This document shows, in pieces, positions 1 to 47,170 of a stretch of DNA of 47,170 nucleotides (positions are counted from its first letter, which is position 1; the number at the start of each line of letters is the position of its first letter). Source of the DNA: an uncultured Pseudacidovorax sp. (lineage in GTDB: Bacteria > Pseudomonadota > Gammaproteobacteria > Burkholderiales > Burkholderiaceae_C); contig NZ_CAJYES010000120.1 in the NCBI RefSeq assembly GCF_913773995.1, forward strand, positions 1 through 47,170. Reading direction: 5' to 3'. The notes below the pieces were generated by a model, which was not told the DNA's origin, did no database searches, and saw only the letters and a program-made list of their open reading frames with translations. The position numbers were made by a program, and so were the translations under genes.

Positions 1-2
1 GG

Positions 3-437
3 CCGCCCGCGGTGGCACCGATGCTGGTGCATGGCGACCTGCGCAACGGCAATCTGGTCGTGGGGCCCGAGGGCCTGCGCGCCGTGCTCGACTGGGAATT
101 GGCCCACCGCGGCGACCCCATGGAAGACCTGGGCTGGTTCTGCGTGAACGCCTGGCGCTTCGGCGGCACCGGCCGGCCCGCTGGCGGCATCGGCACGCGC
201 GAGCAACTGTTCGCCGCCTACGAGGCGGCCGGCGGCGCGCGGGTGGACCCGCAGCGCGTGCGCTTCTGGGAAGTGCTGGGCAACCTCAAGTGGGGCGTCA
301 CCTGCGATGCCATGGGCCTGGCCTGGCGCAGCGGGCAGGACCGCCGCATCGAACGCCTGGCCATCGGCCGCCGTGCCACCGAGGTCGAGGCCGATCTGCT
401 TCAACTCATCGCGCCCCGCGGCGCGGCTTCATCATGA
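3..437 (+). CDS. Phosphotransferase family protein (APH-like), 5' truncated
   Basis: This is the C-terminal part of an aminoglycoside-phosphotransferase/choline-kinase-like protein; the start lies outside the window. The catalytic-loop motif HGDLRNGN (Asp as base, Asn as metal ligand) and the following metal-binding DWE (LDWELAHRGDP) are both intact, so the protein looks active. Members of this group that sit next to acyl-CoA dehydrogenases are usually called acyl-CoA dehydrogenase-associated phosphotransferases, but their small-molecule substrate is unknown. Its stop overlaps the start of the DUF6285 gene (ATGA), a pairing I recall as recurrent, so the two are probably translationally coupled. 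Resistance to aminoglycosides should not be inferred from the family name. Confidence 0.85.
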   Translation, partial: PPAVAPMLVHGDLRNGNLVVGPEGLRAVLDWELAHRGDPMEDLGWFCVNAWRFGGTGRPAGGIGTREQLFAAYEAAGGARVDPQRVRFWEVLGNLKWGVTCDAMGLAWRSGQDRRIERLAIGRRATEVEADLLQLIAPRGAASS

Positions 438-817
438 ACCTGCCTGCCCAGCCCGAGGAGATCCTGGCCGCGGCGCAGTCCGCCATCGAGGCGGCGGTGC
501 GCCGGGAGGAGGGCGCGGGCCGATCCGACTTCGACCTGCGCGTGGCCGCGCGGCTGCTGGGCGTGCTCCAGCGCGAGCAGCGGCAGGGCAAGGCCGCGGA
601 AGCGGACGAGCGCGCGGGCCTCCTGCGACTGCTGTGCGCACATGGCATGGCCAATGACGACATGGCGGGCGGGGCGTCGCTGGACGCGCTGCGGCAGCGC
701 CTGTGCGACGGCATGGCCGATGACCGGCTGGCGGTCGACGACCCGTCGCTGCTCGTCCATCTGTGGCGAACCACCCTGGCCCGGCTGGCCATCGACAACC
801 CGGCCTACCGGTGGTGA
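434..817 (+). CDS. DUF6285-type small protein
   Basis: A 127-residue, mostly helical, soluble protein with no signal peptide or membrane segment. The C-terminal stretch with LARLAIDNPAYRW and the central region rich in charged helices match what I know of DUF6285, a domain of unknown function found beside APH-like phosphotransferases. The ATG at 434 overlaps the stop of the preceding gene, which fixes the start and argues for a two-gene unit. No catalytic motif is visible; a role as a partner or regulator of the kinase-like protein is only an inference from linkage. Confidence 0.75.
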   Translation: MNLPAQPEEILAAAQSAIEAAVRREEGAGRSDFDLRVAARLLGVLQREQRQGKAAEADERAGLLRLLCAHGMANDDMAGGASLDALRQRLCDGMADDRLAVDDPSLLVHLWRTTLARLAIDNPAYRW

Positions 818-839
818 AGCCGTTGGCCGCGCCGTTCTT

Positions 840-867
840 TTGATAAACCGACGCGTCGGGTTATAAA
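840..867 (+). promoter_or_regulatory. Promoter with TetR-type operator, copy 1
   Basis: The 20-bp site TAAACCGACGCGTCGGGTTA (844-863) contains the perfect palindrome CCGACGCGTCGG. It is one of five related sites in the window. A -35-like TTGATA (840-845) and a -10-like TATAAA (862-867), 16 nt apart, bracket it, so a bound repressor would occlude RNA polymerase. It lies about 100 bp upstream of the quinone reductase gene at 966, which it probably controls. Confidence 0.6.
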
Positions 868-965
868 CGAGGGCGTCGTGCGATTCGCAGCCTGACGCCG
901 CAGCGTGCAGCGCGGCGCGTCGCCTCTCCCTGTCCCCACGCCGAATCCCGTCCAGGAGCCCTTCC

Positions 966-1736
966 GTGAACGTGCTGATCGTCCATGCCCACCCGGAGCC
1001 GCGCTCCTTCAACCGTGCATTGCTGGACACGGCCGTGCGCACGCTGGGCGGGCAGGGCCATCAGGTGGTGGTGTCCGACTTATATGCCATGGGCTTCAAC
1101 CCGGTGGCGGGCCCCGGCGACTTCAGCGAGCGCCGCTTTCCCGATGCCCTGCAGTACGACCGCGAGCAGAAGCAGGCGTCGCAGCGCGGCAGCTTCGTGC
1201 CCGACATCCAGCAGGAGATCGACAAGCTGCTGGCCTGCGACCTGCTGATCCTGCAGTTCCCGCTGTGGTGGTTCTCGGTGCCCGCGATCCTCAAGGGCTG
1301 GATCGACCGGGTCTTCGTCAACGGGCTGGTCTATGGCGCAGGCGGCAAGCGCTTCGACCAGGGCGGGCTGCGGGGACGCCGGGCCATGCTGTCCTTCACC
1401 ACCGGCTGCTTCCCCGCCATGATGGACAGCGACGGCCTGCTGGGCGAGCGCGACGTGATCCTGTGGCATCTGCAGCATGGCGTCTTCGGCTACAGCGGCC
1501 TGCAGGTGCTGCCGCCCTTCGTGGGCTGGGCCATCCAGTACAGCGACGAGGCCCAGCGTGCGGCCTATCTCGATGCCTATGCGCAGCGGCTGCGCGGGAT
1601 CGAGGGCGACAGCCCCATGCCCACGCATCCTCTTGCGGATTTCGGCCCCGACTGGCGGCTCAAGCCGGAAGTCGCGCCGCGCACGGCCGGCCACCGCCGC
1701 GCCGCCGCCGCGCCCACGACGAGGCCGGACCTGTGA
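966..1736 (+). CDS. NAD(P)H-dependent quinone reductase, flavodoxin fold
   Basis: A 256-residue flavoprotein of the NQO1/KefF/MdaB group. It opens with a beta strand and FMN/FAD phosphate-binding loop (VLIVHAHPEPRSFN, near residues 3-16). The segment LLILQFPLWWFSVPAILKGWIDRV (about 92-115), shown here as two landmarks, QFPLWWFSVPA and KGWIDRV, is the hallmark of the family. The reaction is expected to be two-electron reduction of quinones or other electrophiles with NAD(P)H in the cytosol. The start is GTG, chosen because AGGAG stands about 8 nt upstream. The last 30 residues are Arg/Ala-rich and probably disordered. The gene is first behind operator copy 1 and overlaps the thioesterase gene by GTGA, so it likely belongs to the catabolic regulon; its exact substrate is unknown. 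Confidence 0.85.
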   Translation: MNVLIVHAHPEPRSFNRALLDTAVRTLGGQGHQVVVSDLYAMGFNPVAGPGDFSERRFPDALQYDREQKQASQRGSFVPDIQQEIDKLLACDLLILQFPLWWFSVPAILKGWIDRVFVNGLVYGAGGKRFDQGGLRGRRAMLSFTTGCFPAMMDSDGLLGERDVILWHLQHGVFGYSGLQVLPPFVGWAIQYSDEAQRAAYLDAYAQRLRGIEGDSPMPTHPLADFGPDWRLKPEVAPRTAGHRRAAAAPTTRPDL

Positions 1737-2611
1737 GCGCCACTGTCCCCGTTCCCGATCTGGCCGACCGACTGCAGCTGCGCGCCGCCGGACCCGGCCG
1801 CTGGCGCAACCTTCATGGCGACGCCAACCAGAACGGCCGCGCCTATGGCGGCCAGCTGCTCGGCCAGGCGATGCATGCCCTGCTCATGGAGATGCCGGCC
1901 GGCCGTGCGCCCACCATGATGCAGTTCCTCTTCCTGCAGGGCGCCATGCCCGCGCAGCCCATCGTCTTCGAGGTGGCGCGGCTGCAGGAAGGCAAGCGCT
2001 TCAGCGCCTGCCATGTGCGCGGCACGCAGGGCGAACGCACAGTGCTCGATGCCCATGCGACCTGCGCCGCCGCCATGGAAGGGCCCTCGCACCGGCTGGA
2101 CAGTGCCGCGCCGCCTGGCGAGCAGCCGGCGATCCTGCCCACGCTCGAGGACATCCCGGCTGCCACGCGCGAGGCCCTTGCCCGCATGGGCGGCTACGGC
2201 CGAGGCTGCGATGCCGCGATCGATTCCCGCATTCCAGAGATGGAGCGCCAGCTCGATCCGCAGCGCGCCGGCCCGCAACTGCGCTACTGGCTCAAGGCGC
2301 CGCAGCCGCTGGGCGACGATCCGGCCGTGCAGATCGCCGCCTTCGCCTATCTGTCGGACTGGTGGCTCAACGCCTGCATGCTGTTGCCGCACCTGGGGGA
2401 GGCGGGCGAGCGGGCCATGTACATCTCAAGCCTCAACCATGCGCTGTGGCTGCACGCCCCGCTGCGCGCCGACGACTGGCTGCATGTGCAGACCGCCTGC
2501 GTGCATTCGGCCGGCGGCCGCGGCCTGGCGGTGGCGCAGTACCACGATGCCGACGGCCGGCATGTGGCCACCGCCACGCAGGACTGCCTGATGGCCTTCG
2601 CGGGGCGTTGA
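1733..2611 (+). CDS. Acyl-CoA thioesterase, TesB-like double hotdog
   Basis: A 292-residue protein with the layout of type II (TesB-family) acyl-CoA thioesterases, which hydrolyse acyl-CoA to free acid and CoA. The N-terminal hotdog has the typical GRAYGGQLLGQAMHAL segment near residues 36-51, and the C-terminal hotdog contains SLNHALWLHAPLRADDWL and the closing GRHVATATQDCLMAF strand. Catalytic residues in this family are an Asp/Thr/Gln group; a candidate Asp lies in the AYLSDWWL segment. The GTG start at 1733 overlaps the stop of the quinone reductase, so the pair is coupled. The likely role is releasing CoA from dead-end or overaccumulated intermediates of the pathway encoded downstream. 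Confidence 0.88.
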   Translation: MSATVPVPDLADRLQLRAAGPGRWRNLHGDANQNGRAYGGQLLGQAMHALLMEMPAGRAPTMMQFLFLQGAMPAQPIVFEVARLQEGKRFSACHVRGTQGERTVLDAHATCAAAMEGPSHRLDSAAPPGEQPAILPTLEDIPAATREALARMGGYGRGCDAAIDSRIPEMERQLDPQRAGPQLRYWLKAPQPLGDDPAVQIAAFAYLSDWWLNACMLLPHLGEAGERAMYISSLNHALWLHAPLRADDWLHVQTACVHSAGGRGLAVAQYHDADGRHVATATQDCLMAFAGR

Positions 2612-2620
2612 GCCGGCCTT

Positions 2621-2941
2621 TCAGACCTGCTCGTCGGGCAGTTGCACCCGCAGGCCTTCCAGCTCTGCCTGCATGCGGATCTGGCAGCACAGCCGGCTGG
2701 TGTCGCGCAGATCGGGCACACCCTCCAGCATGAAGGTCTCGGTCTCGGTGCGCGCGGGCAGCAGGGGCAGGAAGGCCGGGTCCACGTAGCCATGGCAGGT
2801 GGCACAGCTGCAGGCCCCGCCGCAGTCGCCCAGGATGCCCGGCACGCCGTGGTCCACGGCCACCTGCATCAGGCTGCGGCCCACCGGCGCCTCGACGGCA
2901 TGTTCGGCACCTTGGGGGTCGATGAAAACAACGGTGGGCAT
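2621..2941 (-). CDS. [2Fe-2S] ferredoxin, putidaredoxin/adrenodoxin type
   Basis: A 106-residue electron carrier. Cluster ligands are seen as C40-x5-C46-x2-C49 (DCGGACSCATCHG) plus C86 in the RLCCQI segment, the spacing of vertebrate-type/putidaredoxin ferredoxins. An extra Cys (C44) lies inside the ligand loop and another (C85) precedes the last ligand. It probably passes electrons from the ferredoxin reductase at 18538 to the oxygenase at 3065-4848. The gene runs away from the oxygenase genes and shares with them a 120-bp intergenic region holding operator copy 2. It converges on the thioesterase gene with only 9 bp between the stops. Confidence 0.92.
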   Translation of the reverse strand: MPTVVFIDPQGAEHAVEAPVGRSLMQVAVDHGVPGILGDCGGACSCATCHGYVDPAFLPLLPARTETETFMLEGVPDLRDTSRLCCQIRMQAELEGLRVQLPDEQV

Positions 2942-2978
2942 GGGGCTTCGTCCTTGGTGAAAGTCGCTGAAACGGGGT

Positions 2979-3008
2979 TTGACATAGTCCGTCTCGTCGG
3001 ACTATTAT
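2979..3008 (+). promoter_or_regulatory. Divergent promoter with TetR-type operator, copy 2
   Basis: The operator is 2985-3004. ATAGTCCG (2984-2991) and CGGACTAT (2998-3005) form a perfect 8-bp inverted repeat. TTGACA (2979-2984) and TATTAT (3003-3008), 18 nt apart, make the best sigma70-like promoter in the window and point toward the dioxygenase alpha gene. The palindrome can also place TATGTC as a -10-like element toward the ferredoxin gene. Both units are therefore likely repressed through this one site. Confidence 0.65.
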
Positions 3009-3064
3009 TCCATCAACGCAGTCGCCGGACAACACACATCCACATCGAACGGAGGAACCCTGGC

Positions 3065-4357
3065 ATGGACCCTTGCGCCCACGTGATTCCCATCACCCCT
3101 GCGACCGCCGCCCCCGTGCCGCGGTGGGACCAGCTCGTGCGCGAAGGCCACGTGCACGGCTCGCTCTACACCGACCCGGCCATCTACCAGGCCGAACTGG
3201 AGAAGATCTGGTTCCGCACCTGGGTGTACGTCGGCCACGAGAGCGAGATCCCCAACGCCAACGACTACGTCATGAAGTCCATCGGGCCCGAGCCGGTGCT
3301 CATGACGCGCGACCGCACGGGCCAGATCCACCTGCTGCACAACCGCTGCCCCCACCGCGGCAACCGCGTGTGCATGACGGAGCAGGGCAACGCGCGCTCC
3401 TTCACCTGCCCCTATCACGGCTGGACCTTCGCCAACGACGGCGCACTCAAAGGCTGGCCCTTTCCCTCGGGCTACGAGGGTGTGGACCGCAAGGACCATG
3501 GCCTGGGCAAGGTGGCCCGCGTCGCCAGCTACCGCGGCTTCGTCTTCGGCTCCATGGCAGCCGAAGGCCCCAGCCTCGAAGAGCACCTGGGTGCGGCCAT
3601 GAAGTCCATCGACGCGCTGTGCGAAACCTCGCCCGAGGGCGAGGTGCAGGTGACGGCCGGCTTCCTCAAGCACAAGGTCAAGGCCAACTGGAAGTTCCTG
3701 GTCGAGAACGAGACGGATGGCTACCACCCGTCCTTCGTGCATGCCTCCATCTTCGAGGTGGCGCAGAGTGGCATCGGCTCGCTCTACAGCGCGGAGTCGA
3801 CGGCGGTGTCGCGCGACTTCGGCAACGGCCACACCGAGAACGACCTGCGGCCCGAGTTCCGCAAGCGCGACGAGCCCATGTCCTGGTTCGGCACCACGGC
3901 CGACCGGCTGCCCGACTACGCCGCGCGCATGAACGCGGCCTATGGTGAGGAGAAGGCGCGCCGCATCATGATCGACGGCACGCCGCACATCATGATCTTC
4001 CCGAACCTGTTCATCGCGGAGATACAGATCTTCGTGCTGCAGCCACTGTCGGTGAACGAGACCGTGCAGCACGTGACCGCGCTGCAGTTCAAGGGCGCGC
4101 CCGACCTCAACCGCCGCATGCGCCAGCAGACCATGGGTTCGGTGGGGCCGGCGGGATTCCTGCTGGCCGACGATGCCGAGATGTACGAGCGCACGCAGAT
4201 GGGCGTGCAGATGCGCAATCCCGAGTGGCTGTTCCTGGGCCGCGGCATGCACCGCGAGCGCCGCGACGCGGACGGCTTCCTGATCGGCGACAACACCGAC
4301 GAGGTGCCCAGCCGCGGCATCTGGCGCCACTACCGGCAGATGATGGAGGCCGCGTGA
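3065..4357 (+). CDS. Ring-hydroxylating dioxygenase, alpha subunit
   Basis: A 430-residue catalytic subunit of a Rieske non-heme iron oxygenase that adds O2 across an aromatic or unsaturated ring to give a cis-dihydrodiol. The Rieske cluster ligands are C95-x-H97 and C115-x2-H118 (CPHRG, CPYHGW). The mononuclear iron site is D218-x2-H221-x4-H226 (ETDGYHPSFVH), with the third ligand probably D369 or D370 (LLADDAEMY). The length and the SRGIWRHYRQMM ending fit the two-subunit benzoate/cumate/salicylate-like group, but the substrate cannot be read from the sequence. The ATG at 3065 is preceded by GGAGG, and an upstream in-frame extension lacks such support. It overlaps the beta-subunit gene by TGATG and lies about 55 bp after the promoter/operator at 2979-3008. 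Confidence 0.93.
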   Translation: MDPCAHVIPITPATAAPVPRWDQLVREGHVHGSLYTDPAIYQAELEKIWFRTWVYVGHESEIPNANDYVMKSIGPEPVLMTRDRTGQIHLLHNRCPHRGNRVCMTEQGNARSFTCPYHGWTFANDGALKGWPFPSGYEGVDRKDHGLGKVARVASYRGFVFGSMAAEGPSLEEHLGAAMKSIDALCETSPEGEVQVTAGFLKHKVKANWKFLVENETDGYHPSFVHASIFEVAQSGIGSLYSAESTAVSRDFGNGHTENDLRPEFRKRDEPMSWFGTTADRLPDYAARMNAAYGEEKARRIMIDGTPHIMIFPNLFIAEIQIFVLQPLSVNETVQHVTALQFKGAPDLNRRMRQQTMGSVGPAGFLLADDAEMYERTQMGVQMRNPEWLFLGRGMHRERRDADGFLIGDNTDEVPSRGIWRHYRQMMEAA

Positions 4358-4848
4358 TGCCGATGAGCCCCGAAGCGCGCGCCGCGCTGGAAGACGTCAC
4401 GCAGTTCATCTACCGCGAAGCCCGTCTGCAGGACGAGCACCGCTACGACGACTGGGAAGCGCTGTGGACCGACGACGGCGTGTACTGGGTGCCGGCCAAC
4501 GGCGACGGCGGTGACCCGGAGCAGGTCATGTCGATCATCTACGACAACCGCTCGCGCATCGCACTGCGCATCCGCCAGTACCACACCGGCAAGCGCTTCA
4601 GCCAGACGCCGCAGTCGCGCCTGCGCCGGCTGGTGTCGAACATCGAGGTGGAGCAGGACGATGGCCAGGAGCTGTCGGTGGGCTGCAACATGCTCATCTT
4701 CGAGAACCAGACCCGCGGCGACGTGCTCTGGGCCGCGCGCACCGAGTACCGGCTGCGCCGCGTGGACGGCACGCTGCGCATGGTGCGCAAGAAGGTGAAT
4801 CTGGTGAACAACCAGGACGCCCTGTACTCGATGGCCTTTCTCGTCTGA
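4357..4848 (+). CDS. Ring-hydroxylating dioxygenase, beta subunit
   Basis: A 163-residue NTF2-like cone-fold protein, the structural partner in an alpha3beta3 oxygenase. Family features are the N-terminal helix ending in YREARLQDEHRYDDWEALW, the strand DGVYWVPANGD, and the RRLVSNIEVEQ and TEYRLRRVDGTLRMVRKKVNLV strands that pack on the alpha subunit. It has no metal-binding motif, as expected. The ATG at 4357 shares its A with the alpha-gene stop codon (TGATG), so the two subunits are translationally coupled. Length is normal for the family. Confidence 0.92.
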   Translation: MPMSPEARAALEDVTQFIYREARLQDEHRYDDWEALWTDDGVYWVPANGDGGDPEQVMSIIYDNRSRIALRIRQYHTGKRFSQTPQSRLRRLVSNIEVEQDDGQELSVGCNMLIFENQTRGDVLWAARTEYRLRRVDGTLRMVRKKVNLVNNQDALYSMAFLV

Positions 4849-5019
4849 CATGAACCCACCCCGTTTGGACTTCCTCACTGCGTGTGGAAGTCCCATCCCC
4901 CTCAAGGGGCGCACCCGGCGGCCGGGCAAAGCCCGTTCCGCGGGTGCACTGACATGGCCTGCTCCGCGGCCATTCGACGGATAACTGACGCGCCATCCAT
5001 GGCGGACACGGAGACAAGC
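4849..5019. repeat. Intergenic region resembling a dispersed Comamonadaceae repeat
   Basis: This 171-bp gap between the oxygenase and the next operon segment carries GC-rich short inverted repeats (CCCCCTCAAGGGG near 4896; CCCGTTCCGCGGG near 4930). The series CCCTCAAGGGG, CCGGGCAAAGCCCG, TTCCGCGGGTG is one I remember as a recurrent intergenic element in Comamonadaceae genomes. It may serve as a transcription attenuator or simply be a repeat. No reading frame in it looks coding. Only one clear copy lies in this window, so repetitiveness is recalled, not shown. Confidence 0.35.
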
Positions 5020-5850
5020 ATGAACACCCCGACCCAACCCGGCCCCGAGCGGCTGGTGGCCGACGGCCCGGTGCTGCTGAGCCTGCATGCGGATGGCGTG
5101 GCCCATTTGCACCTGAACCGGCCCGACGCAGCCAACGGCCTCAACGTGGAGCTGCTGCGCGCGCTGCACGATGCGGTGCTTCGCATCCACGGCGACGGCC
5201 GCGTGCGTGCCGTGCTGCTGACCGGCGAGGGCAGGCACTTCTGCGCGGGCGGCGACGTCCACACCTTCCTTGCGAAGGGTGAGGCGCTGCCGGACTACAT
5301 CCGCGTGGCGACCGCGCTGCTGCAGCTGGCCACGGCCGCGTTGATCCGGCTCAATCCGCCGGTCGTCGCCGCTGTGCATGGCTTCGCGGCGGGCGGGGGC
5401 GGCATGGGCCTGGTCTGCGCCAGCGACTTGGTGCTCGCGGCCGAGTCGGCCAGGTTCCTGGCCGGTGCCACCCGCGTGGCCATGGTGCCCGACGCCGGCG
5501 TGTCGGCGACGCTCACGCAGCTGGTGGGCTTCCGGCGTGCGATGGAGATCCTCATGCTCAATCCGACGCTCACCGCAGCCGAGGCGAAGGAGATCGGCCT
5601 CGTCACGCGCGTGGTGCCCGATGCCGAACTGCAGGACGCCGCCTGGGCCCTGGCCCGCGAGCTGGCGGCGGGCGCGCCGGCTGCGCTGGCCAACACAAAG
5701 CGCCTGCTGTGGAACGGCATCGGCCAGGGCGTGGAAGCGGCCATGCCTGAAGAGAACCATGCGCAGGCCTTCCTCTCGGGCATGGCCGATGCGCGAGAAG
5801 GCCTGGCGGCCGTGATCGAGAAGCGCGCGCCGCGCTTCACTGGGCGCTGA
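5020..5850 (+). CDS. Enoyl-CoA hydratase/isomerase family protein (PaaG-like active site)
   Basis: A 276-residue crotonase. The oxyanion-hole segments FCAGGD (74-79) and GFAAGGGGMG (121-130) are present, so it should bind an acyl-CoA thioester. The two Glu of true hydratases are missing. Instead D158 lies in VAMVPDAG, the position of the catalytic Asp in Delta3,Delta2-enoyl-CoA isomerases such as PaaG. It may therefore shift a double bond or perform a related reaction on a ring-derived CoA ester rather than hydrate. ATG 5020 has GGAGA just upstream; an in-frame ATG at 4999 is a weaker alternative. It is followed directly by the SDR gene with no gap. Confidence 0.88.
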   Translation: MNTPTQPGPERLVADGPVLLSLHADGVAHLHLNRPDAANGLNVELLRALHDAVLRIHGDGRVRAVLLTGEGRHFCAGGDVHTFLAKGEALPDYIRVATALLQLATAALIRLNPPVVAAVHGFAAGGGGMGLVCASDLVLAAESARFLAGATRVAMVPDAGVSATLTQLVGFRRAMEILMLNPTLTAAEAKEIGLVTRVVPDAELQDAAWALARELAAGAPAALANTKRLLWNGIGQGVEAAMPEENHAQAFLSGMADAREGLAAVIEKRAPRFTGR

Positions 5851-6591
5851 ATGTCGGGCACCACCGCAGCGCGGCGACGCGCACTGGTGACCGGCGGTGC
5901 CCGCGGCATCGGCGCGGCCATCGTCCGGCGTCTGGCGGCCGACGGGCTGGAGGTCTGGTGCGCCGACCTTGACGCCGATGCAGCCCGGGCGCTGGCGGCC
6001 GAGACAGACGCCAAGGCCTGCACGCTCGACGTCTGCGACTTCGACCGCGTGCATGCGGCACTGGCCGACATCGGCCCGCTCGACGTGCTGGTCAACAACG
6101 CGGGCGTGGACCAGCATGCCTTCTTCACGCAGACCGCGCCCGCCGACTGGCGCCGGCTGCTGGCCGTGAACCTGGAGGCCGTGCTCAACACCACCCATGC
6201 CGTGCTGCCTGGCATGCAGGCCCGCGGCCACGGCCGCATCGTCAATGTGGCTTCCGAGGCGGGCCGACTGGGCTCGCGCGGCGGCTCGGTCTATGCGGCC
6301 GCCAAGGGCGGGGTGATCGCCTTCACCCGCTCCATCGCACGCGAGAACGGCCGCAAGGGCATCACCGCCAACGTGGTGGCGCCGGGCCCCATCGACACAC
6401 CGCTGCTGCGGCAGGCCGTGGCGGCGGGCGGCGATCGGCTGATGGATGCCATGACGCAGGCCACGCTGCTGGGGCGCCTCGGCAGCGCGGAAGAAGTGGC
6501 GGCGGCCGTGGCCTTCCTGGCATCGGAGCAGGCCAGCTATGTGACGGGCGAGGTGCTGGGCGTCTCGGGCGGCATGGGGTGCGGGGCATGA
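5851..6591 (+). CDS. Short-chain dehydrogenase/reductase
   Basis: A 246-residue classical SDR. The dinucleotide-binding motif TGGARGIG is at 14-21, NNAG follows the fourth strand, and the catalytic residues S135, Y148 and K152 are all present (VASEAG, YAAAK). D40-x-D42 after the second strand suggests NAD(H) preference. In this setting it could oxidise the cis-dihydrodiol made by the dioxygenase or a 3-hydroxyacyl-CoA; the sequence does not decide. The start abuts the crotonase stop at 5850, and the stop overlaps the start of the esterase gene (ATGA), so it is inside a tight operon. Confidence 0.92.
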   Translation: MSGTTAARRRALVTGGARGIGAAIVRRLAADGLEVWCADLDADAARALAAETDAKACTLDVCDFDRVHAALADIGPLDVLVNNAGVDQHAFFTQTAPADWRRLLAVNLEAVLNTTHAVLPGMQARGHGRIVNVASEAGRLGSRGGSVYAAAKGGVIAFTRSIARENGRKGITANVVAPGPIDTPLLRQAVAAGGDRLMDAMTQATLLGRLGSAEEVAAAVAFLASEQASYVTGEVLGVSGGMGCGA

Positions 6592-7538
6592 GCGGCGAAC
6601 TGCCTCAGGCCACCGACGACGGCGCCGTCGAGGCCGTCATCGCCAAGGTGCGCGCTGTCTATGGCCGCTGGCGCCGCGACACGCCCGTGGCGCAGATGCG
6701 CGCCGATTGGGACCAGCTCTTCAGCGCCACCGGCGACGCGCGTTTCACGCCCGTGCAGGCCGACGGCGTGCCCTGCGCCTGGATCGCCGCGCCGGGCGTG
6801 CGCGAGGACCGCGTCATCGTCTACTTCCACGGCGGCGGCTTCCAGGTCGGCTCGCTGCAGTCGCATCGCGAGCTGATGGGCCGGCTCTCCGCCGCGGCGG
6901 GCGTGCAGGTGCTCGGCGTGGACTACCGGCTGGCGCCGGAGCAGCACCATCCCGCGCCCCTGGAGGACGCCCTCACCGTGATGCGCTGGCTGGGCACGCA
7001 GGGCCTGCCGCTGCCGCACATCGCTCTGGCCGGCGACTCCGCGGGCGGCGGGCTGGCGCTGGCCACGCTTCTGGCGTTGCAAGGTCTGGGCGACGAGCGC
7101 CCGGTCGCCGCCTTCGTCATGTCTGCCTGGACCGACCTGGCCGCCACCGGCGAGAGCTACGAGACGCGCAAGCAGGCAGACCCCATCCACCAGCGGCCCA
7201 TGATCCAGGCCATGGCCCGCAACTTCCTGGGCCCGCAGGCCGATGCGCGCGACCCGCTGGCCTCGCCGCTGTATGCCGATGCGGCGGCGCTGGGCCGGCT
7301 GCCGCCCCTGCTGCTGCAGGTCGGCGACCGCGAGACGGTGCTGAGCGACTCCGTCGAATTCGCGCAGCGCGTCAATGCCGCGGGCGGCCGAGCCGTGTGC
7401 CAGGCCTGGCCAGGGATGGTCCACGTGTTCCAGCAATTCCCGAACGAGCTGCCCCAGGCGCGCGCTGCGCTGGCGGAGGGCGGCCTCTTCCTTGCCGCCC
7501 ACCTGGGCGGCGCTTCCACCGGAGACATCGCCTCATGA
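6588..7538 (+). CDS. Alpha/beta hydrolase, hormone-sensitive-lipase (type IV esterase) family
   Basis: A 316-residue alpha/beta hydrolase. HGGG (81-84) forms the oxyanion hole and GDSAGG (149-154) carries the nucleophile S151. D247 (GDRE) and H279 (MVHVF) complete the triad in the usual order. The family hydrolyses carboxylic esters or lactones and sometimes carbamates. No signal peptide is seen, so it acts in the cytosol. A possible job here is cleavage of an ester or lactone intermediate after ring hydroxylation, which is inference from linkage. The ATG at 6588 overlaps the SDR stop; a few in-frame codons upstream have no better support. Confidence 0.9.
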   Translation: MSGELPQATDDGAVEAVIAKVRAVYGRWRRDTPVAQMRADWDQLFSATGDARFTPVQADGVPCAWIAAPGVREDRVIVYFHGGGFQVGSLQSHRELMGRLSAAAGVQVLGVDYRLAPEQHHPAPLEDALTVMRWLGTQGLPLPHIALAGDSAGGGLALATLLALQGLGDERPVAAFVMSAWTDLAATGESYETRKQADPIHQRPMIQAMARNFLGPQADARDPLASPLYADAAALGRLPPLLLQVGDRETVLSDSVEFAQRVNAAGGRAVCQAWPGMVHVFQQFPNELPQARAALAEGGLFLAAHLGGASTGDIAS

Positions 7539-8998
7539 TCGGAATCACCGCCTACGGCGGCTACATCCCGCGCCTGCGCCTGTCGCGCCAGGCCGCGGCC
7601 CAGGCCAATGCCTGGTACGCGCCGCAGTTCGCCGGCCGCAAGGGCATGCGCGCCTTCGCCAATTGGGACGAGGACAGCATCACGCTGGCCGTGGCCGCCG
7701 CGCGCGATGCGCTGGGCCCCGCCACCCAGCGCGACCGCGGTCGCGTGCGCGCACTGCTGCTGGCCTCGGACACGCTGCCCTTCGCCGAGCGCCTCAACGC
7801 CGGCGTGGTGGCCGGTGCGCTGGCGCTCGACGAGGACATCGAGGCGCTGGACCTCGGCGGCACGCAGCGCGCCGCGCTCTCGGCCTTCACCCAGGCCGCG
7901 GCCCGGGTGCGTGCCGGCGGCGGCGACACGCTGGTGCTGGCCGCCGACAACCGGCGCACCCGCGCGGCCAGCGCGCAGGAGCTGGACTATGGCGATGCCG
8001 CCGCCGCGGTACTGGTGGGAACCGAGGACGTGCTGGCCGAGTACCTGGGCGCCGGCACCGTCACGGCCGACTTCGTGGACCACTTCCGCGCCACCGGCGA
8101 GGAGGTGGACTACCACTGGGAAGAGCGCTGGGTGCGCGACGAAGGCATCGCCAGGCTGGTGCCGGCCGCCGTGAAGGCGGCGCTGGCGCAGGCCGGCGTG
8201 ACTGCGGCCGAGGTGGACCATTTCCTCTTTCCCAGTACCTTCGCCAAGATGGACCAGCAGCTGGCCAAGGCCTGCGGTATCCGCGCCGAAGCGGTGGCCG
8301 ACAACCTGGCCGACAGCGTGGGCGACAGTGGCGTGCCGCACGGCCTGTTGTTGCTGGCGCGGGTGCTGGAGAAGGCCACGCCCGGCCAGTGCATCGTGCT
8401 GGCCCAGTTCGGCAGCGGCGCGCAGGCGCTGGTCTTCCGCGTGACCGAGGCCATCCGCAGTTTTGCGCCTGCCCGTGGCGTCTCGCGCTGGCTGGCGCGT
8501 GGCGTGGAGGAGCGCAACTACACCCGCTTCCTGTCCTTCAAGGGCCAGCTCCAGCTGGAGCGCGGCATGCGCGGCGAGGCCGACCGCAAGACGGCACTCT
8601 CCACCGCCTGGCGCCACCACCAGGCATTGCAGGCGCTGGTGGCCGGCCGCTGCGAGGTGACGGGCAGTGTGCACTTTCCGCCTTCCCGCCTGAGCTACGA
8701 CGCCACGCCGCTTCAGGACACGCAGAAGCCCCATCCGCTGGCGGACCGGCCGGCGCGCATCCTGAGCTGGTCGGCCGAGTACCTGTCCTGGCATCCGGCG
8801 CCGCCACACCACTACGGCCAGATCGACTTCGAGGGCGGCGGCCGCATCCTGATGGACTTCACCGACCTGGAGGTGGGCGAGGTCGATGCCGGCACCGCCA
8901 TGGAGATGGTCTTTCGCATCAAGGACATCGACGAGCGCCGCGGCTTCACGCGGTATTTCTGGAAGGCCACGCCGGTGCGTGGCGAGACGCAGGCTTGA
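7535..8998 (+). CDS. HMG-CoA synthase/KAS III-like protein with C-terminal DUF35-type OB domain, catalytic residues lost
   Basis: A 487-residue two-part protein. Residues 1 to about 350 have the thiolase-like fold pattern of HMG-CoA synthase/KAS III (opening GITAYGGYIPRLRL, DYGDAAAAVLVG, FGSGAQALVF). About 365-487 is an OB-fold, DUF35-like domain (HFPPSRL, ending RGFTRYFWKATP). The usual catalytic Cys is absent: its region (about 103-113, LDLGGTQRAAL) has none, and the first Cys in the protein is C247. The His position reads FPSTFAKMD and the Asn position DSVGDSGVPH, so the classical Cys-His-Asn set appears gone. The OB domain's zinc ribbon is reduced to C373. It overlaps the esterase gene by ATGA and is 14 bp before the SCP2-thiolase gene, so it may be a scaffold or partner of that thiolase. 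Confidence 0.8.
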   Translation: MIGITAYGGYIPRLRLSRQAAAQANAWYAPQFAGRKGMRAFANWDEDSITLAVAAARDALGPATQRDRGRVRALLLASDTLPFAERLNAGVVAGALALDEDIEALDLGGTQRAALSAFTQAAARVRAGGGDTLVLAADNRRTRAASAQELDYGDAAAAVLVGTEDVLAEYLGAGTVTADFVDHFRATGEEVDYHWEERWVRDEGIARLVPAAVKAALAQAGVTAAEVDHFLFPSTFAKMDQQLAKACGIRAEAVADNLADSVGDSGVPHGLLLLARVLEKATPGQCIVLAQFGSGAQALVFRVTEAIRSFAPARGVSRWLARGVEERNYTRFLSFKGQLQLERGMRGEADRKTALSTAWRHHQALQALVAGRCEVTGSVHFPPSRLSYDATPLQDTQKPHPLADRPARILSWSAEYLSWHPAPPHHYGQIDFEGGGRILMDFTDLEVGEVDAGTAMEMVFRIKDIDERRGFTRYFWKATPVRGETQA

Positions 8999-9012
8999 GG
9001 AGCACGGACACC

Positions 9013-10215
9013 ATGGCACAAGGCATCAAGGACAAGGTCGCCATCCTCGGCATGGGCTGCAGCAAGTTCGGTGAGCGCTGGGACGCCAGCCCCGAGGACC
9101 TCATGCTGGAGGCCTACAACGAGGCCATTGCCGACGCCGGCATCGCGCCCGAGCAGCTGGGCGCGGCCTGGTTCTCGACCCACATGGACGACGTGGGCAC
9201 CGGCCGCGGCGGCACGCCCATGGGCATCGCGCTGCGGCTGCCCAACATCGGTGTCACGCGGGTGGAGAACTTCTGCGCCGGCGGCTCCGAGGCGGTGCGC
9301 GCGGCCGTCTACGCGGTGGCGGCTGGGGCCTGCGACATCGCACTGGCGCTGGGCGTGGAGAAGCTCAAGGACACCGGCTACGGCGGCCTGCCGATGGCCA
9401 CCGTCGGCACCTACATCCCGCAGTGGTATCCCAATGCGGTGGCGCCGGCCAACTTCGCGCAGCTGGCCACGGCGTACCGCGCCAAGCATGGCGTGGATGC
9501 CGCGCTGCTCAAGCGGGCCATCTCGCATGTGTCGATCAAGAGCCATGCCAACGGTGCCAAGAACCCCAAGGCCCATCTGCAGAAGCCGATCACCGAGGAG
9601 CAGTGCCTGAAGGCACCGACCATCGCGGCACCGCTGGGGCTGTTCGACTGCTGCGGCGTCTCGGACGGAGCGGCGGCCGTGATCGTCACCACGCCGGAGA
9701 TCGCGCGCAGCCTGGGCAAGACCGACCTCGTCACCTTCAAGGCCCTGCAGATCGCCACCTCCAACGGCTGGGAGCTGCAGTCCAGCGAATGGGACGGCAG
9801 CTATGTGCACACGGCCCGCGTCGCTGCTCGCCGCGCCTATGCGGAGGCCGGCATCGCCGATCCGCGCACCGGCATCAGCATGACCGAGGTGCACGACTGC
9901 TTCTCCATCACCGAGCTGGTGACCATGGAGGACCTGGGCCTGTCGGACGAAGGCCGCGCGGTCTATGACGTGCTCGACGGCGCCTTCGATGCCGACGGCC
10001 GCGTTCCCTGCCAGATCGATGGCGGGCTCAAGTGCTTCGGCCATCCGGTGGGCGCGAGCGGCATCCGCATGCTCTACGAGATCTACCTGCAGCTGCAGGG
10101 CCGGGCGGGCGCGCGCCAGTTGTCCAACCCGAAGACAGGGCTGATCCACAACCTGGGCGGGCAGCCGTCGCAGAACGTCTGCGCGGTGTCCATCGTGGGT
10201 CTGGAGGGCGTGTGA
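9013..10215 (+). CDS. Thiolase, SCP2/lipid-transfer type
   Basis: A 400-residue thiolase of the SCP2 (sterol-carrier-protein X) group, expected to split 3-ketoacyl-CoA with CoA or, in relatives, to act as a retro-aldolase. The nucleophile C88 (ENFCAGGSEA), H294 (VHDCFSITE) and H344 in the GHPVGASG motif are all present, which favours true thiolase activity over the Cys-less Ltp2-type aldolases. It sits directly behind the HMG-CoA-synthase-like/OB protein. In archaea, and in steroid degraders with DUF35 partners, such thiolases form complexes with OB-fold proteins, so a complex here is plausible. ATG 9013 has GAGG about 15 nt upstream. The stop overlaps the next start (GTGA). Confidence 0.9.
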   Translation: MAQGIKDKVAILGMGCSKFGERWDASPEDLMLEAYNEAIADAGIAPEQLGAAWFSTHMDDVGTGRGGTPMGIALRLPNIGVTRVENFCAGGSEAVRAAVYAVAAGACDIALALGVEKLKDTGYGGLPMATVGTYIPQWYPNAVAPANFAQLATAYRAKHGVDAALLKRAISHVSIKSHANGAKNPKAHLQKPITEEQCLKAPTIAAPLGLFDCCGVSDGAAAVIVTTPEIARSLGKTDLVTFKALQIATSNGWELQSSEWDGSYVHTARVAARRAYAEAGIADPRTGISMTEVHDCFSITELVTMEDLGLSDEGRAVYDVLDGAFDADGRVPCQIDGGLKCFGHPVGASGIRMLYEIYLQLQGRAGARQLSNPKTGLIHNLGGQPSQNVCAVSIVGLEGV

Positions 10216-11024
10216 CCGGGGAGGCAACGGCGGGCACGCCGGTCGTGCTGCTCGACCATCCGGCGCCCCACGTGGCGCGGCTGCGCATCAACCGCCCCGA
10301 CAAGCGCAACGCCATCGACCACGCGGTGCGCCAGGGCTTCATCGACCACCTCACGGTGCTGCTGGCCGACCCGCAGGAGCGGGCGCTGGTGCTGGGCGGC
10401 GTCGAAGGTGTCTTCTCCGCGGGCGGCGACATCCCCAGCATGGTGGGCCTGTCCGAAGGCCAGGCGCGCGAGCGCATGCAGCACATCCATGGCCTGTGCC
10501 GGCTGGTGGCCCACGCGCGCATTCCCGTGGTCAGCGCGATGGAAGGCGTGACGGCCGGTGCCGCCGTCGGCCTGGCGCTGCTGGGCGACCGCATCGTCAT
10601 CGGCCGCGGGGCGCGGGTGCTCTTTCCCTTCCTCAAGCTGGGCCTGGCACCCGACTGGGGCCAGCTGCTGACGCTGCCGCGCCGCGTCGGCCTGCCCGTG
10701 GCCCGGCGCCTGCTCAGCGACGGCCATGCCGTCGGTGGCGAAGAGGCAGTGCGCCTGGGCCTGGCGGATGCGGTTCACGACGATGACCGGGTGATGGCCG
10801 AGGCCGTGGCCCTGGCCGCCTCGCTGGCCCGCCTGCCCGGTGAGGCCTTCGCCCGGATGAAGCAGCGGCTGCACCATCCTTCCGCGTCGCTCGACGAGGA
10901 GCTGCATCGCGAAGAGGCCGACCAGGCCGTGTGCCTGACCGGCGAGGACTTCCGCGAGGGCTACGACGCGTTCGTGAACAAGCGCAGCGCCGACTTCATC
11001 GGCCGCACCGGAGCCGCACGATGA
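10212..11024 (+). CDS. Enoyl-CoA hydratase/isomerase family protein lacking hydratase glutamates
   Basis: A 270-residue crotonase starting at a GTG that overlaps the thiolase stop. CoA and oxyanion-hole features are seen: NRPDKRNAI (27-35), FSAGGD (68-73) and GVTAGAAVG (112-120). The first catalytic Glu position is Ala/Val (AGAAVGLAL). The second region reads LKLGLAPDWG, placing D148 where PaaG-type isomerases have their catalytic Asp. The protein is therefore more likely an isomerase or a specialised crotonase (for example a C-C bond hydrolase) than a hydratase. It is followed by a canonical hydratase with an ATGA overlap, suggesting sequential steps. Confidence 0.88.
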   Translation: MTGEATAGTPVVLLDHPAPHVARLRINRPDKRNAIDHAVRQGFIDHLTVLLADPQERALVLGGVEGVFSAGGDIPSMVGLSEGQARERMQHIHGLCRLVAHARIPVVSAMEGVTAGAAVGLALLGDRIVIGRGARVLFPFLKLGLAPDWGQLLTLPRRVGLPVARRLLSDGHAVGGEEAVRLGLADAVHDDDRVMAEAVALAASLARLPGEAFARMKQRLHHPSASLDEELHREEADQAVCLTGEDFREGYDAFVNKRSADFIGRTGAAR

Positions 11025-11821
11025 GCACCGATGCCAATGCCGTGAATGCCGGCGCCGAACTCGTCCTGCGCAGTCGTGAAGGCGCCGTGGGCCTGCTCGT
11101 GCTCAACCGGCCCGACAAGCGCAATGCGCTGGACCTGGCCATGCGCGCCGCCATCGCCGACGCCATGCGCGCGCTGGAGGCCGATGCCGAGGTGCGCGCC
11201 ATCGTCATCACCGGCGGCGACCAGGTGTTCGCCGCCGGTGCCGACCTCAACCTGCTGGTGGACAAGGGCGCGCAGGACGTCGCCGGGCTGGACCTGGGCC
11301 AGTACTGGGCACCCGTGGCCCAATCGCGCAAGCCCGTGATCGCGGCCGTCGGTGGCTTCGCGCTCGGCGCGGGCTGCGAGCTGGCGCTGATGTGCGACTT
11401 CATCGTGGCCGACGCCACCGCGCGGCTGGGCCAGCCCGAGCTGGCGGTGGGCATCATGCCCGGCGCAGGCGGCACGCAGCGGCTGGTGCGCAGCGTGGGC
11501 AAGCAGGTCGCGAGCCTGATGTTGCTGACGGCCGAACCGCTGACCGGTGAGCGCGCCTTCCAGCTGGGGCTGGTGGCCGAGCTGGCGCCCGAGGGCCAGG
11601 CGCTGGCGCGGGCGATGGAACTGGCGCGCAAGGCCGCACGCCTGCCGCCCAAGGCCGTCGAAGCCACCCGGCGCGTGCTGCGCCAGGGCGCCGACCTGCC
11701 GCTGGACGCCGCGCTGGCGCTGGAGAACCGCGAGTTCCTGCTGCTCTTCGACACCGAGGACAAGACCGAAGGCATGCGCGCCTTCCTCGACAAGCGCAAG
11801 CCGCAGTTCAACGGCCGCTGA
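11021..11821 (+). CDS. Enoyl-CoA hydratase, canonical two-glutamate type
   Basis: A 266-residue crotonase with both hydratase glutamates: E120 in ALGAGCELAL and E140 in LGQPELAVGIMPGAGG. The oxyanion-hole segment FAAGADL (70-76) and the ending KRKPQFNGR are typical. It should add water to a 2-enoyl-CoA to give the 3-hydroxyacyl-CoA used by the dehydrogenase encoded next. The start overlaps the previous gene (ATGA). Of the four crotonases in the window this is the only one with the full hydratase site. Confidence 0.92.
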   Translation: MSTDANAVNAGAELVLRSREGAVGLLVLNRPDKRNALDLAMRAAIADAMRALEADAEVRAIVITGGDQVFAAGADLNLLVDKGAQDVAGLDLGQYWAPVAQSRKPVIAAVGGFALGAGCELALMCDFIVADATARLGQPELAVGIMPGAGGTQRLVRSVGKQVASLMLLTAEPLTGERAFQLGLVAELAPEGQALARAMELARKAARLPPKAVEATRRVLRQGADLPLDAALALENREFLLLFDTEDKTEGMRAFLDKRKPQFNGR

Positions 11822-11857
11822 AGGCTGTCGTCACCCCCCCCTCGCGTTCATCGTTCA

Positions 11858-13378
11858 ATGGCCACGTCATCAAACACCACCACGATCGGCGTCGTCGGCG
11901 CCGGCACCATGGGCCGCGGCATCGTGCAGCTCTTCCTGCAGGCCGGCCACACCGTGCGCTGCCACGACGCCCAGCCGGGCGCGGCCGCCAAGGCCGTCGA
12001 CTACGTCGACGGCATGCTCGCCCGCGCCGTCGAGAAGGGCCGCATGGCGGCGGCCGACCACCAAGCCGCGCGCGGCCGGCTCCATGCCTGCAGCGCGCTC
12101 GAAGAACTGGCCGACTGCACGCTGGTCATCGAGGCCATCGTCGAGGACCTGGAGGCCAAGCGCAGCCTGTTCCGGCAACTGGAATCGTTCGTCGCCGACG
12201 ACGCCATCCTGGCCAGCAACACTTCCTCGCTCACGGTGGCCGAGATCGCCGCCGCCTGTGCCCGGCCCGGGCGCGTGGCCGGGCTGCACTTCTTCAACCC
12301 GGTGCCGCTGATGAAGGTGGCCGAGGTCATCGCTGCGGTGCGCACGGCGCCGGCCGTGGTGCAGCGCCTGTGCGCGCTCACCGAGTCGGCCGGCCACCGC
12401 GCGGTGGTCACGGCCGACCAGCCGGGCTTTCTCATCAACCATGCGGGCCGCGGCCTCTATACCGAGGGCCTGCGCATCGTGGAAGAGCAGGTCGCCAGCC
12501 CCGCCGACGTGGACGACGTGCTGCGCGAGGCGCTGGGCTTTCGCATGGGGCCCTTCGAGCTGCTCGACCTGACGGGCCTGGACGTGTCGGCACGGGTGAT
12601 GGCCTCGATCTTCGAGCAGTTCCAGCACGAGCCGCGCTTCCGTCCCTCGTCGCTGGTGCCGCCGCGGGTGGCGGCCGGACTCTTCGGCCGCAAGAGCGGG
12701 GAGGGCTGGTACCGCTATGAAGAGGGCCAGCAGCAGCGGCCGAAGGTGCGGCCGGTGCCGGACTTGCCGGCCGGCCTGGCGGTGTGGGTGGATCCGCAGG
12801 CCAGCGGTGCAGAAGGGTTGCGCGCGCTGGCCGAGGCCGCGGGCGCACGCGTGCTCGCTCACCCGGCCGATGCCGACCTGCTGCTCCTGCAGCCCTGGGG
12901 CGAGGACGCCACCACCGCCGCACTGCGCCGGGGCCTGGATGCCGCGCGCTGCGTGGCCGTGGACCCGCTGCCGCCGCTCGCCCTGCGCCGCACGTTGATG
13001 CTCACGGCGGTCACCGCACCGGCGGTGCGCGATGCCGCCCATGCCCTGCTCGCGGCCGACGGCACGACCGTCACCGTGATCAACGACAGCCCCGGCTTCA
13101 TCGCGCAGCGGGTGATGGCGACCATCGTCAACATCGCCGCCAACATCGCGCAGCGCGGCATCGCCAGCGTGCCCGACCTGGAAGACGCCGTCCGCCTGGG
13201 GCTGGGCTATCCCCGCGGCCCCCTGGGCTGGGGCGACCACCTGGGCGCGGGCCGCCTGCTGCAGGTGCTGCAGGCGCAGCTGGCGGCCACGGGCGACCCG
13301 CGCTACCGCCCCGCCGCCTGGCTGCAGCGCCGCGTGGCGCTGGGCCTGCCCCTGACCACCGCCGAGGCGCGGCGCTGA
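11858..13378 (+). CDS. 3-hydroxyacyl-CoA dehydrogenase (PaaH-like, long form)
   Basis: A 506-residue NAD-dependent L-3-hydroxyacyl-CoA dehydrogenase. The NAD loop is GAGTMG (14-19), the catalytic His is H144 (GLHFFNPVPLMK), and SNTSS is at 120-124. A first C-terminal dehydrogenase domain spans roughly 185-285. A linker and a second, degenerate Rossmann/C-terminal copy (PGFIAQRVMATIVN, about 410-500) give the 500-residue length seen in PaaH/3-hydroxyadipyl-CoA dehydrogenases. It would oxidise the product of the hydratase at 11021 to the 3-ketoacyl-CoA cut by the thiolase at 9013. Thirty-six bp separate it from the hydratase gene, so it is likely in the same transcript. The phenylacetate-pathway symbol is withheld because no other paa gene is present. 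Confidence 0.9.
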   Translation: MATSSNTTTIGVVGAGTMGRGIVQLFLQAGHTVRCHDAQPGAAAKAVDYVDGMLARAVEKGRMAAADHQAARGRLHACSALEELADCTLVIEAIVEDLEAKRSLFRQLESFVADDAILASNTSSLTVAEIAAACARPGRVAGLHFFNPVPLMKVAEVIAAVRTAPAVVQRLCALTESAGHRAVVTADQPGFLINHAGRGLYTEGLRIVEEQVASPADVDDVLREALGFRMGPFELLDLTGLDVSARVMASIFEQFQHEPRFRPSSLVPPRVAAGLFGRKSGEGWYRYEEGQQQRPKVRPVPDLPAGLAVWVDPQASGAEGLRALAEAAGARVLAHPADADLLLLQPWGEDATTAALRRGLDAARCVAVDPLPPLALRRTLMLTAVTAPAVRDAAHALLAADGTTVTVINDSPGFIAQRVMATIVNIAANIAQRGIASVPDLEDAVRLGLGYPRGPLGWGDHLGAGRLLQVLQAQLAATGDPRYRPAAWLQRRVALGLPLTTAEARR

Positions 13379-13436
13379 GCCGGCCGGCACAGCCAGGCAC
13401 GCCCATTCACGCAGAACTTCCCGAGGAGACAAGACC

Positions 13437-14753
13437 ATGACCCAACCCCATTACGACGCCATCGTCATCGGCGCCGGCGCAGGCGGCATGAGCGCCGCTG
13501 CTTACCTGGTGGCCGCCGGCCGCAAGGTGCTGATCGTGGAGTCGCAGGACCGCCTCGGCGGCCGCGCCTCCAGCGAGGAGATCGACGGCTTCATCGTCAA
13601 CCGCGGCGCCATCGCCATCGAGCGTGGCAGCGGCTTCGAGCAGACCTTCGACCTGCTGGGTGTGCCACTGGATGTGCGCGAACCGCAGCCGGCCACCGTC
13701 TTCCGCATCGACGGCAAGATCATCGACCCGAGCAAGGGTGGCGGCTGGAACCTGATCATCGGCGGGCTGACCAAGGCCGCCGCCAAGATCGGCGCCACCT
13801 TCGGCGATGTGCGCAAGGGCAACACCGAGCTGCCCGAAGAGGCGCTCAGCACCGAGGAATGGCTGCGCAAGTTCACCAGGAACCAGACGGTGCACCGGCT
13901 GTTCCGCAACCTGTGCGCCGCCATCTGGGCGGCCAATGCCGACGAGCTGCCGGCGCGGGCCTTCCTCACCTACTTCTCCTTCAAGGGCGCCTTCAAGCGC
14001 TTCGGCTTCTGCCCGCGCGGCACCATCGGCCTGTGGAACGACCTGGGTGACGCCATCCGTGCGCGCGGCGGCGAGATCTGGCTCGACACGCCGGTCACGC
14101 GCATCCATGTCGAAGGCGGCCGCGCCATCGGCGTGGACGTGGTACGCAACGGCCAGACCCAGCGCGTCGATGCGCGCGTGATCATCAGCAACATCGGCCC
14201 GGCGGCCACGGTGCCGCTGGCGGGCGAGGCCGCCCTGGGTGCGGACTATGTGGCCAAGGTGCGCCGCGTGCTGCGCCCGGCCGCCAACATCGTCGTCAAC
14301 TTCGCCACCCGCGAGCGGCTGATCGACCTGCCGGGCCTGGTCACCTTCGCCAACACGGAGCGGTTGTGCAACATGGGCGAGCTGACGGCCATGTGCCCGG
14401 AGATGGCGCCGCCCGGCTGGCACCTGTACGTGGCCTACGTGGTGCCCAAGCCCGCGCTGGGCGACTTCGACGAGAAGGCCGAGACCGAGCTGGGACTGCA
14501 GGACCTGCGCAACGAATTCCCGAGCTTCAAGGACGCGAAGATGCTGTCGATCCGCGTCATGCGCGGCGAGTGGCCGGCCCAGCGCTCCTGCGCCGGCTAC
14601 GACCTGCCGCAGGAGACGCCGCTGCCCAATCTGTGGAACGTGGGCGACGCCGTGAAGGACTACGGCGGCGGCGGCACCCAGGCCTGCGTCGACACCGGCC
14701 GCGAGGCCGCGCACAAGGCCCTCGCGGTGCTGGGCGTGGGCGGGCCCGCATGA
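13437..14753 (+). CDS. FAD-dependent oxidoreductase, phytoene desaturase/amine oxidase-like
   Basis: A 438-residue flavoprotein. The FAD motif GAGAGGMSAAAYL starts near residue 12, followed by the second-strand E and GGRASSEEIDGF (about 41-52), and a C-terminal FAD-contact segment NLWNVGDAVKDYGGGGTQACVDTG. This layout is that of the CrtI/carotenoid-desaturase and amine-oxidase group, which remove hydride from C-C or C-N bonds or isomerise polyenes. In a CoA-ester operon a ring dehydrogenation or a hydride transfer on an alicyclic intermediate is plausible but unproven. A strong GGAGA precedes the ATG. The stop overlaps the start of the long acyl-CoA dehydrogenase gene, so the two are coupled. 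Confidence 0.82.
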   Translation: MTQPHYDAIVIGAGAGGMSAAAYLVAAGRKVLIVESQDRLGGRASSEEIDGFIVNRGAIAIERGSGFEQTFDLLGVPLDVREPQPATVFRIDGKIIDPSKGGGWNLIIGGLTKAAAKIGATFGDVRKGNTELPEEALSTEEWLRKFTRNQTVHRLFRNLCAAIWAANADELPARAFLTYFSFKGAFKRFGFCPRGTIGLWNDLGDAIRARGGEIWLDTPVTRIHVEGGRAIGVDVVRNGQTQRVDARVIISNIGPAATVPLAGEAALGADYVAKVRRVLRPAANIVVNFATRERLIDLPGLVTFANTERLCNMGELTAMCPEMAPPGWHLYVAYVVPKPALGDFDEKAETELGLQDLRNEFPSFKDAKMLSIRVMRGEWPAQRSCAGYDLPQETPLPNLWNVGDAVKDYGGGGTQACVDTGREAAHKALAVLGVGGPA

Positions 14754-16438
14754 CCGGCGCGCAGTTCCCGCACCCGCATGCGGCCGAGGCCCGCGACGTG
14801 CTCACGCACCTGCGCCGCACCTTCGACCAGTCCGTCCGCAACCTCGCCGAGCAGTGCCTGGAGTCCGGCCGCCTGAGCGCCGGCCGCCTCGATGCCCACC
14901 AGATCGCGGCCTTCGAGCTGGCCTGGGCCGGTGCCGAGCTCCTGGCCGCCGAAACCGCCATCGCCTCGCTGGCCGCGCAGGCCGATCCGCTGGAAGCCCA
15001 GCTGGCGCTGGTCTTCGCCACCGACGCCATCGTCGCCCTGCTGGACCGCCTGGACGTGATCGCCGCCGAAGCCGGCATGGCGCCCGATGCCGTCGATGCC
15101 CTGCGCAGCCTGCCTGCCTGGCGCGCATTGCGCGCCGCAACGGGCAGCGCCGCCGCCCTGCGCGCGGCCGGCCGCGGCGTCGTCGAAGCCCAGGGCCTGG
15201 TCGGCGAGGTCGCGCTCGACGAGCCGCATGCCCTGGCGCAGGACGCCTTTCGCCGCTTCGCCGCCGAGGTGGTGGCGCCGCAGGCCGAGGCCATCCACCG
15301 GCACGACCTCACGGTGCCCGAATCGCTGCTGCAGCCCATGCGCGAGATGGGCGTCTTCGGCCTGGCCATTCCCGAATCGCACGGCGGCAGTGCGCCGGAC
15401 GACCGCGAGGACACGTTGCTCATGGTGGTGGTGACCGAGGCGCTGTCTGAAGGCTCGCTGGCTGCGGCCGGCAGCCTGATCACGCGGCCCGAGATCCTGA
15501 CCCGCGCGCTGATGGCCGGCGGCACCGAGGCGCAGAAGGCGCACTGGCTGCCGCGGCTGGCGGCAGGCGACTCGCTGTGTGCCATCGCCATGACCGAGCC
15601 CGACTGCGGCTCGGACCTGGCAGCCTGCCAGCTCAAGGGCACGCGCACCGAAGGCGGCTGGCTGCTCAATGGCGCCAAGACCTGGTGCACCTTCGCCGGC
15701 AAGGCCAGCGTGCTGATGGTCGTCACCCGCACCGATCCCGACCGCGCGCTCGGCCACAAGGGCCTGTCGGTGCTGCTGGCCGAAAAGCCCGCCTTCGACG
15801 GCCACAGCTTCGAGGCGCAGCAGCCCGGTGGCGGCAGGCTCAGCGGCCGGGCGATCCCGACCATCGGCTACCGCGGCATGCATTCCTTCGACCTCGCCTT
15901 CGAGGACTACTTCGTGCCCGATGCCAACGTGGTCGGCGGCGAAGCAGGCCTCGGCAAGGGCTTCTACTACACGCTGTCGGGCATGGTCGGCGGCCGCATG
16001 CAGACCTCCGCCCGTGCCTGCGGCGTGATGCGCGCTGCGCTGCGTGCGGCCGTGCGCTACACGCAGGACCGCAAGGTCTTCGGCGCCCCGCTGGCCGACC
16101 TGGCCCTCACGCAGGCCAAGCTGGCGCGGATGGCCGCGCGGCTGGCGGCCTGCCGGCGCCTGGCCTATGCGGTGGCCCGCATCGTGGACACGGGCGAGGG
16201 CCGGATGGAGGCCAGCCTGGTCAAGCTGCTGGCCTGCCGCTCGGCCGAGCTGGTCACGCGCGAGGCGCTGCAGCTGCACGGCGGCATGGGTTATGCCGAG
16301 GAGACGGCGGTCAGCCGCTACTTCGTCGACGCCCGCGTGCTGTCGATCTTCGAGGGCGCCGAGGAGACGCTGGCGCTCAAGGTGGTGGCCCGCAGCCTGA
16401 TGGAACGCGCGCTCGGCCTCGGATCATCAGGAAACTGA
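14750..16438 (+). CDS. Acyl-CoA dehydrogenase with N-terminal extension, methylsuccinyl-CoA dehydrogenase-like
   Basis: A 562-residue flavoprotein, far longer than the usual 380-400 residues. About 160 mainly helical residues precede a complete acyl-CoA dehydrogenase body: FGLAIPESHGGS, the FAD/substrate segment MTEPDCGSDLA, RKVFGAPLADL, and the C-terminal LHGGMGYAEE. The catalytic base is probably E535 (IFEGAEETL). To my knowledge (2S)-methylsuccinyl-CoA dehydrogenases (Mcd) of the ethylmalonyl-CoA pathway are of this length and carry an N-terminal extension. The next gene is Mct-like, and Mct acts on mesaconyl-C1-CoA, the product of Mcd. The specific call is inference; the family call is firm. 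The ATG overlaps the preceding stop. Confidence 0.85.
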   Translation: MTGAQFPHPHAAEARDVLTHLRRTFDQSVRNLAEQCLESGRLSAGRLDAHQIAAFELAWAGAELLAAETAIASLAAQADPLEAQLALVFATDAIVALLDRLDVIAAEAGMAPDAVDALRSLPAWRALRAATGSAAALRAAGRGVVEAQGLVGEVALDEPHALAQDAFRRFAAEVVAPQAEAIHRHDLTVPESLLQPMREMGVFGLAIPESHGGSAPDDREDTLLMVVVTEALSEGSLAAAGSLITRPEILTRALMAGGTEAQKAHWLPRLAAGDSLCAIAMTEPDCGSDLAACQLKGTRTEGGWLLNGAKTWCTFAGKASVLMVVTRTDPDRALGHKGLSVLLAEKPAFDGHSFEAQQPGGGRLSGRAIPTIGYRGMHSFDLAFEDYFVPDANVVGGEAGLGKGFYYTLSGMVGGRMQTSARACGVMRAALRAAVRYTQDRKVFGAPLADLALTQAKLARMAARLAACRRLAYAVARIVDTGEGRMEASLVKLLACRSAELVTREALQLHGGMGYAEETAVSRYFVDARVLSIFEGAEETLALKVVARSLMERALGLGSSGN

Positions 16439-16439
16439 C

Positions 16440-17657
16440 ATGAGCAACAGCATCCTCGCCGGTCTGCGCGTCGTGGAGGCCGCGGCCTTCGTGGCCGCGC
16501 CGCTCGGCGGCATGACGCTGGCGCAGATGGGCGCCGACGTGATCCGCATCGATCCCTTGCACGGCGGCCTGGACCATCGCCGCTGGCCGGTCACGGCCGA
16601 CAACACCAGCCTCTTCTGGTGCGGCCTGAACAAGGCCAAGCGCTCGGTGGCGCTGGACCTGGCCTCGGCCGAAGGGCGCGAGATCGCCATGGCCCTGGCC
16701 TGCGCGCCGGGCGAGGACGCGGGGCTCTTCCTCACCAACTTCCCGGCGCGCGGCTGGCTGACGCACGAGGCGTTGCGTGCGCGCCGACCGGACCTGATCC
16801 AGCTCACGCTCACGGGCGACCGGCATGGCGGCTCGGCGGTCGACTACACCGTCAACGCCCGCCTGGGGCTGCCCCACATGACCGGCCCCGTCGACGCCGA
16901 AGGCGTGGTCAACCATGTGCTGCCGGCCTGGGACCTGATCACCGGCCAGATGGTGGCCGTGGGCCTGCTGGCCGCCGAGCGGCACCGCCGGCGCACCGGC
17001 GAGGGCCAGCATGTGAAGCTGGCGCTGGAGGACGTGGCCCTGGCCGTGATGCAGCACCTGGGCTTCATCGCCGAGGCGCAGCAGGGCCAGCCGCGCGAAC
17101 GCCACGGCAATGCGCTGTTCGGCGCCTTCGGTCGCGACTTCGTGACGGCCGATGGCCAGCGCGTGATGGTGGTCGGCCTCACGCTCAAGCAGTGGCGCGC
17201 GCTGGTCGAGGCCACCGGCTGTGCCGACGCGGTGGCGGCCCTGGCCAGCCAGCGCGGCGTGGACCTGGACCGCGAGGGCGAGCGCTTCCGCGCCCGTGAA
17301 GAACTGGCTGCGCTGATCGGCCCATGGATCGCGGCGCGGCCTTTCGCCCAGGTGGCCGCGGCCTTCCAGCAGCATGGCGTGTGCTGGAGCCGCTACCAGG
17401 ACGTGGCCGCTCTGGCGCGCGATCCCGAATGCTCGCCGGCCAATCCGCTCTTCACCCGCGCCGCGCAGCCCGGTGTGGGGGAGATGCTGCTGGCGGGTCT
17501 GCCGCTGGACTTCGGCGCCGCGCCGCGCCAGCCGGCCCGGCCGGCGCCGCAGCTGGGCGCGGACACCGAAGCGGTGCTGTCCGAGCTGCTGGGCATCGAC
17601 GCCGCCTGCTTCGGCCGCCTGCACGACCGGGGTGTCGTGCAGCAGGTCAGGGGCTGA
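16440..17657 (+). CDS. CaiB/BaiF CoA transferase, mesaconyl-CoA C1-C4 transferase (Mct)-like
   Basis: A 405-residue family III CoA transferase. From memory it follows Chloroflexus aurantiacus Mct (2-methylfumaryl-CoA isomerase) through distinctive blocks: RVVEAAAFVAAPLGGMTLAQ (10-29), GGLDHRRWPVT (42-52), SLFWCGLNKAKRS (57-69), FLTNFPARGWL (97-107), VDYTVNARLGLPHMTGP (134-150) and NHVLPAWDLITGQ (158-170). D165 is the expected nucleophile. Mct moves CoA within one molecule, converting mesaconyl-C1-CoA to mesaconyl-C4-CoA. It starts 2 bp after the stop of the Mcd-like gene. It is clearly distinct from the other two CaiB/BaiF proteins in the window, which have racemase-like or general features. 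Confidence 0.85.
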   Translation: MSNSILAGLRVVEAAAFVAAPLGGMTLAQMGADVIRIDPLHGGLDHRRWPVTADNTSLFWCGLNKAKRSVALDLASAEGREIAMALACAPGEDAGLFLTNFPARGWLTHEALRARRPDLIQLTLTGDRHGGSAVDYTVNARLGLPHMTGPVDAEGVVNHVLPAWDLITGQMVAVGLLAAERHRRRTGEGQHVKLALEDVALAVMQHLGFIAEAQQGQPRERHGNALFGAFGRDFVTADGQRVMVVGLTLKQWRALVEATGCADAVAALASQRGVDLDREGERFRAREELAALIGPWIAARPFAQVAAAFQQHGVCWSRYQDVAALARDPECSPANPLFTRAAQPGVGEMLLAGLPLDFGAAPRQPARPAPQLGADTEAVLSELLGIDAACFGRLHDRGVVQQVRG

Positions 17658-17668
17658 CACGGCCGTGA

Positions 17669-17851
17669 TTCGAGGCAACTGAGGAATACGGCCTCGAAGG
17701 CCTGGCCTTGCTGTGGGACTGCCCGATCCGTCGCCGCGTGCGCAGCATTCACATCTGCATCGTGCGCGACGCCCAGCTGTGCCGCGACGAAGCCTACATG
17801 GAGACCTCGGTGCTTCAGGCGTTGATGGGCCTGCCTTCGGCGTCGAGCTGA
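17669..17851 (+). pseudogene. Probable 3' remnant of an unidentified gene
   Basis: An open frame of 60 codons with no usable upstream start begins right after an in-frame stop at 17666. It reads EEYGLEGLALLWDCPIRR and then HICIVRDAQLCRDEAYMETS, with native-looking high-GC third positions. It looks like the C-terminal part of a small enzyme, possibly NTF2/SnoaL-like. Its end overlaps the end of the convergent TetR gene. No intact version or start site is visible, so I treat it as a decayed gene tail. I cannot name the family with certainty. Confidence 0.4.
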
Positions 17852-18435
17852 ACGAAGCCCACCGTCCACAGCGCCGACACCCGCGCGGCCAGCTCGCGCG
17901 GCGGGATCTGGCCGCTCTTGCGGTACCAGGTGAAGGTCCAGATCATCATGCCGAAGAGCAGCAGCGAGTAGGGCTTGCGCGCCTTGGGGTCGCGCATGAC
18001 GGTGGGGTTTATCTCGCCGAGCAGCTGCTCCAGCAGGTCGGCCAGTTCCACTTCCATGACGCGGATCTGCTCGCGCTCGGCGCGCGGCAGGAACTTGAGG
18101 TCGGCCATCAGGATGAGGTGTTCGCTGCGCGAGCGGGCCGCGCCCTGCACGAAGCTGTCGATGAAGCGAGCGAAGCGTTCCTCTGCCGGCAGCGGCAGGG
18201 CCACGATGGCCCGCAGCTCGGCGGTCTGCTGTGCGATGTGCTCGTGCACGACGGCGAAGAGCAGGTCCTCCTTGCTGGGGAAGTAGTGATACAGGTGGGA
18301 CTTGGAGGCGTTGCAGGCCTTGGCCACATCCATCATCGTGGCCTGGTCGAAGCCTTTGCGGGCAATCAGCGCAGCCGCCTTCTCCAGGATGGCGCGCTTC
18401 TTGTCCTCATAGTCGTCTGCACGGGTGCGTGTCAC
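17815..18435 (-). CDS. TetR/AcrR family transcriptional regulator 1
   Basis: A 206-residue repressor-type protein. The N-terminal helix-turn-helix spans about residues 12-55 (ILEKAAALIARKGF, DVAKACNASKSHLYHYFPSKEDLL). The recognition helix is close to that of the second TetR in this window (26610-27206), so the two are paralogues and may read the same operator. The C-terminal ligand domain (from about 60) has the helix pattern of PaaR-like regulators that respond to CoA thioesters; the ligand itself is not identifiable. Translation starts at GTG with AAGGA upstream. Operator copy 3 lies 53-72 bp upstream and overlaps a TAATAT -10-like box, which suggests autorepression and joint control of the ferredoxin reductase gene. 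Confidence 0.88.
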   Translation of the reverse strand: MTRTRADDYEDKKRAILEKAAALIARKGFDQATMMDVAKACNASKSHLYHYFPSKEDLLFAVVHEHIAQQTAELRAIVALPLPAEERFARFIDSFVQGAARSRSEHLILMADLKFLPRAEREQIRVMEVELADLLEQLLGEINPTVMRDPKARKPYSLLLFGMMIWTFTWYRKSGQIPPRELAARVSALWTVGFVQLDAEGRPINA

Positions 18436-18487
18436 GTTGCGTGTCCTTCGCCGGTTGTCTTGCCACTTGTTGACCCAGTCGATATAT

Positions 18488-18507
18488 TAGACCGACCGGA
18501 CGGACTA
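18488..18507. promoter_or_regulatory. TetR-type operator, copy 3 (divergent)
   Basis: TAGACCGACCGGACGGACTA, an imperfect 20-bp palindrome of the same family as the other four copies. It is placed between the TetR gene and the ferredoxin reductase gene. On the minus strand TAATAT (18489-18484) and on the plus strand TATAAG (18506-18511) are -10-like boxes that overlap its two ends, so it may control both directions. The -35 boxes are weak (CTTATA on the minus strand). Confidence 0.6.
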
Positions 18508-18537
18508 TAAGGCGGCCGCATCGACGCGACGCCCAGG

Positions 18538-19800
18538 ATGAACATGGAGACAGCACATCAAGCGCACTGGGATTTGATCGTGATCGGCGCCGGCCATGCC
18601 GGCAGCGAACTGGCTGTGGCCACGCGTCAGGCGGGCTGGGCCGGCAGCATCCTGCTGCTCGGCGACGAGCCCGGCCTGCCCTACCACCGGCCGCCGCTCT
18701 CCAAGGCCTATCTCGGCGGCGAGATGGATACCGACGCCCTGGCGCTGCGACCCGATGCCGCCTATGAGCGGGCAGGCGTGGTGCGCCGCAGCGGCGTGCG
18801 CGTGGTGGCCATCGACCGGGCCCGGCACGAACTGGTGCTGGCCGACACGGGCGAGCGGCTGCATTACGGCAAGCTGGCGCTGTGCACCGGCGGCCGACCC
18901 CGGCCCTACCGCTGCGAGGGCATCGATCCCGCGCGTCCGCCGTCCAACCTGCTGTACCTGCGCACGGCCGCCGACGCGGACCGGCTGCGCGCCTACGTCG
19001 AGCCGGGCGCCCGGCTGGTGGTGGTGGGCGGCGGCTATGTGGGCCTGGAGGTGGCGGCCTCGGCCACCAAGGCCGGCATGCAGGTGACGGTGCTCGAGTC
19101 GCAGCCCCGTGTGCTGGCGCGTGTGGCGGGTCATCGGCTGTCGCAGTTCTACGAGGACGAGCATCGACGGCACGGCGTGGACATCCGGACCGGCATGCAG
19201 GTGCGCGCGGTGCAGTGCAGGGACGGCGCCATCACCGCGCTGGAAGGCGCTGATGGCGAGCGCATCGAGGCCGACGTGGTGGTGGCCGGCATCGGCATGG
19301 AGCCCGAGGTGCAACTGGCGGTCGAGGCGGGCCTCGCCGCGGCCGACGGCATCCCGGTGGACGCGCACGGCCAGACGGCCGACCCCGACGTGTTCGCCGC
19401 GGGCGACTGCACGCGGCATGTGCACCCGGCCTACGAGCGGGATGTGCGCATCGAGTCGGTGCCCAACGCGCTGGAGCAGGCCCGCGCCGTCGCCGGCTGG
19501 CTGGGCGGCAAGCCCAAGCCGTACACGGCGATCCCGTGGTTCTGGTCGGACCAGTACGACCTCAAGCTGCAGATGGCCGGCCTGTCGCAGGGCCATGACC
19601 AGTGCGTGCTGCGCGGCGATCCGGCGACACGCAGCTTCTGCGCGTTCTACCTGAAGGGCGACCAGCTGCTGGCCATCGACGCGGTGAACCGGCCCGCCGA
19701 CTTCATGCTCGTGCGGCGCGCCATGGCCCAGCCGCTGACGGTCGATGCGGCACGTCTCGCGGACGAGTCGCAGCCGCTCAAGCCGATGCTGCAGGCTTGA
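18538..19800 (+). CDS. Ferredoxin reductase, rhodocoxin/putidaredoxin reductase type
   Basis: A 420-residue FAD protein that moves electrons from NAD(P)H to a [2Fe-2S] ferredoxin. The FAD motif is GAGHAG (17-22), the second nucleotide motif VVGGGYVGLEVA lies near 160, and the FAD-contact segment DVFAAGDCTRH is near 284-294. The C-terminal domain (IPWFWSDQYDLKLQMAG) is the one expected in putidaredoxin-reductase-like enzymes and ring-dioxygenase reductases. No other reductase is encoded in the window, so it most likely serves the ferredoxin at 2621 and the dioxygenase at 3065, 15 kb away but behind the same kind of operator. A second ATG two codons in (18544) is an equal start candidate. Confidence 0.9.
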   Translation: MNMETAHQAHWDLIVIGAGHAGSELAVATRQAGWAGSILLLGDEPGLPYHRPPLSKAYLGGEMDTDALALRPDAAYERAGVVRRSGVRVVAIDRARHELVLADTGERLHYGKLALCTGGRPRPYRCEGIDPARPPSNLLYLRTAADADRLRAYVEPGARLVVVGGGYVGLEVAASATKAGMQVTVLESQPRVLARVAGHRLSQFYEDEHRRHGVDIRTGMQVRAVQCRDGAITALEGADGERIEADVVVAGIGMEPEVQLAVEAGLAAADGIPVDAHGQTADPDVFAAGDCTRHVHPAYERDVRIESVPNALEQARAVAGWLGGKPKPYTAIPWFWSDQYDLKLQMAGLSQGHDQCVLRGDPATRSFCAFYLKGDQLLAIDAVNRPADFMLVRRAMAQPLTVDAARLADESQPLKPMLQA

Positions 19801-19856
19801 CTTAGGTGTAAGCCCCAAGTGGTGCAGCAAGTCCCAATGCGCAAAATCGCGCCCAA

Positions 19857-19884
19857 TTGATAGTCCGACTCGTCGGTCTAATTA
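19857..19884 (+). promoter_or_regulatory. Promoter with TetR-type operator, copy 4
   Basis: TAGTCCGACTCGTCGGTCTA (19861-19880) is the copy closest to the consensus. TTGATA (19857-19862) and TAATTA (19879-19884), 16 nt apart, form a promoter-like pair around it, in the direction of the ABC importer operon. The predicted transcript start, near 19891, would lie just inside the annotated first gene, whose ATG is at 19886 and has no Shine-Dalgarno sequence. Confidence 0.6.
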
Positions 19885-19885
19885 T

Positions 19886-20725
19886 ATGGATTCAGATCAC
19901 AACAACTCCACCCCGGCGGCCGCCGCGCCGCCCGCGCTGGCGATCCGCAGCCTGCAGGTCGTCTACGGCGGCGCCATCGAGGCCGTGCGCGACGTGTCGC
20001 TCGAAGTGCGCCCGGGTCAGATCGTCGCGCTGCTGGGCTCCAACGGCGCCGGCAAGTCGACGGTGCTCAAGGCCGTGTCGGGCGTGCTCGATGCCGAGGA
20101 CGGCGAGATCGACAAGGGCAGCATCGAGCTCTTCGGCCGCCCGATCAAGCAGGCCGGTGCGCCCGACATCGTGCGCCAGGGCATGGTGCAGGTGCCCGAA
20201 GGCCGCCGGCTGTTCGCCACGCTCACGGTGGAAGAGAACCTGATGGCCGGCGCCCATACGCGCAGCACCGCCGAACTGGCCGAGGCCCGTGAGCGCGTGT
20301 TCCGCCTCTTTCCGCGACTGGTGGACAAGCGCAGCACCGTGGCCGGCTACCTCTCGGGCGGCGAGCAGCAGATGGTCGCCATCGGTCGCGCCCTCATGAG
20401 CCGGCCGCGCGTGCTGGCGCTGGACGAGCCTTCGCTCGGGCTGGCGCCGCTGGTGGTGGCCGAGATCTTCGACAGCGTGCAGCGGCTGCGTGCCGACGAG
20501 GGCGTGACCATCCTGCTGGTGGAGCAGAACGCCAGCCGCGCCCTCGCCCTCTGCGACTACGCCTACATCATGGAAAACGGCCGTGTGGTGCTCGACGGCA
20601 CCGGCGAGCAGTTGCGCCGCAACGCCGACGTGCGCGAGTTCTACCTCGGCCTGTCCTCCGGATCTGGCCGTACACACATGAAAGACGTCAAACACTACAA
20701 GCGCCGCAAGAGGTGGCTGTCATGA
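19886..20725 (+). CDS. Branched-chain-type ABC importer, ATP-binding protein (LivF-like)
   Basis: A 279-residue ATPase. Walker A is GSNGAGKST (51-59), followed by the Q-loop region MVQVPEGRRLFATLTVEENL typical of LivF, the signature LSGGEQQ and Walker B VLALDEPSLGLAP. It would energise uptake together with the LivG-like, LivH-like, LivM-like and binding proteins encoded downstream. The C-terminus is longer than usual and ends in a basic stretch (KDVKHYKRRKRW). The start is uncertain: the only in-frame ATG at 19886 has no ribosome binding site and lies at the edge of the operator. No good start occurs before the ATPase fold begins. The stop overlaps the next start (ATGA). Confidence 0.9.
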   Translation: MDSDHNNSTPAAAAPPALAIRSLQVVYGGAIEAVRDVSLEVRPGQIVALLGSNGAGKSTVLKAVSGVLDAEDGEIDKGSIELFGRPIKQAGAPDIVRQGMVQVPEGRRLFATLTVEENLMAGAHTRSTAELAEARERVFRLFPRLVDKRSTVAGYLSGGEQQMVAIGRALMSRPRVLALDEPSLGLAPLVVAEIFDSVQRLRADEGVTILLVEQNASRALALCDYAYIMENGRVVLDGTGEQLRRNADVREFYLGLSSGSGRTHMKDVKHYKRRKRWLS

Positions 20726-21567
20726 GCGCCCACACGGTCGCTCCCGCGGGCACGCGCGCCGCAGGCAGGCCGGGGGTCCCTGCTGGCTTCGATATCCCTG
20801 TGCTGGAGGCACGCAACATCTCCAAGCGCTTCGGCGGCGTCAAGGCCGTCAATGACGTGAGCCTGCGCGTGATGCCCGGCGAGATCGTGAGCCTCATCGG
20901 CCCCAATGGCGCCGGCAAGACCACCACCTTCAATCTGGTGAGCGGCGTGCTGCCGCCCAGTGCCGGGCAGATCCTGTTCGAGGGTCGCGACACCGCGGGG
21001 CTCAAGTCCTCCGACTTCGCGGCCCTGGGCATCGGCCGCACCTTCCAGAACCTGGCACTGTTCCGCAACGGCACGGTGGTCGAGAACCTGCTGGTGGGCC
21101 GGCACATCCACTTCCGCTACAGCATCCTGGAGTCGCTGGTCTTCTGGGGCCGGCCGCGGCGCGAGGAGATCGCGGCCCGCGAGCGGGTGGAGCAGATCAT
21201 CGAGTTCCTGGAGATCGAGGAGCTGCGCGACAAGCCCGTCTCGCAGCTGGCCTACGGCCAGCAGAAGCGGGTGGAGCTGGGCCGCGCGCTGGCCTGCGAG
21301 CCCAAGCTGCTGCTGCTCGACGAGATCGTGGCCGGCATGAACCGCGAGGAGAAGGAGGACATTGCCCGCTTCACCCTCGATATCCGCGACGAGTTCGGCA
21401 TTGCCGTACTCATGATCGAGCATGACATGCAGGTGGTGATGGACCTGTCGGACCGCATCTACGTGCTGGACTTCGGCGCGCTGATCGCCGAGGGCACACC
21501 CGAGGAGATCGCCGCCGACCCGCAGGTGCTGAAGGCCTACCTGGGCGAGGAGGGCGGCCATGCTTGA
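20722..21567 (+). CDS. Branched-chain-type ABC importer, ATP-binding protein (LivG-like)
   Basis: A 281-residue ATPase. Walker A is GPNGAGKTT (60-68) and the Q-loop segment IGRTFQNLALF is typical of LivG. The signature is degenerate (LAYGQQKRVELGRAL) and Walker B ends LLLLDEIVAGMN, where most LivG proteins have DEP; the catalytic Glu is kept. The H-loop (MIEHDM) is present. The last 8 bp overlap the acyl-CoA synthetase gene. A 25-residue Ala/Pro-rich leader precedes the fold. Partner of the ATPase at 19886. Confidence 0.92.
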   Translation: MSAHTVAPAGTRAAGRPGVPAGFDIPVLEARNISKRFGGVKAVNDVSLRVMPGEIVSLIGPNGAGKTTTFNLVSGVLPPSAGQILFEGRDTAGLKSSDFAALGIGRTFQNLALFRNGTVVENLLVGRHIHFRYSILESLVFWGRPRREEIAARERVEQIIEFLEIEELRDKPVSQLAYGQQKRVELGRALACEPKLLLLDEIVAGMNREEKEDIARFTLDIRDEFGIAVLMIEHDMQVVMDLSDRIYVLDFGALIAEGTPEEIAADPQVLKAYLGEEGGHA

Positions 21568-23419
21568 CCATGCCACCCTGTTGAACGGCGAGGGCACGCT
21601 GCCCGCACTGCTGCGCCACCGCGCGCAGGAGCGGGGCGCACAGGTCGCGCTGCGCGAGAAGGTGCAGGGCGTCTGGCGTGGGCGGACCTGGGCTGACTAC
21701 TACCGCGACGCGCGCCGCACCGCACTCGGGCTGATGAAGCTGGGCCTGCAGCGCGGCGACCGCATCGTGATCGCGGCCGAGGACGTGCCCGAGTGGTTCT
21801 ATGCCGACCTGGGGGCGCAGATGCTGGGCGTGCAGGTGGTCGGCATCTACCCCACGAACCCGTGGGCCGAGGTGCTCTATATCGCCGGCCACTGCCAGGC
21901 GCGGGTGGCCATCACCGGCGACCAGGAGCAGACCGACAAGGTGCTGGAGGCCATGCAGCAGGGCGATGGCCTGCCGCATCTGCAGCACATCTTCTGCGTC
22001 GACATGAAAGGCATGCGCCGCTACGAGCCGGGCCGGCCGCATGCGTTCGACCACCTGATGGCGCTGGGCGACCAGCTGGCGCAGGAGGACCCGCTGGCCG
22101 AGCAGCGGCTGGACCGCAGCATCGACAGCCTCGTGCCGGACGACGTGAACATCCTGGTCTACACCTCCGGCACGACGGGCCCGCCCAAGGGCGCGATGCT
22201 GACGCACCGCAACTTCATCTTCGCGGCCTATTCGTATGCGAGCGCGCGAGGCATGGTGGGCCAGCGCTTCGAGTCGGTCTGCTATCTGCCCTTGTGCCAC
22301 GTGGCCGAACGCGGCTACTCGACCGTGCTGCATCTGCTGATGGGCGGCTGCGTGAACTTCGCCGAGTCTGTGGACACCGTGTCCGCCAACATCCGCGAGA
22401 TCGCGCCGACCTTCTTCCTCGGTGTGCCGCGCATCTGGGAAAAGCTGCAGCAGCACTTCGAGTTCCGCATGAAGGACAGCGGTCGCCTGCAGCGCTGGCT
22501 CTACCGCAAGGGCATGCAGCAGGGCCGCGTGCTGTCGGACCGGCGGGCCGAACACGGGCGACTGGTCCGCCTGGGCGACCGGCTCGCCTTCGGCATGTGG
22601 TGGCTGCTGCTGTTTCGCAACATGCAGCGGCACATGGGGCTCAACCGGACGCACACGCGCATGTGCGGTGGTGCCTCCGTGTCGCCGGAGACGCTCAAGT
22701 TCTTCGACATCATCGGGCTGCCGGTGGGCCAGGGCTACGGTCTTACCGAGGCGGGCGGGCTGGCTTTCGTCCAACAGCCGGGCCGGCCGTTCGTGCCCGG
22801 CAGCTGCGGTCCGGCCATGCCCGGTGTGCAGTGGCGGCTGGGCAGCGACGGCGAGATCTTCGTGCGCTCGCCCGGCGTGTTCCGCGGCTACCTGTTCGAC
22901 GACAAGGGCACCCGCGACATCCTTTCCGAAGACGGCTGGCTCGCCACCGGCGACATCGTGGAACAGCGTGCCGGCGACGAAATCGCGGTGGTCGACCGCA
23001 AGAAGGCCATCATCATCACGAGCGGCGGCAAGAACATTGCCCCTTCGGAGATCGAGAACGCGCTCAAGGACAGCCCCTTCGTGCGCGAGGCCATCGTGGT
23101 GGGCGACGGCCGGCACTTCCTGGGCGGGCTGATCCAGATCGACTTCGACACGGTCGGCCGCTGGGCCACCGAGCAGGGGCTGCAATACACCACCTTCAAG
23201 TCGCTGACCCTCATGCAGGAGGTGGTGGCACTCGTGCAGGGCGTGGTCGACGAGGTCAACACCCGCTTCGCCCGCGTCGAGAACATCCGCAAGTTCGTGC
23301 TGCTGGAAAAGGAGCTCGACCACGACGACGGCGAACTCACGGCCACGCAGAAGGTGCGTCGCGGGCTCATCGACAAGAAGTTCGCGCGCGAGCTGCAGCT
23401 CATCTACGGCAAGTCCTGA
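21560..23419 (+). CDS. AMP-forming acyl-CoA synthetase (long-chain FadD/ACSL-like)
   Basis: A 619-residue adenylating enzyme that converts a carboxylic acid, ATP and CoA to the acyl-CoA. The P-loop YTSGTTGPPKG is at 201-211, the A5 motif GQGYGLTEAGG follows, and the hinge and catalytic segments GWLATGD and DRKKAIIITSGGKNIAPSEIE (quoted in part: ITSGGKNIAP) are intact. The length and the NPWAEVLYI and EKLQQHFEF blocks place it with long-chain/bubblegum-type synthetases rather than benzoate-CoA ligases. Lying inside the ABC-transporter operon, it probably activates the imported acid at the membrane. It overlaps the LivG-like gene by 8 bp. Confidence 0.92.
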   Translation: MLDHATLLNGEGTLPALLRHRAQERGAQVALREKVQGVWRGRTWADYYRDARRTALGLMKLGLQRGDRIVIAAEDVPEWFYADLGAQMLGVQVVGIYPTNPWAEVLYIAGHCQARVAITGDQEQTDKVLEAMQQGDGLPHLQHIFCVDMKGMRRYEPGRPHAFDHLMALGDQLAQEDPLAEQRLDRSIDSLVPDDVNILVYTSGTTGPPKGAMLTHRNFIFAAYSYASARGMVGQRFESVCYLPLCHVAERGYSTVLHLLMGGCVNFAESVDTVSANIREIAPTFFLGVPRIWEKLQQHFEFRMKDSGRLQRWLYRKGMQQGRVLSDRRAEHGRLVRLGDRLAFGMWWLLLFRNMQRHMGLNRTHTRMCGGASVSPETLKFFDIIGLPVGQGYGLTEAGGLAFVQQPGRPFVPGSCGPAMPGVQWRLGSDGEIFVRSPGVFRGYLFDDKGTRDILSEDGWLATGDIVEQRAGDEIAVVDRKKAIIITSGGKNIAPSEIENALKDSPFVREAIVVGDGRHFLGGLIQIDFDTVGRWATEQGLQYTTFKSLTLMQEVVALVQGVVDEVNTRFARVENIRKFVLLEKELDHDDGELTATQKVRRGLIDKKFARELQLIYGKS

Positions 23420-23430
23420 GGAATAAAAGC

Positions 23431-24303
23431 ATGGGCTATTTCATCGAACTCGTGCTGTCGGGCCTGGCCATCGGCGCGATCTACGGACTCATGGCGATGA
23501 GCTTCGCCGTGATCTACAAGGCCACCGGCATCGTCAACTTCTCGCAGGGCGAACTGGGCATGCTGACGGCCTACATCTCCTGGTCCATCGCCGTGACGCT
23601 GGGTACCAGCGGCATCCTCACCGTGGTGGTGGCGCTGGTCTGCGGCGCGCTGCTGGGCATGCTGTGCGAGCGGCTGATCATGCGGCCCATGCTGGGCGAA
23701 CCGGTGCTGTCCGTCGTGCTCGTCACCGTGGGCCTGGCCGTGGTGCTGCGCGCCATCGTCACCATGGTGTGGGGCGCGGCGCCGCACAAATTCGAGGTGG
23801 CCGGCGCCGACGCCGTGGTCCAGGTGCTGGGCACCGGCATGCGCGTGAGCCAGCTGGGCGTGATCGTCGTGCTGCTGCTGGTGCTCGCGGGCTTCTGGTG
23901 GTTCCTGCGCTACAGCCGATTCGGCGTCGCCATGCGCGCGGTCGCCGCGGACGAGAACACGGCCCGGCTCATGGGCATCTCCACCGCAAGGGTGCAGTCG
24001 GTGGCCTGGGCCTGTGCCTCGGCCCTGGCGGGGCTGGCCGGCGTGTTCTTCGCGGTGATCTACGGGCTCTCGCCCATGATCTACGAGCTGGGCCTCAAGG
24101 CCTTCCCGGCCACGGTGCTGGGCGGCTTCGACGCGGTGCTGGGCTCCGGCTTCAGCGGTCTGATCATCGGCGTGTTCGAGAACCAGGTGGGTGGCTACCT
24201 GTCCAGCATCCTCAAGGACGTGGCGGGCTTCGTCCTGATCCTGGTGGTGCTGATGGTCCGGCCCTTCGGGCTGTTCGGTGAAAAGCGGATCGAGAGGGTC
24301 TGA
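23431..24303 (+). CDS. Branched-chain-type ABC importer permease (LivH-like)
   Basis: A 290-residue integral membrane permease with about eight hydrophobic segments. The opening LVLSGLAIGAIYGLMAMSF and GIVNFSQGELGM are LivH hallmarks. The coupling-helix region YSRFGVAMRAVAADENTARLMGI (landmarks FGVAMRAVA and ARLMGI) contacts the ATPases. GAGG precedes the ATG by about 11 nt. The stop and the start of the LivM-like gene share bases (TGATG), so equal amounts of the two permeases are likely made. Substrates of such systems in catabolic operons include aromatic and branched acids; specificity is not readable here. Confidence 0.93.
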   Translation: MGYFIELVLSGLAIGAIYGLMAMSFAVIYKATGIVNFSQGELGMLTAYISWSIAVTLGTSGILTVVVALVCGALLGMLCERLIMRPMLGEPVLSVVLVTVGLAVVLRAIVTMVWGAAPHKFEVAGADAVVQVLGTGMRVSQLGVIVVLLLVLAGFWWFLRYSRFGVAMRAVAADENTARLMGISTARVQSVAWACASALAGLAGVFFAVIYGLSPMIYELGLKAFPATVLGGFDAVLGSGFSGLIIGVFENQVGGYLSSILKDVAGFVLILVVLMVRPFGLFGEKRIERV

Positions 24304-25349
24304 TGAGAAGCGGTTTCTTCAAGCAGCGCTACGGCGAACTGGTCGTCCTGACCGACTCGAAGGCCGTCAAGGCCTGGACCGCGGCCCTGCTGCTGGCCCT
24401 GGTACTCGCACCGCTGGTGCTCAGCCCCTTCCTGATGGCGCACATGACGACGATCTTCTTCGTCGCCATCGGTGCCCTGGGCATCACGGTGCTCACCGGC
24501 TTCGCCGGACAGATCTCGCTGGGCCATGTGGGCTTCCTGATGCTGGGCGCCTACACCTATGCCATCGCGATCACCCGGCTGGGCCTGCCGGCCGAGCTGG
24601 CGCTGGTGGCGGCGGCGGTGGTCCCGGCGGTGTTCGGCCTCATCGTCGGGCTGCCCTCGCTGCGGCTGCACGGGCTGTACCTGGCGATCACCACGCTGGC
24701 CTTCAGCCACATCGTGGGAGCCGCGCTGCTGGCCGGCGGCAGCTTCACCGGGGGCGGGCGCGGCATCATCATCACGCGGCCGGTGCTCCTCGGCATGGAC
24801 CTGGGCAGCGACCGCGCCTTCTACTGGTTCTGCCTGGCCATGTGCGTGCTGGCGGTGCTGGTCACGCTCAACCTGCGGCGCTCCTATGCCGGGCGCGCCA
24901 TGGTGGCGATCCGCGACAACGACATCGCGGCGCGCACCATGGGCATCAACCTGATGCGCTTCAAGCTCATGGCCTTCCTGCTGAGTGCGGCCATCACCGG
25001 CGTGGCCGGCGCGCTGATGGCCATGTACATCAGCATCGTGAGCGTGGAGAGTTTCCCCTTCCTGCTCTCGATCGAGGCGCTGGCCATCATCATCGTGGGC
25101 GGCCTGGGTTCCGTGCTTGGCGCCATCCTGGGCACCGTCTTCATCCTGACGCTGCCCGAGGTGTTCTCTGCGCTGATGTCCTTCCTTGGCGGGCGCTATG
25201 CGGACCTGATGACCACCAGCGCGCACGAGGTCAAGACCATCCTTTACGGCCTGGCCATCATCGCCTTCCTGCGCTTCGACCCCCGTGGGTTGCGCGGCAT
25301 GTGGCACGACGTGCGCCATGCCTGGGTGCACTGGCCGCTGCGCTATTGA
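24303..25349 (+). CDS. Branched-chain-type ABC importer permease (LivM-like)
   Basis: A 348-residue membrane protein, the second permease of the importer. After a 25-residue polar N-terminus it has 8-10 hydrophobic segments, with LivM landmarks TGFAGQISLGHVGFLMLGAY (about 64-83) and the coupling region SYAGRAMVAIRDNDIAARTMGI (landmarks AMVAIRDND and ARTMGI). The C-terminal GGLGSVLGAILG segment is also typical. It is translationally coupled to the LivH-like gene. It ends 38 bp before the binding-protein gene. Confidence 0.93.
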   Translation: MRSGFFKQRYGELVVLTDSKAVKAWTAALLLALVLAPLVLSPFLMAHMTTIFFVAIGALGITVLTGFAGQISLGHVGFLMLGAYTYAIAITRLGLPAELALVAAAVVPAVFGLIVGLPSLRLHGLYLAITTLAFSHIVGAALLAGGSFTGGGRGIIITRPVLLGMDLGSDRAFYWFCLAMCVLAVLVTLNLRRSYAGRAMVAIRDNDIAARTMGINLMRFKLMAFLLSAAITGVAGALMAMYISIVSVESFPFLLSIEALAIIIVGGLGSVLGAILGTVFILTLPEVFSALMSFLGGRYADLMTTSAHEVKTILYGLAIIAFLRFDPRGLRGMWHDVRHAWVHWPLRY

Positions 25350-25387
25350 TTCCCCCCCGAGCAAGACGACTTCCAATGGAGACAACC

Positions 25388-26545
25388 ATGAACCGGAGAC
25401 TCGCCGCCACCACGCTGGGCCTGCTTGCCGCAGGCGCATTCCTGCCCGCTGCCGCCCAGCAGCAGGGCGTGACCGACACCGAAATCGTGATCGGCGACAT
25501 CCTGCCGCTGACCGGGCCGCCGGCGCTGCTGGGCGTGGCCCACAACCTCGGCGTCAAGCTCGCCGTTGCCGAGGCCAACGCCGCCGGCGGCATCCAGGGC
25601 CGCAAGCTGCGCCTCGTCTCGGAGGACGACGGCTACGTGCCCTCGCGCACCATCCAGGGTGTGCGCAAGCTGGTCAACAGCGACAAGGTCTTCGCGCTGA
25701 CCTCGATCTCGGGCACCGCGCAGGCGCAGGCCGCGATGCCGCTGATCAAGCAGACCGGCCTGCCGGCCATGGCGCCGATCACGACCTACGAAGGCCTCTA
25801 CAAGCCCACCATCAAGAACGTGTTCGCGGTGGGCTACGACATGCGCGATGCCGTCTACGAGCTGGTTTCGCGCATGGCCGAGCGCTTTCCGGGCAAGAAG
25901 TGGGCCCTGATCTCTCAGGACGACGACTACGGCGAGAACGTGCGCGAAGGCTTCGAGCGCGCCGCCAAGGAGAAGAAGCTGCAGGTGGTGTCGACGCAGG
26001 TCTACAAGAAGGGCCAGTCGGACTTCTCCTCGGAGATCCTCAAGGTCAAGCAGTCCGGCGCCGAAGCGCTGATGGCCGGCGGTGTGCTGGGCGAGAACGT
26101 GACCATGGCCAAGGAGCTGGAGCGCGTGGGCCACAGCATTCCGATGGGCGTGACCTATGTGTCGCGCGTACCGGCCAGCGCCAAGATGATGGGCAGTGCA
26201 GGCGAGAACGTGTACACGGTCGACTATGTCTACCTGGAAAGCGCGCCCGAGGCCAAGGGCTTCATGGACAAGATCGACAAGTACCTCTCGGCCGAGGAAC
26301 GGGCACGTGTCAACCGCTACACCTTCACCGGCTATGCCTCGGCCCGCGCCCTCTTTACCGCCATGGAGCGCTGCGGCAAGGCCCTGACCTGGGACTGCAC
26401 GACCGCCGAGCTCGCCAAGGTGAACAACCTGGACACCGGCGCCATGACACCGATCAGCTTCACGGCGACCAACCACCTGGCGGCGCCCAAGCTCTTCCTG
26501 TTGAAGGCGGACCCGGCGGGCAGCACCTACAAGCCGGCGCCCTGA
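25388..26545 (+). CDS. ABC importer periplasmic substrate-binding protein (LivJ-like)
   Basis: A 385-residue Leu/Ile/Val-type binding protein. A signal peptide is clear (MNRRLAATTLGLLAAGAFLP with AAA-QQ cleavage near 23-24) and there is no lipobox Cys, so the product is soluble in the periplasm. The mature protein starts with the type I fold pattern TEIVIGDILPLTGPPALLG, then IQGRKLRLVSEDDGY and GTAQAQAAMPLI. It captures the substrate for the permeases encoded just upstream. ATG 25388 has GGAGA about 6 nt before it; the in-frame ATG at 25376 has no such site. A strong hairpin follows the stop. Confidence 0.93.
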   Translation: MNRRLAATTLGLLAAGAFLPAAAQQQGVTDTEIVIGDILPLTGPPALLGVAHNLGVKLAVAEANAAGGIQGRKLRLVSEDDGYVPSRTIQGVRKLVNSDKVFALTSISGTAQAQAAMPLIKQTGLPAMAPITTYEGLYKPTIKNVFAVGYDMRDAVYELVSRMAERFPGKKWALISQDDDYGENVREGFERAAKEKKLQVVSTQVYKKGQSDFSSEILKVKQSGAEALMAGGVLGENVTMAKELERVGHSIPMGVTYVSRVPASAKMMGSAGENVYTVDYVYLESAPEAKGFMDKIDKYLSAEERARVNRYTFTGYASARALFTAMERCGKALTWDCTTAELAKVNNLDTGAMTPISFTATNHLAAPKLFLLKADPAGSTYKPAP

Positions 26546-26563
26546 GAACGGGGCGCCAGCGAA

Positions 26564-26587
26564 AAGGGGCACCCGAGGGTGCCCCTT
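26564..26587. terminator. Bidirectional rho-independent-like terminator
   Basis: AAGGGGCACCC (26564-26574) and GGGTGCCCCTT (26577-26587) form a perfect 11-bp stem with a very short GA loop. A short A tract precedes it and TT follows it. It stands between the convergent ends of the binding-protein gene and the second TetR gene, so it can stop transcripts from both sides. Confidence 0.75.
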
Positions 26588-26609
26588 GCGCTGTTCGGGC
26601 GGCGGGCCC

Positions 26610-27206
26610 TTACGACTTCTTGACCCCGACGAATCCGTCCAGGAAGAGCCGCGTCAGCCGCTCGCACAGCTCCTGCGGTTTGACCGCGCCGGTGGGCTTG
26701 TACCAGAAGTCGGTCCAGTTCAGCATGCCCACCAGCATCATGGCGTAGGGCTTGTAGAGCTCCTCGGGCAGGCCCTTGTTGACCTCGCGCAGCAGCTTCG
26801 CGAACAGCTCGGTCAACTGGCGCTGCAGGTTGATGAGCGGCGTCTGCTTGGGCTTGGGCAGGAACTTCACGTCGTTCATGGCAACCATGTGCCGCCGCCG
26901 CGACTGGGCGGACTTCTGCGTGTAGGCCTCCACCACCATCTGCAGCTTGGCGCGGGCGTCGGCCTTGCTGGCCACCGCCTCTTCCAGTGCGCCGATCAGG
27001 CGCTGCAGGTGTTCCTGCAGCATGGCGAAGAGCAGGTCGTCCTTGGTCGGGAAGTAGTGGTAGAGCATCGACTTGGTCGCGCCGCAGGCCTTGGCCACGT
27101 CCTGCATCTTGGCCGCCGGATAGCCTTCCCTGGCGAAGATGGCGGCTGCCGAATCCATGATGGCCTGGGCCTTGGTTTCGTAGTCGTCCGAGCGGATTCG
27201 CGGCAT
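26610..27206 (-). CDS. TetR/AcrR family transcriptional regulator 2
   Basis: A 198-residue regulator paralogous to the one at 17815-18435. The DNA-binding domain has the same plan (AIMDSAAAIFAREGY, DVAKACGATKSMLYHYFPTK), and the recognition helices differ at only a few places. The C-terminal domain keeps the same helices but different residues (HMVAMNDVKFLPKPKQ against HLILMADLKFLPRAER), so the ligand may be related but not identical. It is transcribed toward the terminator at 26564. Operator copy 5, with a promoter-like TTGATA/TATTTT pair on the same strand, lies about 150 bp upstream, which indicates autoregulation. A PaaR-like, CoA-thioester-sensing role is inference. Confidence 0.9.
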   Translation of the reverse strand: MPRIRSDDYETKAQAIMDSAAAIFAREGYPAAKMQDVAKACGATKSMLYHYFPTKDDLLFAMLQEHLQRLIGALEEAVASKADARAKLQMVVEAYTQKSAQSRRRHMVAMNDVKFLPKPKQTPLINLQRQLTELFAKLLREVNKGLPEELYKPYAMMLVGMLNWTDFWYKPTGAVKPQELCERLTRLFLDGFVGVKKS

Positions 27207-27357
27207 GTCGTTCTCTGAGAAATGGCCTTCGTACTTCCCACGCTGTGCGGTGGGTGTCCCCCGAGGGGTCTTGTTTCATCCGGGGCGGACCGGTGATGAA
27301 AAAAAGCGGCGCGAGTTTATCAAGCGCTGTTGCGCGTCCCGGATGCGGTCCATAAAA

Positions 27358-27381
27358 TAAACCGACACGCCGGACTATCAA
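27358..27381 (-). promoter_or_regulatory. Promoter with TetR-type operator, copy 5
   Basis: TAAACCGACACGCCGGACTA (27358-27377) matches the operator consensus with a few changes. On the minus strand TTGATA (27381-27376) and TATTTT (27359-27354) with a 16-nt spacer make a promoter toward the TetR gene. On the plus strand TATCAA (27376-27381) is a weaker -10-like box toward the acyl-CoA dehydrogenase gene at 27424. It thus probably governs both divergent units. Confidence 0.58.
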
Positions 27382-27423
27382 TGACGACCGGCCTCCTGTC
27401 TTTGACCTGCATCAGACGCCACC

Positions 27424-28584
27424 ATGATTGAATTCGAATTCCTCGAGCCCGACCTTCTGGACGAAGACCTGCGCATGGTGCGCGAGCAGGTGCGCCGCTT
27501 CTCCAGGGAGCGCATCGTGCCCTTTGCCGACGAATGGGAGGCCACGGGCGAGATCCCGCGCTCGGTCTTCCTCGAGCTGGGCGAGATGGGCTTCCTGGGC
27601 ATGCGTCACCCGGTCGAGTACGGCGGCGGTGGCATGGGCGCGCTGGCTTCCGTCGTGCTGGGCGAGGAGCTCGCCCGCTCGGGCTACGGCGGTGTGGCCT
27701 CGGCGCTCACGGTGCACAGCGACATGTCGATCAGCCATATCGCGCACCGCGGCTCGCCCGAGCAGAAGCAGCGCTACCTGCCAGATGCCTGCGCCGGTCG
27801 CAAGGTGGGCGCCATCTGCGTGACCGAGCCTGGCGCGGGCTCCGACGTGGCCGGCATGCGCACGCGGGCCGTGCGCACGGCCGAGGGCTGGGTGCTCAAT
27901 GGCTCCAAGACCTTCATCACCAATGGCGTGCATGGCGACATCTACATCGTGGCTGCGCGCACCGACCCCGAGGCCAAGGGCAGCCGTGGCATCTCGATGT
28001 TCATCGTCGAGAAGGACAACCCCGGCCTGAAGGTCACGCGCAAGTTCGACAAGCATGGCTGGCGCTCGTCGGACACGGCCGAGCTCTTCTTCGACGACCT
28101 GGCGCTGCCGCCGGAAGCGCTGCTGGGCGAGGAGGGCAAGGGCTTCTACTACATCATGAGCACCTTCCAGAACGAGCGGCTGGTGGTCGGTGCGCTGGTG
28201 TCGGGTACCTGCGCCCGCGCCATCGAACTCACGGTGGACTACGTGCGCCAGCGCCAGGCTTTCGGCAAGCCGCTGTGGGATCAGCAGGTGGTGCGCAACA
28301 AGCTGGCCTGGGTGGCCTCCAAGGCCGCGGCGGTGCGCGCGCTGACCTACCAGTGCGCGCTGATGATCGACCAGGGCAAGGACACGGTGCGCGAGGTCTC
28401 GATGCTCAAGGCCTTCGGTGCCGAGACCCTGCAGGAGGTGGTGCACACCTGCCTGCAACTGCATGGCGGCAGCGGCTACATCATCGGCACGCCAGTCGAG
28501 CGCATGGCACGCGATGCCCGCATCCTCACCATCGGCGGCGGCGCCACCGAGGTGATGCTGGAAGAAGTCGCCAAGCGCATGTAA
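27424..28584 (+). CDS. Acyl-CoA dehydrogenase (LCAD/IVD-type catalytic base)
   Basis: A 386-residue flavoprotein of normal length that introduces the 2,3-double bond into an acyl-CoA. Landmarks are MTEP-type FAD/substrate loop [14 protein letters not shown], the [12 protein letters not shown] helix and [12 protein letters not shown]. The MCAD-type Glu near the C-terminus is missing (TIGGGATEV). Instead E251 in FQNERLVV sits where long-chain and isovaleryl-CoA dehydrogenases keep their base, so the enzyme should be active on long or branched acyl groups. It is the first gene behind operator copy 5 and is followed 8 bp later by the racemase-like gene. Confidence 0.92.
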
Positions 28585-28592
28585 GGCAGGCC

Positions 28593-29756
28593 ATGCCCGG
28601 ACCGCTGGCCCACCTCACCGTCATCGAACTCGCCGGCATCGGCCCCGGCCCCTTCGCCTGCATGCTTCTGGCGGACATGGGCGCACGCGTCATCCGCATC
28701 GACCGGCCGCCGACACCGGCGCGCAGCGATCTGGATGCACTGATGCGCAACGACAGCGTGGTCGACCGCGGCCGACAGTCGCTGGCCCTGGACATGAAGG
28801 ACCCCCGCGCCGTCGAGGCCGTGCTGCGTCTGGTGGCGCAGGCCGACTTCCTGGTCGAGGGCTACCGGCCCGGTGTTGCGGAGCGGCTCGGCCTGGGGCC
28901 AGCCGTCTGCCATGCGCGCAACCCGCGCCTCGTCTACGGTCGCATGACCGGCTGGGGCCAGACCGGCCCGCTGGCGCAGACGGCCGGGCACGACATCAAC
29001 TATGTGGCGCTCTCCGGCGCGCTCCATGCCATCGGCACCGGGCCGCAGCCGTTGCCGCCCCTCAACCTGGTCGGGGACTATGGTGGCGGCGGCATGCTGC
29101 TGGCCCTGGGCCTGCTCGCCGCGCATGCCCAGGTGCAGGCCAGCGGCCAGGGTCAGGTGGTGGATGCCGCGATGACCGATGGCGCCGCACTGCTGATGGC
29201 CGCCATCTATGGCATGAAGGCCAAGGGCTTCTGGCAGGACGCGCGGCAGTCGAACTTCCTGGACGGTGCGGCGCATTTCTACGGCACCTACGAATGCAGC
29301 GACGGACGGCATGTGGCCATCGGCGCCATCGAACCGGCCTTCTACCGTCAGTTGCTCGAACGCTGCGGCATCGACGATCCTGCCTTCGAGCGCCAGTGGG
29401 AGCGCGGCGAGTGGGCGGCCCTGCGCGAGAGGCTGGCGGCAGTATTCCGCACCCGTACCCGCGACGAATGGTGCGCGGTGTTCGACGGCAGCGATGCCTG
29501 CGTCGCACCCGTTCTGTCGATGGAGGAGGTGGCCGCCCATCCGCACAACGCGGCGCGGCAGACCTTCGTCGCACCCGATGGCGTGCTGCAACCTGCGCCC
29601 GCACCACGCTTCGACCGCACGCCTTCGGTGCTGCCCGGCGTCGCACCGCGCGCGGGCGCCGACACGGAGGCGCTGTTGGCGCAGGCTGGCTACCCCGCTT
29701 CGGAGGTCGCTGCCCTGCTGGCCGCCCGGATCGCATTCGCAGCCTCGGCAGCATGA
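28593..29756 (+). CDS. CaiB/BaiF family protein, alpha-methylacyl-CoA racemase-like
   Basis: A 387-residue family III CoA-transferase-fold protein. It has the racemase pattern rather than that of a true transferase: [11 protein letters not shown] (132-142) with H133, and [11 protein letters not shown] (158-168) with D162, the pair that exchanges the alpha proton in alpha-methylacyl-CoA racemases. [13 protein letters not shown] is also typical. It would interconvert the 2R and 2S forms of a 2-methyl-branched acyl-CoA so that an S-specific dehydrogenase can use it. This suits the neighbouring dehydrogenase. The stop overlaps the DUF2889 start (ATGA). Confidence 0.85.
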
Positions 29757-30304
29757 GCCACGCCACGCCAGCCGCACCGCGGCGCGCCTTGCATCTGCGC
29801 CGCATTAGCAGCGAAGCCTTCGAGCGCGATGACGGGCTGATCGACATCGAGGCCGTGCTGACCGACACCCGGCCGGTCCGAACCTCGCTGGTGACCGGCC
29901 GCGACATCGAGGCCGGCCAGCCGATCCATCGGATGCGCATGCGTCTGACCATCGATCGCGAGCGACAGATCGTCGATGCCCAGGCCTTCAGCGAGGCGCG
30001 CCCCTACCGCGAATGCGAAGCCGTGGAGGGCGCCTACGCTCGGCTCATCGGCCTGCGCATCGAGCCGGGCTTCACCCAGGCCGTCAAACGCCTCTTCCGA
30101 GGCGAAGCCGGCTGCACCCACCTCACGGAGCTGTTGCCGACCATGGCCACCACGGCCTTCCAGGTGCTGTGGGCCGATCTGGATGCGACCGGCCCCGGCG
30201 CCGCAGCCGGTGGCACGCCCGTGGGCGGCTGCCATGGCCTGCGCGCGGATGGCGAGGTCGTCAGGCTGCACCTGCCGCAGTTCGCCAAGGGGGGCCGATC
30301 ATGA
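29753..30304 (+). CDS. DUF2889 domain protein
   Basis: A 183-residue soluble protein matching what I recall of DUF2889: [16 protein letters not shown]-like opening strand, EPLH-like [14 protein letters not shown] block, GLRIEPGFT and the Cys-bearing [18 protein letters not shown] segment (about 119-136; landmark CTHLTELL). The function is unknown; members often sit in aromatic or acyl-CoA catabolic operons. It is coupled on both sides by ATGA overlaps (racemase-like gene before, crotonase after), so it is probably a pathway component rather than a bystander. No signal peptide or metal motif beyond the CTH is evident. Confidence 0.82.
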
Positions 30305-31167
30305 GCGCCACCCCGGCCGCGCCGAAGCGCGTCACTGCCGAAGGCCTTCCGGTGAGCGAAGTGGAGGACGACAGCCTGGTGCTCTATGCCGCGGAAGACG
30401 GCGTGGTCACGCTGACGCTCAACGACGCAGCCCGCATGAATCCGCTCGCCGACGGGTTGATCGACGCCCTGGAGTCCGCCTTGCAGAGCGCTCGGCAGGC
30501 GCCCGACATGCGCGCGCTCGTGCTCACTGCCCGTGGCCGCGGGTTCAGCGTGGGCGCGGACCTCGCCGACTACCGCGCGTTGCTCGACGCACCGGCCGCC
30601 GCCCCACGGCTGGGCGCGCACGTGGGCCGGCTGATGGCACGCATGCAGCCCCTGCTGCTGGACCTCAAGGCCTGGCCTGCGCCGGTGATCTGCGCCATCA
30701 ACGGCGTGGCCGCGGGCGGCGGGGTGGGCCTGGCGCTGGCGGGCGACATGGCCATCGCCGCCGAGTCGGCGTACTTCTACCTGCCCTTTCTGCCTGTGCT
30801 GGGCGCGGTGCCGGACATGGGCACCACCTGGCTGCTGCCGCGTGCGCTGGGCGCGCCCCGCGCCATGGGCCTGGCGCTGACCGGCGACAAGCTACCCGCC
30901 ACTCGTGCGGCGCAGTGGGGCCTGATCTGGGACTGTGTGCCCGATGAGCGGCTTGCGGCCGAGGCCCGGTCGCTGGCGCTTCGGCTGGCGGCCATGCCTG
31001 CGCAGGCCATCGGCGAGGCAAGGGCGGCCTTCGCCGCTTCGGCCCACCAGAATCTGGCGCAGCAACTCGAATGGGAGCGGTCGCGCCAGATGCTCCTGGT
31101 GGAAAGCCCCAGCTTTGCGGAAGGCGTGCGCGCCTTCGGCGAGCGCCGGTCGCCGCGGCATCGCTGA
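30301..31167 (+). CDS. Enoyl-CoA hydratase/isomerase family protein (PaaG-like)
   Basis: A 288-residue crotonase with a 25-residue N-terminal tail. Oxyanion-hole segments are FSVGADL (82-88) and GVAAGGGVGLAL (135-146). D172 in AVPDMGTTWLLPR sits exactly in the PaaG-like isomerase motif, and both hydratase Glu positions are changed, so Delta3,Delta2-isomerase or a related activity is more likely than hydration. It is the last gene of the unit starting at 27424. No clear terminator was found in the 79 bp before the convergent AroQ-like gene. Confidence 0.88.
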   Translation: MSATPAAPKRVTAEGLPVSEVEDDSLVLYAAEDGVVTLTLNDAARMNPLADGLIDALESALQSARQAPDMRALVLTARGRGFSVGADLADYRALLDAPAAAPRLGAHVGRLMARMQPLLLDLKAWPAPVICAINGVAAGGGVGLALAGDMAIAAESAYFYLPFLPVLGAVPDMGTTWLLPRALGAPRAMGLALTGDKLPATRAAQWGLIWDCVPDERLAAEARSLALRLAAMPAQAIGEARAAFAASAHQNLAQQLEWERSRQMLLVESPSFAEGVRAFGERRSPRHR

Positions 31168-31246
31168 GGTGCCGATGGCGCAGTGTGTCGACCGCTGGGG
31201 TGTTTCCCTGTAAAGAGTGGGCAGAGTCCGTCGCGCAGGTGAGCGG

Positions 31247-31696
31247 CTAGGCTGTCGCCTGCGCTCGCGCGTGCGTGACGGCCGTGCGCAGCGCCAGCCG
31301 GTAACTGTCCACCCCGAAGCCCGCGATCTGCCCCTGCACGATGTCGGCGAACACCGAGTGGTGCCGGAAGGCCTCGCGCGCATGGATGTTGGACATGTGC
31401 AGCTCCACGATGGGGCAGGTCAGGATGGCCAGCGCATCGCGGATGCCGTAGCTGTAGTGCGTCCAGGCGCCGGCGTTGAGCATCACGCCCTCCACGCCGT
31501 CGAAGTAGGCCTGGTGGATGCGTTCGACCATCGCCCCTTCGAAGTTGGTCTGGAAGGACTCGACTTCCACCCCCAGTTCGCCCGCCAGCGTCTGCAGTTC
31601 GCCGTCGATCTCGGCCAGCGTCGTGGTGCCGTACTGCTTCGGATCGCGCTTGCCGAACATGTTGTGGTTGATGCCATGCAGCATGAGGAACTTCAT
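31247..31696 (-). CDS. Type II 3-dehydroquinate dehydratase (AroQ) homologue, divergent
   Basis: A 149-residue protein of the dodecameric type II dehydroquinase family. Kept features are R17 and Y22 of the lid (GKRDPKQYG), N and H in LNAGAWTHYS, and the HMSNIHAREAFRHHS block. The normally near-invariant opening NGPNLNLLG reads HGINHNMFG, and NPAAYTH reads NAGAWTH. These changes lie at the substrate pocket. Together with its position as the last gene of a CoA-transferase/MaoC operon, they suggest a catabolic paralogue with a different or related hydroxy-acid substrate instead of the housekeeping shikimate enzyme. No gene symbol is given for that reason. Confidence 0.8.
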   Translation of the reverse strand: MKFLMLHGINHNMFGKRDPKQYGTTTLAEIDGELQTLAGELGVEVESFQTNFEGAMVERIHQAYFDGVEGVMLNAGAWTHYSYGIRDALAILTCPIVELHMSNIHAREAFRHHSVFADIVQGQIAGFGVDSYRLALRTAVTHARAQATA

Positions 31697-31715
31697 CGCC
31701 GTGTCTCCCGTGTTC

Positions 31716-32537
31716 TCACATCAGCGGCACGGTCAGCTTGGCGATGACGGCGGCCGTGTCGGGCCGCACGCCACGCCACCAGTCGAAGGCTTCGGCGGCC
31801 TGCTCGACCAGCATGCCCACGCCGTCGGCCAGGCGCTTCACACCCGTCTGCTGGGCCATGCGCAGGAAGGGCGTCAGGCCCTTGCCGTAGGCCAGCTCGT
31901 AGGCCAGGCCGTCGGCGGTGAACACCGTGGCCGGCACGGGCGGCAGTTCGCCGCGCAGGCTGGCCGAGGTGGCGTTGAAGACGAGGTCGAAGCGCTGGCC
32001 GTCCAGGTCCTGGTAGCCGCAGCCGCGCACTGGGCCGTGGCTGCGTAGTTCGGTGGCGAGGGCGGTGGCCTTGTCGACCGTGCGGTTCGCGATCACCAGC
32101 TCGGCCGGGCCCTGCTCCAGGAAGGGCAGCAGCGCGCCGCGCGTGGCGCCGCCCGCCCCCAGGATGAGGACGCGCTTGCCGCGCATCGCGCAGCCCAGGT
32201 TCTCGACCACGTCGCGGGTCAGGCCCACGCCGTCGAAGTTCTCGGCCAGCACGCGCTCGCCGTCGAACTTCAGCGCGTTGACCGCGCCCGCCAGGCTGGC
32301 GCGCGGCGAGCGCTCGGTGGCGAAGGCGAAGGCGTCGAGCTTGAAGGGTGCCGTGACGTTCATGCCGCGGCCACCGGCGGCGCGGAAGGCCTCGGCATCC
32401 TCGGCGAACTGGCCGAGGCGGCCTTCGATGGCGGTGTAGACGAGGTCCTGGCCCGTGGCCGCAGCGAACATGCCGTGGATCATCGGCGACTTGGTGTGGC
32501 CGATGGGGTTGCCGATGACGGCGTATTGGTCACTCAT
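31716..32537 (-). CDS. Shikimate dehydrogenase (AroE) family protein
   Basis: A 273-residue NAD(P)-dependent dehydrogenase. The substrate domain has GNPIGHTKSPMIH (Thr for the first Ser of the usual HSxSP), NVTAPFK with the catalytic Lys, and ENFDGVGL where AroE has NTDGxG, keeping the catalytic Asp. The nucleotide loop is GAGGATRG, followed by IANRTVDKA; NRT is a feature of NADP-binding AroE and related forms. The ATG overlaps the start region of the CaiB/BaiF gene's stop (ATGA), and the AroQ-like gene follows 19 bp later. As a pair they may interconvert dehydroshikimate/dehydroquinate-like compounds during catabolism; this is inference. Confidence 0.85.
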   Translation of the reverse strand: MSDQYAVIGNPIGHTKSPMIHGMFAAATGQDLVYTAIEGRLGQFAEDAEAFRAAGGRGMNVTAPFKLDAFAFATERSPRASLAGAVNALKFDGERVLAENFDGVGLTRDVVENLGCAMRGKRVLILGAGGATRGALLPFLEQGPAELVIANRTVDKATALATELRSHGPVRGCGYQDLDGQRFDLVFNATSASLRGELPPVPATVFTADGLAYELAYGKGLTPFLRMAQQTGVKRLADGVGMLVEQAAEAFDWWRGVRPDTAAVIAKLTVPLM

Positions 32538-33790
32538 GCTTTCATCTCCTTCGTGTAGAGCACGCCGTCCGCCTGCATCTGGGCGATCTCGTCGGTGCTG
32601 TAGCCCAGTGCCGCGGCGATCTCGGCGTTGTGCTGGCCCAGGTCGGGCGCGACCTGGCGGATGGTGGTGTCGCAGTCCGAGAACTTGAACGGCAGGTTGG
32701 GCAGACGGATCTTGCCGAGCACCGGATGCTCCTGCTCCACCACCATGCCACGGGCCTGGATCTGCGGATCGGCCAGCACCTCGTCGATGCGCTGCACCTT
32801 GGCGCAGGGCACGTCGATGCCGTCGAGCAGCGCCAGCACCTCGGCCACCTGGCGCGAGGCCACCCAGGGCTTGACCACGGCCAGGATCTCCAGCCGGTTC
32901 GCATTGCGGCCGGTCGAGGTATGGAAGCGTGCATCCGCGCCGAAGCCGGCGGGGCCGCCGTGGGCTTCCACCAGCGCGGCGAATCGCTTCCAGGCATCGT
33001 CCACCTGCGCGGCGATCACCAGGTCGCCATCGGCCGCGCGGAACACGCCGTAGAGCGTGGAGGTAGGCATGTCGTGGCCCGTCTGCTCCGGCAGCACCTG
33101 GCCGCCCGACAGCGTGTAGCACTGCACCGCGTACTCATGCATGGAGACCAGCGTGTCGTACAGCGCCATGTCGATGTGCTGACCACGGCCGGTGCGGGTG
33201 CGGCCCAGCAGCGCGGCATTGATGGCCGCCACCGCATGGATGCCGGTGTACATGTCGCCCAGCGAGATGCGCAGCAGCGGCGGCGGCTCGCCCGGCGTGC
33301 CCACCATCTGCATGATGCCGCTCTTGGCCTCGGCGATCAGACCGAAGCCGGCACGGTGCGCGTCGGGCCCGGTGTGGCCATAGGCCGAGATGGAGCAGTA
33401 CACCAGCCTGGGGTTTCGCGCGCTCAGCTCGGCATAGCCCAGACCCAGCTTGTCGAGCGCGCCGGGGCGGTAGTTCTCGATGAACACGTCGGCGCTGTCC
33501 ACCAGCTTGTGCATCAGCGCCTTGCCGCGCGGGTCCTTGGTGTCGACCGACAGGCCCTGCTTGCCCATGTTGAGCTGCAGGAAGTAGCCGGAGTAGGCGT
33601 CGTCCTCACCCACGAACCAGGCATGGTGGCGTCCGGCGTCGCCGCTGCCCGGGCGCTCCACCTTGATGACCTCGGCGCCCAGGCCCGCCAGGCAGCGGCC
33701 CACGTACGGACCGGCCAGGAAGTGCGAGTAGTCGATGACGCGGATGCCGGCCAGCGGCAGCGGCTGGGTGTTTTCGGGCGCCGCGCTCAT
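32534..33790 (-). CDS. CaiB/BaiF CoA transferase
   Basis: A 418-residue family III CoA transferase. Landmarks are the opening IRVIDYSHFLAGPYVGRCLAG (quoted part: DYSHFLAGPY), FIENYRPGALDKLGLGY, and ISLGDMYTGIHA, where the Asp is the expected nucleophile that carries the CoA-linked anhydride. HTGPDAHRAGFGL lacks the racemase GHDINY pattern, so a true transferase is more likely than a racemase. It would move CoA to the organic acid handled by this operon. Overlaps of 4 bp on both sides (MaoC gene before, AroE-like gene after) place it in a tight unit. Confidence 0.9.
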   Translation of the reverse strand: MSAAPENTQPLPLAGIRVIDYSHFLAGPYVGRCLAGLGAEVIKVERPGSGDAGRHHAWFVGEDDAYSGYFLQLNMGKQGLSVDTKDPRGKALMHKLVDSADVFIENYRPGALDKLGLGYAELSARNPRLVYCSISAYGHTGPDAHRAGFGLIAEAKSGIMQMVGTPGEPPPLLRISLGDMYTGIHAVAAINAALLGRTRTGRGQHIDMALYDTLVSMHEYAVQCYTLSGGQVLPEQTGHDMPTSTLYGVFRAADGDLVIAAQVDDAWKRFAALVEAHGGPAGFGADARFHTSTGRNANRLEILAVVKPWVASRQVAEVLALLDGIDVPCAKVQRIDEVLADPQIQARGMVVEQEHPVLGKIRLPNLPFKFSDCDTTIRQVAPDLGQHNAEIAAALGYSTDEIAQMQADGVLYTKEMKA

Positions 33791-34266
33791 GCGGGCCTCC
33801 GCGGAATCATCAGGCGGTGTTCGCCCTTCTGCACCACCTCACCATGCTGGTTGACCAGCTCCGAGGGCAGGATGACGATGCCCCAGCCCGGCCGGCTGTT
33901 GGAGGCGCGCAGGCCGGTGACGGTGAAGCGCACATGCAGCCGGTCGTCGATCTTGATGGGCAGCAGGAAGTCCCAGGTCCAGCCCAGCGACATGCCCGGC
34001 AGGAAGCGGTATTCGCTGCGCGTCTTCAGGCCGTCGGCGATCGAGAGGCCGAACAGGCCATGCGCCACACGGGTGCCGAAGAGCGTGGTCTTGGCATAGT
34101 CCTCGTCGATGTGCACCGGTGTGTAGTCGCCAGTCAGCTCGGCATAGGCATTGATGCGCGCCTCGGTGACTTCGTATTCGGGGCTGGTGCAGGTGTCGCC
34201 TTCGTGGGCGTCGTCCCAGTACTTCTCGGGGGTCTCGAAGTGCTGCGGGGGCGGGGTCAGTTTCAT
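33787..34266 (-). CDS. MaoC-like (R)-enoyl-CoA hydratase
   Basis: A 159-residue hotdog-fold protein. The hydratase-2 dyad is visible in TGDYTPVHIDEDYAK (Asp and His), followed by GTRVAHGLFGLSIADGL. Such enzymes add water to enoyl-CoA; mesaconyl-C4-CoA hydratases also belong to this superfamily. Whether it serves its own operon (CoA transferase, AroE-like, AroQ-like) or takes part in the mesaconyl-CoA route of region 1 cannot be told from sequence. Its ATG stands 25 bp after the VOC gene, and its stop overlaps the start of the transferase gene. Confidence 0.88.
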   Translation of the reverse strand: MKLTPPPQHFETPEKYWDDAHEGDTCTSPEYEVTEARINAYAELTGDYTPVHIDEDYAKTTLFGTRVAHGLFGLSIADGLKTRSEYRFLPGMSLGWTWDFLLPIKIDDRLHVRFTVTGLRASNSRPGWGIVILPSELVNQHGEVVQKGEHRLMIPRRPA

Positions 34267-34291
34267 GCGTCGTCTCCGGAATCGAAAGAGG

Positions 34292-34705
34292 TCAGCCGCG
34301 CGGCTTCACGGCCAGGGCCTGCGCCACGCTGCCGGGCGCGGCCTGGATCAGCTCGACGGCCAGGCCGTCGGGCAGCTGCAGCCAGTTGCGGCCCTGCGGG
34401 AGCGCCTTGACGCCCCAGGGCTCGGCGGCGGCCAGGGCGGCTTCCAGGTCGTCCACCATCACGCCCAGGTGGGCCAGCCAGCCGGCGTCGTTGCTGGGTG
34501 GGGCCTCGAAGCCGGGCGTGGCCATCAGCTGCAGGCCGCCGAGCGTCCAGTACTGGCGGGGGTCGTCGGTGGGGCCGTCGATCTCGCGCACGTCCATGCC
34601 CAGCACTTCATAGAAGAAGCGGATGTGCCAGTGGATGTCGCGCACACGGATGGCCACATGCTCGACATAGGCCGTGGTGGGTGGGGTGAAGGGCTTGTGG
34701 CTCAT
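34292..34705 (-). CDS. VOC (glyoxalase/bleomycin-resistance fold) family protein
   Basis: A 137-residue protein with one pair of beta-alpha-beta-beta-beta modules: VEHVAIRVRDIHWHIRFFYEVLGMDV and LAHLGVMVDDLEAALAAAEPWGVK (landmarks EHVAIRVRD and HLGVMVDD). Metal ligands could be H16 in the first strand, H in LAHLGVMV, and E in LAVELIQ. Family members include lyases, epimerases and dioxygenases acting on small acids. It lies between the reductase-like and MaoC genes in an apparent operon. At this length it is unlikely to be a standard extradiol dioxygenase. Function otherwise unknown. Confidence 0.82.
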   Translation of the reverse strand: MSHKPFTPPTTAYVEHVAIRVRDIHWHIRFFYEVLGMDVREIDGPTDDPRQYWTLGGLQLMATPGFEAPPSNDAGWLAHLGVMVDDLEAALAAAEPWGVKALPQGRNWLQLPDGLAVELIQAAPGSVAQALAVKPRG

Positions 34706-34731
34706 GTCTTCGTCTCCTGGTCGTTCGGTGC

Positions 34732-35661
34732 TCAGCGGGCCTGGCGTGCGCGCTCGACACCCTTGATGCAGGCCACCAGCGTGGCATTGACGGGTGTGGC
34801 CACGCCACAGCGCTGGCCCCAGCGGACCACGGCGCCGTTGATGAAGTCGATCTCGGTGATGGAGCCCTTCTCCAGGCTCTGCAGCATCGAGGTCTTGAAG
34901 TCGTCGGGCAGGCCTGCGGCGGCCTTGGTCCAGGGCGCCTTCGGGTCGGTGTAGGAAATCTGCACGCCGCTGGCGCGGGCGACCGCCATCGCCTCCTGCA
35001 CGGCGGCGACGGCGGTCTCCTCGATCTCGGGGATGGCATAGAGCGGGCCATAGGTCAGGCCCGTGATGCCGCTCACGGCGCCGGTGGCGACGTTGATGAG
35101 CAGCTTGTCCCAGATCGTGCCCATGATGTTGGTGCTGACCGTCGTGCGCAGGCCGGCCGCCTCGAAGGTGTCGGCGATGCGCTGCACGCGAGGGCTGGCG
35201 CTGCCGTCCAGCTCGCCGATCAGGGTTTCCTTGCCGACGGTGCCGCTGATGATGTGGCCGGGCGCGAGCATCACGCCGCCCACGTAGGTCTTGCCGGCGA
35301 TCACACGCTCGCGGCCCACGGCTTCGGCCAGGATGTCCTCATGGCCGAGTCCGTTCTGCAGCGACAGCACGACGGTGTCGGGGCCGACCAGCGACGCAGC
35401 CCCGGCGATGGCCTGCTGCGTGTGGAAGGACTTCACCAGCACGATGAGCAGCTCGACGGGATCCAGGGCGCTGCAATCCACCTCGGCACGCACCGCGACG
35501 CGGCGCTCGCCGTCTGGCCCCCGCATGCGCAGTCCGCCGGCGCGGATGGCGTCCACATGCGCCCGGCTGCGGTTGATGAGCACCACGTCGTTGCCGGCCT
35601 CGGCCAGCGTGCCGCCGATGGCGCAGCCGAGTGCGCCAGCGCCGAGAACTGCGATCTTCAA
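34732..35661 (-). CDS. 2-dehydropantoate 2-reductase (ApbA/PanE) family protein
   Basis: A 309-residue NADP-dependent oxidoreductase. The Rossmann motif VLGAGALGCAIGG starts within six residues of the proposed start. LVKSFHTQQAI carries the catalytic Lys, and NIMGTIWDKLLINVATGAVSGITG (landmark WDKLLINVA) is the family's second-domain hallmark. I start it at TTG 35661 because AGGAG lies about 7 nt upstream; an upstream in-frame ATG (35706) would add 15 residues without a ribosome site. As first gene of a catabolic operon under a LysR regulator, it probably reduces a 2-keto or beta-keto acid other than ketopantoate, or oxidises a hydroxy acid. That is inference. Confidence 0.85.
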   Translation of the reverse strand: MKIAVLGAGALGCAIGGTLAEAGNDVVLINRSRAHVDAIRAGGLRMRGPDGERRVAVRAEVDCSALDPVELLIVLVKSFHTQQAIAGAASLVGPDTVVLSLQNGLGHEDILAEAVGRERVIAGKTYVGGVMLAPGHIISGTVGKETLIGELDGSASPRVQRIADTFEAAGLRTTVSTNIMGTIWDKLLINVATGAVSGITGLTYGPLYAIPEIEETAVAAVQEAMAVARASGVQISYTDPKAPWTKAAAGLPDDFKTSMLQSLEKGSITEIDFINGAVVRWGQRCGVATPVNATLVACIKGVERARQAR

Positions 35662-35704
35662 ATGCGTCTCCTGTGATGAGGCTGCATTCTTGGATCCGGG
35701 CTTC

Positions 35705-35754
35705 ATCGTGTGAAGCGCATGGGAAACATACACTGCATGTCGATTTCACATGAT
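35705..35754. promoter_or_regulatory. Inverted repeat in the divergent LysR/operon intergenic region
   Basis: ATCGTGTGAA (35705-35714) and TTCACATGAT (35745-35754) are inverted repeats with one mismatch, 30 nt apart. They lie between the start of the minus-strand operon and the LysR gene. Paired half-sites at such a spacing are what a LysR tetramer could occupy. If translation of the regulator starts at 35737 the right arm would be coding, which slightly favours the later start at 35764. Confidence 0.35.
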
Positions 35755-36672
35755 GCCCCGACCATGTCCGACCTCTCCCTGCTGGACGGCCGGCAGCTGC
35801 AGCTGATCGACCTGCTGTACGCCACCGGCAGCGTGACGCGCACCGCCGAGAAGCTGGGCCAGACCCAGCCCACCGTCAGCATCTGGCTGGCGCGGCTGCG
35901 CGAGCAGGTGGGCGATCCGCTGTTCGTGCGCACGGCACAGGGCATGCTGCCCACGCCCCGCACCGAAGCCATGATCGACACCGTGCGCACCGTGCTGGCC
36001 GGCCTGCGCGCCATCGCCGAGCCGCCGGCGGTTTTCGATGCGGCCACGATGCAGCGGCGCTTCCGCATCTTCATGACCGACGCCAGCCACATCACGCTGC
36101 TGCCGCGGCTCTTCTCGCATGTGCGGGCGCTGGCGCCGGGCATCGCGCTGGAGGCGGCGGCCATCCACGCGGACATGGCCGCCGAGCTGGAGTCGGGCGC
36201 GGCGGACCTGGCGCTGGGCTTCATTCCGTCGCTGGACGCCGGCTTCTACCAGCAGACCCTCTACGACCAGGACTGGGTCTGCCTCGTCCATCCCGACCAT
36301 CCCCGGATCCGCCCCCGATCCTTCGGCATCGAGGACTACCGCCGCGAGGCGCATGCCGGCATCGTGCAGGGCACCGGCGCCGCGCTGCTCGACGCCACGG
36401 TCCGGCGTCTGCAGATCGAGCGGCGGGTGGTGCTGAGCATCCCCGGCTTCCTGGGGCTGCCGGCCATCCTGTCCACCACCGACCTGATCGCCACCCTGCC
36501 GCGGCACATCGGCGAGACGCTGGCCCGGCTGGGCGGTCTGCGTGTGCTGCGCTGTCCGGTGCCCATCCCCAGCTTTCCGGTGCGGCAGCACTGGCATTCG
36601 CGCTTCCATCAGGACGCCGGCAACCGCTGGCTGCGTGGGGTCTGCGCCGAGCTGTTTCTGAAGGCCCCATAG
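35737..36672 (+). CDS. LysR family transcriptional regulator
   Basis: A LysR-type regulator of about 302-311 residues. The winged helix-turn-helix is clear (LQLIDLLYATGSVTRTAEKLG, TQPTVSIWLARLREQVGDPLFVRT), and the effector domain begins near RRFRIFMTDASHITLLPRLF. It has the NodD/DntR-like pattern (GFIPSLDAGFYQQTLYDQDWVCLVHPDHP; landmark DWVCLVHPDHP), a group that responds to aromatic or related organic acids. It is divergent from the reductase/VOC/MaoC/transferase/AroE/AroQ operon and should activate it. Possible starts are ATG 35737 and ATG 35764; neither has a strong ribosome site. Confidence 0.9.
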   Translation: MSISHDAPTMSDLSLLDGRQLQLIDLLYATGSVTRTAEKLGQTQPTVSIWLARLREQVGDPLFVRTAQGMLPTPRTEAMIDTVRTVLAGLRAIAEPPAVFDAATMQRRFRIFMTDASHITLLPRLFSHVRALAPGIALEAAAIHADMAAELESGAADLALGFIPSLDAGFYQQTLYDQDWVCLVHPDHPRIRPRSFGIEDYRREAHAGIVQGTGAALLDATVRRLQIERRVVLSIPGFLGLPAILSTTDLIATLPRHIGETLARLGGLRVLRCPVPIPSFPVRQHWHSRFHQDAGNRWLRGVCAELFLKAP

Positions 36673-36685
36673 GGCCCGGCTGCGT

Positions 36686-36706
36686 CGTCCGACCGTTCGT
36701 CGGACG
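36686..36706. terminator. Hairpin after the LysR gene, possible terminator
   Basis: CGTCCGAC (36686-36693) and GTCGGACG (36699-36706) make a perfect 8-bp stem with a 5-nt loop 13 bp after the LysR stop. No T tract follows, so rho-independent termination would be weak. The half-sites resemble the TetR operator halves, but the 5-nt gap does not fit the 2-nt gap of the real copies. Confidence 0.3.
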
Positions 36707-36807
36707 GCGCTCAAGTCGCCGGCCGCCATGCCGAAGAGACAAGGACCGGCTTCGCGCCAGGTGCGCCGGCTTTCGTCCGACGGCCTGCACTTGCCGCGTC
36801 GTCCCTC

Positions 36808-37356
36808 ATGAACGCATCCCACCCGATGGGCGGCACCGCTGTGTGCACGCCCCACCCCCCTGTCGTCGCAGTCGATCGTGCGAAGCGTCTCCCGGCGCTG
36901 CCCACCTGGCTGCTCGTGGCGCTCCTTGCCTTTGCCCCACCTCTGCGTCCGGCCGCCGCCCAGATGGTCACCGCGCCCGTTGCGGAAGCGGTGGCGGTGG
37001 TCAAGCGGGTGAGCGGCGCGGTGCAGTTGCATCGCGGCGGCGGGCAGCAGGCCCTCAAGGAGGGCGATTCCCTGCTCGCGTCGGATCGCCTGGTTTCCGG
37101 CGCCGACGGCATGGCCGCCGTCGTCTTCCGCGACGGGACGCGGCTGACGGTGGGCGCCTCGACCGATCTGCAATTGCGGCGCTATGCCTTCGAGCCCAAG
37201 GCCGAGGACTATGCCTTTGATCTTTACCTGGCCAAGGGCCGCACCGTGTATGCCAGCGGAAAGATCGGCAAGCTGGCGCCGCAGTCGGTGCGGCTGGAGA
37301 CGCCCACCGCCACGGTCGGCGTGCGCGGCACGCGCCTGATCCTGGAGGCGGAATGA
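36808..37356 (+). CDS. FecR domain protein, exported
   Basis: A 182-residue protein with a hydrophobic export signal at about residues 33-50 (WLLVALLAFAPP, cleavage likely after PAAA) preceded by an unusually long polar N-terminus. The mature part is a FecR-like domain: AVVKRVSGAVQLHR, LKEGDSLLASDRLVSGADGMAAVVFRDGTRLTVG (landmarks GDSLLASDRL and FRDGTRLTVG), and the closing ETPTATVGVRGTRL. It does not show the anti-sigma arrangement of true FecR; such domains commonly accompany CHASE2 proteins, as here. It overlaps the OmpA-like gene by ATGA. The role is probably in a periplasmic sensing assembly; details unknown. Confidence 0.85.
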   Translation: MNASHPMGGTAVCTPHPPVVAVDRAKRLPALPTWLLVALLAFAPPLRPAAAQMVTAPVAEAVAVVKRVSGAVQLHRGGGQQALKEGDSLLASDRLVSGADGMAAVVFRDGTRLTVGASTDLQLRRYAFEPKAEDYAFDLYLAKGRTVYASGKIGKLAPQSVRLETPTATVGVRGTRLILEAE

Positions 37357-37976
37357 CGGCTGGCTTCCGCTGGATTCCCGCCACCGTGGTCGTGCTCGGC
37401 CTGCTGGCCGGCTGCGCCTCGCCCCCGGCGCCGCGGGCGCGCACGACGCTGGTGCTGCTGCCCGACGACGATGGCCATGTGGGCAGCGCCTCGCTGTCCA
37501 CGGCCCAGGGGAAGCAGGTGCTGAGCGATGCGTTCAGTGCCACCTCGACCACCGGCGCCGCCGTGCTGCCTGTGCCCGCCGTCGGCCTTGGCCGCGAGGC
37601 CGTCGACCGGCGCTATGCGCCCCTGCTCGCGGCCCAGCCCTCGCCGCCGCGCACCATCGTGCTGCATTTCCTGCTCGACCGGGCCGTGTTGACCGAGGCG
37701 TCGAAGGCACTGGTGCCCGAGCTGCTGCGCATCGCCCGCGAGCGCAAGCCGACCGTCATCAGCATCTTCGGGCATGCGGATGCGAGCGGGACCCGCGACT
37801 ACAACCTGCGGCTGTCGCAGGAACGAGCGCAGGCCGTGGCGCGCCTGCTGCGCCAGAGCGATCCCTCGCTGGATGCATTGGACGTGCGTGCCTTCGGCAG
37901 CGCCGAGCCCATCGACGAGCCCGGCGTGCGGCCCACCGACCCCCGCAACCGCCGGGTCGAGGTGCAGATCCTCTGA
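37353..37976 (+). CDS. OmpA-family lipoprotein
   Basis: A 207-residue lipoprotein. A short signal ends in the lipobox LLAGC with C21 as lipidation site. The C-terminal half (about 98-207) is an OmpA/MotB peptidoglycan-binding domain: IVLHFLLDRAVLTEASKAL, GHADASGTRDYNLRLSQERA (landmarks GHADASGTRDYN and LSQERAQAV) and DPRNRRVEV. It likely anchors the outer membrane to the cell wall or links the FecR-domain and CHASE2 proteins encoded on both sides. It is coupled to the FecR gene (ATGA) and ends 8 bp before the CHASE2 gene. Confidence 0.88.
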   Translation: MTAGFRWIPATVVVLGLLAGCASPPAPRARTTLVLLPDDDGHVGSASLSTAQGKQVLSDAFSATSTTGAAVLPVPAVGLGREAVDRRYAPLLAAQPSPPRTIVLHFLLDRAVLTEASKALVPELLRIARERKPTVISIFGHADASGTRDYNLRLSQERAQAVARLLRQSDPSLDALDVRAFGSAEPIDEPGVRPTDPRNRRVEVQIL

Positions 37977-37984
37977 CGCCCGCC

Positions 37985-40006
37985 ATGCGGGCGCTGCGCT
38001 TCGCCCACGGGCTCACCCGCAGCCAGCGACTCGGCTTCTTCGCCGGGGGGCTGCTGCTGGCCGCGGCCGTCGCCCTGACGCTGGCATGGCAGCCGCTCGC
38101 CTTCGCGCGCCTCGACCACCTGTGGCTGGACACGCTGTTGCGCGCCACGGCGCGCTCCGAGCCTGCGCGCGACACCGTGGTCGTGGACATCGACGAGACC
38201 AGCCTGGCCGCCGTGGGCCAATGGCCCTGGCCGCGCTACCAGGTCGCCACGCTGGTCAACCGCATCGCCGAGGCGGCGCCCGCCGCGGTGGCGCTGGACA
38301 TCGTGTTCCCCGAACCGGACCGCAGTTCGCTGGCCACGCTGCGCGAAAGCTTCCGGCGCGACTTCGGCCTGACGCTGAAGATCGGCGGGGTGCCGACGGG
38401 CCTGCAGGACAACGACGGCTACCTGGGCCGCACGCTGGCCCGTGCGGATGCGGTGGGCGCGCATTACCTTTACTTCGACCATCTCACGCCAGGATCCGCG
38501 CCGCTGCCCGATTCGGCCACGCTGCCTGCAGACCCGTCGTTCGCCCAGCTGCGGCTGCCGCAGGCCACCGGGCTGCTCGCCAACACGCCCGCCGTGGCGC
38601 GCGGCGTGGCCTACAGCGGCTTCGTCAACAACCAGGTCGACGACGACGGCATGCTGCGCCGCGTGCCGCTGCTGATCGCGCACGAAGGCCGGGTGCATCC
38701 GGCATTGGCGCTGGCGGCGGTCATGAAGGCGCGCGGCGTGCAGAGCGCGTCGGTCGAGTCCACGGCCGATGGCCCCGTTCTGCGCGCCGGGCCGCTGCGT
38801 GTGCCCATCGACGCCCGCGGCCAGGCCCTGCTGCGCACCACGCGGGAGGTCTCGGACTATCCCGCGGTGTCGGCCGTGGACGTGCTCAACGGCCAGACGC
38901 CGGCGGCGGCCTTCACCGGGCGCCACGTGTTCATCGGCAGCTCGGCGGTGGGTCTCAACGATTTCCACCACACGGCGGTTCACCCGCGGTTTCCCGGCTT
39001 GCGCATCCAGGCCGCGGTGGCAGAAAACCTGCTGCACGGCGGCTTCGCGCGCGAACCGGGCTGGGCGGTCCAGGCCGCATCGGTCATGACGCTGCTCGTG
39101 GCCCTGTCGATGGCCATCGTCTTCTCCTGGGGACGCAGCGGCGCCGCACTGCTCATTGGCGGCGTGGCGGTGGCGCTGCTGCCGGCACTGGGCAGTGCGG
39201 GGCTGTTCATGCGCGACGGCCTGTTCGTCTCGGCGGCGGCACCCTGCGCGCTGGCCGCGCTGCTGCTGCTGGGCGGACTGCTGGGCCGGTACGGCATCGA
39301 GCGACGACGCGCCCGCACCTGGCTGCGCCAGCTCGAGAACGCCCGCGAGATCACGATCGAGTCCATGGCCTCCGTCGCCGAAACCCGCGACCCCGAGACC
39401 GGCGCGCACATCAAGCGCACGCAGCACTACGTGCGTGCCATCGCCGAACAACTGCGCCGCAGCAGGCAGCACCTGAGCGTCCTCACGCCCGAGTACATCG
39501 ACCTGCTCTTCCTGTCCGCGCCGCTGCACGACATCGGCAAGGTCGGTGTCCCTGATCACATCCTGCTCAAGCCCGGCCGGCTCACGCCCGAGGAGATGAC
39601 GCAGATGAAGCGCCATGCGGAGTACGGCCGGCAGATCCTGCTGGGCACGGCGCGGCGCATCGACGGCGAGAACTTCCTCACCATCGCCGCGGAGATCGCT
39701 GGCGGACACCACGAGAAGTGGGACGGCTCCGGCTATCCGCAGGGTCTTGCGGGGCAGGCCATCCCGCTGTCCGCGCGCATCATGGCGGTGGCCGACGTGT
39801 ACGACGCGCTGATCAGCCGCCGCTGCTACAAGCCCGCCTTCCCGCATGCGCAGGCCACCGAGTTGATGCGGGCGCAGAGCGGAACGGCCTTCGATCCCGA
39901 TGTGCTCACCGCCTTCTTCGCCATCGAGGCGCGGATTCTGGACATCGCGGCGCGCTACCGCGACGAGGACGATGTCAGGATGGTGCCCATGGTGCTGGCC
40001 ACCTGA
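37985..40006 (+). CDS. CHASE2 sensor with C-terminal HD-GYP phosphodiesterase domain
   Basis: A 673-residue membrane signalling protein. TM1 is at about 17-36, and a periplasmic CHASE2 domain runs to about 355 (VVVDIDETSLAAVGQWPWPR, ALDIVFPEPDR, GRHVFIGSSAVGLND). Three close membrane helices follow (about 360-440), then a cytosolic HD-GYP domain: RDPETGAHIKRTQHYV, HD at 515-516 (PLHDIGKVGVPD), GHHEKWDGSGYPQGL with GYP at 583-585, and ADVYDAL. The HD-GYP signature is complete, so c-di-GMP hydrolysis is expected. CHASE2 is most often joined to cyclases or kinases. It sits in a unit with the FecR, OmpA and hybrid-kinase genes. Confidence 0.88.
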   Translation: MRALRFAHGLTRSQRLGFFAGGLLLAAAVALTLAWQPLAFARLDHLWLDTLLRATARSEPARDTVVVDIDETSLAAVGQWPWPRYQVATLVNRIAEAAPAAVALDIVFPEPDRSSLATLRESFRRDFGLTLKIGGVPTGLQDNDGYLGRTLARADAVGAHYLYFDHLTPGSAPLPDSATLPADPSFAQLRLPQATGLLANTPAVARGVAYSGFVNNQVDDDGMLRRVPLLIAHEGRVHPALALAAVMKARGVQSASVESTADGPVLRAGPLRVPIDARGQALLRTTREVSDYPAVSAVDVLNGQTPAAAFTGRHVFIGSSAVGLNDFHHTAVHPRFPGLRIQAAVAENLLHGGFAREPGWAVQAASVMTLLVALSMAIVFSWGRSGAALLIGGVAVALLPALGSAGLFMRDGLFVSAAAPCALAALLLLGGLLGRYGIERRRARTWLRQLENAREITIESMASVAETRDPETGAHIKRTQHYVRAIAEQLRRSRQHLSVLTPEYIDLLFLSAPLHDIGKVGVPDHILLKPGRLTPEEMTQMKRHAEYGRQILLGTARRIDGENFLTIAAEIAGGHHEKWDGSGYPQGLAGQAIPLSARIMAVADVYDALISRRCYKPAFPHAQATELMRAQSGTAFDPDVLTAFFAIEARILDIAARYRDEDDVRMVPMVLAT

Positions 40007-40089
40007 AGCGCCGGCGATCGCGACCGCTGCCGTACTGCACAATCCGCCGGCCCTGCCCGCCGGCGGCGCGGCCCAACACGAGGAGACGC

Positions 40090-42897
40090 ATGCGCATCAT
40101 CACGATGCAAGGCCGGCTGATGTTGATCGCATCGATGGCCATCCTGCCGCTGGCCATCGTCTGCGGCCTGGCGCTGTATGCACTGGCCGACAGCCAGCAG
40201 GCCCAGCACCGGGCGGCCACCCTGGGCGTCGCCCGCGCCGTGGCCACCGCCGTGGACAGCGAACTGCGATTGACCATCGCCGCCCTCGACGCCCTGGCCC
40301 TGACCGAGCCCATGGGCGATCAGGCCGGCGCCGGCCTGGCCCAGGCAGCGCGCCTGGCCACCGCCGTCCGGCGCTCGCATCCCGAATGGCGGGCGCTGGT
40401 GCTGGCGGCGCCGGACGGGCGTCTGCTCTTCAACACCGAAGGTGGCGCCGCGGGCGCGTTGGCGCGCGTGGTCGATGGCGACAGCCTGCAGCAGGTGCTG
40501 CGCACCGGACAGCCTGCCGTGGGCGCGATGATGCCGGGGCCGGCTGGCCGGCTCGCCTTCGCCGTGCGCGTGCCCGTGATCCGCGACGGCCAGACCCTCC
40601 AGGTGCTGACCGCGATCGTGCAGCCGGAGGCCATCACCGCCGTGCTGGGCCGCCAGCGCGTGCCCGAGGGCTGGTCGGTGTCGGTCTTCGACGCGCGCGA
40701 GCGCCGCGTGGCGCGCAACATCGACGATGCCCGGCTGCGCGGCAGCGGACCCAGCGACACCCTGCAGCGCCTGCTGGCGGAGATGGGCACCGCGCGCGAC
40801 GGGGTCGGCACCTCCACCAACCTGGATGGCGTGCGTTCGCTGACGGCGGTGGCACGGCTGGAGTCCGCGCCGTGGTTCGTGGTGCTGGGCGCGCGGGCCG
40901 ACCTGGCCGAGACGCCCTGGCGCCGCACCTACATGGCCTACCTGGGCGGGCTGCTCGTCTCGCTGGCCTACGGGGCGCTCGCGGCGTGGTGGATCTCGCG
41001 CGGGGTCACCCGCCCCATGGCCCGGTTGCGCCAGCAGGCCGACGCGCTGGGTCGGGGCGAGCCGGTGGTGGTCGAGCCCTCCCGCGTGCCCGAGGTGGAC
41101 GCGGTGGCCGATGCGCTGGCCGCGGCCTCGTTGCAGCGGCGACGCAGCGAGGCGGAGCGCCAGCAGCTGCTGGAGGCCGAGCGCGCCGCCAGCGGCGCCG
41201 CGCGGGCGGCCCAACAGCGGCTGACGCAGCTCGTCAGCGCTGGCGCGGTGCTGTCCCAGTCGCTGGAGGAGGACGCCACGCTGCGGGCCATCGCCGATCA
41301 GATCGTGCCGGCCGTCGGCGACCTGTGCCGCATCGACCTGCTGGACGAGCATGGCGTGCTGCAGCGCAAGCTGACGCACCACTTCGACCCTGCGCGTACG
41401 GCCGCCATCGCGGCCCTGGTGGAGACGCGCGCCGCGCCCGCGGACGCGCCCGGAGCATTCCCCTGGGCGGTGGCCACCGGCCGGACCTTCCTGCACAACA
41501 TCGATGACGAGGGCATGCCCGAGGCGCTGGATCCGCAACTGCGGGAGTTCGTGCAGGCCTTCGGCATCACGGCCGGCTGCATCGTGCCGCTGATCGCGCG
41601 TGGCCGCACCATCGGCGCGATGGCCGTGCTGCAGGCCGAGTCGGGCCGCCGCATCACCGTCGAAGACGGGGCGCTGATCAACGATCTGGCCCAGCGCGCG
41701 GCGCTGGCGCTGGACAACGTGCGTCTCTTTTCCCAGGCGCGCGCGGCGCAGAAGCAGGCGGAGGACGCCAACCAGGCCAAGGACGAATTCCTGGCCATGC
41801 TGGGCCATGAGCTGCGCAACCCGCTCGCGCCCATCGCGCTCGCCCTGCAACTGGTGCAGCGCCGCGATCCGCAGGCCTTCGTGCGGGAGCGGCAGATCAT
41901 CGAGCGGCAGGTGCGGCACCTGTCACGCATGGTCGACGACCTGCTGGATGTCTCGCGCATCGTGGCGGGCAAGATCGCGCTGCAATCCGAGGCGCTGGAC
42001 CTGCGCGACGTGGTCGCACGGGCGCTGGAGCTGACGCTGCCTGCGCTGCAGCAGCGCGGCGACATGCCGCAGGTGAAGCTGCCTGCGCAGCCGGTGCCCG
42101 TGCAGGGTGATCCGTTGCGCTTGGCCCAGGTGGTCGGCAACCTGCTGAACAACGCCGCCAAGTTCACCCCGCCGGGCAAGGCCATCCGCGTGGTGCTGAG
42201 TGTCGATGCGGCGCAGCCGGAACCGCACGCCGTTCTGGCCATCATCGACGAAGGCATCGGCATCGCCCCCGAGCTGCTGCCGCGGGTCTTCGAGCGTTTC
42301 GTGCAGGGCGAGCAGCCCCTGCAGCGTGCTGCGGGTGGCCTGGGCCTGGGATTGGCGATCGCCCAAAGCCTGGCCCGCCTGCATGGCGGGACCATCACCG
42401 TGCGCAGCGAGGGCGTAGGGCACGGCGCCACCTTCGAGCTGCGTCTTCCGCTGCAGGCAGTGTCCTCTGTGGCGGCCGATGCATTGCCGGTCGCGACACA
42501 GCTGCGCCGTGTGCTCAGCCTCCTGGTGGTGGACGACAACCAGGATGCCGCCGACTCGCTCGCGAGCTGGCTCGAACTGGAAGGGCACCGCGTCCGCGTC
42601 GTCTACTCCGCGGAAGCGGCTCTGGCGGCGCTGGGCGAGCAGTCGGCGGATGGCGCCATCGTGGACATCGGGCTGCCCGGGCTGAACGGCTACGAGCTTG
42701 CAAGCCGCCTGCGGCAACAGCCCCCACATGCGCACATGGCGCTCATCGCATTGACGGGCTATGGACAGGAGGCGGACCGGCGCAAGACGTTGGCGGCCGG
42801 CTTCGATGATCACTTCGCCAAGCCGGCGCAGGTGGAGATCCTGCTCGCGCGCCTGAAGGCACTGGACGCCGAGCGACGAGGCACCTCGACCGCCTGA
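40090..42897 (+). CDS. Hybrid sensor histidine kinase
   Basis: A 935-residue membrane kinase. TM1 (about 9-31), a periplasmic Cache-like sensor (32-278), TM2 (about 280-302) and a HAMP region (303-355) come first. A GAF domain follows (about 385-550), then HisKA with phospho-His H573 (LGHELRNPLAP), HATPase with N-box NLLNNAAKF and G-boxes DEGIGIAP and GGLGLGLAI, and a C-terminal receiver with VVDDNQDAADS, phospho-Asp D859 (DIGLPGLNGYE) and FAKPAQ. AGGAG precedes ATG 40090. The partner is not encoded nearby; the adjacent HD-GYP protein (83 bp upstream) may share the signalling path. Confidence 0.92.
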   Translation: MRIITMQGRLMLIASMAILPLAIVCGLALYALADSQQAQHRAATLGVARAVATAVDSELRLTIAALDALALTEPMGDQAGAGLAQAARLATAVRRSHPEWRALVLAAPDGRLLFNTEGGAAGALARVVDGDSLQQVLRTGQPAVGAMMPGPAGRLAFAVRVPVIRDGQTLQVLTAIVQPEAITAVLGRQRVPEGWSVSVFDARERRVARNIDDARLRGSGPSDTLQRLLAEMGTARDGVGTSTNLDGVRSLTAVARLESAPWFVVLGARADLAETPWRRTYMAYLGGLLVSLAYGALAAWWISRGVTRPMARLRQQADALGRGEPVVVEPSRVPEVDAVADALAAASLQRRRSEAERQQLLEAERAASGAARAAQQRLTQLVSAGAVLSQSLEEDATLRAIADQIVPAVGDLCRIDLLDEHGVLQRKLTHHFDPARTAAIAALVETRAAPADAPGAFPWAVATGRTFLHNIDDEGMPEALDPQLREFVQAFGITAGCIVPLIARGRTIGAMAVLQAESGRRITVEDGALINDLAQRAALALDNVRLFSQARAAQKQAEDANQAKDEFLAMLGHELRNPLAPIALALQLVQRRDPQAFVRERQIIERQVRHLSRMVDDLLDVSRIVAGKIALQSEALDLRDVVARALELTLPALQQRGDMPQVKLPAQPVPVQGDPLRLAQVVGNLLNNAAKFTPPGKAIRVVLSVDAAQPEPHAVLAIIDEGIGIAPELLPRVFERFVQGEQPLQRAAGGLGLGLAIAQSLARLHGGTITVRSEGVGHGATFELRLPLQAVSSVAADALPVATQLRRVLSLLVVDDNQDAADSLASWLELEGHRVRVVYSAEAALAALGEQSADGAIVDIGLPGLNGYELASRLRQQPPHAHMALIALTGYGQEADRRKTLAAGFDDHFAKPAQVEILLARLKALDAERRGTSTA

Positions 42898-42925
42898 AAC
42901 GCGTGTCAGTGCTTCAACGTCTGCC

Positions 42926-44455
42926 TCAGGCCGCGCGAAGAAGCTGGGCCACGTGCCGCGTGGCTTCCAGTCCAGCCGGGCCCCAGTGCATCGCAGGGCC
43001 GAGCAGACGACGCAAGGCTTCGCCGCGGCCAACGGTGCTCTCGCCCGCCAACACCTGGCGCAGTTCAGCCAGATCCGGGTCGAGTGTGCTGCCGTCCTCG
43101 GCCAGCGTGGCGAGCGAGAGCGGTGCCGGCCCGCGACCCGCACGCCGCGCATGACGGAAGGCACGCGGTGGTGAAGGCGCCCGCGCGCACGGCCCCGACC
43201 GCAAGAAGGGCGCCCCGTCCGCCGCGGCGTCGCCCCGGATCCAGTCGTAGATCACCTGCAGCTCGTAGTCCCCAAAGACACCGAACATGCTGGCGTGCTC
43301 TCCCTGCAGCAGCGCCCAGAAGCGGCTCTGTGCAGGGTCGCTGTCCTGTATCAGCCAGCCCTTGCGCTCCAGCGCCGCGACAAAGCCCCCGATCGCGTCC
43401 GGATCGGCCAGCCACTGGTTCACCGTGCGCCCCTCGATGCGGCAATAGTCGGAATGGGCCAGGCTGCCTTCGCTGGCGCGGCCGCCGAGCACCTGCAGCA
43501 GGGCCTGGTGGCGGTCGAAGGACGCAATGGCATCCGTCGTTCCCTGGCCGGCGTTGCTCAACATATAGCCATCGGCCACGCGGGCCCAGAACGCCTCGCG
43601 GTCCGCGAGGGCAGGCAGGTTTTCCGCGGCAGCGCGCAGCGCCCGCTGGGCATGGCCGCCCGCCGCGTTGTCCACGGTGACATGCAGGGTGAAATAGGTC
43701 GGATCGATGCCGAGCTCGTCCAGCTCGTAGGCGGTGATGAGCAGGTGTAGCGGCAACTGCTCGTAGCCGAGATTGAAGCCGATCACCTCGGGCAGCAGGG
43801 CCTCGGTGCAGGCAGCCAGCGAGAGCTGTAGCGCGCCCTGCACGTAGGCCTCGTCGGGCTGCTCGGCCCAGTCCACGATGCCCATCGAATCGAGCAGGCG
43901 GCGATAGAGCAGCACATGGTTCTTGTCGGGGTCGCCGTCGCCCAGTTCCTCGATGTAAGTGAGCACGAGGTCATTGAGGTGCGGGTTGGCGGCGTCCGGC
44001 AGCAGACCATAGAGCCATGCGCCGTCGACCAGCTTGGTGGGCGCCACCGCCCGCAGAAAGAACAAGGCGTGGGAGCGCGAACGGAAGTAGCGGCGGGGCG
44101 CCCGTTTCTTGCGCTCGGCCAAGTAGCGCTGGTAAGCCGCGCCGGTCGAGGCAAGGCTCTGCTGCTGCCAAGCGGCCAGCCCTTCGGGCGAGTCGGGCAG
44201 ATCGCAGGGCTGCTGGCGCATTTCGCTGCGCCAGCGCTCGATGAAGGCGCGGGCCTGTGTCCGCAAGGCGTCGTCGGGGCGGTCGTTCGCGTGCAGCAGC
44301 GCTTCGTAGAGCGTGCGGGCACCGTCGGCAGGCTGCCGTTGCGCCTCGTTGGCGGCATCCCCCACAGGTGACGGCGGGACGAGCGGATGCGACGTGAATG
44401 ATCGAGGTGCCACGACGGCTTCGGGGACCGCTTGGACAAGGCGTTGGTTCTGCAT
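42926..44455 (-). CDS. Heme-oxygenase-like diiron protein (iron-containing redox enzyme family)
   Basis: A 509-residue soluble protein. The central part (about 140-300) matches the heme-oxygenase-like diiron oxidase fold: IEELGDGDPDKNHVLLY with E170 and H180 spaced by ten, GFNLGYEQLPLHLLITAYEL with E232, and FTLHVTVDNAAGGHAQRA with H258, D262 and H268. These are candidate iron ligands by analogy with SznF/UndA-type enzymes, which oxidise C-H or C-N bonds or cleave C-C bonds with O2. The substrate is unknown. The C-terminal 90 residues are Arg/Pro/Ala-rich and poorly conserved in appearance. It stands alone on the minus strand, convergent with the hybrid kinase (28 bp), so no operon partner hints at its role. 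Confidence 0.75.
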   Translation of the reverse strand: MQNQRLVQAVPEAVVAPRSFTSHPLVPPSPVGDAANEAQRQPADGARTLYEALLHANDRPDDALRTQARAFIERWRSEMRQQPCDLPDSPEGLAAWQQQSLASTGAAYQRYLAERKKRAPRRYFRSRSHALFFLRAVAPTKLVDGAWLYGLLPDAANPHLNDLVLTYIEELGDGDPDKNHVLLYRRLLDSMGIVDWAEQPDEAYVQGALQLSLAACTEALLPEVIGFNLGYEQLPLHLLITAYELDELGIDPTYFTLHVTVDNAAGGHAQRALRAAAENLPALADREAFWARVADGYMLSNAGQGTTDAIASFDRHQALLQVLGGRASEGSLAHSDYCRIEGRTVNQWLADPDAIGGFVAALERKGWLIQDSDPAQSRFWALLQGEHASMFGVFGDYELQVIYDWIRGDAAADGAPFLRSGPCARAPSPPRAFRHARRAGRGPAPLSLATLAEDGSTLDPDLAELRQVLAGESTVGRGEALRRLLGPAMHWGPAGLEATRHVAQLLRAA

Positions 44456-44761
44456 GGTTGCACCTTCGCCGGGCCTGGCGGCGCGCCGGGCAAGGGGGTC
44501 GCCCGGATGGCTGTCGGCGCGGACCGACCCCCCGCCGCCGGACGACGCCCGGGCGGCCGGCTGACTGCCCCGAGGCGCGGCGTGGTCCTACCCGTGGGCG
44601 CTCGACATACCGTGGCATGGGCTTTGGACGGGAGCGCGGCCGGCCGGTAGGCCGCTGTGGCAGCATCCACCCTCCTGCGGCCCCCCGGCCTCTTCCTCGC
44701 TGGCCGGTGCGGCGGGCGGCCCTGGTGCCTGCCGCGCCGCTCCCGGCGCCATCTCCCTCGC
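44456..44761. other. Intergenic region without a recognisable gene
   Basis: About 306 bp of extremely GC-rich DNA between the diverging diiron-protein and MFS genes. It must hold the promoters of both, but I see no convincing -35/-10 pair, operator or hairpin with T tract. In-frame extension of the MFS gene to a GTG at 44657 is open, but it encodes an Arg/Pro-rich leader unlike a transporter N-terminus. Confidence 0.5.
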
Positions 44762-45988
44762 ATGCCCGCCTCCTCCGTCGCTTCCACGCATTCGCGCCAC
44801 CGTGCCGCCCAACGCCAACGCCTGGGGCTGCTCGCCCTGTCGATCGTGCTCATCGCCTTCAACCTGCGGCCGGTGTTCTCCAGCCTGTCGGTGGTGCTGC
44901 CCGACATCGTGGCGGACATCGGCATGTCGGCGGCGGCGGCCAGTGCGCTGACCACGCTGCCGGTGATCTGCCTGGGCGCCTTCGCCATGGTGGCGCCCTG
45001 GCTCGGTCGGCGGCTGGGCATCGAGCGCACGCTGCTGGCCTGCATGGTGCTGATCACCGCGGGCACGCTGCTGCGCGGGGCGCCGCAGCTGCCACTGCTG
45101 TTCGTCGCTTCGGCCATGGCGGGCGTGGGCATCGCGGTGGCCAATGTGCTGCTCTCGGCGCTGGTCAAGCGCGACTTCGACAGCCGCGCGGCGTTGATGA
45201 TGGGGCTCTACACGATGGCGGTCTGTGCCGGAGCGGCCAGTGGCGCGGGCGTGACTGTGCCGCTGCAGCACGCGCTGGGCTTTGGTTGGCAGGGCGCGCT
45301 GGCGATGTGGACCCTGCCGGCCGCCGTGGCCCTGCTGCTGTGGGTCCCGCGTGCGCTGGCTTCACGGCGCGAGTCGGGCGGGGCCGCCTGGCAGGTGCGC
45401 GGACTCTGGGGCGACAAGCTGGCTTGGCAGGTCACGCTCTTCATGGGCCTGCAATCGGCGCTGGCCTATTCGGTGATGGGCTGGCTCGCGCCCATGCTGC
45501 GCGAGCGCGGACTGCCCGCGGCCCTGGCCGGACTCGTGGTTTCGCTCTCGGTGCTGGTTCAGGTGCCCACCTGCCTCGTGCTGCCCACCCTGGCCCAGCG
45601 CCAGCGCAACCAGGTCGCCCTGGCCGTGGGACTGGCGGTGCTCGGGGTCGCGGCCCTGTGGGCCTGCATGTTCGCGCCGCTGGCGGGCATCTGGGGCTGG
45701 GCGGTGCTGCTGGGCATTGCGCAGGGCGGCACCTTCTCCCTGGCGCTCACGCTGATCGTCATGCGCTCGCCCGATTCGCGCGTGGCGGCCCAGCTCTCGG
45801 GCATGGCGCAGGGCGTGGGCTATCTGGTGGCCGCGGCGGGGCCGATGCTAGTGGGCCTGCTGCGGGCCTGGACAGGCAGCTTCCGCGCTTCGGCCCTGCT
45901 GTTCGGCGTCCTGGGGGTGGCGCTGGCGCTTGCCGGGGCGGGCGCCGGGCGCGCGCGCCTCGTGCGGGCCACCGCGCTGCCGCGCTGA
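44762..45988 (+). CDS. MFS transporter, CynX/NimT (cyanate/nitroimidazole) group
   Basis: A 408-residue integral membrane protein with about 12 hydrophobic helices. The first helix ends in AFNLRPVFSSLSVVLPDI, the hallmark NLRP of the CynX/NimT family; GRRLGIERTLLA and the mid-protein break near 205-220 are as expected. Family members export or import small anions or drugs; known ones handle cyanate or 2-nitroimidazole. The substrate here is unknown. ATG 44762 was chosen because it gives a short polar N-terminus before helix 1. The helicase gene follows after 31 bp. Confidence 0.88.
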   Translation: MPASSVASTHSRHRAAQRQRLGLLALSIVLIAFNLRPVFSSLSVVLPDIVADIGMSAAAASALTTLPVICLGAFAMVAPWLGRRLGIERTLLACMVLITAGTLLRGAPQLPLLFVASAMAGVGIAVANVLLSALVKRDFDSRAALMMGLYTMAVCAGAASGAGVTVPLQHALGFGWQGALAMWTLPAAVALLLWVPRALASRRESGGAAWQVRGLWGDKLAWQVTLFMGLQSALAYSVMGWLAPMLRERGLPAALAGLVVSLSVLVQVPTCLVLPTLAQRQRNQVALAVGLAVLGVAALWACMFAPLAGIWGWAVLLGIAQGGTFSLALTLIVMRSPDSRVAAQLSGMAQGVGYLVAAAGPMLVGLLRAWTGSFRASALLFGVLGVALALAGAGAGRARLVRATALPR

Positions 45989-46019
45989 CGCTGCGCGCGA
46001 TCCCGCCGCGCTCTTCGAC

Positions 46020-47170
46020 ATGCCCCGCGTCTCCGTCAAATCGCTGTGTGCCTTCGCGGCCAAGGCCGGCGATCTGGACATCCGCTTCGTGCCGGCGCCC
46101 ACGGCGCACGAGGGCCAGGCCGGCCACGCACTGGTGCAGTCGCGGCGCGGGCCGGGCTACGAGCGCGAGGTGGCGCTGGTGACCGTCGTCGACGGACTGC
46201 AGGTGCGCGGCCGTGCCGACGGCTACGACGCCGGCCAGCAGCGGGTGGAGGAGATCAAGACCTTCCGCGGCGAGTTCGAGCGCATCAAGGGCAACCATCG
46301 CGCGCTGCACTGGGCGCAGGCCCGGACCTATGCGGCCATGCTCTGCGAGCGCGATGCGCTGGCCTCGATCACGGTCGCCCTGGTCTACCTCGACCTGGCC
46401 AGCGGCGAGGAGACGGTGCTGCAGGAACACTGCCAGGCCGAAGCCTTGCAGGCCGGGCTGCGGGCCATGTGCGAGGCCTACGCGCGTTGGGCCCAGCAGG
46501 AAGAGGCCCACCGCGCGCAGCGCGACGCGCAGATGGCGGACCTCGTCTTTCCGCATGGCGACTTCCGCGCCGGCCAGCACAAGCTTTCGCGCGACGTCTA
46601 CCGCGCCGCAGCGCGCCGGCGCTGCCTGATCGCCCCGGCGCCCACCGGAATCGGCAAGACGCGGGCCACCACCTACCCGCTGCTGCGCGGCATGGCCGCG
46701 CACGGCACGGACAAGGTGTTCTTTCTCACGGCCAAGACGCCGGGGCGGCAGGTCGCCCTCGATGCGCTGCGCCAGCTGGGCGGAGGCAGGGCGTTGCGCG
46801 TGCTGGAACTGGTGGCGCGCGAGTCGGCCTGCGAGCGCCCGGGCGCGGCCTGCCATGGCGACAGCTGTCCGCTGGCCAAGGGCTTCTACGACCGCCTGCC
46901 GCCGGCCCGGGCCGAGGCGGCCGAGGTCCGCTGGCTCGACCGCGAGGCCCTGCGCCGCATCGGCGTCGGCCATGGCGTGTGTCCCTACTTCCTCGCGCAG
47001 GAGATGGTGCGTTGGAGCGATGTGGTGGTCGGCGACTACAACTACTACTTCGACGGCAGCGCCATGCTCCACGCCCTGGCCCGCGAGGAGGAGTGGCAGG
47101 TGGCCGTGCTGGTGGACGAGGCCCACAACCTGGTGGACCGGGCCCGCGCCATGTACTCGGCCACGCTGGG
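46020..47170 (+). CDS. XPD/DinG-like iron-sulfur DNA helicase with N-terminal PD-(D/E)XK-like domain, 3' truncated
   Basis: The first 383 residues of a superfamily 2 helicase, cut by the window end. Residues 1 to about 160 resemble a RecB-type nuclease domain: GRADGYD with D67, then VEEIK with E78 and K80, the D-(n)-ExK pattern. The helicase core has Walker A APTGIGKT (207-214), a cysteine set C271, C278, C283 and C321 suited to a [4Fe-4S] cluster as in XPD/DinG, VVGDYNYYFD, and the Walker B box DEAH (366-369). The enzyme probably unwinds 5' to 3' during DNA repair. I recall relatives encoded next to a VRR-NUC nuclease gene; none lies upstream here. Confidence 0.88.
   Translation, partial: MPRVSVKSLCAFAAKAGDLDIRFVPAPTAHEGQAGHALVQSRRGPGYEREVALVTVVDGLQVRGRADGYDAGQQRVEEIKTFRGEFERIKGNHRALHWAQARTYAAMLCERDALASITVALVYLDLASGEETVLQEHCQAEALQAGLRAMCEAYARWAQQEEAHRAQRDAQMADLVFPHGDFRAGQHKLSRDVYRAAARRRCLIAPAPTGIGKTRATTYPLLRGMAAHGTDKVFFLTAKTPGRQVALDALRQLGGGRALRVLELVARESACERPGAACHGDSCPLAKGFYDRLPPARAEAAEVRWLDREALRRIGVGHGVCPYFLAQEMVRWSDVVVGDYNYYFDGSAMLHALAREEEWQVAVLVDEAHNLVDRARAMYSATL

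Follow-up and report, generated by a model that had tools for sequence, protein, structure and literature searches.

Described routes through methylsuccinyl-CoA

Methylsuccinyl-CoA dehydrogenase (Mcd) and mesaconyl-CoA C1-C4 transferase (Mct) have been described chiefly in cycles of carbon fixation and acetate assimilation. The aerobic paa pathway opens a CoA-bound ring without a ring-cleavage dioxygenase, uses PaaF and PaaH on an adipyl-type chain, and yields succinyl-CoA. As predicted here, the itaconate/methylsuccinate cluster of Pseudomonas aeruginosa and C. necator leads from methylsuccinyl-CoA through mesaconyl-C4-CoA and citramalyl-CoA to acetyl-CoA and pyruvate; its dehydrogenase, in the accessible portion of PMC12290011, acts directly on the C4 ester, so that this cluster needs no Mct, whereas the C1 ester is predicted for the window pathway. 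One aerobic source of methylsuccinyl-CoA, the mml pathway of methylaromatics (excerpt of PMC6449761, citing Marin 2010), has already been described, and it proceeds by ortho cleavage and methylmuconolactones; such genes were not among the window ORFs tested. The first-pass annotation had held that no described aerobic pathway joins a Rieske dioxygenase to this exit, and since the mml route is already described, only its joining to the present gene set looks new. Our literature search, made on titles and abstract beginnings with most subscription journals outside its scope, turned up no account of this cluster in the matches listed. The origin of methylsuccinate was long unclear, and gut bacteria were recently shown to make it from itaconate; for methylsuccinyl-CoA the cluster predicts, beside the mml pathway, an origin of another kind, aerobic and within the cell.

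The window, a stretch of 47,170 nucleotides, comes from a Pseudacidovorax-like bacterium whose conserved gene set seems to degrade a probably ring-shaped compound. We assign a probability of about 0.75 to the reading that its Mcd-Mct pair is the final part of an operon for aerobic catabolism, in which ring-derived methylsuccinyl-CoA would be converted to acetyl-CoA and pyruvate. The cluster resembles the paa pathway in its PaaF- and PaaH-like enzymes and adipyl-type chain, and differs from it in that a Rieske oxygenase replaces PaaABCE, no PaaZ was recognised, and the predicted methylsuccinyl-CoA takes the place of succinyl-CoA.

The dehydrogenase and the transferase

Both genes that had been proposed at this locus, an acyl-CoA dehydrogenase of 562 residues with an N-terminal extension and, after 1 bp, a CaiB/BaiF protein, were recovered as ORFs (14750..16438 and 16440..17657, both + strand). 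The first 4 bp of the dehydrogenase gene are shared with the FAD-oxidoreductase gene that precedes it, and about 158 residues precede the acyl-CoA dehydrogenase domains of its product (first Pfam match from residue 159). Homology, residues, and tree point to a (2S)-methylsuccinyl-C1-CoA dehydrogenase of the P. migulae type. The top PDB match, at 737 bits over residues 10-555, was 8ciw, the Pseudomonas migulae methylsuccinyl-CoA dehydrogenase, whose structure title gives it as bound to (2S)-methylsuccinyl-CoA; the P. denitrificans Mcd 6es9 scored 280 bits and the next protein 224. Judged by its sequence, the window dehydrogenase is a close relative of the P. migulae enzyme (63% identity, TM 0.95 by Foldseek), a gene for which the literature consulted on these enzymes gave no physiological role. 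In the tree, a quick search with very distant outgroups from which 24 of 96 rows were left out as near-duplicates or short, 8ciw nests inside a clade of window-type Mcd genes, apart from ordinary acyl-CoA dehydrogenases, while 6es9, the Paracoccus enzyme of the ethylmalonyl-CoA (EMC) pathway, forms a separate branch with 99* support. The phylogeny proposed earlier as a check on the dehydrogenase thus places it with the crystallised Mcd.

Shared with 6es9 are the N-terminal extension, the three carboxylate-binding arginines mapped in that structure (R246, R375, and R422 in the window protein), and the catalytic Glu (E535). All three arginines are kept in 92 of 92 non-outgroup rows of the alignment and the Glu in 91 of 92, the exception being a truncated row; these counts left out tblastn stretches with an internal stop, among them the SRS16 dehydrogenase (L040, where the match overran its stop), for which alignment A1 shows all four residues to be kept. 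The differences from 6es9 are its 33% identity (Foldseek alignment), its clade, and the methyl pocket, in which Ala285 and Phe287 of PdMcd correspond to Ile279 and Met281; Glu380 of PdMcd, in addition, corresponds to Ser379. In R. sphaeroides Mcd, Ile at the Ala pocket position gave an inactive enzyme, according to the available text of PMC5798300. Ile is also present at the Ala285 position in 8ciw, which resembles the window Mcd further in its N-terminal extension and its Ser at the Glu380 position but has Ile where the window protein has Met281.

The 405-residue product of the second gene is predicted, from homology, tree, and residues, to be a class III, Mct-like intramolecular mesaconyl-CoA C1-C4 transferase. 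It scored 541 bits against the 3-hydroxypropionate bicycle Mct structures 7xkg and 8apq, compared with at most 99 bits for the other 26 PDB sequences matched at E 1e-5, a gap much larger than chance would give. The unusual blocks said to be common to Mct did align with 7xkg/8apq (GGMTLAQ[M/L]GADVIR and SLFW[C/A]GLNK[A/G]KRS), and Asp165 with Asp165 of Roseiflexus Mct. Against the NCBIfam equivalog TIGR04253 it reached 561.6 bits, under the cut-off of 725, with the next family at 122. Asp165 and Arg47, both shared with the bicycle enzymes, occur in 77 of 77 non-outgroup transferase rows, and Arg47 in 0 of 3 outgroup CaiB rows, tblastn stretches with an internal stop and the truncated L024 transferase having been dropped before counting. 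Arg314' of Mct, contributed by the second subunit, is Gly in the window protein, and of the 80 rows aligned only 10 carry R there. The transferase also groups with Mct in the phylogeny, lying inside the family and apart from three further CaiB proteins encoded by the same genome; its clade (40 rows, SH-aLRT 83) neighbours the one holding 7xkg/8apq (Chloroflexi enzymes; 95*), in a quick search with SH-aLRT as its sole support measure, three very distant outgroup rows, and 16 of 80 rows left out as near-duplicates or short. The window protein is therefore, on sequence comparison, a relative of Mct, the family being taken in a wide sense, and it differs from the bicycle enzyme by its separate neighbouring clade, its score below the NCBIfam cut-off, the missing Arg314', and a catabolic context.

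Gene neighbourhood and its conservation

The oxygenase is encoded by genes for a Rieske ring-hydroxylating alpha subunit (3065..4357, +, by Pfam/NCBIfam and relatives; the start was set from the beginning of the relatives' matches, and the ORF opens at 2642) and a beta subunit (4354..4848, +), with a divergent [2Fe-2S] ferredoxin gene (2621..2941, -) and a gene for the ferredoxin reductase of the system, AndAa/HcaD-like but below cut-offs (18538..19800, +). Downstream of the beta subunit follow, all on the + strand, ECH1 of the enoyl-CoA hydratase/isomerase family (5065..5850; PaaG among its best scores, below cut-off), an SDR dehydrogenase (5851..6591; best NCBIfam score BadH, below cut-off), an esterase-like alpha/beta hydrolase of the hormone-sensitive-lipase (HSL) type (6585..7538), and an HMG-CoA-synthase-like (HMGS-like) protein (7535..8998) whose C-terminal extension looks by eye, and by the annotation of a relative, like an OB-fold/DUF35 domain and which is a likely partner of the next gene product, an SCP2-type thiolase with its catalytic Cys retained (FCAGGS; 9010..10215). 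ECH2, of the same family as ECH1 (10212..11024), the enoyl-CoA hydratase ECH3 (11021..11821; PaaF, 2,3-dehydroadipyl-CoA hydratase, second best in NCBIfam, below cut-off), and a 3-hydroxyacyl-CoA dehydrogenase (11858..13378; PRK08268 subfamily over cut-off, PaaH second and below it) lead to the FAD-dependent oxidoreductase of the amine-oxidase/phytoene-desaturase type (13437..14753, +), whose structure model is of low confidence (mean pLDDT 65). Beyond the pair lie a TetR-family gene, probably the regulator of this cluster (17815..18435, -), and genes for a branched-chain-amino-acid-type ABC importer (19883..26545, +), identified by Pfam except for the first ATPase gene (19883-20725), which was recognised by eye; an acyl-CoA ligase gene stands amid them (21560-23419, +), and several relatives show a similar arrangement of importer and ligase.

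For conservation we compared the best 80 of 371 loci, a choice by which the tallies lean towards close relatives, and several of these loci are short. Mcd-Mct ends a conserved cluster with genes for the Rieske oxygenase, the SDR, the esterase-like hydrolase, three ECH-family proteins, the SCP2 thiolase with its HMGS-like partner, and the PaaH-like dehydrogenase; the core of this cluster was present in 26 of the best 80, over beta-, gamma-, and alphaproteobacteria. Among those 26 core loci of the best 80, the FAD oxidoreductase gene occurs in 19 and the TetR gene in 18. In 56 of the best 80 loci no more than 300 bp separate Mct from Mcd, and the two adjoin in all 26 with the core; 30 of the 56 (some of them short stretches) showed no core, hence the pair is not bound to the cluster. 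A Rieske alpha gene was found in 16 of 16 core genomes searched, 4.9-18 kb from Mcd and on the same strand by coordinates, a count that leaves out core loci L047, L048, L049, L053, L081, and L092; beyond these 16 genomes it is visible in L075 and L079, and L044/L045 correspond to contigs L025 and L024, both showing it.

The tail steps that the window lacks are encoded near Mcd in a portion of these relatives. Shortly before Mcd, 16 of the 26 core loci (best 80 of 371) carry a hydratase of the two-domain FAS1/MaoC type, accompanied in 8 by a CitE/RipC-like lyase, while in the stretches examined, some of them short, 10 core loci are without the hydratase and 18 without the lyase; in 12 of the best 80, no more than 8 kb separates either gene from Mcd. 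For a catabolic tail one would expect the cluster to include these two genes, as it does in such relatives. The earlier statement that both are missing stands for the window, which holds no linked copies, but not for the genome, where a likely hydratase and candidate lyases were found on other contigs. One contig, C42, carries a candidate hydratase and lyase pair, 58% and 46% identical, respectively, to the Mcd/Mct-linked pair of Paraburkholderia D15; the two genes stand next to a different CaiB gene and may belong to a separate route. This hydratase type occurs in 33 of 100 relatives, namely in 8 of 8 Mct-bearing genomes versus 25 of 92 others (Fisher p = 7.5e-5, uncorrected for relatedness and with three of the genomes from a single genus), an association that lends weak support. 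The window does hold a MaoC gene at 33787-34266, which we rejected as the mesaconyl-CoA hydratase because BLAST at 1e-5 matched it to none of the Mcd-linked hydratases and it was absent from the own-genome hydratase matches.

Proposed pathway and alternatives

The conversion of methylsuccinyl-CoA to acetyl-CoA and pyruvate is a well supported prediction because of homology and synteny, while ring opening and the source of methylsuccinyl-CoA are what we infer. Degradation of a methyl-substituted acid, probably an aromatic one, would begin with a CoA ligase and the three-component Rieske oxygenase, the ring would be opened without a ring-cleavage dioxygenase, and the PaaF-like hydratase, PaaH-like dehydrogenase, and SCP2 thiolase would complete beta-oxidation of a 4-methyladipyl-type chain, with acetyl-CoA and (2S)-methylsuccinyl-C1-CoA as the products of thiolysis. 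Mcd would then form mesaconyl-C1-CoA, passing electrons to ETF, Mct would shift the CoA intramolecularly via an Asp165 anhydride to give mesaconyl-C4-CoA, a hydratase (here probably the one on C42) would yield citramalyl-CoA, and the lyase would release acetyl-CoA and pyruvate. Between Rieske and Mct, Pfam and NCBIfam searches of the window ORFs found no acyl-CoA dehydrogenase besides Mcd, as expected if the chain arrives from the ring already unsaturated. Nor did these searches recognise a PaaZ-type enzyme or any other hydrolase for ring opening in the ORFs tested, a step for which ECH2, the hydrolase of the HSL type, and the FAD protein are candidates. Retro-aldol cleavage of the thiolase type is also known from ibuprofen degradation. 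We lowered such a reading of the present thiolase, by analogy with the steroid aldolases (PMC12329534), because its catalytic Cys is kept.

A more specific version is tentative, and we hold it to be possible rather than probable: a widespread, undescribed aerobic counterpart of the phenylacetate pathway for methyl-substituted rings, with an exit of its own, in which the Rieske enzyme would dearomatise a para-methyl-substituted aryl acid or its CoA ester, a hydrolase would open the ring with no ring-cleavage dioxygenase involved, and PaaF/PaaH-like enzymes with an SCP2 thiolase complex would yield acetyl-CoA and (2S)-methylsuccinyl-C1-CoA, the latter being converted by Mcd, Mct, hydratase, and lyase to acetyl-CoA and pyruvate.

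The pair might instead act earlier, the transferase swapping CoA between the carboxyls of a larger branched dicarboxylic ester from ring opening so that the other end is then oxidised. In favour of this are the methyl pocket, which differs from that of 6es9, and a precedent from anaerobic naphthalene degradation, ThnP (family I, not class III) with the dehydrogenase ThnO, as given in the accessible part of PMC11659651; we consider it unlikely, given that the closest solved relative was crystallised with (2S)-methylsuccinyl-CoA, that the pair is present in 30 loci without a visible core (best 80 of 371), and that in L027 hydratase, lyase, Mcd, and Mct are contiguous, with no Rieske homolog found in the 20 kb covered. 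Loci with the pair alone, such as L057, L069, and L111 of Ramlibacter, where Mcd-Mct stands without cluster genes, would also fit a free-standing module for methylsuccinate/mesaconate utilisation that merely neighbours the Rieske operon, and C. necator grows on free methylsuccinate, degraded by its itaconate-type cluster (PMC12290011, in the portion cited above). The junctions with the upstream genes, which overlap or measure 1 bp, the synteny over three proteobacterial classes (26 of the best 80 of 371 loci), and the Rieske alpha gene near Mcd in every core genome searched make this quite improbable. Membership in the ethylmalonyl-CoA pathway, from which Mcd is known (PMC5798300, available text), or in another acetate-assimilation cycle is highly improbable with 6es9 branching apart and catabolic-looking genes as neighbours, and we rejected that pathway on crotonyl-CoA carboxylase/reductase (Ccr), for which the genome gave 0 matches over the TIGR01751 cut-off and 16 weaker ones below it.

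The lower end of a catabolic operon thus remains our preferred reading; the proposal that the pair is the tail of such a pathway gained from the relatives' hydratase and lyase genes within the cluster and from the Ccr result, which together are consistent with it. Mcd of the P. migulae type and the proteobacterial Mct clade would thereby gain a likely physiological role outside carbon-assimilation cycles. The cluster was found in named strains of Hydrogenophaga, Variovorax, Comamonas, Caenimonas, Bradyrhizobium, and Spongiibacter, so its substrate can be sought via growth screens.

The dehydrogenase and transferase

The first-pass annotation had read an enzyme resembling methylsuccinyl-CoA dehydrogenase (Mcd; 14750-16438, forward strand, 562 aa) followed by a CaiB/BaiF transferase resembling mesaconyl-CoA C1-C4 transferase (Mct; 16440-17657, forward strand, 405 aa), and the ORF check found both reading frames at exactly these places. 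Among PDB sequences, the top relative of the dehydrogenase was 8ciw (737 bits, residues 10-555), followed by 6es9, the Mcd of the P. denitrificans ethylmalonyl-CoA (EMC) pathway, at 280 bits, with ordinary acyl-CoA dehydrogenases reaching at most 224 bits. An AlphaFold2 model (pLDDT 88) matched 8ciw in Foldseek with a TM-score of 0.95 and 63% identity; the title of that entry is methylsuccinyl-CoA dehydrogenase of Pseudomonas migulae with FAD and (2S)-methylsuccinyl-CoA bound. In a 72-row tree, 8ciw was nested in the clade of window-type Mcd genes, next to members from Zhongshania, Spongiibacter, Haliea and Pseudomaricurvus that have the same cluster, and 6es9 fell outside this clade together with three plasmid-borne proteins. 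The nearest named relatives among the best 80 of 371 matches were from Pseudacidovorax intermedius NS331 (96% identity) and Pseudacidovorax sp. NFM-22 (94%), which marks the host, whose 5.4-Mb genome includes the window as contig C120, as Pseudacidovorax-like (Comamonadaceae).

PMC5798300 assigns the substrate-binding residues of 6es9, including arginines, the catalytic Glu and a methyl pocket. All 92 non-outgroup rows carry the three arginines (R246, R375 and R422 in the window), and 91 of them keep the catalytic Glu (E535), the sole exception being a truncated row. Three methyl-pocket residues are changed from 6es9 to the window (A285 to I279, F287 to M281, E380 to S379); because the corresponding 8ciw residues are Ile, Ile and Ser, the window and 8ciw enzymes are, as judged by their residues, a second Mcd type and not the EMC type.

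The transferase scored 561.6 bits against the 2-methylfumaryl-CoA isomerase family TIGR04253, below its curated cut-off of 725 (the runner-up family reached 122 bits), and 541 bits against the Chloroflexi Mct structures 7xkg and 8apq. In a 64-row tree it sits in a 40-row proteobacterial clade (support 83) adjoining a 19-row clade (95*) that contains both Chloroflexi enzymes, far from three other CaiB proteins of its own genome. The phylogenies of both proteins agree with the initial assignments. Asp165 and Arg47, proposed as catalytic in PMC9196870, occurred in 77 of 77 non-outgroup rows; Arg314', also named there, was not conserved.

The operon and its predicted route

The gene content fits the proposed aerobic ring-hydroxylation operon: the genes upstream of the pair, read in its direction, encode the two Rieske subunits (alpha and beta), three members of the enoyl-CoA hydratase family, a BadH-like SDR, an HSL-type hydrolase, the HMG-CoA-synthase-like protein (7535-8998), an SCP2-type thiolase retaining its catalytic Cys, a 3-hydroxyacyl-CoA dehydrogenase and, just before Mcd, an FAD oxidoreductase. 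By annotation, a divergent ferredoxin (2621-2941) and a ferredoxin reductase downstream of the pair complete the Rieske oxygenase. Neither a second acyl-CoA dehydrogenase nor a recognised ring-cleavage dioxygenase was found among the ORFs tested in this run. The third enoyl-CoA hydratase scored 267 bits against PaaF (cut-off 371), its best family being PRK08138 (311 of 355), and the 3-hydroxyacyl-CoA dehydrogenase scored 411 bits against PaaH (cut-off 669), exceeding the cut-off for subfamily PRK08268 only; these PaaF and PaaH scores are suggestive of an adipyl-type chain but not proof. The HMG-CoA-synthase-like protein lacks the Cys of archaeal HMGCS (6esq_I) at the aligned place, as does PhlA (5m3k), and its domain may therefore be structural or serve other chemistry.

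Carbon bookkeeping on the phenylacetate pathway would place a para-methyl at C4 of the adipyl chain. Since the run is without another acyl-CoA dehydrogenase, the chain would probably arrive unsaturated, as from an opened dearomatised ring. Thiolysis of a 4-methyl-3-oxoadipyl-type CoA ester would yield acetyl-CoA and (2S)-methylsuccinyl-C1-CoA, which Mcd, Mct, a hydratase and a lyase would convert to acetyl-CoA and pyruvate. This thiolysis product is known from the aerobic methylaromatics (mml) pathway (PMC6449761). In the itaconate-type cluster, according to PMC12290011, the dehydrogenase works directly on the C4 ester, whereas the product predicted here is the C1 ester, and Mct would for that reason be needed. 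Comparison of sequence, model and synteny lends good support to the enzyme assignments and to the catabolic tail that the first-pass annotation envisaged. No paper describing this cluster was found among the listed matches in open-licence texts.

Conservation, hydratase and lyase

Of 371 matches to this Mcd, the best 80, as named loci, made up the sample, in which Mct lay within 300 bp of Mcd in 56 and anywhere in the locus in 62. The core cluster, defined as three or more of five core genes at ≥45% identity, was present in 26, with Mct adjacent in all 26, and was not seen in the other 30 loci with adjacent Mcd-Mct. Core loci include Hydrogenophaga, Comamonas, Caenimonas, Variovorax, Bradyrhizobium, Spongiibacter, Zhongshania, Haliea, Nevskia, Hydrocarboniphaga and Alcanivorax. 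Each of the 16 core genomes searched (of 26 core loci) held one Rieske alpha match (E <1e-100, 66-91% identity), on the strand of Mcd and at a distance of 4.9 to 18 kb; coordinates served to pair the contigs, whose numbers differ under the genome handles. In Variovorax sp. SRS16, Rieske alpha through Mct lie on a plasmid in the window's gene order. One TGA falls inside the aligned Rieske alpha match of the L060 genome (G103:C10:11954-13312), and may sit in a non-coding part ahead of the true start. RND exporter and DUF1302/DUF1329-like genes often accompany hydrophobic substrates; in Alcanivorax sp. S71-1-4 the cluster is followed by genes that resemble these by eye (L113, 14728-21312).

The hydratase and lyase noted as missing are indeed absent from the window, but candidates exist elsewhere in the genome. 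A two-domain FAS1/MaoC-type hydratase lies between the 3-hydroxyacyl-CoA dehydrogenase and Mcd in 16 of 26 core loci, joined in the same interval by a CitE/RipC-like lyase in 8; hydratase, lyase, Mcd and Mct are contiguous in one relative (L027, genome G048), and in Paraburkholderia sp. D15 the hydratase and lyase genes are a few kb from Mcd-Mct. The relatives' lyases score under the RipC and citE cut-offs, and at the thresholds applied their hydratases matched none of the NCBIfam families; both names are therefore based on family and context. One such hydratase is encoded in the window's genome (contig C42, 11199-12011, E 3e-80), with a CaiB gene and a lyase beside it; hydratase and lyase share 58% and 46% identity, respectively, with their D15 counterparts. 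A second lyase candidate, on contig C190, is closer to the Variovorax operon lyase. All 11 core genomes that were searched (locus L075 not included) have the hydratase, but so do 33 of 100 relatives, and its presence alone is therefore not diagnostic. Crotonyl-CoA carboxylase/reductase (Ccr), another suggested search target, gave no match over cut-off in the window's genome.

Other contexts of the pair and neighbouring genes

EMC-like Mcd genes keeping Ala285, Phe287 and Glu380 lie near or beside Mct in L148 (8192-13203), L149 (8992-11886) and L043 (14995-17840), on Azospirillum, Ancylobacter and Sphingomonas plasmids; by sequence, both Mcd types are thus paired with Mct. On IncP plasmid pAKD34 (L039, 19947-22857), the Mcd and Mct segment is flanked by ISPps1 and ISCsp2 transposase genes. 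An acetyl-CoA hydrolase/transferase-family gene accompanies Mcd-Mct in L041 (19956-24201), L093, L095, L099, L100, L101, L103 and L121, possibly reflecting a different methyl-branched substrate; core locus L079 also has one. An OB-fold protein and thiolase are annotated nearby in L041, and L093, L099 and L103 have a distant thiolase plus, by eye, a similar small protein.

Elsewhere in the window, a separate TetR-flanked run (27424-31167) encodes an acyl-CoA dehydrogenase, CaiB, DUF2889 and a PaaG-like enoyl-CoA hydratase, of which the dehydrogenase, CaiB and hydratase also occur in two Pseudacidovorax relatives. On the reverse strand, a CaiB/MaoC pair (31247-34266) adjoins type II dehydroquinase and shikimate-dehydrogenase genes, its CaiB scoring best, below cut-off, as succinate-glutarate CoA-transferase.
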